Virus record (IMG/VR): IMGVR_UViG_3300028030_000063
Span: 1 to 22,431 of that record
DNA length: 22,431 bases
Source: a virus
Direction: 5' to 3' (one strand)
Below, in pieces: positions 1-22,431 of this stretch. The number at the start of each line of letters is the position of its first letter. The stretch's first letter is position 1. The position numbers and the translations under genes were made by a program. The notes beneath the pieces were generated by a model that saw nothing but the letters and a program-made list of their open reading frames with translations, had not been told where the DNA came from and searched no databases.

Positions 1-538
1 ATTTTAGTGTATGGTGTAAAGGTTGTTGCTGTTTCTTTTTTACTACAAAGTTTTGATATTGTTTACAAGTTAGAATGAAAAGATTGAGTAGCGTGAATGT
101 TTTACGAGAGTTACACTTATATTTAAATAAATCATTTTTGCCAATTGTATTAGCTATTGTATCAGTTATTGTAAGTATGGTGGTATGTCCTGAGGGTATT
201 TGTTTTTTGTTAAGATAAAGTTCAACTAAATTATTCAGTAAGTATGAATTAAGTTGATGTATAACAAATGTATTATTTTTATTTAATTTTTCTATAAATT
301 TATGCCCTTTCCATAAGCGTAGTATGTCTGTAGTTTTTTTACTTATAAATTTAGTTTGTTTTAATCCAATAGGATTATAAGTAGGTGCATATACTATTTT
401 ATCTCTGATATCACCATGCTTATAGGAAGTATTTATTGAGTAGTCTGAGCTTATATTTTTAATAGTAGAAGTATGAGTATTATTTAAATCACATATTAGA
501 AATGAATATTTTGTCGCTATAGTTTGTTCAAAAGCCAT
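1..538 (-). CDS. Hypothetical phage protein, 3' end outside the window
   Basis: An uninterrupted leftward reading frame of 179 codons runs from an ATG at 538 off the left edge, so the C-terminus is missing. The start MAFEQTIATKYSF is preceded by GGAG eight bases upstream, a good Shine-Dalgarno match. The protein is rich in Lys, Asn, Thr and Ile, with no signal peptide, membrane segment or motif that I recognise. It lies 55 bases downstream of the primase-helicase stop on the same strand, so it is probably co-transcribed and may belong to the replication module. That role is inferred from position only. The gap before it contains overlapping inverted repeats that could control its translation. 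Confidence 0.75.
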   Translation of the reverse strand, partial: MAFEQTIATKYSFLICDLNNTHTSTIKNISSDYSINTSYKHGDIRDKIVYAPTYNPIGLKQTKFISKKTTDILRLWKGHKFIEKLNKNNTFVIHQLNSYLLNNLVELYLNKKQIPSGHTTILTITDTIANTIGKNDLFKYKCNSRKTFTLLNLFILTCKQYQNFVVKKKQQQPLHHTLK

Positions 539-543
539 AATAT

Positions 544-598
544 CTCCGAGAGTTTTAATTTAACTCTCGAAGTACTAGGGAAGATAAAGAGAGTTAAA
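544..598 (-). promoter_or_regulatory. Mutually exclusive hairpins in front of a ribosome binding site
   Basis: A perfect 10-bp inverted repeat joins 589-598 (leftward strand TTTAACTCTC) to 559-568 (GAGAGTTAAA). The second arm can instead pair with 547-554 in a perfect 8-bp hairpin (CGAGAGTT at 569-562 with AACTCTCG, 7-base loop). The second hairpin ends on the first G of the GGAG that serves the gene starting at 538. The first hairpin includes the primase stop codon. One arm shared by two alternative partners is the layout of an attenuator or translational switch. Confidence 0.55.
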
Positions 599-3110
599 CC
601 CAAAGTTGTAGTTGTTTAAGATGCTCTATGCAATGTTTACGGTTAGGCATAGCTAGATAAGGATTATTTTTCTTAAGGTGAGTAAACTTTTCTAATTGTA
701 TTTTAGTGGGAGATTTACGTTTTTCATGAGGAAAAGGTAAAAATCTATCCATCTCTTTAGCGATATGTATTGCACTTACTGTTGCAGTGCGTTCAAATCT
801 AGCTGTTTGTGTATAAGCTTGTTTGAATAGTTTCACTGGAAGTAAAACTGTTGTACTTATATTATCATCTTCATTGTTCCACATTTCATTTATGGATGTA
901 GTTTCTAAATTCATTGACATTGGATCTGACGCATCAGTAGGTATAATTTCTTCATCTTCACATAACGCTATTAAGAAATGTAATGGGTCACCGCCAGATT
1001 CAATTTGATTATATCTTGAGTGCTTACCGACATGCTCTGGTATTGCTTGCGGGTCATAATCAGTTAAGTCAAGATTATCTAGATAGTAAGCATAAGCTTC
1101 CAAGAGACGTTTGCGTTTTTTAGTGTTAGTGCGTCCGAATTGTTTAAAATATGTTTTATCTTTACGGTGTACATCACTAACTGATAATGTCCAGAATCTA
1201 CGTTCTTCGTCTCTTAGACTTTCCGGAACAGAAAAACCCGGGTTAGCAGTAGCTATAATGTCAAAGCAGGAAGGACTATCATAAACTACGTTTAAAAATT
1301 TAGTGTTAACCACTAAAGTTTCTTGGGTGATAAGGTCTTTTAGTATTGAGTTATCCTGTTCACGTCCTCCCCACGTAGCTTCTTCTAATCCAATCATAGT
1401 TGTATAGGCAAAGTGAGAATTAAATTGACCGGTTAGTGCTTTGAAATTAGATGTAGTATAAGTAAAAGGTGTATGTAGAGCTAAAATAAGAGCTGACATT
1501 ACAGATTTACCAGTGCCTTTTTCTCCCATAAGAGTTATCATTAAACCGGTCTTTTTATCTGGATAGCGGCGAGTATGTGCCACCCATTTATGAAAATGTT
1601 CAGCTAAATCAGACTTACCGCTGCAAATAACATTTTGTACTAAATCTAAAATAGGGTCACAATTACCTTTAACTGGGCGGATATCATAACCAGAAAAACG
1701 GTTAAGAACTTTATTGTCTGGAATTTCTTTTGGTAAACTAGTTTTATCTTCCGGACTATAGATTCCATATTCTGGTTTAAATACCATATCTTTATAATGG
1801 AATGTATTATTATCATGAATCCAGGCAGTAGCTGCAGGTTCACTTTTAAAACGTATAGTACCGTCTTTATAAGTCTTTGTTGTCGGAATCTTCAGATGAG
1901 CTATATCGAGTTTGAAGCTTTGTTCGCTCATTAAGTTGTATAGCCCATTGGTAACGTTCTTGTACACGATTTTTACGTCGCCGCCACTCGTCCGCGTTAT
2001 TGCGTAATATCTCGAAATTTTTTTTAGGATACTATCTGCCGTATCTGGTATTTGTTTTATTATGAATGGTGGTGGTTCAAAGTTATAAGTAAATCCTTTA
2101 TCCATGGCCATTGCGAACATAGTTCCAATGGTTACTGGATTAGATGTATTAGTATCAAAACTAAATGAGTCCCATATGTAGTTAATATCGTCATCATCTA
2201 CGTATGTAGAAGGTGGACTATTTTCATAAGGATTAATGCCTGATGTATCTCTATAGTATTTACCTTTGCTCCAGTCTAATGCAATTTGTCTGCCTTCTTG
2301 TTGGCCTCTGTATTCATGATGTAAACCCATGATTACTTTAAGCCATCCGTCGCGTTGATTTGGAAATTCAGGGTCTATGTAGCTAAGTGCTGCCAGGATG
2401 GATACTGTATCAGGTACCTGTAAGATATTGTCTTTACGGGCGTCTGGTGTGCATCTAGGGGCTATTGGTGCAGGAGGGAATGCTTTTAGTATTTCATCCC
2501 ATGTATATCGTTTAGTTTGCAGTGGAGTATTGGTTCTATGAACTTTGAATGGTGTATTTTTAAGATGATGAAACCCCGGGATACGTAATACTCTGGCTAA
2601 GTCTTTAGCATTAGGGTCTGAATTATACTGTTGGACCATATGTTCTTGTACAGCACGAGCCTCAAGTTTATGCGTAGTATCTGTTAAGAAGTAGTAATGG
2701 TATTTATTCGGAGAAGTTTGTATTACCATGGATGGTTCTATCGGGAAATTCTTAGGCTCTCCTGTGTCATCTTCTACGAAGATAGTATTGATTCCTACGA
2801 TATTATGATTTTTGCGCCCCTGACCATCAGTTTTATTTACTGTTACGAATACTCCACACCCGAGACGGTTGTAGTATATTAAACTTTCTTTTTGTGACTC
2901 CCAGGTGCCTATAAATTGGCGAGATAAATCTTTACGTTGTTCAAGTGTAATAGCTTTGTTATCAGGAAATACTGTAAAAACAAAGACTTGTTGTTTAAAA
3001 GGTTGAGATTCAGAAGTATTAGTTAAATTGCGTAAAAAAGAGGTAGCTTCTTGCTCGTCATAAGTTAAATCTAAGTATTTATTTGGTTCCAGTTTATAGA
3101 TATCCGCCAC
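594..3110 (-). CDS. Replicative primase-helicase (AEP primase, PriCT-2, SF3/DUF5906-type helicase)
   Basis: An 838-residue bifunctional replication protein that would make primers and unwind DNA at the phage origin. The N-terminus carries RepB-like archaeo-eukaryotic primase signatures: FVEDD at about 111-115, SPNKYHYYF at about 133-141, and ARVLRIPG at about 172-179. A PriCT-2-like region follows at about 235-315 (R-x-GWLKVIMGL). The C-terminal helicase has Walker A GEKGTGKS at 529-536, Walker B IGLEEA near 573-578, a sensor-like IIATAN near 618-623, and RDEERRFW as the arginine-finger candidate. The start is GTG, with GAGGAG seven bases upstream, overlapping the end of the small HTH gene by 17 bases, so the two are probably translationally coupled. 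The architecture resembles the phage P4 alpha protein and many phage or plasmid D5/DUF5906 proteins. The iteron-like region just upstream fits an initiator role. Confidence 0.93.
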   Translation of the reverse strand: MADIYKLEPNKYLDLTYDEQEATSFLRNLTNTSESQPFKQQVFVFTVFPDNKAITLEQRKDLSRQFIGTWESQKESLIYYNRLGCGVFVTVNKTDGQGRKNHNIVGINTIFVEDDTGEPKNFPIEPSMVIQTSPNKYHYYFLTDTTHKLEARAVQEHMVQQYNSDPNAKDLARVLRIPGFHHLKNTPFKVHRTNTPLQTKRYTWDEILKAFPPAPIAPRCTPDARKDNILQVPDTVSILAALSYIDPEFPNQRDGWLKVIMGLHHEYRGQQEGRQIALDWSKGKYYRDTSGINPYENSPPSTYVDDDDINYIWDSFSFDTNTSNPVTIGTMFAMAMDKGFTYNFEPPPFIIKQIPDTADSILKKISRYYAITRTSGGDVKIVYKNVTNGLYNLMSEQSFKLDIAHLKIPTTKTYKDGTIRFKSEPAATAWIHDNNTFHYKDMVFKPEYGIYSPEDKTSLPKEIPDNKVLNRFSGYDIRPVKGNCDPILDLVQNVICSGKSDLAEHFHKWVAHTRRYPDKKTGLMITLMGEKGTGKSVMSALILALHTPFTYTTSNFKALTGQFNSHFAYTTMIGLEEATWGGREQDNSILKDLITQETLVVNTKFLNVVYDSPSCFDIIATANPGFSVPESLRDEERRFWTLSVSDVHRKDKTYFKQFGRTNTKKRKRLLEAYAYYLDNLDLTDYDPQAIPEHVGKHSRYNQIESGGDPLHFLIALCEDEEIIPTDASDPMSMNLETTSINEMWNNEDDNISTTVLLPVKLFKQAYTQTARFERTATVSAIHIAKEMDRFLPFPHEKRKSPTKIQLEKFTHLKKNNPYLAMPNRKHCIEHLKQLQLWV

Positions 3111-3315
3111 AGCGTAGCTCCTCTTCCGAAAAATATTGTTTAAGAAAAGCTTCTATGTCTTTTCTTCTATATAAACGAGTACCTTTAATTTTAACAGGTT
3201 CTGGCAATTCACCAGCATCTTCCCATGCGCGGAGATTAGGATAAGGTACACCCATCATTTTCGCAAGTTGGGTTCGAGAGATAAACAATGGTTTGATAAT
3301 TGTATCAGTTTTCAT
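3094..3315 (-). CDS. Small AlpA/MerR-like helix-turn-helix protein
   Basis: A 73-residue DNA-binding protein of the excisionase/AlpA (HTH_17, MerR-like) type. The helix-turn-helix is FISRTQLAKMMGVPYPNLRAWEDAGELPEPVKI, spread over roughly residues 10-42, followed by the typical wing segment RLYRRKDIEAFLKQ. I place the start at ATG 3315, with AAGGG six bases upstream; a TTG two codons earlier is also possible. It overlaps the primase-helicase start by 17 bases. Small proteins of this family regulate transcription or act as excisionases and origin-binding accessory factors. Here it is the first gene of the leftward replication operon and faces the repeat-rich non-coding region, so regulation of that operon or help at the origin is likely but inferred. 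Confidence 0.85.
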   Translation of the reverse strand: MKTDTIIKPLFISRTQLAKMMGVPYPNLRAWEDAGELPEPVKIKGTRLYRRKDIEAFLKQYFSEEELRCGGYL

Positions 3316-3381
3316 ATACAACCCTTATGTCATAATTATTGTATACATAGTAACTTAGTCTTATTACCAGTGCAATGAAAA

Positions 3382-3398
3382 TGCTCAATATTTGAGCA
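3382..3398. promoter_or_regulatory. Palindromic candidate operator
   Basis: TGCTCAA and TTGAGCA face each other across a TAT spacer, a perfect 7-bp dyad about 70 bases upstream of the HTH gene start. A weak leftward promoter candidate (TTGCAC, 17-base spacer, TACTAT) lies between the dyad and the gene. The position suits an operator for the adjacent HTH protein, but binding is not shown by sequence alone. Confidence 0.4.
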
Positions 3399-3442
3399 AA
3401 AATAATAGTTTGATACCCGTACACTATTCATAAATAGGCGAT

Positions 3443-3721
3443 AGTCAAAAATAGTCAACTGTATGTCAATTTTTGACTTGGCTGAAACCCAAGCGTAGCA
3501 AGGGTTTCAGAGAATTTATGTCAAAAAAACAAAAGTAAGGGGGTATTTCAATCTATATAGAAAAAAAATAAATTTATTTTCTCTCTATATACTTTGTATT
3601 TTATTTTTGACTTTTTTGACTTTTAGAGAGTAAGGAGAGGGTAAATATATGAAAAATATAATTTTTTTGGAAGTCAAAAGTGAAAGTCAAAATTAGTTTT
3701 TAGAAGTCAAAAAGTCAAAAA
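3443..3721. repeat. Iteron-like GTCA/A-tract repeats, candidate replication origin
   Basis: The core AGTCAAAA, or its variants GTCAA plus A/T and the reverse TTTTGACT, occurs about eleven times: near 3443, 3453, 3464, 3471 (reverse), 3520, 3606 and 3615 (both reverse), 3673, 3685, 3703 and 3712. Between the clusters lie a perfect 9-bp hairpin (CTGAAACCC at 3482-3490 with GGGTTTCAG at 3502-3510) and a very A+T-rich stretch at about 3541-3610 that could serve as an unwinding element. No protein gene of convincing size is present, only a 14-codon frame at 3649-3696. Short repeated boxes, an A+T-rich tract and a neighbouring AEP-SF3 initiator are the usual parts of an iteron origin, for example in phage P4. 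Confidence 0.6.
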
Positions 3722-3840
3722 TGAAAATAGAACAAAAATCCACTGGTAAATAAGCGCACCACTGGAGATTAAGTAGTGAATACTCTTAGATGCTTCTGAG
3801 TTGCTTTCTAAGTCACTTTTATACTAGAAGAGGTTGCAGA

Positions 3841-3862
3841 GGGTTAGTTTTTACGGAGTAAG
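3841..3862 (+). repeat. 22-bp direct repeat, left copy flanking the HNH gene
   Basis: A 22-base sequence beginning GGGTTAGTTT and ending ACGGAGTAAG is repeated exactly at 4761-4782, 920 bases away. It contains a small TTAC-GGA-GTAA hairpin. The two copies enclose the HNH endonuclease gene and its leader, so they may mark the ends of an inserted cassette. Confidence 0.8.
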
Positions 3863-3953
3863 GTTTAAAAGGTAGTTATTCTCTATATTTTTACTTTGTT
3901 TTATTATATAATCTTTTTATACACAAAGACGTTCTATACGCTTTAGTGTTATA

Positions 3954-4000
3954 GGCGTGGACAGGATGAGTGTTCACGCCATCCCTTCTCATCCAAGGAG
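3954..4000 (+). promoter_or_regulatory. H-type pseudoknot-like leader abutting the HNH ribosome binding site
   Basis: Two crossing perfect stems are visible. GGCGTG (3954-3959) pairs with CACGCC (3975-3980), and GGATGAG (3964-3970) pairs with CTCATCC (3988-3994). The linkers are 4, 4 and 7 bases. The second stem ends directly against AAGGAG (3995-4000), the Shine-Dalgarno sequence of the HNH gene. Folding would probably hinder ribosome loading, as the pseudoknot upstream of T4 gene 32 is known to assist translational repression there. A perfect TATAAT is present at 3907-3912, but without a recognisable -35 box. Confidence 0.55.
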
Positions 4001-4008
4001 TTTATTTT

Positions 4009-4761
4009 ATGAGACGTAGTCAAGCTTTGCGTATATATAATACGCGTTATAATCATCTGCATCAACGTGGGTGTGATCGTTTTAAATGTTTTTATTGCGG
4101 TGATACATCGGTTGAGCTAGACCATTTTCCTCCAATAACTTTAGCGCATATAATTAGCGATAAGGCTTTACATTTATTAATACCTTCTTGTAGTGAATGT
4201 AATAGTTTATTAGGAACTAGTTTACAAGATTCTTTATCTGAAAGAATAACTTATCTGAAAACTCGTTTAGAGCATAAATATAGGAAAGTTTTATCTTCTA
4301 CGTGGACTAAAGAGGAATTAGAACAATGGAAAGCAGACTCTCCTGACTCTAGATTATTATCTACAATTAAAAACTTTTCGAAAAGTACACAGTTTATTAC
4401 TGAAAGATTATCATACTACACAAAAGAGTATGAGATTAAAGGCTGTGTGTATCGTAACACGGAAGAAGTGTCTTTAGATATAGGTATTTATTATGATGAT
4501 AAGTTTTTTGAATCTGTTCATTTAGCAGTTGCTTATGCCAGTAATACTTACTCTATACGTAAAGATTTAATAATTAAAAAATTAAATAAAGGGTTTACTT
4601 TAGAACAAGCTATAACAAGATTGCAATTCGAATTTAATTTGCGGTTAGAAAGTAAAAAATTTGAACATCCTGTTAGAACGTATAATGCGCTATTACAACT
4701 AGCAGATGATAATCCTTTATTATCTGTTTATGAACTCATAGAAAAATATAAAACACTTTAG
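4009..4761 (+). CDS. HNH homing-type endonuclease
   Basis: A 250-residue nuclease predicted to cut DNA with a Zn-supported HNH fold. CFYC at 27-30 and CSEC at 61-64 form the metal-binding knuckles, with VELDHFPP (catalytic His39) between them and Asn65 after the second Cys pair. Residues about 156-205 have the pattern of the modular DNA-binding repeats found in homing enzymes: IYYDDKFFESVHLA followed by KKLNKGFTLEQAITRL. I chose ATG 4009 because AAGGAG sits eight bases upstream; an in-frame GTG at 3970 lies inside the structured leader and has no such site. It is the only rightward gene between leftward operons and is enclosed by a 22-bp direct repeat, consistent with a selfish free-standing endonuclease that moved in as a unit. 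Confidence 0.9.
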   Translation: MRRSQALRIYNTRYNHLHQRGCDRFKCFYCGDTSVELDHFPPITLAHIISDKALHLLIPSCSECNSLLGTSLQDSLSERITYLKTRLEHKYRKVLSSTWTKEELEQWKADSPDSRLLSTIKNFSKSTQFITERLSYYTKEYEIKGCVYRNTEEVSLDIGIYYDDKFFESVHLAVAYASNTYSIRKDLIIKKLNKGFTLEQAITRLQFEFNLRLESKKFEHPVRTYNALLQLADDNPLLSVYELIEKYKTL

Positions 4762-4782
4762 GGTTAGTTTTTACGGAGTAAG
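4761..4782 (+). repeat. 22-bp direct repeat, right copy flanking the HNH gene
   Basis: Exact second copy of the repeat at 3841-3862. It starts on the last base of the HNH stop codon. Sequence on either side of the two copies is unrelated, so the repeat ends are sharp. Confidence 0.8.
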
Positions 4783-4930
4783 TGGAAATTGGCTTAGAAT
4801 TAATTCTATCCCCACGTAGAGGTATATTATCTGGATATAAGTGTAGATCGATCCAACGGAACGTTGGTCATGGCGAGTGCCCTGATGAAAGAGTATTAGT
4901 ACGAAGTGCTAATTCATAGCTATAGCATTA
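4783..4930 (+). ncRNA. Hairpin-rich region after the HNH gene, possible structured RNA
   Basis: Consecutive potential helices lie between the HNH stop and the terminator. They are a GTGG...CCCAC closing pair around the self-complementary TAGAATTAATTCTA, the perfect hairpin CCAACG-GAA-CGTTGG at 4853-4867, a TCA.GGC-GAGT-GCC.TGA hairpin, and ATTAGTAC-GAA-GTGCTAAT at 4895-4913 with one G-U pair. No reading frame of note is present. It could be the HNH 3' untranslated region, the remains of a group I intron, or a separate small RNA. I found no clear group I, group II or tRNA core. Confidence 0.35.
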
Positions 4931-4965
4931 AAAAACCTACCCTAGTTATATCAGGGTAGGTTTTT
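4931..4965 (+). terminator. Strong rho-independent terminator, bidirectional
   Basis: A 13-bp perfect stem (AAAAACCTACCCT with AGGGTAGGTTTTT) closes a 9-base loop and ends in a run of T on the plus strand, with the matching A run on the other side. It ends HNH transcription and can also stop leftward transcripts from the Rap1a-family gene. Confidence 0.9.
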
Positions 4966-5250
4966 ATTCTCAATACTTTTAGTTTTATGTAGTTCTATTT
5001 AAATTAGTCCATGATAGATATTCTCCATGTTATTAACCCTTAACTTAGTTTATTGAGAGTAAGGGTGTATCTCTGTATTTTTTTTAAGCTGTAAGGTTGC
5101 TAACCATTGCTGCAGTATCAAAGTTACTATTACAAGCCATTTTACGTAAATGTCTTATACAGGTTTATTCGTCGGAACTGACGGGCTATAAGGTAACCAC
5201 CCAATTCACAGTTTATTTAGTAGCATATTGCTTCCTTTATGTTTCGGCAG
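4966..5250. other. Intergenic region without a recognisable gene
   Basis: About 285 bases between the terminator and the leftward Rap1a-like gene. Visible elements are a 7-bp inverted repeat (ACCCTTA near 5037 with TAAGGGT near 5062), a CGTC-GGAACT-GACG hairpin near 5170, and the repeated short string AAGGTAA. An 18-codon leftward frame at 5087-5143 has no ribosome binding site and a 65-codon rightward frame lacks coding character, so I call neither. I see nothing else. Confidence 0.5.
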
Positions 5251-5571
5251 TTATTGGTTACAAGGTAATTTCTCTATTAATGCGTTCAGTATAATATCTC
5301 TGGCAGGATTATTCCATTCTTTTGGATGAGTATAAAGATATATTGATATCGTGGTATTTAAATCTTCAAATGTTAATTTTGTTTTACTGCACCATGATAT
5401 TCCGGAGTAAGCATCTAATACACCTTTAAGGTAACCATCTATTTCTCTAAGTTGAGGATAATCTCCTGTTTCTGAATAATAAATTAAATCAGAACCACGA
5501 TGAAACGTAAGGATTTTTTCTGCTTTAACTGGGGTGAAAGTTAATAAAAAACAGATAATTAAACGAAGCAT
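5251..5571 (-). CDS. Secreted Rap1a/Tai-family protein
   Basis: A 106-residue precursor with a clear signal peptide (MLRLIICFLLTFTPVKA, then EK). The mature part follows the Rap1a/Tai pattern: IDGYLKGVLDA near 44-54, a Cys at 61, IYLYTHPKEWNNPA near 77-90, and KLPC at 101-104. The two cysteines are the pair usually conserved in the family. Founding members are periplasmic immunity proteins that bind peptidoglycan-cleaving T6SS amidase effectors, but the fold is common in phages, where the role is largely unknown. The start is ATG 5571 because GGGGA lies five bases upstream; longer in-frame starts would spoil the signal peptide. Control of a periplasmic cell-wall enzyme, such as lysis timing or exclusion, is plausible inference. 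Confidence 0.8.
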   Translation of the reverse strand: MLRLIICFLLTFTPVKAEKILTFHRGSDLIYYSETGDYPQLREIDGYLKGVLDAYSGISWCSKTKLTFEDLNTTISIYLYTHPKEWNNPARDIILNALIEKLPCNQ

Positions 5572-5596
5572 AACTATCCCCACGTATATTGCTCTA

Positions 5597-5637
5597 GAAA
5601 TAAAAGAAAGAGCGCCTATCCAGGTGGGCAGGCACTC
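5597..5637 (-). terminator. Leftward terminator for the 303-residue protein gene
   Basis: On the leftward strand GAGTGCCT (5637-5630) pairs with AGGCGCTC (5617-5610). The one non-Watson-Crick pair is U-G on this strand but C-A on the other, so the structure favours leftward RNA. It is followed by TTTCTTTTATTTC. It lies about 80 bases after the upstream gene's stop, with a further TTGC-GAA-GCAA hairpin near 5689. Confidence 0.75.
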
Positions 5638-5713
5638 AATGGTAAGTTTAAAACTGTAGATACCTTACGGTCTTTAATTTTTGCGAAGCAAGATAATTCT
5701 TACTCCGCCTTTT

Positions 5714-6625
5714 TTAGGCTACGTTATAACCTCCGTTATACTGATTAGGACCAGCAGAATCAGGTTGGTCATTAAGTCCGTTATGCTCGTTTTCGAACTT
5801 GTTAATGATTTCTTCCTGCGTGTTGGAGCGTTCAACTTCTTCTGCTTCCTTCAGAAGTTTGTTGGACATTGCTTGAGCGTTGTCCAATAATTCCAGTGTA
5901 GCACTGATGTTATTGACAAGGAAAGTATTTCCACGTTGAGATTCAACGAACTTCTTGTCCTCTTCCTTCTGAATCCAGTCGCTGATTTTCTCGTTCAGCT
6001 TACTAACCAGAACGTATAAGCGTTGAGGGTCTAAGTCCTGAATGTTAACGTCTTTATCCACACTGAACATTGCTTTCACAGTATCTTGTGCAGATTTCTG
6101 ATTAGCAATCTGAGTTTCCAGATTACCATCGATGATGGACTGGTATTTCTCACGTACATCATCAGGCAGTAATTTGAATTCACGCATTGCTAGCTTTTTA
6201 TCCATACGGGCTGACAGCAGATGGTTGTGCTTTTTCAGCTCACGGATATGTTGAGCAATTACCAGTACGGTTTCAGTTTCGATGCTAAATTCTTCTTCAA
6301 CAAAGTGAAGAATCGCATCGATACTGTTGTTTTCGTCATTAGGACGATAACCTTCAGAGTGAAGCCAATAAACGATATCCGCACTGGAAGATTTTTGTTT
6401 TTCCATAGATGCGATATAAGTATCAGCGTGTTCTCCGTATTGGTTTTTAATCGCATTGTAAGTGCTGATTACAGCATTCCAGTAAATACTGGATAATACA
6501 CGCCCCATGTAGAAATCACCTACGGCAGAACAGGTTTCAAGAAACAGCTCGAAATCTGAAGGATTAACAGATGCACGAACTTGGTTAGTCATTGTGTTTT
6601 GATTTGCGAATTTGCTAAAGTTCAT
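5714..6625 (-). CDS. Hypothetical 303-residue phage protein
   Basis: I do not recognise this protein. It is soluble and highly charged with a largely helical look. Residues about 140-270 could form coiled coil (LVSKLNEKISDWIQKEEDKK), and the tail is Asn/Gly/Gln-rich and probably disordered. There is no signal peptide or membrane segment. The start is ATG 6625 with AGGAG seven bases upstream, inside a TATACT-TAGG-AGTATA hairpin. Its codon use is visibly richer in G and C (many CTG, CAG, AAC and GAC codons) than the very A+T-rich small genes around it, suggesting strong expression or a different origin. It is by far the longest gene of the leftward accessory block and has its own terminator, so it is likely an abundant early or structural product. 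Confidence 0.85.
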   Translation of the reverse strand: MNFSKFANQNTMTNQVRASVNPSDFELFLETCSAVGDFYMGRVLSSIYWNAVISTYNAIKNQYGEHADTYIASMEKQKSSSADIVYWLHSEGYRPNDENNSIDAILHFVEEEFSIETETVLVIAQHIRELKKHNHLLSARMDKKLAMREFKLLPDDVREKYQSIIDGNLETQIANQKSAQDTVKAMFSVDKDVNIQDLDPQRLYVLVSKLNEKISDWIQKEEDKKFVESQRGNTFLVNNISATLELLDNAQAMSNKLLKEAEEVERSNTQEEIINKFENEHNGLNDQPDSAGPNQYNGGYNVA

Positions 6626-6661
6626 ATGTATACTCCTAAGTATAATTAATAGAGCCAGATG

Positions 6662-6689
6662 TTGACAGCCAGCACCTGTAACTCATAAT
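6662..6689 (+). promoter_or_regulatory. Sigma70-like promoter pointing against the leftward genes
   Basis: Perfect TTGACA at 6662-6667, 16-base spacer, CATAAT at 6684-6689. Transcription would start near 6696 and run rightward, antisense to the small genes at 6725-7128. There is no rightward gene downstream, so this is either an antisense RNA promoter or chance similarity. Confidence 0.35.
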
Positions 6690-6699
6690 ATTTAAAATT

Positions 6700-6727
6700 A
6701 AAGCTTTTATAACTGCTTTAGCAGTTA
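6700..6727 (-). repeat. AAAGCTTT-hairpin element, copy 1
   Basis: AAAGCTTTTA is followed on the plus strand by TAACTGC-TTTA-GCAGTTA (7-bp stem). Read leftward, the hairpin includes the stop codon of the gene at 6725-6913 and is followed by AAAAGCTTTAATTTT, so it may act as its terminator. Confidence 0.7.
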
Positions 6728-6913
6728 ATCTTCCCAACCTTCACCATGCAGGTGAGCTTGAAGAATAGCTTTTTTACCTTGCTTGATATATTGTTCTTCT
6801 TCGAACAGCAATATAGATAAAGGGTCATCCTCCTGAACGTTTGGAACATTTAGAATTTTTTCATGGATGAAGTAATCTTCTGATTCTTCAGTTGCGTCAT
6901 ATATGAATGTCAT
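6725..6913 (-). CDS. Hypothetical acidic 62-residue protein
   Basis: A small acidic protein (MTFIYDATEESEDYF...HGEGWED) with no recognisable domain, signal peptide or membrane segment. The ribosome binding site AGGAGG is near-perfect, six bases before ATG 6913, and sits in the loop of a small GTAC...GTAC hairpin, so the gene is very likely real and well translated. The middle part is Glu-rich and probably helical. The stop codon is built into the hairpin of the AAAGCTTT element that follows. Its neighbours are similarly tiny leftward genes of unknown role, typical of early phage accessory genes. Confidence 0.8.
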   Translation of the reverse strand: MTFIYDATEESEDYFIHEKILNVPNVQEDDPLSILLFEEEQYIKQGKKAILQAHLHGEGWED

Positions 6914-6960
6914 GATGTACCTCCTATAGTACGTTTTGTTAATGACATTACATTTAAGTA

Positions 6961-6987
6961 ACAGCTTTTTTACAGCTTTAGCTGTAA
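6961..6987 (-). repeat. AAAGCTTT-hairpin element, copy 2 (variant)
   Basis: The box is degenerate (ACAGCTTTTT) and is followed by TTACAGC-TTTA-GCTGTAA. Read leftward, the stem encodes the last residues and the stop codon of the gene at 6970-7128, and is followed by AAAAAGCTGTTACTT. Confidence 0.6.
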
Positions 6988-7128
6988 TAGTAAACTTGTA
7001 GGTAGAATGATTTGGTCATAATAAAGTTTAAGCATAAATAACTTACGATTAGCTTTAAGTTTTTGTTTTATATAGGTGTTTGGGCTATTAGTTATGTATG
7101 TTAATTTTATGAATTGTTTAGTAAGCAT
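6970..7128 (-). CDS. Hypothetical basic 52-residue microprotein
   Basis: A very basic peptide, MLTKQFIKLTYITNSPNTYI and onward, rich in Lys, Leu and Tyr. No domain is recognised; the C-terminal stretch LYYDQIILPTSLLLQLKL is hydrophobic and may be amphipathic. The start is ATG 7128, with CGGAGT seven bases upstream; an in-frame ATG ten codons earlier has no ribosome binding site. The stop lies inside a perfect hairpin. Confidence 0.65.
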   Translation of the reverse strand: MLTKQFIKLTYITNSPNTYIKQKLKANRKLFMLKLYYDQIILPTSLLLQLKL

Positions 7129-7159
7129 AGTTTTTACTCCGTTATTCTTACTAAACAAT

Positions 7160-7436
7160 GTCTATCCCCATGCAAGCCCCGAAGGGGCCAAGAGCGTGAG
7201 AGCATTCAGGGTTTAGAATATTGAATAAGGACAAGGAGATACAGACGGGTCGGGTGTCGGGGAAGGCGACAAACAAAGTAAGCTTGCTTACTTTGTAGGA
7301 AGATTCTTAAAAAACGTAGTCCCTTAAGCAACGGTGAGTGCCGTTGTATAAAAGTAAGGCGAGCGAAGCGAGCCGTGCCTAGTACTTAAAGATAATAAGG
7401 CTGGTGCTAAGCACCAACCTGGCAGGTTAGATGAAG
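7160..7436. other. Hairpin-rich intergenic region
   Basis: No gene is supported here. It contains GCCCC-GAA-GGGGC (7176-7188), the first copy of the G-rich motif (7247-7272), an 11-bp hairpin ACAAAGTAAGC/GCTTACTTTGT (7273-7296), CAACGG/CCGTTG (7329-7346), GGCGAGC-GAA-GCGAGCC with a central tandem G-A step (7358-7374) inside an AAGTA/TACTT outer pair, and TGGTGC-TAA-GCACCA (7402-7416). A 23-codon leftward frame ending at the ribosome binding site of the gene at 7128 lacks its own site and is not called. Confidence 0.6.
7247..7272 (+). repeat. G-rich stem motif, copy 1
   Basis: GGG-TC-GGG-TGTC-GGGG-AA-GG followed by CGACAA. TGTCG (7255-7259) pairs with CGACA (7267-7271). This copy has U-A where copies 2 and 4 have C-G, a compensatory change. 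Confidence 0.65.
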
Positions 7437-7535
7437 TTATCTGCGACTAGCTTCTTTATAGACTAAGCTAGTACCAAAGATACTGTTTAGTCTTAATAAA
7501 AAATGTTTGTAGTTTTTAGGGTAACGTTTTCGCAT
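7437..7535 (-). CDS. Hypothetical basic 32-residue microprotein
   Basis: MRKRYPKNYKHFLLRL and onward, 32 residues, strongly basic at the N-terminus. It starts within the previous gene (7493-7723) in another frame, overlapping it by 43 bases. The reason to call it is the initiation region: CAGGAGAAACTATTATG is almost identical to the leader of the gene upstream (CAGGAGAAACTACTATG), with AGGAG correctly placed. A cationic peptide of this size could bind nucleic acid or membrane, but that is speculation. An 8-bp inverted repeat (ACTAGCTT/AAGCTAGT) lies within the coding part. Confidence 0.5.
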   Translation of the reverse strand: MRKRYPKNYKHFLLRLNSIFGTSLVYKEASRR

Positions 7536-7723
7536 AATAGTTTCTCCTGTTTAGTTAATAAATAACGTAAAGCAGTTTTACTACCTAATGTACTGCCTAT
7601 CTCTTGTACAAACGGAATGAATGCACGTAGTGATTCATTGTTTTGTAAAAGCTCATTAACTATTTGAGCTTCTTCAGACATCATGGAAAGTTCCATTTCT
7701 CTTGCGATTTCTTCAGTAGTCAT
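7493..7723 (-). CDS. Hypothetical 76-residue helical protein
   Basis: MTTEEIAREMELSMMSEEAQ and onward, rich in Glu and Leu, predicted mainly helical, with no recognised domain. The N-terminal half is acidic and the C-terminal half more hydrophobic (SLRAFIPFVQEIGSTLGSKTALRYLLTKQ). The start ATG 7723 is supported by AGGAG seven bases upstream and by an ATGA overlap with the stop of the preceding gene, indicating translational coupling. A 32-codon gene begins inside its end. Longer in-frame starts run into the upstream gene and are unlikely. Confidence 0.75.
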   Translation of the reverse strand: MTTEEIAREMELSMMSEEAQIVNELLQNNESLRAFIPFVQEIGSTLGSKTALRYLLTKQEKLLCENVTLKTTNIFY

Positions 7724-8019
7724 AGTAGTTTCTCCTGTGTATGCCTGAATCTGGCTAGTCTGGAAATACATTTACCTTCGTTTTCACGAAGGCGATTAAA
7801 GGCTTGGCGAAGCCATTTAATTTGTCTTTCATTGTAACCAGTTTCCCAATTTTTACGTATGTAATACCATAGTTTATAGAATGGTTGACGTGTGTCTTTG
7901 TAAAAGGCACACATAGTTTCTAATTCTTGGTATGATTTATCCATAAGTTCAATTTTATCCAGGGCTTGTAGAGCACCTGTTTTCTTCAGGTACTCTACGT
8001 TGATTGTAGGTTTAGGCAT
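7720..8019 (-). CDS. Hypothetical basic 99-residue protein
   Basis: MPKPTINVEYLKKTGALQAL and onward, basic and aromatic-rich, with a Trp/Tyr/Arg segment (FYKLWYYIRKNWETGYNERQIKWLRQAFNRL) that looks like paired helices able to bind nucleic acid. No family is recognised. AGGAG lies seven bases upstream of ATG 8019; an upstream in-frame start inside the previous gene is not needed. It starts two bases after the membrane-protein gene stop and its own stop overlaps the next start as ATGA, so genes 8457 to 7437 form one tight five-gene operon. Confidence 0.8.
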   Translation of the reverse strand: MPKPTINVEYLKKTGALQALDKIELMDKSYQELETMCAFYKDTRQPFYKLWYYIRKNWETGYNERQIKWLRQAFNRLRENEGKCISRLARFRHTQEKLL

Positions 8020-8021
8020 AG

Positions 8022-8273
8022 TTATTCTCCTACACCGTATAGCCATTTACTGGCTTTAAGACTTAAAGATAAGCCAAAGCCAATACCGATAGCCATGAAT
8101 AGTGAGCCAGATGTTCCTACTGATAACATCATTGCACCGGAGGTGACGATGATGTCAGTGATAGGATTACAAAAATAAGCGTTAAAAGTACGTTTAGTTT
8201 CTCTGGACATGTAACTGTAAGCCATAATATAGCTTACGATGGATACAACAAAGCCTAGAATGAATGATTCCAT
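8022..8273 (-). CDS. Hypothetical 83-residue membrane protein
   Basis: Two membrane segments are evident: residues about 3-21 (SFILGFVVSIVSYIMAYSY) and about 41-71 (IIVTSGAMMLSVGTSGSLFM and onward), joined by a basic loop SRETKRTF. The second segment is Gly/Ser-rich and long. There is no clear lysis-protein signature: a holin is conceivable because of size and topology, but its place among early-type small genes argues against it. The start ATG 8273 has GGAGG seven bases upstream, and this region overlaps the last codons of the preceding gene. Confidence 0.75.
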   Translation of the reverse strand: MESFILGFVVSIVSYIMAYSYMSRETKRTFNAYFCNPITDIIVTSGAMMLSVGTSGSLFMAIGIGFGLSLSLKASKWLYGVGE

Positions 8274-8274
8274 G

Positions 8275-8457
8275 CTACACCTCCGGATAGTAAGTGAAAT
8301 ATTCGTCCCAATAGTCTGCAAAAGTTGCATCTGTTGGGTCGGAGAACTGAGTCTTCCATTCAATGGAAGCTAATTCTTTTATGTCCTTGCAGATATGAAA
8401 AACAACACTTATACCAGCGTTGTTTAATTCGATTAATAAATTTTTATGGGTAGACAT
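8275..8457 (-). CDS. Hypothetical 60-residue protein
   Basis: MSTHKNLLIELNNAGISVVF and onward, ending ATFADYWDEYFTYYPEV; acidic and aromatic at the C-terminus, with no recognised domain. It is the first gene of a five-gene leftward operon. The leader AAGGAGTAAATACTATG matches those of the genes starting at 10926 and 10681, and an imperfect CCTTTAGT...ACTAAGG hairpin partly covers the ribosome binding site. Upstream sits an AAAGCTTT-hairpin element and the second G-rich motif, so control signals are concentrated here. Confidence 0.78.
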   Translation of the reverse strand: MSTHKNLLIELNNAGISVVFHICKDIKELASIEWKTQFSDPTDATFADYWDEYFTYYPEV

Positions 8458-8492
8458 AGTATTTACTCCTTAGTTAAATAAAAACTAAAGGT

Positions 8493-8519
8493 AAAGCTTT
8501 AAGTCAGCTTTAGCTGACT
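8493..8519 (-). repeat. AAAGCTTT-hairpin element, copy 3
   Basis: AAAGCTTT at 8493-8500 followed by AGTCAGC-TTTA-GCTGACT at 8502-8519. It lies 36 bases upstream of the gene starting at 8457, so here it is in a leader and not at a stop codon. Confidence 0.7.
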
Positions 8520-8578
8520 ATGATAGATAAGATAAGTGAGTAGTTATATTAATAGGGAAAGTTAGGAGATAACTGCAT

Positions 8579-8606
8579 GGGGCGGGTGCCGGGGCTAGGG
8601 CGGCAA
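8579..8606 (+). repeat. G-rich stem motif, copy 2, full quadruplex consensus
   Basis: GGGG-C-GGG-TGCC-GGGG-CTA-GGG followed by CGGCAA. Four runs of three or more G with loops of 1, 4 and 3 bases satisfy the usual G-quadruplex pattern. TGCCG (8587-8591) can instead pair with CGGCA (8601-8605). Confidence 0.7.
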
Positions 8607-8608
8607 AG

Positions 8609-8632
8609 AACTAAGCCCGTCAGGGCTTAGTT
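8609..8632 (-). terminator. Leftward terminator of the Dps-like gene
   Basis: A perfect 10-bp stem AACTAAGCCC/GGGCTTAGTT with a 4-base loop, ten bases after the Dps stop codon, with A and T runs on its flanks (TTTTAAAAAA on the plus strand). It abuts the G-rich motif. Confidence 0.75.
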
Positions 8633-8642
8633 TTAAAAAAGA

Positions 8643-9140
8643 TTATTTCATAGCAGATTCATATTGCCAAATGTATTTTTTAAGATGAGTTATGATAGAA
8701 GTAGAAAAATCTACAAGATCTTGACGTTCGTTTTCATCTGCATAAATATTAATATTTTCACAGAATTTAACTAAGCTTTTATAGTCTTTAACTATTTGAG
8801 GGAATACTGATTCAGTACGAACCAAAGAGTTTTTAGTATTTTCGGAAATGATAGATAAATCTATCATTTTAGACATGCTTATAGGAGCAGGAGAATCATC
8901 GAGTTGTCGAACTAGTTCGGCAGCGCCATCACCAAAATCAAGCATAGCATCGATTTGACAATCTAAGTCTGCATGGACAGGGAAGAATTGATTACCTACC
9001 AGATTCCAATGAAAGCCTTTAAATTTAATGGCTAATACATATAAACTGGAGGATAATTCTGCGAAAGAATTAGATAGTTCTTTTTCTGCAGGAGAGGCTT
9101 TAGTACGTACTAAAGCTGGTTTGTCATAAGAGTTTTTCAT
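8643..9140 (-). CDS. dps: Dps-like ferritin (DNA protection during starvation family)
   Basis: A 165-residue member of the Dps branch of ferritins, which assemble into 12-mers that oxidise and store iron and, in many cases, coat DNA. The family core is clear: KFKGFHWNLVGNQFFPVHADLD at about 39-60, then DFGDGAAELVRQL at about 68-80. The inter-subunit ferroxidase ligands of E. coli Dps (His51, His63, Asp67, Asp78, Glu82) align with His44, His56, Asp60, Asp71 and Glu75 at exactly the same spacing, so the enzyme is probably active. The C-terminal helix ends KKYIWQYESAMK. ATG 9140 has AAAGG seven bases upstream. The gene stands alone, with a G-rich motif and a terminator on its downstream side and another G-rich motif upstream. 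Protection of phage or host DNA against peroxide during infection is the likely role. Confidence 0.9.
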   Translation of the reverse strand: MKNSYDKPALVRTKASPAEKELSNSFAELSSSLYVLAIKFKGFHWNLVGNQFFPVHADLDCQIDAMLDFGDGAAELVRQLDDSPAPISMSKMIDLSIISENTKNSLVRTESVFPQIVKDYKSLVKFCENINIYADENERQDLVDFSTSIITHLKKYIWQYESAMK

Positions 9141-9428
9141 GAAAGTACCTTTTAATTAAGAGTTTAAGTGTGCACAAACTGAGTATACACTTTGAGCTAT
9201 TAGCTCTCAAGGCTGGGGTGTCGGCTTCTATGGCGGCAAGAATCTATTGAATTTTTATACCCCACGTATGGGAGAAGAGGGATCCCTTGCCCTTAAGGGG
9301 CAAGGGATAAACTTAACTCTTAACCTGGAAAGGCTAAGAGTTAAGTAGTTAATCTTTAAGAAAGATTGTTATATTAAAAAAGGCGATTCATATCAATAAT
9401 ATGAACTACCAGTTTTCTGCAAGAAAAT
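9141..9428. other. Hairpin-rich intergenic region upstream of dps
   Basis: No gene is supported. Besides G-rich motif copy 3 (9211-9239) there are five perfect hairpins in a row. They are ATCCCTTGCCC/GGGCAAGGGAT (9282-9308), TTAACTCTTA/TAAGAGTTAA with an inner CCT-GGAA-AGG (9313-9344), AATCTTT-AAG-AAAGATT (9351-9367), TTCATAT/ATATGAA (9387-9405) and TTTTCT-GCA-AGAAAA (9413-9427). The first is the best terminator candidate for the membrane-protein gene to its right. A TTGAGCTATTAGCTCTCAA hairpin lies just before the G-rich motif. Confidence 0.6.
9211..9239 (+). repeat. G-rich stem motif, copy 3
   Basis: GG-CT-GGGG-TGTC-GG...GG-C-GGCAA. TGTCG (9219-9223) faces CGGCA (9234-9238), with one U-G pair on the plus strand. 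The G runs are shorter than in copy 2, so only a two-layer quadruplex is possible. Confidence 0.6.
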
Positions 9429-9695
9429 TTAACATAATTTATTCCTCCGAAATATATGTTTTGGTATTAAATGCCAAATTAAAGTTAGCACATTCACAGT
9501 AGCGAATGTACTGAATATTACGAACAGCACAGTACTCCATTGAGCCAATGGAATAGTAATGAATAGCGTAAACGCTATTCCAACAAGAGTTGAAACCCAA
9601 AAAGTTTGGTTTTCTAACCATTCAGGGGTTTCCCTTTGTACAATAAGGAAAGACAAAAAGATAGATAATATAACCATAGTGATAAGATACATCAT
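9429..9695 (-). CDS. Hypothetical 88-residue membrane protein
   Basis: Three predicted membrane segments: about 2-19 (MYLITMVILSIFLSFLIV), about 32-52 (FWVSTLVGIAFTLFITIPLA) and about 54-77 (STVLFVIFSTFATVNVLTLI). A short Glu-containing loop (QRETPEWLENQ) separates the first two, and the tail is basic (PKHIFRRNKLC). The topology is like a small inner-membrane superinfection or holin-type protein, but no family is recognised. The start is one of two adjacent ATG codons at 9695, with AGGAG seven bases upstream held in the loop of an AGTTC...GAACT hairpin. Confidence 0.78.
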   Translation of the reverse strand: MMYLITMVILSIFLSFLIVQRETPEWLENQTFWVSTLVGIAFTLFITIPLAQWSTVLFVIFSTFATVNVLTLIWHLIPKHIFRRNKLC

Positions 9696-9738
9696 GATAG
9701 TTCTCCTATGAACTAATAAAGTAAGTAAGAATTAGAAT

Positions 9739-9764
9739 GAGGGCTTGTGAACTGGGTAGCCCTC
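9739..9764 (-). terminator. Probable leftward terminator after the gene at 9803-9958
   Basis: GAGGGCT (9739-9745) pairs perfectly with AGCCCTC (9758-9764) across a 12-base loop. Read leftward it is followed by the T-rich CATTCTAATTCTT. Confidence 0.6.
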
Positions 9765-9802
9765 TTAACCCGTGCAAAAGCAGTTTTAAAACATGCTTAG
9801 GT

Positions 9803-9958
9803 TTAAGAATTTAATTTAGGTTTTCTCCTATAAATGCTAGTATTTAGACCATTAACGGCATACAGTTCTATTGTACGCATATGCATTAATAGCATACTAA
9901 CATTAGAGTGTCCGCTATTGGCACGAGCTCTAAGAATTATTTTATACCAGTTAGACAT
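9803..9958 (-). CDS. Hypothetical basic 51-residue microprotein
   Basis: MSNWYKIILRARANSGHSNV and onward, ending IYRRKPKLNS; basic, with no recognised domain. The start ATG 9958 has AAAGGAG eight bases upstream, in the loop of a TTGTT...AACAA hairpin; an in-frame ATG nine codons earlier lacks a ribosome binding site. The leader carries an AAAGCTTT-hairpin element and, further out, a long array of hairpins and a G-rich motif, an unusually large control region for so small a gene. Confidence 0.68.
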   Translation of the reverse strand: MSNWYKIILRARANSGHSNVSMLLMHMRTIELYAVNGLNTSIYRRKPKLNS

Positions 9959-9996
9959 ATTGTTCACTCCTTTATTAACAAACAAAAATAGAAGAT

Positions 9997-10023
9997 AAAG
10001 CTTTCAGTCTGCGCAAGCAGACT
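9997..10023 (-). repeat. AAAGCTTT-hairpin element, copy 4
   Basis: AAAGCTTT at 9997-10004, then AGTCTGC-GCAA-GCAGACT at 10006-10023. Compared with copies 3 and 5 the stem has an A-T to T-A swap on both sides, a compensatory change. It lies 38 bases upstream of the gene starting at 9958. Confidence 0.7.
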
Positions 10024-10088
10024 ATTAAATATAAACAAACTGACATAGTAAGTTGTATACAGGAAAGCAGTTAGTCTTGGAGAGGATT

Positions 10089-10257
10089 CTTAAGGACGAT
10101 TAGTTCTTAAGGCGTAAGATTTTTAAGGACTACGCTTAGTCCTTAAACGATTTTCAAGCAGAGCTTGAACGGGTACAGGGCAGAGCCCTGTTCGAGTCCA
10201 GCAGAATGCTGATCGAAGCGTAAGCTTCGAAAGATAGAGCTAAGCACGGAGTGCTTA
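10089..10257 (+). repeat. Array of seven short hairpins
   Basis: Consecutive near-perfect hairpins: CTTAAGGAC/GTTCTTAAG (10089-10111, one G-T), TTTAAGGACTA/TAGTCCTTAAA (10122-10147), TTCAAGC-AGA-GCTTGAA (10153-10169), ACAGGGC-AGA-GCCCTGT (10175-10191), CAGCA-GAA-TGCTG (10199-10211), TCGAAGC-GTAA-GCTTCGA (10213-10230) and TAAGCAC-GGA-GTGCTTA (10241-10257). Four have purine triloops on the plus strand. No gene is present, and the whole 9959-10343 gap is otherwise non-coding. Confidence 0.75.
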
Positions 10258-10272
10258 AGCCTTGCTTTTAAG

Positions 10273-10303
10273 AGGCTGGGGTGCCGGGCTTTTAGGGCGG
10301 CAA
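10273..10303 (+). repeat. G-rich stem motif, copy 4
   Basis: GG-CT-GGGG-TGCC-GGG-CTTTTA-GGG-CGGCAA. TGCCG (10282-10286) pairs with CGGCA (10298-10302). It lies immediately beyond the terminator hairpin of the gene at 10344-10544, the same placement as copies 1 and 2 relative to their hairpins. Confidence 0.65.
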
Positions 10304-10335
10304 TTAAATACCTAGCCTGGAGGCTAGGTATTTAA
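10304..10335 (-). terminator. Leftward terminator of the gene at 10344-10544
   Basis: A perfect 14-bp stem TTAAATACCTAGCC/GGCTAGGTATTTAA with a 4-base loop, eight bases after the stop codon, with a T-rich 3' side on both strands. Confidence 0.8.
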
Positions 10336-10343
10336 ATTAAATC

Positions 10344-10544
10344 TTATGAATCAAGAATAAGATTTTTTAACTCTTTATCGTTTAATAAAGCATGATTAAC
10401 GATAGGGATGGAATATACATCGTACAAATCATGTTCAATAAGAGCTAATTTGTACTGTAGTTTCCACCATAATTTTTCATTGAAATCAAATATCTTATTG
10501 GCATGATTTATTATTTTGAGTTCAATATTATTTAGTACAGGCAT
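10344..10544 (-). CDS. Hypothetical 66-residue protein
   Basis: MPVLNNIELKIINHANKIFD and onward. The N-terminus is similar to that of the protein at 10735-10926 (M-S/P-VLN-x-IE), suggesting distant paralogues or a shared leader segment. The sequence is rich in Leu, Asn and aromatic residues and probably helical; I recognise no family. ATG 10544 has AAGGAG six bases upstream, inside the loop of a TTATTC...GAATAA hairpin. It overlaps the end of the 49-residue gene upstream by 13 bases, so the two are coupled. Confidence 0.78.
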   Translation of the reverse strand: MPVLNNIELKIINHANKIFDFNEKLWWKLQYKLALIEHDLYDVYSIPIVNHALLNDKELKNLILDS

Positions 10545-10681
10545 GTTATTCTCCTTGTGTTACGAATAAGTTTTTTAACTTTATCTATAAAATTTGTTTT
10601 AACTGGCTGTAGAAGTTTTTTTAAAGCTTCTTCGTCCTTTTTATTAATTAAGAAATTAGTATTTTCGTATGGGGAATGCAT
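10532..10681 (-). CDS. Hypothetical basic 49-residue microprotein
   Basis: MHSPYENTNFLINKKDEEAL and onward, Lys-rich, no domain recognised. The start at 10681 has AGGAG eight bases upstream and the shared leader form AGGAGTAAATATTATG also seen before the gene at 10926. The AGG of the ribosome binding site forms the triloop of a perfect 7-bp hairpin (ATTTACT-AGG-AGTAAAT). Its 3' end overlaps the next gene's start by 13 bases. Confidence 0.6.
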   Translation of the reverse strand: MHSPYENTNFLINKKDEEALKKLLQPVKTNFIDKVKKLIRNTRRITCLY

Positions 10682-10708
10682 AATATTTACTCCTAGTAAA
10701 TAAAATTA

Positions 10709-10726
10709 AGCCCGCTTATGCGGGCT
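10709..10726 (-). terminator. Leftward terminator of the gene at 10735-10926
   Basis: A perfect 7-bp G+C-rich stem AGCCCGC/GCGGGCT with a 4-base loop, eight bases after the stop codon; read leftward it is followed by TAATTTTATTT. The next gene's ribosome binding site begins about 20 bases further on. Confidence 0.85.
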
Positions 10727-10734
10727 ATTAATAA

Positions 10735-10926
10735 TTAAAATGGAATTGAAGATGGAGTAACCATTTCAATATAGTAACGAAAAGTAATATTTTCTTTGCA
10801 AAATTTATCCATGCGGATAAGTAGTAATTTGCGTTCCTGTTTAATATAAGAACGAAAATTATTTTTCCTACAAGCTATTGCATACTTTGCGGTAATAGTT
10901 TTTTCAATATGATTTAAAACAGACAT
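10735..10926 (-). CDS. Hypothetical basic 63-residue protein, first leftward gene
   Basis: MSVLNHIEKTITAKYAIACR and onward, basic and rich in Lys, Arg and Ile. Its N-terminus resembles that of the protein at 10344-10544. No known family. It is the first gene to the left of the divergent hub. The leader AAAGGAGTAAATATTATG is shared with other small genes, and CCTTTGT...ACAAAGG (7 bp, 7-base loop) masks part of the ribosome binding site. An AAAGCTTT-hairpin element lies 36 bases upstream. It has its own strong terminator. Confidence 0.8.
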   Translation of the reverse strand: MSVLNHIEKTITAKYAIACRKNNFRSYIKQERKLLLIRMDKFCKENITFRYYIEMVTPSSIPF

Positions 10927-10962
10927 AATATTTACTCCTTTGTTAATAATACAAAGGAAAAT

Positions 10963-10990
10963 AAAAGCTTTTAGTCAGCGCAAGCTGACT
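10963..10990 (-). repeat. AAAGCTTT-hairpin element, copy 5
   Basis: AAAAGCTTTT at 10963-10972, then AGTCAGC-GCAA-GCTGACT at 10973-10990. It has the same stem as copy 3 but the loop of copy 4, placed 36 bases upstream of the gene starting at 10926. Confidence 0.7.
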
Positions 10991-11174
10991 GTTTGTGCTC
11001 TTGCGAAAGAAATTGTAGCGTTATCTGAGTAATAGTCTATTTACTTAGACTTTATCTCTGGGAGTTCGTAGAAATCACAGAGATTTAGGCTAAGTTTATA
11101 GAATATTGCTTAGATTTAAGCGAAAAGCTCGGTTTTTGCGTAGCAAAAATTCGCCCAAACTGGTAGTATTTGTG

Positions 11175-11201
11175 TTGTTAATTGTCCTAGTTTTGTATTA
11201 T
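11175..11201 (+). promoter_or_regulatory. Candidate rightward promoter of the packaging genes
   Basis: TTGTTA (4 of 6 to the -35 consensus), a 15-base spacer and TATTAT (5 of 6 to the -10 consensus) would start RNA near 11208, about 25 bases before the TerS start. The spacer is short, so this is a moderate match. Confidence 0.4.
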
Positions 11202-11232
11202 GATGTAAGTGATTGATAAACAAAGAGTTAAA

Positions 11233-11919
11233 ATGGCTGATTTAGATTATATTCCTGCAACCTACGGAAACGGCTTTGCGAACGCGCCTTCTAGCTTAAA
11301 AACAGAAGGAGGTTCGGAGTTAAAACCTCTTACTGAGAAGCAAGAGTTATATATGCAGTATTACTTCGAATGCGATGGTAGTCCTACATGTATAGCTAAA
11401 AAAGCAGGTTTTAGAGATAGAAGAGTAGCTGCGACAATAGGTATGTCAACGCGTGTAAAATTAGAGATAGCACGTAGAGCTAAGCATGAAGCTGCGCATT
11501 ATCAGAAACTTACTACACGAGAATTCAAAGTTCCAAAGGAAGCTAGACTTGAATTACTGTGGCGTATAGCTGAAGGCGGAGCTGAGCGTATTACTGACAA
11601 AGAAGGGAACATGGTGTTCATGAACCCTGCAGTGTCAGTATCTGCAATACGTACTATTAATGAGATGTTACCTGGTTCGTTGGCGCCTAAAGAAGTAGAG
11701 ATTACGCACAAGCAGGATACTAGAACTGAAGATGAAATCAAAGCTAGTATAGCTAAGCTTCAGGAAGAGTATCAGCAACTTGTTGCGATAGATGGAACTA
11801 GTATCTTACTCAAAGAGAAAGATATTAAGAAGTCAGAGTCTTTACCTATGGTGACACCTGAGGGGCACGTAAAACCTCGTGCTAAGGTGCACGTACCTGT
11901 TCGTCCGAAGGATGAATGA
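11233..11919 (+). CDS. terS: Terminase small subunit
   Basis: A 228-residue protein that would recognise the packaging site and hand phage DNA to the large subunit. The segment LTEKQELYMQYYFECDGSPT followed by CIAKKAGFRDRRVAATIG (about residues 34-72) is the usual small-terminase helix-turn-helix. A helical oligomerisation region follows. The C-terminus has a charged coiled-coil stretch (DEIKASIAKLQEEYQQL) and a basic tail, common for the part that contacts TerL. I prefer ATG 11233, with AGAG just upstream, over the GTG at 11209, which has no ribosome binding site. It is the first gene of the rightward block and TerL follows two small genes later, which supports the call. Confidence 0.85.
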   Translation: MADLDYIPATYGNGFANAPSSLKTEGGSELKPLTEKQELYMQYYFECDGSPTCIAKKAGFRDRRVAATIGMSTRVKLEIARRAKHEAAHYQKLTTREFKVPKEARLELLWRIAEGGAERITDKEGNMVFMNPAVSVSAIRTINEMLPGSLAPKEVEITHKQDTRTEDEIKASIAKLQEEYQQLVAIDGTSILLKEKDIKKSESLPMVTPEGHVKPRAKVHVPVRPKDE

Positions 11920-11921
11920 TT

Positions 11922-12092
11922 ATGCAATTTAAAACTATACCAATACCAGGAACTAATGAATCACATATAGTGCCTGAAGATGAAGTACTTAAGCATAATT
12001 ATGAATATTTACAATGTAAATGTAAGCCTGTAATAGATAAGAGTAATAGTAAAGATATACGAATATGTCATAACAGCTTGTTACACAAGTAA
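11922..12092 (+). CDS. 56-residue Cys/His microprotein, paralogue of the next gene
   Basis: MQFKTIPIPGTNESHIVPED and onward. It shares ESH-I/V-VP-x-D, H-x-x-E-Y/F-LQCKC-x-P-x-ID and a C-terminal I-x-H-S/N stretch with the protein at 12374-12658, so the two are paralogues. Cys32, Cys34, His15 and the Cys49-His50 pair could bind a metal. Similar short proteins with HVIP...H...CxCxP are, to my knowledge, common beside phage terminase genes, with unknown function. It begins two bases after the terS stop. It is smaller than the cut-off many gene callers use and could be overlooked. Confidence 0.75.
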   Translation: MQFKTIPIPGTNESHIVPEDEVLKHNYEYLQCKCKPVIDKSNSKDIRICHNSLLHK

Positions 12093-12122
12093 TGAATAAG
12101 GTACAGAGTTTACCAGCTCAGT

Positions 12123-12340
12123 AAGTCGTAAGACTTTTTAGCTTAGCACGCGGGGCCTAATAGTTAGTTTTACGAGTTACGTGCAGCCAGGTTATGAAAA
12201 AGTCGTAAGACTTTATGCTTACTAGAATGTCTGAAGAGCATAAAAGTAATGTAAGAGTTTAGACGTTAAAATTTATAAAAGTTGTAAGACTTTTATAAAT
12301 TTTAATACCAGAGTTCACAGTAAAAGTCGTAAGGCTTTTA
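12123..12340 (+). ncRNA. Four GUAA-tetraloop hairpins between paralogous genes
   Basis: Four hairpins share the core AAGTC-GTAA-GACTT: 12123-12136 (5 bp), 12199-12214 (6 bp), 12266-12305 (18 bp, closed by a U-G pair) and 12321-12340 (8 bp with a U-G pair). GUAA belongs to the stable GNRA tetraloop class in RNA on the plus strand, and the variable bases keep pairing through G-U. The 12093-12373 gap has no credible gene. It may be a structured stretch of the packaging transcript, a processing signal or part of a packaging site. Confidence 0.6.
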
Positions 12341-12373
12341 TGCGGGCAAGTTAAGAATACAAGAGTTAATTAT

Positions 12374-12658
12374 ATGCATAGTGAATTGCCATCCGATGAC
12401 GTTAGAAGCTTAGGGCGCCGCAAGAGTTTGCGCACGGGTAAGTCTCTTAGTGAGATTATGCGAGGAAGTAATTGGGAAGTAATAGATATAGAGTGGAGGT
12501 CGGAATCTCACGTAGTGCCTAGAGATGATATAACAGAGCACACTCTAGAATTCTTACAATGCAAGTGTAGTCCGAAGATAGATAGTGTTATAAACGACTG
12601 TACAACAATAGTACATAGTGCGTTTGATAACCGAGAGTTATATGAGAGTCAACATTAA
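12374..12658 (+). CDS. 94-residue Cys/His protein next to TerL
   Basis: An N-terminal basic extension (residues 1-33, SLGRRKSLRTGKSL) precedes a domain that matches the 56-residue protein at 11922-12092: ESHVVPRDDITEHTLEFLQCKCSPKID spread over 44-70. Cys63, Cys65, His56 and His81 are candidate metal ligands; the end VHSAFDNRELYESQ matches a motif I associate with small phage proteins near terminases. Its stop overlaps the TerL start by one base (TAATG), so the two are translationally coupled, and a packaging-related role is reasonable inference. The ribosome binding site is weak (AAGAG). Confidence 0.8.
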   Translation: MHSELPSDDVRSLGRRKSLRTGKSLSEIMRGSNWEVIDIEWRSESHVVPRDDITEHTLEFLQCKCSPKIDSVINDCTTIVHSAFDNRELYESQH

Positions 12659-15228
12659 TGCGAAGTCTTGAGCATGTAGAAGCAGATTTATTAAGAGAGA
12701 TTGAAGCACTTAAGACTAAGGCGTGCGAGAAATCTCTTGCAGAATTCACTCGCCAGGCGTGGGAAGTAATTGAACCAGGCACACCATTAGTTTGGAATTT
12801 TCATATGGAAGTCATATGTGCGTATCTTGAAGCTACTACGACTATGAACCCTGAACGACGTATAACACGGTTGATTATTAACGTACCGCCAGGTAGTGCT
12901 AAATCTATCTTGGTAAGTGTTATGTTCCCAGCATGGCTGTGGATAAAACAACCACATAAAAAGATAATCGGCGTGGCGAATATTCAGGACTTATCTATAC
13001 GAGACAGTAGACGTACGAAGCAGATACTGCAAGATGAGTGGTATCAGAAGAGATGGCCTTTAGAGTTTAAAGGTGATCAAACAGCAAAGACTAACTATGA
13101 AAACGCCAAAGGCGGATTCAGACAGTCATTAGGTATTACTGCGAATATCACTGGTAAACGCGGTAATTACTTATTACTCGACGATTTACACGATGCATCA
13201 GATGTACAGTCCGACGTACAAAGACAGACGGTATTAGATGCATTTGATGAGAAGCTTAGTACTCGTCTTAACCATCAGGCAGTAGACGTGATAATCCTTA
13301 TTATGCAGAGACTGCATCATAAGGATATCACTGGACACTTGCTGAGTAAGAAGAAGACTAAGTGGACACATGTGGTAATACCTATGCATTATGATCCAGC
13401 GTATACATATAATGCTACGAAGGATTTAGGCAGACCGGACCTGGAAGACCCGCGTAAAGAGGGAGAGTTACTCTTTCCGGAAATGTTTCCTAAAGAAGTA
13501 GTAGAGAAACTCGAAGAAGACATGGGCTCGCACATATCTGCAGGACAGTTAGAGCAACGACCCAGTGTTAAAGGTGGAGGAATATTGAGGCAAGGTTGGT
13601 TTAGAGTATGGGATAAAAATGAACCATTGCCGGTGTGCGATCATATATTCATATCATGTGATACGGCATACTCTGAACGAGACTTAAAGAATAATTCGTA
13701 CTCAGCATTCACAACATGGGGAGTATTTTGGAATAAAGCGCAGGAGCGAGACTGCATACTCTTACTAGACGTGTGGTATGACAGAGTAGATTATCCAGAC
13801 TTACGCCGTAAGGCTACAGATATGGATAAAGATAAACGACCAGATGTATGGCTTATTGAGAAAAAAGCCAGTGGTCAATGCCATGATGATAAAACAGAAG
13901 TATTAACCTCAAACGGATGGAAGTTATTTAAAGACGTAGATATAAATAAAGATAAGTTTGCTACAAGGAATATAGAAACTAAAGAGTTAGAATGGCAGTA
14001 TGCTACTGCAGAAGTCAACGAGTATTATAAAGGACCGATGTATCATTTCCAACAGGCATATACTGATTTAATGGTTACTCCTAATCATAGAATGCTTTTA
14101 AATAGGGAGTATTTACCAAAGGATGTCAATATACAGGAACTACATACTCAGAATGAGTGTGTAGTTCTAGCTAAAGACTTAGCACCTGCTATTGCAGTAG
14201 TGAATAAGCATGATCTATTGTATTATGAGAATCCGGTTGTAAGAGATAAGCGCTTACCTCGTAAAGAACACAAGCGTATATCATTTCCTATCCGTAGCAA
14301 TTGGGTAGGCGAAGAACTATCGGATACTGTCGTAGTACTAGATAAAGAGTATACAATATCCGGTAACACATATGCTGAGCTTATAGGTATGTGTATGATC
14401 AAGCATAAATATAGATTCCGTACTATAGATATGAGTGAATCTCTCGCAAGTATTGTAAACATTGCTAATACTACAGGCATTAGCTTACCGAGTATCGAAG
14501 AAGTAATATATATTCCTTCGGATATTATGGAGGCTACACCTAAACAAATAGAATTGTTTTGGAGAATGTTAAGTAAACCATGGGATTGGGTTGAATACCA
14601 CGATACTGATAAATATAGAATAGACCAATTACAAGAGTTATTGCATAAAATGGGTGTTAATGCTCGTATCACTGAATACATGCATGATAATACTCTTATG
14701 TTCAAAATAAATATAACATATGACGATCGTACTAATCCTAGACTTGTCAATACTATAGACTACAAAGGAACTATACATTGTGTACAAGTACCAAATGGAA
14801 CTTTATACACTAGACGAGACGGAGCTGCATCATGGAGTGGTAATTCATTAGTGCAGGATATGCGTAGGGCCGGTATCCATGTACGAACTTATCAACCAGA
14901 TAAGGATAAGATTACACGAGCCTACTCGGTACAGGCGATGCTGGAGTCTGGACAGGTATGGATACCGGATAGGAAGTGGGCACATAAGTTCGCATATTTA
15001 ATGAGTACATTTCCTAAAGGCGTAGTCGAATCCAACGACCTTGCTGATACTCTGACTCAAGCTTTAATATACATGAGAAACAGTTGGTACGTAACACATC
15101 CAGACGATGGAGAGTGGGAAGTGCCTAAAGTACGTAAACATTCACCGTACGGCGGGCATCTTGGTGACCAGGATGAACGTACTTATAATTCACTAGACGG
15201 GATAGACCCGAGAGATTTACTGAATTAG
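12658..15228 (+). CDS. terL: Terminase large subunit interrupted by an intein
   Basis: An 856-residue precursor: 534 residues of terminase plus a 322-residue intein. The terminase packages phage DNA into proheads (ATPase) and cuts concatemers (RNase H-like nuclease). The ATPase has Walker A NVPPGSAKS at 75-83 and Walker B YLLLDDLHD at 171-179. The nuclease shows FISCDTAYSE (Asp335) and DVWLIEKKASGQ (Glu401) before the intein, and VESNDLADTL after it. Without the intein the length is typical of TerL. Splicing would join ASGQ to SLVQDMR inside the nuclease domain, near the catalytic Glu, a conserved position of the kind inteins favour. Translation is coupled to the upstream 94-residue gene. Confidence 0.95.
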   Translation: MRSLEHVEADLLREIEALKTKACEKSLAEFTRQAWEVIEPGTPLVWNFHMEVICAYLEATTTMNPERRITRLIINVPPGSAKSILVSVMFPAWLWIKQPHKKIIGVANIQDLSIRDSRRTKQILQDEWYQKRWPLEFKGDQTAKTNYENAKGGFRQSLGITANITGKRGNYLLLDDLHDASDVQSDVQRQTVLDAFDEKLSTRLNHQAVDVIILIMQRLHHKDITGHLLSKKKTKWTHVVIPMHYDPAYTYNATKDLGRPDLEDPRKEGELLFPEMFPKEVVEKLEEDMGSHISAGQLEQRPSVKGGGILRQGWFRVWDKNEPLPVCDHIFISCDTAYSERDLKNNSYSAFTTWGVFWNKAQERDCILLLDVWYDRVDYPDLRRKATDMDKDKRPDVWLIEKKASGQCHDDKTEVLTSNGWKLFKDVDINKDKFATRNIETKELEWQYATAEVNEYYKGPMYHFQQAYTDLMVTPNHRMLLNREYLPKDVNIQELHTQNECVVLAKDLAPAIAVVNKHDLLYYENPVVRDKRLPRKEHKRISFPIRSNWVGEELSDTVVVLDKEYTISGNTYAELIGMCMIKHKYRFRTIDMSESLASIVNIANTTGISLPSIEEVIYIPSDIMEATPKQIELFWRMLSKPWDWVEYHDTDKYRIDQLQELLHKMGVNARITEYMHDNTLMFKINITYDDRTNPRLVNTIDYKGTIHCVQVPNGTLYTRRDGAASWSGNSLVQDMRRAGIHVRTYQPDKDKITRAYSVQAMLESGQVWIPDRKWAHKFAYLMSTFPKGVVESNDLADTLTQALIYMRNSWYVTHPDDGEWEVPKVRKHSPYGGHLGDQDERTYNSLDGIDPRDLLN
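13879..14844 (+). mobile_element. Intein in TerL, with degenerate LAGLIDADG-like region
   Basis: Precursor residues 408-729. It begins with Cys (CHDDKTEVLTSNGWKLF, block A) and has block B VTPNHRML with its His at intein position 70. The C-terminal blocks are CVQVPNGTLYTRR (from position 301) and AASWSGN, followed by Ser as the first residue of the downstream extein. The penultimate residue is Gly instead of the usual His, a known variant. Positions about 165-260 have the shape of a LAGLIDADG homing domain (AELIGMCMIKHKYRF; DQLQELLHKMGVNARI), but the acidic residue expected after the first helix appears to be replaced by Lys/His. The intein probably still splices but may no longer be able to home. 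Confidence 0.9.
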
Positions 15229-15234
15229 GCACTA

Positions 15235-15281
15235 AACACCTTTCCCTACGGCATATAAAAACTTGTATTCGGAAAGGTGTT
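15235..15281 (+). terminator. Long inverted repeat after TerL
   Basis: A perfect 11-bp stem AACACCTTTCC/GGAAAGGTGTT with a 25-base loop fills the gap between TerL and the methyltransferase-like gene. There is no T run, so it is more likely an RNA-stability or processing hairpin than an efficient rho-independent terminator. Confidence 0.6.
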
Positions 15282-15305
15282 ACGGATACGTAAAATAGGA
15301 ATACT

Positions 15306-15860
15306 ATGAAAATACTAGTAGCATGCGAAGAATCGCAAACAGTCACTAAAGCATTCAGAGCTAAAGGACATGAAGCTTACTCATGCGATATAGAACCTTG
15401 TTCCGGAGGACATCCGGAGTGGCACTTACAGCAAGATGTAATACCGTTGCTGCAGGATAAATCATGGGATATGATAATAGCATTTCCTCCTTGCACACAC
15501 TTGGCGTCCAGTGGGGCAAGATGGTTCAAGCAGAAAATAGCAGATGGTAGACAGCAGCAGGGTATAGATTTCTTCATGGAATTTACTAAGACTGCGTGCG
15601 ATAAAGTAGCTATAGAGAATCCTATCGGTATTATGTCTACGAAGTATAGGAAGCCAGATCAAAAGATCCAGCCATGGATGTTTGGACATTCAGAGACTAA
15701 AGCTACATGTCTATGGCTAAAGGGATTACCTGAACTAGTACCGACTAATAATGTGAAACATTCATTAGCAAGTTTATCTAACAGAGAGGAACATAAAGCT
15801 AAGATACGAAGTAAGACTTATGGAGGTATAGCTGAGGCTATGGCAGATCAATGGGGATAG
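15306..15860 (+). CDS. Small phage cytosine-5 methyltransferase-like protein
   Basis: A 184-residue protein of the short phage class annotated as DNA cytosine methyltransferase. VACEESQTVTKAFRAKGHEA at 5-24 replaces the usual SAM-binding FxGxG start. CDIEPCSGGHPEWH follows, then the catalytic-type FPPCTHLASSG (Cys63) and AIENPIGIM (ENP at 104-106, the ENV motif equivalent). It is much shorter than full C5 methyltransferases and has no obvious target recognition domain, so DNA specificity, or activity at all, is uncertain. Modification of phage DNA against host restriction is the conventional interpretation. AGGA precedes the ATG. It lies between terL and the head genes, an unusual place for a modification enzyme. 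Confidence 0.8.
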   Translation: MKILVACEESQTVTKAFRAKGHEAYSCDIEPCSGGHPEWHLQQDVIPLLQDKSWDMIIAFPPCTHLASSGARWFKQKIADGRQQQGIDFFMEFTKTACDKVAIENPIGIMSTKYRKPDQKIQPWMFGHSETKATCLWLKGLPELVPTNNVKHSLASLSNREEHKAKIRSKTYGGIAEAMADQWG

Positions 15861-15978
15861 GTGTAACTACTCAGCTCCAACTAAGTAGCTACTTGCTCAT
15901 GGATAAGACATTCTGAACAATTGTTACATGACAAGTTTACCGTAGGATTAGACAGAAATCAAATCCTCTGGTACACTC

Positions 15979-15998
15979 AACTTATTCATGAATAAGTT
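15979..15998 (+). promoter_or_regulatory. Perfect 20-bp palindrome before a ribosome binding site
   Basis: AACTTATTCATGAATAAGTT is fully self-complementary and ends just before AGAAGGG, the ribosome binding site of the gene at 16013. It could form a hairpin in the RNA or a dyad binding site in the DNA. The rest of the 15861-16012 gap holds no gene. Confidence 0.6.
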
Positions 15999-16012
15999 AG
16001 AAGGGTAAGACA

Positions 16013-16423
16013 ATGACAGGCATGTTCAATAACCTAGGCAGATATCAAAATACTGCCATGGCTAATAGCCCACAGAATTATGTAGATGCAGCATCTGGAT
16101 CTATACAAAGACAACCGCAAGCTCAACCGCAAGTATTAGGAACACAAGGTCATCCTAATGCAGAAGCGCAATGGCAAGCGTCATTGAATAAGCAATATGC
16201 TAATAAAGGGCAATATCCTGGAGCAGAAGGTGCACAGCGACGTAGTTTAGGAACTTTGAATTCACAGGCGCAATATCTACAGCGTAATCCTCAGATGCAT
16301 CAGGATTATACAAATAATCCCGATATGAGATATGCAGTCAAAGATTACCTACGTGATACTGCACAAGTTATGGGTAATGAAGGCAGACCAAATATGTTCG
16401 ATCCAAGATATATGTCTCGATAA
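16013..16423 (+). CDS. Hypothetical Gln-rich head-region protein, 136 residues
   Basis: A low-complexity protein rich in Gln, Asn and Ala (SIQRQPQAQPQVLGTQGHPN and onward), likely disordered, with a more ordered end (MRYAVKDYLRDTAQVMGNEG). I recognise no family. A ribosome binding site AGAAGG lies before the ATG. It starts a run of closely packed genes (spacings of 12 and 5 bases to the next two) that leads into the portal, so a role in head assembly is inferred from position. A virion-associated or portal-accessory protein is possible. Confidence 0.78.
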   Translation: MTGMFNNLGRYQNTAMANSPQNYVDAASGSIQRQPQAQPQVLGTQGHPNAEAQWQASLNKQYANKGQYPGAEGAQRRSLGTLNSQAQYLQRNPQMHQDYTNNPDMRYAVKDYLRDTAQVMGNEGRPNMFDPRYMSR

Positions 16424-16435
16424 AAGGTTAGTATT

Positions 16436-16837
16436 ATGTATCAGATAGATCCAGATGCTAAAGCCCAGGCAGCTTCAATGTTAACTGCTCTTGGTAAAGG
16501 TGCACAGATCAACAATATTCCAGAGCCAAAAACTCAGGAAACTTTGCAGGATAAAATGCTCTTACAAGGGCAGAAGCTTCAGCATGATATGGCTAAAGAG
16601 CGTATGAAGCAGGAATATGATGGACTAAAAGAACAAGTTCGTCTTCAGAATGCTTTAGGTACTGAAGCAGCAGATCATGAAAGTAAACTACAGATGGCTA
16701 AATTGCAATCACAGTTACAGCCTAGAGTAGCACAGCAACCACAGCCTAATCAGATTGCCCAGCAAGCTGTAGATAACCAGTATTATCAAGATGCTGTACA
16801 ACAAGTTCCTCAATATCTTGGTAATTACGTAGGATAA
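16436..16837 (+). CDS. Hypothetical Gln-rich coiled-coil protein, 133 residues
   Basis: The central region (LQDKMLLQGQKLQHDMAKER and onward to about residue 98) is a long amphipathic coiled coil. The C-terminus is rich in Pro and Gln. No catalytic motif, signal peptide or membrane segment is visible. AAGG precedes the ATG by seven bases. It sits immediately before the portal gene (5-base gap). Its composition resembles small head-assembly or scaffolding-accessory proteins, but I cannot assign a function. Confidence 0.78.
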   Translation: MYQIDPDAKAQAASMLTALGKGAQINNIPEPKTQETLQDKMLLQGQKLQHDMAKERMKQEYDGLKEQVRLQNALGTEAADHESKLQMAKLQSQLQPRVAQQPQPNQIAQQAVDNQYYQDAVQQVPQYLGNYVG

Positions 16838-16842
16838 ACAAT

Positions 16843-19227
16843 ATGCCGAACAATTCAGTATCACCTATACCACCTGAGTTACAAGCTAAGATGAATACGG
16901 AACAATTAGTCCCCCCTGGGCAACAGCCTATAACTCAGGATGGACAAGTGTACTTACCCGAGCAAGCTCCAGAGTTAATAATGCCAGCAGATGAAGCTGC
17001 AGGTGCTATGACTCCAGAAACTATGGAACAGTTAGCAGTTGAGAATCCGGACTTACTAACTCCTGAGGAGTTAGAAGCTATAAAACCACAAGATAAAGAT
17101 GCAGAGGAAGATCATTATCGTAACCTTGCTAAAGGTATGGACCAAACAGAGCTGAATAAAATAGCTCAAGACCTTATCTTACGCGTAGATGAAGATGAAG
17201 ACTCTCGTAAGGATTGGAGTAAACGAGTACAAGAAGGTCTGCGTAACTTAGGTGTATCCGGCAAAACTTATGGCGGTGCTGATTTCCCGGGGGCATCTAA
17301 AGTAGTACATCCTGTATTAATGGAAGCATGTACACAGTTCCAGGCTCGTGCTATTCAAGAGCTATGGCCTTCACAAGGTCCGGTACAAACTAAAGTACTT
17401 GGTGAGCAAACACCAGAGAAGCAAGATCAAGCTAAGCGTGTACAGAATTACATGAACTATCTTTACACAGTGGAGATGTCTGAGGCATTCACTGAAGAAG
17501 ATAACATGTTACTACGCCTTCCTATATCGGGTAGTACATTTAAAAAGATGTACTACGATACTATTAAGGAACGTCTAGCTAGTGTATATGTAGAACCTGC
17601 AGATTTCATAGTTTCATACCAGACTACTGACTTACGTACTAGTCCTAGATTCACACATCGTATTCGTGAATATAAGAATGATGTTCGTAAAAAGGAAGAG
17701 TCCGGATTTTACATCGAAACAGGTCTCGGTAATACTCATACTGAAGATACGGATAAGCCAATTATTATTGATGAGATAGATAGTACAGAAGGTAAGCAAC
17801 GTACTAACTATCAGGAAAATGATGATCGTGTAACTATTTATGAAGTATATGTAGACTATAATATTGAGGACACAGATAAAGAAGATGCTATAATGCGTCC
17901 TTATATTGTAACTATTGATAGAGATCAACAGCGTGTCAGACGAATACAAAGGAACTGGAAACCAGACGACGAAAAACGCACCAAGCGTATGTACTTCACA
18001 CACTATAGATTCACCCCGGGACTCGGTTTTTACGGTTATGGCTTCCTGCATCTTATTGGGGATATGGCTACCACTGCTACTGGTTCTCTACGTGCACTGT
18101 TAGACAGTGCAGCATTCTCGAATCTACAAGGTGGATTCCGTTCAAGGGATACACGTGCTAAAGGAGGTGATCAACCGTTAGCTCCAGGGGAATGGCGTGA
18201 AACGAATGCCACTTCGGAAGAATTGTCTAAGCAGTTCTTCCCTGTTCCTTATAAAGAACCAAGTGCAACTCTGTTTAATCTTCTTGGTTATATTGATGAT
18301 AAAGCTAAACATTTAGCTGGTACTACTGAAACAGTTACTGGAGAAGTTAATCCTAGTAATGCCCCAGTAGGTACAACAGCAATGTTGTTAGAACAGGGTA
18401 CTAAAGTATTCACTGCTATACATAAGAGATTGCATGAAGCACATAAAGAAGAATTTAAAATCATGGCTGAACTCATTGAAGAGTATATGCCAGATGAAGG
18501 TTACCCTTACTTAGTTGGTGAACAGGAAGGATATTTATTACCTCAAGACTTTGATGAAAAGATTGATGTAATACCAGTGTCAGATCCAAATATCTCCAGC
18601 AACGCGCAACGAGTTGCTAAAGCTCAGTCTATTCTTGAACTACAGCAGCAATACCCTAATACTATTCCTGAGCGCGAAGCAGTTCGTAGAATGCTTGAAG
18701 CTATCCAAGTACAAAATATTGAAGCATTATTAGGTTCTGATGAAGATCAAGCTGCAGCTGATGCTAAAGCTGCTGAAAAACAGCAAGAGATGGAAGAATT
18801 GGAAAAACTTCGTATTCAAGCTGAACGTGCTAAGTTGGAAGCTGAAGTTGACTTAGCTCGAGCACGCGCAGTTCGAGAAAATATCGAAGCAATGAAATCT
18901 AGTTTCGAAGCAGCCGCATTATCAATTCAGGGGAATAAATTAGTACCTACTGCTGATGCTCTATTGGAAAGTGCAGGGTTTGTAGATCCTACTGGAGAAG
19001 AATCATTAGTTCCTCAACAACAAGAATTACCCATGGACTTTCCTGCTAGGTCTGAACAAGGCATGTCCGGACAAGAAGGTATACTAGGTATGCCTCAGGA
19101 CAACGAAGTATTAGGCATGCCTATGACAAACCCGAACATGCAAACAGGCGTATCCGCTGATCCAGTGGGTATTCCGGAAGATCAGGTTATGCCTCCACAA
19201 GACCCTAATTTACAACAAGGATACTAA
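16843..19227 (+). CDS. Portal protein, P22-like large podovirus type
   Basis: A 794-residue protein expected to form the dodecameric ring at one prohead vertex, through which TerL pumps DNA and to which the tail attaches. An acidic Pro-rich N-terminal region of about 90 residues precedes the clip/wing core. Supportive segments are PGASKVVHPVLMEACTQFQA, RLPISGSTFKKMYYDT, VYVEPADFIVSY, RRIQRNWKPDDEKRTKRMYF and GTTETVTGEVNPSNAPVGTT. The length fits the P22/N4/crAss-like size class, longer than siphovirus portals. The last third has a long charged coiled coil (EKQQEMEELEKLRIQAERAK and onward), as in portal barrels that extend into the head, then a Met/Pro-rich tail. AGGA precedes the ATG. It lies downstream of TerL and upstream of the scaffold-like gene, the expected order. 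Confidence 0.9.
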   Translation: MPNNSVSPIPPELQAKMNTEQLVPPGQQPITQDGQVYLPEQAPELIMPADEAAGAMTPETMEQLAVENPDLLTPEELEAIKPQDKDAEEDHYRNLAKGMDQTELNKIAQDLILRVDEDEDSRKDWSKRVQEGLRNLGVSGKTYGGADFPGASKVVHPVLMEACTQFQARAIQELWPSQGPVQTKVLGEQTPEKQDQAKRVQNYMNYLYTVEMSEAFTEEDNMLLRLPISGSTFKKMYYDTIKERLASVYVEPADFIVSYQTTDLRTSPRFTHRIREYKNDVRKKEESGFYIETGLGNTHTEDTDKPIIIDEIDSTEGKQRTNYQENDDRVTIYEVYVDYNIEDTDKEDAIMRPYIVTIDRDQQRVRRIQRNWKPDDEKRTKRMYFTHYRFTPGLGFYGYGFLHLIGDMATTATGSLRALLDSAAFSNLQGGFRSRDTRAKGGDQPLAPGEWRETNATSEELSKQFFPVPYKEPSATLFNLLGYIDDKAKHLAGTTETVTGEVNPSNAPVGTTAMLLEQGTKVFTAIHKRLHEAHKEEFKIMAELIEEYMPDEGYPYLVGEQEGYLLPQDFDEKIDVIPVSDPNISSNAQRVAKAQSILELQQQYPNTIPEREAVRRMLEAIQVQNIEALLGSDEDQAAADAKAAEKQQEMEELEKLRIQAERAKLEAEVDLARARAVRENIEAMKSSFEAAALSIQGNKLVPTADALLESAGFVDPTGEESLVPQQQELPMDFPARSEQGMSGQEGILGMPQDNEVLGMPMTNPNMQTGVSADPVGIPEDQVMPPQDPNLQQGY

Positions 19228-19229
19228 AA

Positions 19230-19553
19230 GTGAACAAGAAACCAGCTATTGAAATTGAAATCGGTGCAATGCCTAAACCTAAAGGTATGGGACAAGGTAT
19301 GAACCAAGGCATGAACCAAGGCATGGGCCAAGGTATGGAAATGATGGAAGGCAAACAAGAACATATGCAAAAAATGCAGATGATGATGCAAGCCATAATG
19401 GAAAAACTGTATGAAATATCTGAACGATTAGCTCGCATAGAGGAACAGGAAACTATGGAGGAGGATGAAATGGAACCCGAATTAGATTTCAATTCTGAAA
19501 ACTATGATATTCCTAATGAAGAACTTACAGATGAAGATGAGGAGTTTATGTAG
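19230..19553 (+). CDS. Met/Gly/Gln-repeat protein, 107 residues
   Basis: The start is GTG, two bases after the portal stop, with AAGGA upstream. Residues about 18-36 are tandem four-residue repeats of the type GMGQ/GMNQ, encoded by 12-base repeats at about 19286-19340. A Met-rich coiled-coil segment follows (MQMMMQAIMEKLYEISERLA), and then a very acidic tail (EELTDEDEEF). I recognise no family. Repeat, coiled coil and acidic tail suggest an assembly or portal-associated factor. Translation is probably coupled to the portal. Confidence 0.78.
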   Translation: MNKKPAIEIEIGAMPKPKGMGQGMNQGMNQGMGQGMEMMEGKQEHMQKMQMMMQAIMEKLYEISERLARIEEQETMEEDEMEPELDFNSENYDIPNEELTDEDEEFM

Positions 19554-19555
19554 TA

Positions 19556-19765
19556 ATGGATACAGGACTTACTGGCGATTACATTGCAGCACTTAAAGAA
19601 GAGTCTGAAATATATAGGGATAAATGTGTAAAAGGTTTATATTCTTCTATGGATGACTATAAACACGATGTTGGTATTATTAAAGGGCTTGAATTAGCTA
19701 AACAAATACTCCATGATACTATACAGCACATACTTGAACGACAAGACTTACCCGATGAGGATTAA
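19556..19765 (+). CDS. Hypothetical 69-residue helical protein
   Basis: MDTGLTGDYIAALKEESEIY and onward; acidic, helical, without a recognised domain. The pattern KHDVGIIKGLELAKQILHDTIQHI is typical of small phage proteins located between portal and scaffold genes, whose role is unknown. It follows the previous stop by two bases; GAGGAG lies 12 bases upstream, a long spacing, so coupling probably drives initiation. Confidence 0.75.
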   Translation: MDTGLTGDYIAALKEESEIYRDKCVKGLYSSMDDYKHDVGIIKGLELAKQILHDTIQHILERQDLPDED

Positions 19766-19767
19766 TA

Positions 19768-20133
19768 ATGGCAGTACAATGTGAAGGTTTAGTATTTAAA
19801 TTAGAAAATGGTGAACATTTAAGACTTACTTTAGATGAAGCGTATGAAATATATACAGTACTAAAATCTTTATTAAAAGATAAAGAAACATCTTATCCTA
19901 ACCCTTTTCCTTTTCCTACTATGCGTGAAGATAATACTCGTCCCGATATATTCGGACCGACATGCCAAGAAAATAAAAATCCCTACGAAGGGGCTATTAC
20001 AGATGTAAATCCTGAAAAAAAGTATAAATGGAACAGTGATATGCCCGGCGTGGTAGATGCCTCACAATGGCAACCAACTATACCCCCCGTTGGAAAATAC
20101 ACACGCCGCAAAAAAGATAAGTGCGCTTGTTGA
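19768..20133 (+). CDS. Hypothetical 121-residue protein
   Basis: The N-terminal 45 residues (LVFKLENGEHLRLTLDEAYEIYTVLKSLL, in part) form a strand-strand-helix pattern found in many small phage proteins. The rest is Pro-rich and probably extended, ending in a basic Cys pair (YTRRKKDKCAC). The C-terminal CAC could bind metal or form a disulfide. I recognise no family. It starts two bases after the previous gene and its stop codon lies inside the -35 box of the next promoter candidate. Confidence 0.75.
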   Translation: MAVQCEGLVFKLENGEHLRLTLDEAYEIYTVLKSLLKDKETSYPNPFPFPTMREDNTRPDIFGPTCQENKNPYEGAITDVNPEKKYKWNSDMPGVVDASQWQPTIPPVGKYTRRKKDKCAC

Positions 20134-20156
20134 CAATATAACTTATATAGTACAAT
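20130..20156 (+). promoter_or_regulatory. Sigma70-like promoter for the GroES/scaffold genes
   Basis: Perfect TTGACA at 20130-20135, a 15-base spacer and TACAAT at 20151-20156 (5 of 6); an alternative -10, CAATAT, gives a 17-base spacer. The RNA would start near 20163, where a large potential hairpin begins. Confidence 0.55.
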
Positions 20157-20159
20157 ATT

Positions 20160-20268
20160 AGGGTGTAGATAGACTTAGCGGTCGAACTCCGGCACCGAAC
20201 CGGTTTCTGCACACCTTACTAACCCCTGACATATGTTAGGATTTATTCGGTCTTGTTCTTCGGAGAAC
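20160..20268 (+). promoter_or_regulatory. Structured 5' leader upstream of the GroES-like gene
   Basis: AGGGTGT and AGA (20160-20170) pair with TCT and ACACCTT (20208-20219), enclosing a CCGG-7-CCGG hairpin. CCTGAC-ATAT-GTTAGG follows near 20225-20240 and GTTCT-TCGG-AGAAC at 20255-20268. The whole 20134-20436 gap has no convincing gene. A 71-codon frame starting with TTG at 20253 lacks a good ribosome binding site and would overlap the GroES-like gene by 32 bases. Confidence 0.5.
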
Positions 20269-20391
20269 ATGGTTTGCCAAGGCGAAAACTTAAATTGAAA
20301 ACTCAATATCAAGCAGAGTTAACTCTCACGCCCAAAGTTGTCGATGCTATCATCGTACATACTTACACATCCCGTGCTATCATTATAAGCG

Positions 20392-20427
20392 ATTCCGAAG
20401 AATCTAATAACAACTTAACTTCGGAGT
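20392..20427 (+). promoter_or_regulatory. Stem masking the GroES-like ribosome binding site (thermometer candidate)
   Basis: ATTCCGAAG (20392-20400) pairs with CTTCGGAGT (20419-20427) over 9 bp with one U-G pair and an 18-base A+T-rich loop. The right arm contains the Shine-Dalgarno CGGAG, ten bases before ATG 20437. A stem of moderate stability across the ribosome binding site of a chaperone gene is the standard layout of an RNA thermometer. Confidence 0.55.
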
Positions 20428-20436
20428 ATTTCAATA

Positions 20437-20868
20437 ATGACGGACAAAACTATAGTCCCTTTGAATAAGCAAGATAATAAATTAAAGTTCGATGGTGATA
20501 CTTTATCTGTAGATCAGATACCAGACCCAACTGGATACCGTATAATCCTTGCCCCTATATCTATCGAACAAGTAACATCCGGACAAATAATCTTAACTTC
20601 AGATACTACAAAACTAGCTGAAACTACTCGATTCGTAGCTAAAGTTCTTAAGATGGGACCACTTTGTTATAAACATGACAAGTTCCGTCCACATCCAAAC
20701 GCGGCGCCTGTACCATGGTGTAAAACAGGTGATGTTGTATCAATCGGACAGTACACTGGATCAAAATTACCTTGCAAGACTGAAGACGGTAAATCTTATG
20801 AACTACGTGTAGTTAATGACGACGAAATTGTCACAGTTATTAGTGATGTGAGTATTCTTGATGTCTAG
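20437..20868 (+). CDS. GroES-like co-chaperonin
   Basis: A 143-residue phage GroES relative that would cap the host GroEL chamber during folding of phage proteins, usually the major capsid protein. The GroES fold is indicated by PTGYRIILAPISIEQVTSGQ and IILTSDTT at the N-terminus, then FVAKVLKMGP, KTGDVVSIGQYTGSKLPCK and ELRVVNDDEIVTVI. An insertion YKHDKFRPHPNAAPVPWC (about 81-98) is characteristic of phage forms of this family. The mobile-loop region is near residues 43-58. CGGAG lies ten bases upstream, inside a masking stem. The position just before the scaffold-like gene and, presumably, the capsid gene fits a role in head protein folding. Confidence 0.85.
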   Translation: MTDKTIVPLNKQDNKLKFDGDTLSVDQIPDPTGYRIILAPISIEQVTSGQIILTSDTTKLAETTRFVAKVLKMGPLCYKHDKFRPHPNAAPVPWCKTGDVVSIGQYTGSKLPCKTEDGKSYELRVVNDDEIVTVISDVSILDV

Positions 20869-21091
20869 TAAAGAAACTGAACTTTGTCCTGTCTGCAAAG
20901 AACGACAAAAACCACTCACATGGAAATTCTGTAGTAAATGCAGAAGCGAACATGCTCGTAAAGCTAAACTAGCTAAACAACAGAAAGCAATAGAATCTAG
21001 TAAAGAAACTACAGACAAAGCAGTAGCTGAAGCTTTTAGTAAAGAAGCTAAGATAGGTGCTACCACACCTGATGGTAAATTTTATTTATAA
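20861..21091 (+). CDS. Zinc-ribbon protein, 76 residues
   Basis: MSSKETELCPVCKERQKPLT and onward. Cys9, Cys12, Cys24 and Cys27 form a CPxC...CSKC zinc ribbon. A Lys/Ala-rich helical tail follows (EHARKAKLAKQQKAI) and then GATTPDGKFYL. The start ATG 20861 overlaps the end of the GroES-like gene by eight bases. No strong Shine-Dalgarno sequence is seen, so translation is probably coupled. Small zinc ribbons of this sort may bind nucleic acid or protein; the function here is unknown. Confidence 0.8.
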   Translation: MSSKETELCPVCKERQKPLTWKFCSKCRSEHARKAKLAKQQKAIESSKETTDKAVAEAFSKEAKIGATTPDGKFYL

Positions 21092-21102
21092 GGAACCAAA
21101 AC

Positions 21103-22248
21103 ATGGCTATAGAAAACGGTGAACAAGTTATACCAACTGAAGGCTTCGAAGGCTTTACTGATGAAGCGGATGATGTAGCACCTATAAGTGCTATTGAAGA
21201 CCAAGATGACTCTGATGAATTAGATGATACCGGTGCTACTATCATTGAAGATACAATTAATGAAGGTTTAGAAACAGAAGATGATGAAGAAACGGACGCT
21301 AAAGCAGAAGGTGAAGAAACTAAAGCTAAAGCTAAAGCAGAAGGTGAAGAAACTGAAGTCAAAGCGGAAGGTGATGAAGACGACGACTTTATCCCGGAAG
21401 TGTTAGATCCTGATGAAGAACCAGAAGAAGGGAAGAAACTTTCTAAGAAAGAAAAGTTCGAACGATATTCTAAAAGTGTACAACGTCGTATTAATAAAGA
21501 AGTTCGACAGCGTGAGCAATTACGAGAAGAAAACTTAGCTCTACAACAACGTATTGCTAATATCGAACAGAACCTGCAGAAAAACCAGGTACAAAGCGAA
21601 GCACAAGTACTGGAAAATAGATTACGTAATGCTACAGCTATTAAACAGCAACTCTTAGAAGAAGGTGAGTATGCTCAAGCTGCAGAAGTAGATAATGATA
21701 TTATCGAAATGCGCATCCGTAAAAACCAGATTGATGAATATAACGCATCTCTGCAACAAGGGCAGGTAGCTCCTACTCAGCAACCTGTAATTCCTGCACA
21801 GCAATCCGTAACTCCTATACAACAAGCACCCGTGGCACCTGTGACACCTGCAGTACCTACAGAAGTACCAACTGTGCAAACTAAATGGATTGAAAATAAT
21901 CCTAGGTTTGGTAGAGAGGCTGGATATACAGCATTCGTAAATGAGCAGTACGACCGAATGATAGAAGAAGGTTATAATCCGGAAGATCCAAATATGTATC
22001 GTGAACTGGACAGACGCATAGGACGTACTCCCGTTACTAAACCTTCGCAACAAACTACGCAGACTTCTACAGCTGCACCCGCTAAACCTAGAACACAAGC
22101 AGCGCCTCCTCCTAATGCAGGTCGTCAAGCTACAGCAGGAGCTAAGTCTTCGGGTTTAACTGAAGCAGATAAAGCAAACATGCGAGCATGGGGATTGAAT
22201 CCTAATGATGTCAATCAACGTAAAGAATGGTTACGTAATCGGAGATAA
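21103..22248 (+). CDS. Scaffold-like head assembly protein, 381 residues
   Basis: The protein has the layout of phage scaffolding proteins. A very acidic N-terminal third (DQDDSDELDD; EDDEETD; DEDDDFIPEV) is followed by a long charged coiled coil at about 118-205 (KKEKFERYSKSVQRRINKEV and onward). A Gln/Pro-rich linker comes next, then a segment WIENNPRFGREAGYTAFVNE, and a basic C-terminus (RAWGLNPNDVNQRKEWLRNRR, in part). A 24-base repeat encoding AKAEGEET occurs twice, at 21298-21321 and 21331-21354. AAGGAACC lies before the ATG. It is the right size and place, after portal and GroES and before the expected major capsid gene. No sequence motif proves it. Confidence 0.8.
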   Translation: MAIENGEQVIPTEGFEGFTDEADDVAPISAIEDQDDSDELDDTGATIIEDTINEGLETEDDEETDAKAEGEETKAKAKAEGEETEVKAEGDEDDDFIPEVLDPDEEPEEGKKLSKKEKFERYSKSVQRRINKEVRQREQLREENLALQQRIANIEQNLQKNQVQSEAQVLENRLRNATAIKQQLLEEGEYAQAAEVDNDIIEMRIRKNQIDEYNASLQQGQVAPTQQPVIPAQQSVTPIQQAPVAPVTPAVPTEVPTVQTKWIENNPRFGREAGYTAFVNEQYDRMIEEGYNPEDPNMYRELDRRIGRTPVTKPSQQTTQTSTAAPAKPRTQAAPPPNAGRQATAGAKSSGLTEADKANMRAWGLNPNDVNQRKEWLRNRR

Positions 22249-22250
22249 TT

Positions 22251-22431
22251 ATGACTGAACAAGAAGTTGAAAACATACAAGCTGATATAGAACAGGCTTC
22301 AGCTAAACTAAAGGCTGAAACTAAGTCTACTAAATCTGCTAAGTCTGCTAAGCCTTTAGGTAAGACTCTAAACAACACAGATATAAAAGGTGCACGTAAA
22401 CAAGTTTCTGATATTGAAACTTTTGGCGACG
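22251..22431 (+). CDS. Hypothetical protein, 3' end outside the window
   Basis: An open frame of 60 codons begins at ATG 22251, three bases after the scaffold-like stop, with GGAG nine bases upstream, and runs off the right edge. The N-terminus MTEQEVENIQADIEQASAKL is helical. It is followed by a Lys/Ser-rich repeat of the KST/KSAK type and then PLGKTLNNTDIKGARKQVSD. Too little is present to identify it. By position it belongs to the head operon and may be another assembly factor before the capsid gene. Confidence 0.75.
   Translation, partial: MTEQEVENIQADIEQASAKLKAETKSTKSAKSAKPLGKTLNNTDIKGARKQVSDIETFGD

Follow-up and report, generated by a model that had tools for sequence, protein, structure and literature searches.

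What do five small palindromic elements do in the leftward gene cluster of an uncultured phage? The window analysed here is a genome fragment of 22,431 nucleotides (IMGVR_UViG_3300028030_000063). It carries five AAAGCTTT boxes, one of them degenerate, and each lies 1-2 nt from a perfect hairpin with a 7-bp stem and a 4-nt loop.

Five copies of one architecture with conserved pairing

As listed in Table 1, five pairs of a box (≤1 mismatch) and a perfect 7/4 hairpin within 0-3 nt of each other were counted, compared with a mean of 0.02 and a maximum of 1 in 100 dinucleotide shuffles of the window. Thus, the five elements of a preliminary description of this DNA were confirmed. The exact box occurs four times in the window, always inside these elements. 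The plus-strand loops do not alternate as had been described; copies 1-3 have TTTA, and copies 4 and 5 have GCAA. The covariance model that the same description had called for found all five copies again and otherwise returned only a weak sixth.

Is the pairing conserved? In the stems, 35 of 35 base-pair cells are intact, 4 of the 7 positions have changed on both sides, and every pair is Watson-Crick, with no G-U. The covariation score was 0.714 versus 0.197 on shuffling (0 of 500 reached it), and it was ≤0.1 when the alignment was slid. The claim that both arms change together while the structure is kept is therefore supported by covariation, among copies that all come from one genome. Matched arms can also be obtained by templated repair of quasi-palindromes. 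A loop-box pseudoknot was considered and rejected: in copies 1-3 the box offers UUUA as a partner for the UAAA loop, while UUGC of copies 4 and 5 has none.

Conserved cassettes before unrelated genes

In the direction of the genes, the hairpin comes first, followed by the box, an AU-rich stretch, a strong Shine-Dalgarno (SD) sequence, and ATG. The distance from the hairpin to the leftward ATG is 84 nt in copy 1 (ATG at 6625), 56 nt in copy 2 (ATG at 6913), and 44, 47, and 46 nt in copies 3-5. Only copies 3-5 had been placed before a start codon, but all five lie upstream of a leftward ATG, at 44-84 nt. The leaders of copies 3-5 resemble each other (z 6.3-7.4), while the flanks of the cassettes are not alike, either in the upstream 60 nt (z ≤2.0) or in 60 nt of coding sequence (z ≤2.0). 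The genes downstream are small and mutually unrelated. Since the similarity runs from the outer edge of the hairpin to the start codon and ends at both sides, and the genes are unrelated, the unit is a 5′ cassette of 62-102 bp. The leader role suggested earlier gains support, because every one of the five elements falls in the 5′ leader of its leftward gene, with a block from hairpin to start codon that is conserved across unrelated genes.

Copies 1 and 2 lie between cistrons and contain a stop codon in the hairpin, and no gene lies upstream of copy 5. The stop codons had been assigned to upstream genes. This holds for copy 1, where the hairpin opens with the 3-nt stop codon of the gene at 6725-6913; the stop codon in copy 2 is that of a small unverified ORF (6970-7128).

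Table 1. Features of the leftward gene cluster, in window positions
Feature	Position	Strand	Remarks
Element copy 1	6700-6727	-	hairpin 6710-6727, TAACTGC-TTTA-GCAGTTA (+ strand), sense loop TAAA; 2-nt spacer; box 6700-6707
Element copy 2	6961-6987	-	hairpin 6970-6987, TTACAGC-TTTA-GCTGTAA (+ strand), sense loop TAAA; degenerate box ACAGCTTT 6961-6968
Element copy 3	8493-8519	-	hairpin 8502-8519, AGTCAGC-TTTA-GCTGACT (+ strand), sense loop TAAA; box 8493-8500
Element copy 4	9997-10023	-	hairpin 10006-10023, AGTCTGC-GCAA-GCAGACT (+ strand), sense loop TTGC; box 9997-10004
Element copy 5	10964-10990	-	hairpin 10973-10990, AGTCAGC-GCAA-GCTGACT (+ strand), sense loop TTGC; box 10964-10971
Possible degenerate sixth copy	10701-10726	-	AGCCCGC-ATAA-GCGGGCT; box missing its GC (lacks AAAGC); ATG at 10681 follows after 20 nt; 17.6 bits, E 0.02
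Whole cassette 1	6626-6727	-	precedes ORF with ATG at 6625; longest leader
Whole cassette 2	6914-6987	-	precedes ORF with ATG at 6913
Whole cassette 3	8458-8519	-	precedes ORF with ATG at 8457
Whole cassette 4	9959-10023	-	precedes ORF with ATG at 9958
Whole cassette 5	10927-10990	-	precedes ORF starting at 10926; resembles copies 3 and 4 between hairpin and ATG only
Sigma-70-like promoter of Dps-like gene	9182-9210	-	TTGAGA-17-TATACT; sole unit start without cassette
14-bp hairpin, candidate bidirectional terminator	10304-10335	.	just after unit ending at 10344
16-bp hairpin	9311-9346	.	after unit ending at 9429
10-bp hairpin	8609-8632	.	after Dps-like gene
Terminator-like hairpin	7398-7420	-	after unit ending at 7493; top of terminator scan
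Repeat M	10279-10303	+	GGGTGYCGG-N-GGCGRCAA; 3′ side of a unit; second repeat family
Repeat M	9216-9239	+	
Repeat M	8584-8606	+	
Repeat M	7252-7272	+	stem TGTCG/CGACA, compensatory to TGCCG/CGGCA

How do the units start? Strong hairpins, one of them terminator-like, close the upstream units; thus, the downstream units should need a start of their own. The promoter of the Dps-like gene scores 10/12, the best among the twelve leftward starts examined, and the best sigma-70-like sites upstream of the cassette units score 7-9/12. No sigma-70 -10 sequence was found at a common offset in the cassettes (best sum 18 vs a null mean of 17.0, reached by 78 of 300 shuffles). Nor was an RNA polymerase, sigma factor, or activator of the phage recognised, the window being only a 22-kb fragment; both negatives weigh against the cassette reading preferred below. 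AAAGCTTTA is one base off the consensus of the T4 MotA box; this candidate was set aside as a lead only, with no -10 at a fixed spacing and no MotA gene among the proteins searched. A lambda-type nut site (boxA-boxB) on the plus strand was also rejected, being on the wrong strand for the genes and lacking the boxA core.

On balance, the five elements are probably five copies of a single 5′ regulatory cassette that is complete in itself and stands where each leftward gene or small operon begins. It would work like the promoter/stem-loop cassettes (PeSLs) discussed below. Its parts (the hairpin, the AAAGCTTT box, the AU-rich leader, and the SD) would together set the 5′ end of the leftward unit, as a promoter and/or a leader, and a new transcript, or a new 5′ end of the mRNA, would begin there. 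How the cassette is read can be proposed more tentatively. A factor directed by the phage may perhaps recognise the hairpin and the palindromic box in the DNA; somewhat less probably, the two act in the RNA, as a 5′ hairpin or as a processing site, followed by an unstructured stretch on which ribosomes load. It seems rather unlikely that they represent a phage promoter of a new class, whose recognition signal for a phage-specific transcription factor or polymerase would be the AAAGCTTT palindrome together with a DNA hairpin conserved in structure but variable in sequence.

A related phage and the alternative explanations

Is the element found elsewhere? Strict and relaxed DNA-pattern scans of other viral contigs revealed no other carrier, and none of the relatives carries the AAAGCTTT box. 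Thus, the finding rests on one genome. The cluster showed no DNA similarity to phage records, neither phages nor viral contigs contained a relative of the gene behind copy 1, and a terminase search of genome contigs gave no relative. In Rfam, no family scored above its gathering score, the best matches being unrelated and below threshold. A relative, L008 (IMGVR_UViG_3300013233_000445), has a terminase 66% identical to that of the window. In that genome, a terminator hairpin with a U tract plus TTTTTTGTTTTTAATAGG precedes leftward genes, in up to six copies. This independent cassette of the same design speaks for the cassette reading.

The alternative that survives best, though I regard it as doubtful, places the function in RNA only: transcription would start from ordinary promoters, the hairpin and AAAGCUUUA would be an endonuclease processing site, a role that the preliminary description had also considered, or a 5′/3′ stabiliser, and the AU-rich stretch would aid ribosome loading. 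The sense-strand hairpins fold as RNA at -7.5 to -10.3 kcal/mol, the leader is AU-rich and unstructured with a strong SD, and the intercistronic position of copies 1 and 2, with their stop codons, fits as well. The general pattern of RNase E is RN-WUU, with which GC-UUU of the box is compatible, and the T7 gene 10 leader and the RNase E sites of T4 gene 32 are the natural comparisons. However, an exact palindromic 8-mer exceeds the needs of an AU-rich leader, the sense loops (UAAA, UUGC) are not among the known stable RNA loops, and neither the lack of G-U pairs in the 35 cells nor the lack of a gene upstream of copy 5 fits this reading. An RNA-only role would produce the same anatomy as the cassette.

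Could the template (plus) strand extrude a hairpin for a virion RNA polymerase, as in coliphage N4? The loop of the N4 P2 hairpin is flanked by GC...GC, and so is the template-strand loop here. The variable bases stay paired, as described for N4 (PMC4496689). The hairpin sits at the upstream edge of the cassette, and GNNA/GNA loops of non-coding hairpins are on the plus strand by 13 to 1. Nevertheless, an N4-type promoter appears very unlikely. The loops have 4 nt rather than 3, the key purine is absent from TTTA, neither portal nor terminase places the phage with N4, and the L008 cassettes differ. A PF00940 search for an RNA polymerase in the relatives gave no match, as did its control, which failed too. 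The giant 4487-aa protein of another relative, G001, was considered as a virion RNA polymerase and rejected, since it matches polyvalent-protein domains instead.

A terminator role, part of the preliminary proposal, is equally improbable. The hairpins do lie at gene boundaries, with stop codons in copies 1 and 2, and their L008 equivalents have true terminator shapes with U tracts. In the window, however, the hairpin is followed by the A-rich AAAGCTTT, read as (N)AAAGC, with only 3-5 T in the next 12 nt, the units end at separate and stronger hairpins, and a terminator scan picked up copy 5 only, on the opposite strand.

Were the copies spread neutrally by duplication, their arms matched by template-switch correction of quasi-palindromes rather than by selection? 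All pairs in the copies of this phage are perfect, perfect hairpins abound in its non-coding DNA (17 of the 7/4 type vs 2.4 expected), and a single genome supplies all copies. I give this little credence, since box, spacing, and pairing are retained in 5/5 copies despite diverged arms, at a fixed position before genes. Least probable of all are primase loading sites (ssi): the protein encoded at 594-3110 has a RepB_primase domain (E 2e-12) and RSF1010 ssiA is likewise a hairpin with single-stranded tails (PMC4434180), but RSF1010-type sites, recognised by RepB′, have conserved flanks including a GTG start, of which no conserved equivalent lies beside these hairpins, and the five sites lie on one strand within 4.3 kb, always in leaders at a similar distance from ATG, with SD and start codon belonging to the conserved block.

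Comparison with known systems

If the cassette reading is right, a podovirus lineage plugs in small accessory genes by swappable start cassettes, as T4-type phages do, and the cassette would be a simple tag for accessory gene units. The chemistry would differ from that of the T4-type phages: the window has a palindrome and a hairpin that covaries, and L008 has a terminator and a T-rich box. Both phages have a hairpin of varying sequence and a constant box before leftward genes; the L008 hairpin is a true terminator with a U tract and its box is TTTTTTGTTTTTAATAGG, whereas the copies in the window lack a U tract.

The leader of T7 gene 10 is similar in having a 5′ hairpin, an AU-rich spacer, a strong SD, and ATG. 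It is not known to have a repeated palindromic box, and its hairpin is preceded by an identified T7 promoter. The early hairpin promoters of N4 (PMC4496689) also lie upstream of genes and combine conserved with freely covarying pairs; they have 5-7-bp stems, 3-nt purine-centred loops, three copies, and a giant virion RNA polymerase, in contrast to the 7-bp stems and 4-nt TTTA/GCAA loops found here, and the phage lineage is unrelated. If the hairpin is read as DNA, hairpin promoters would be known from a second case besides N4. In the haloarchaeal virus HGTV-1 (PMC3950731), most ORFs of a region are preceded by a conserved motif and an inverted repeat, although the motif is an archaeal TATA-like box and the virus is unrelated.

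The closest known systems also include the PeSLs, which T4-type phages carry as mobile regulatory cassettes (Arbiol 2010 and Comeau 2014, as cited in PMC4503421 and PMC3950731). The PeSLs and the elements in the window are alike in that a short composite cassette with a stem-loop recurs among the small, unrelated genes of a plastic region, the cassette being conserved and the genes not. PeSLs have a strong sigma-70-like early promoter and a terminator stem-loop, whereas the copies in the window have neither a sigma-70-like promoter nor a terminator U tract, the phage is not T4-type, and its cassette is fixed just before SD and ATG. Gene shuffling by recombination between cassettes is a further PeSL trait; in this one genome, non-homologous genes stand behind the same cassette.

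The element and the extent of the cassette

The preliminary description had reported five elements, each a box with an adjacent hairpin, in the leftward gene cluster, and all five were present at the positions listed in the table. When the box was allowed ≤1 mismatch and a perfect 7-bp hairpin with a 4-nt loop had to lie ≤3 nt away, the window contained 5 joint occurrences, compared with an average of 0.02 for its dinucleotide shuffles. The exact AAAGCTTT box occurs four times in the window, every time inside an element. It had also been proposed that the two arms change together; all 35 cells of the hairpin alignment are paired, and none of them is a G-U pair. In this five-copy alignment, positions 1, 2, 3, and 5 carry changes on both sides, and positions 4, 6, and 7 (the middle C-G pair and the GC adjoining the loop) are invariant. 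The suggested covariance-model search recovered the five elements and no further convincing match in 235 kb of related sequence. At its best extra site in the window (E 0.02), which likewise lies directly before a leftward gene, a hairpin is accompanied by a truncated box. The element was judged real; the whole case is based on one genome and one analogous relative.

In the direction of the genes (minus strand), the hairpin comes first and is separated by 1-2 nt from AAAGCTTT; an AU-rich stretch, the SD, and the ATG follow. Copies 1 and 2 overlap the preceding stop codon as had been described, but the position before a start codon is not limited to copies 3-5. Since the hairpin lies 44-84 nt before an ATG in every copy, all five are leader elements. 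In a piecewise comparison of the copies, similarity between leaders is strong for copies 3-5 (z 6.3-7.4) and moderate for copies 1 and 2 (z 2.5-4.1), while neither the 60 nt above the hairpin nor the initial 60 coding nt show clear likeness (z ≤2.0). Thus, judging from sequence similarity, the copied or kept unit is the cassette from the outer edge of the hairpin to the start codon, before unrelated genes.

Coordinates of the cassette copies and other features (window unless another contig is named)
Feature	Position	Hairpin to ATG (nt)
Copy 1	6700-6727	84
Copy 2	6961-6987	56
Copy 3	8493-8519	44
Copy 4	9997-10023	47
Copy 5	10964-10990	46
Best extra covariance-model site	10701-10726	
Long hairpins ending upstream unit	7398-7420/7273-7296	
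Long hairpin ending upstream unit	8609-8632	
Long hairpin ending upstream unit	9311-9346	
Long hairpin ending upstream unit	10304-10335	
Repeat M	7252-7272	
Repeat M	8584-8606	
Repeat M	9216-9239	
Repeat M	10279-10303	
Hairpin train	10024-10343	
Rap1a immunity family gene	5251-5571	
Dps/ferritin-like gene	8643-9140	
Four hairpin copies in a rightward leader	12121-12338	
Terminase large subunit	12658-15228; L008 5973-8594; L009 1289-4453	
Candidate RNA, groES leader	20160-20212 (+); L003 ~4262-4322; L008 ~11958-12012	
Polyvalent protein gene of G001	L035 6066-19529 (-)	

Surroundings of the cassettes

Long hairpins end the upstream units. After them, a second repeat family, M (GGGTGYCGG..GGCGRCAA), occurs at four sites on the 3′ side of leftward units. 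Its stem covaries, being TGCCG/CGGCA or TGTCG/CGACA. About 10 separate short hairpins follow one another in a 320-nt intergenic gap (z -7.6 for one strand and -8.1 for the other), and many of them have GNA or GNRA loops when read on the plus strand. Special loops (GNA, GNNA, GNRA, CUUG, UNCG) of non-coding hairpins in the window number 13 on the plus strand and 1 on the minus strand, regardless of gene direction; in coding regions the count is 6 to 4. The Dps-like gene is the sole such unit start without a cassette and has TTGAGA-17-TATACT instead (10/12). Of the sigma-70-like sites at the 12 leftward starts examined, this one is the best. A Dps/ferritin-like protein with its own predicted promoter of this type is encoded in a phage accessory cluster.

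Other structured elements were observed. A rightward leader has the hairpin AAAGTC-GTAA-GACTTT four times; in two of these copies, one pair is G-U when read on the plus strand. The groES leader holds a conserved candidate structured RNA in three related phages, with an invariant TAGRC-TTAGCG-GYYGAAC followed by a variable-sequence hairpin and an outer stem with covarying pairs; it has no Rfam match.

The phage and a parallel cassette in a relative

The 22,431-base window is a fragment from an IMG/VR virus record. Its order of terminase, portal, GroES, and small terminase is that of podovirus-like phages, to which its portal is 26-44% identical (e.g., Pelagibacter phage HTVC023P, Roseobacter phage CRP-901, and phage DSL-LC04). 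A search by portal and terminase found four closer viral contigs, L002, L003, L008, and L009. The rightward genes are structural. The leftward genes (0-11 kb) include those of a RepB-type primase/DUF5906 helicase, a Dps-like protein, and a member of the Rap1a family (PF18602), besides numerous small unknowns. The accessory region of DSL-LC04 has a gene annotated Tai4. The terminase large subunits of the window, L008, and L009 carry intein-like insertions at differing sites, two in L009, and the relative G001 encodes a 4487-aa polyvalent protein (LPD38, ART-PolyVal, methyltransferase).

In L008 (IMGVR_UViG_3300013233_000445), whose terminase is 66% identical to that of the window, a leftward cluster likewise lies upstream of the terminases. 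The leftward genes of L008 are preceded, up to six times, by a variable-sequence hairpin and directly thereafter TTTTTTGTTTTTAATAGG or a close variant, 25-80 nt ahead of start codons. The hairpins are terminator-shaped with a U tract in most of these cases; at 3831 there is no strong hairpin ahead of the T tract. The design of variable hairpin, constant box, and leader is common to both phages, while the sequences differ, and AAAGCTTT elements were not found in L008. The L008 box occurs singly, scattered over other viral contigs, in none of which a repeated set was found.

Possible function and comparison with known systems

Transcription of the upstream units would stop at their end hairpins, and the next unit would need its own start. 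Since nothing apart from the cassette is conserved at this place, it was interpreted, on the model of the promoter/stem-loop cassettes (PeSLs) of T4-type phages, as a cassette that starts the unit; the balance tips slightly toward this general claim. A host sigma-70 signature was not seen, as there is no common -10 across the cassettes. Thus, the cassette, if a promoter, would depend on a phage factor, or the 5′ end may arise by processing. The perfect Watson-Crick arms without G-U and the exactly kept palindrome lean toward DNA recognition, and a role at the RNA level fits better with the AU-rich leader and its SD, as well as with the copies that are intercistronic; I do not choose between these two with confidence.

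No Rfam family matches the element. PeSLs are close in kind to the cassette, but tests for two of their defining traits, promoter type and terminator, were negative, and it was therefore not classed as a member. N4-type hairpin promoters, from which the element differs in loop size and phage lineage, likewise have a partly conserved, partly covarying hairpin (PMC4496689).
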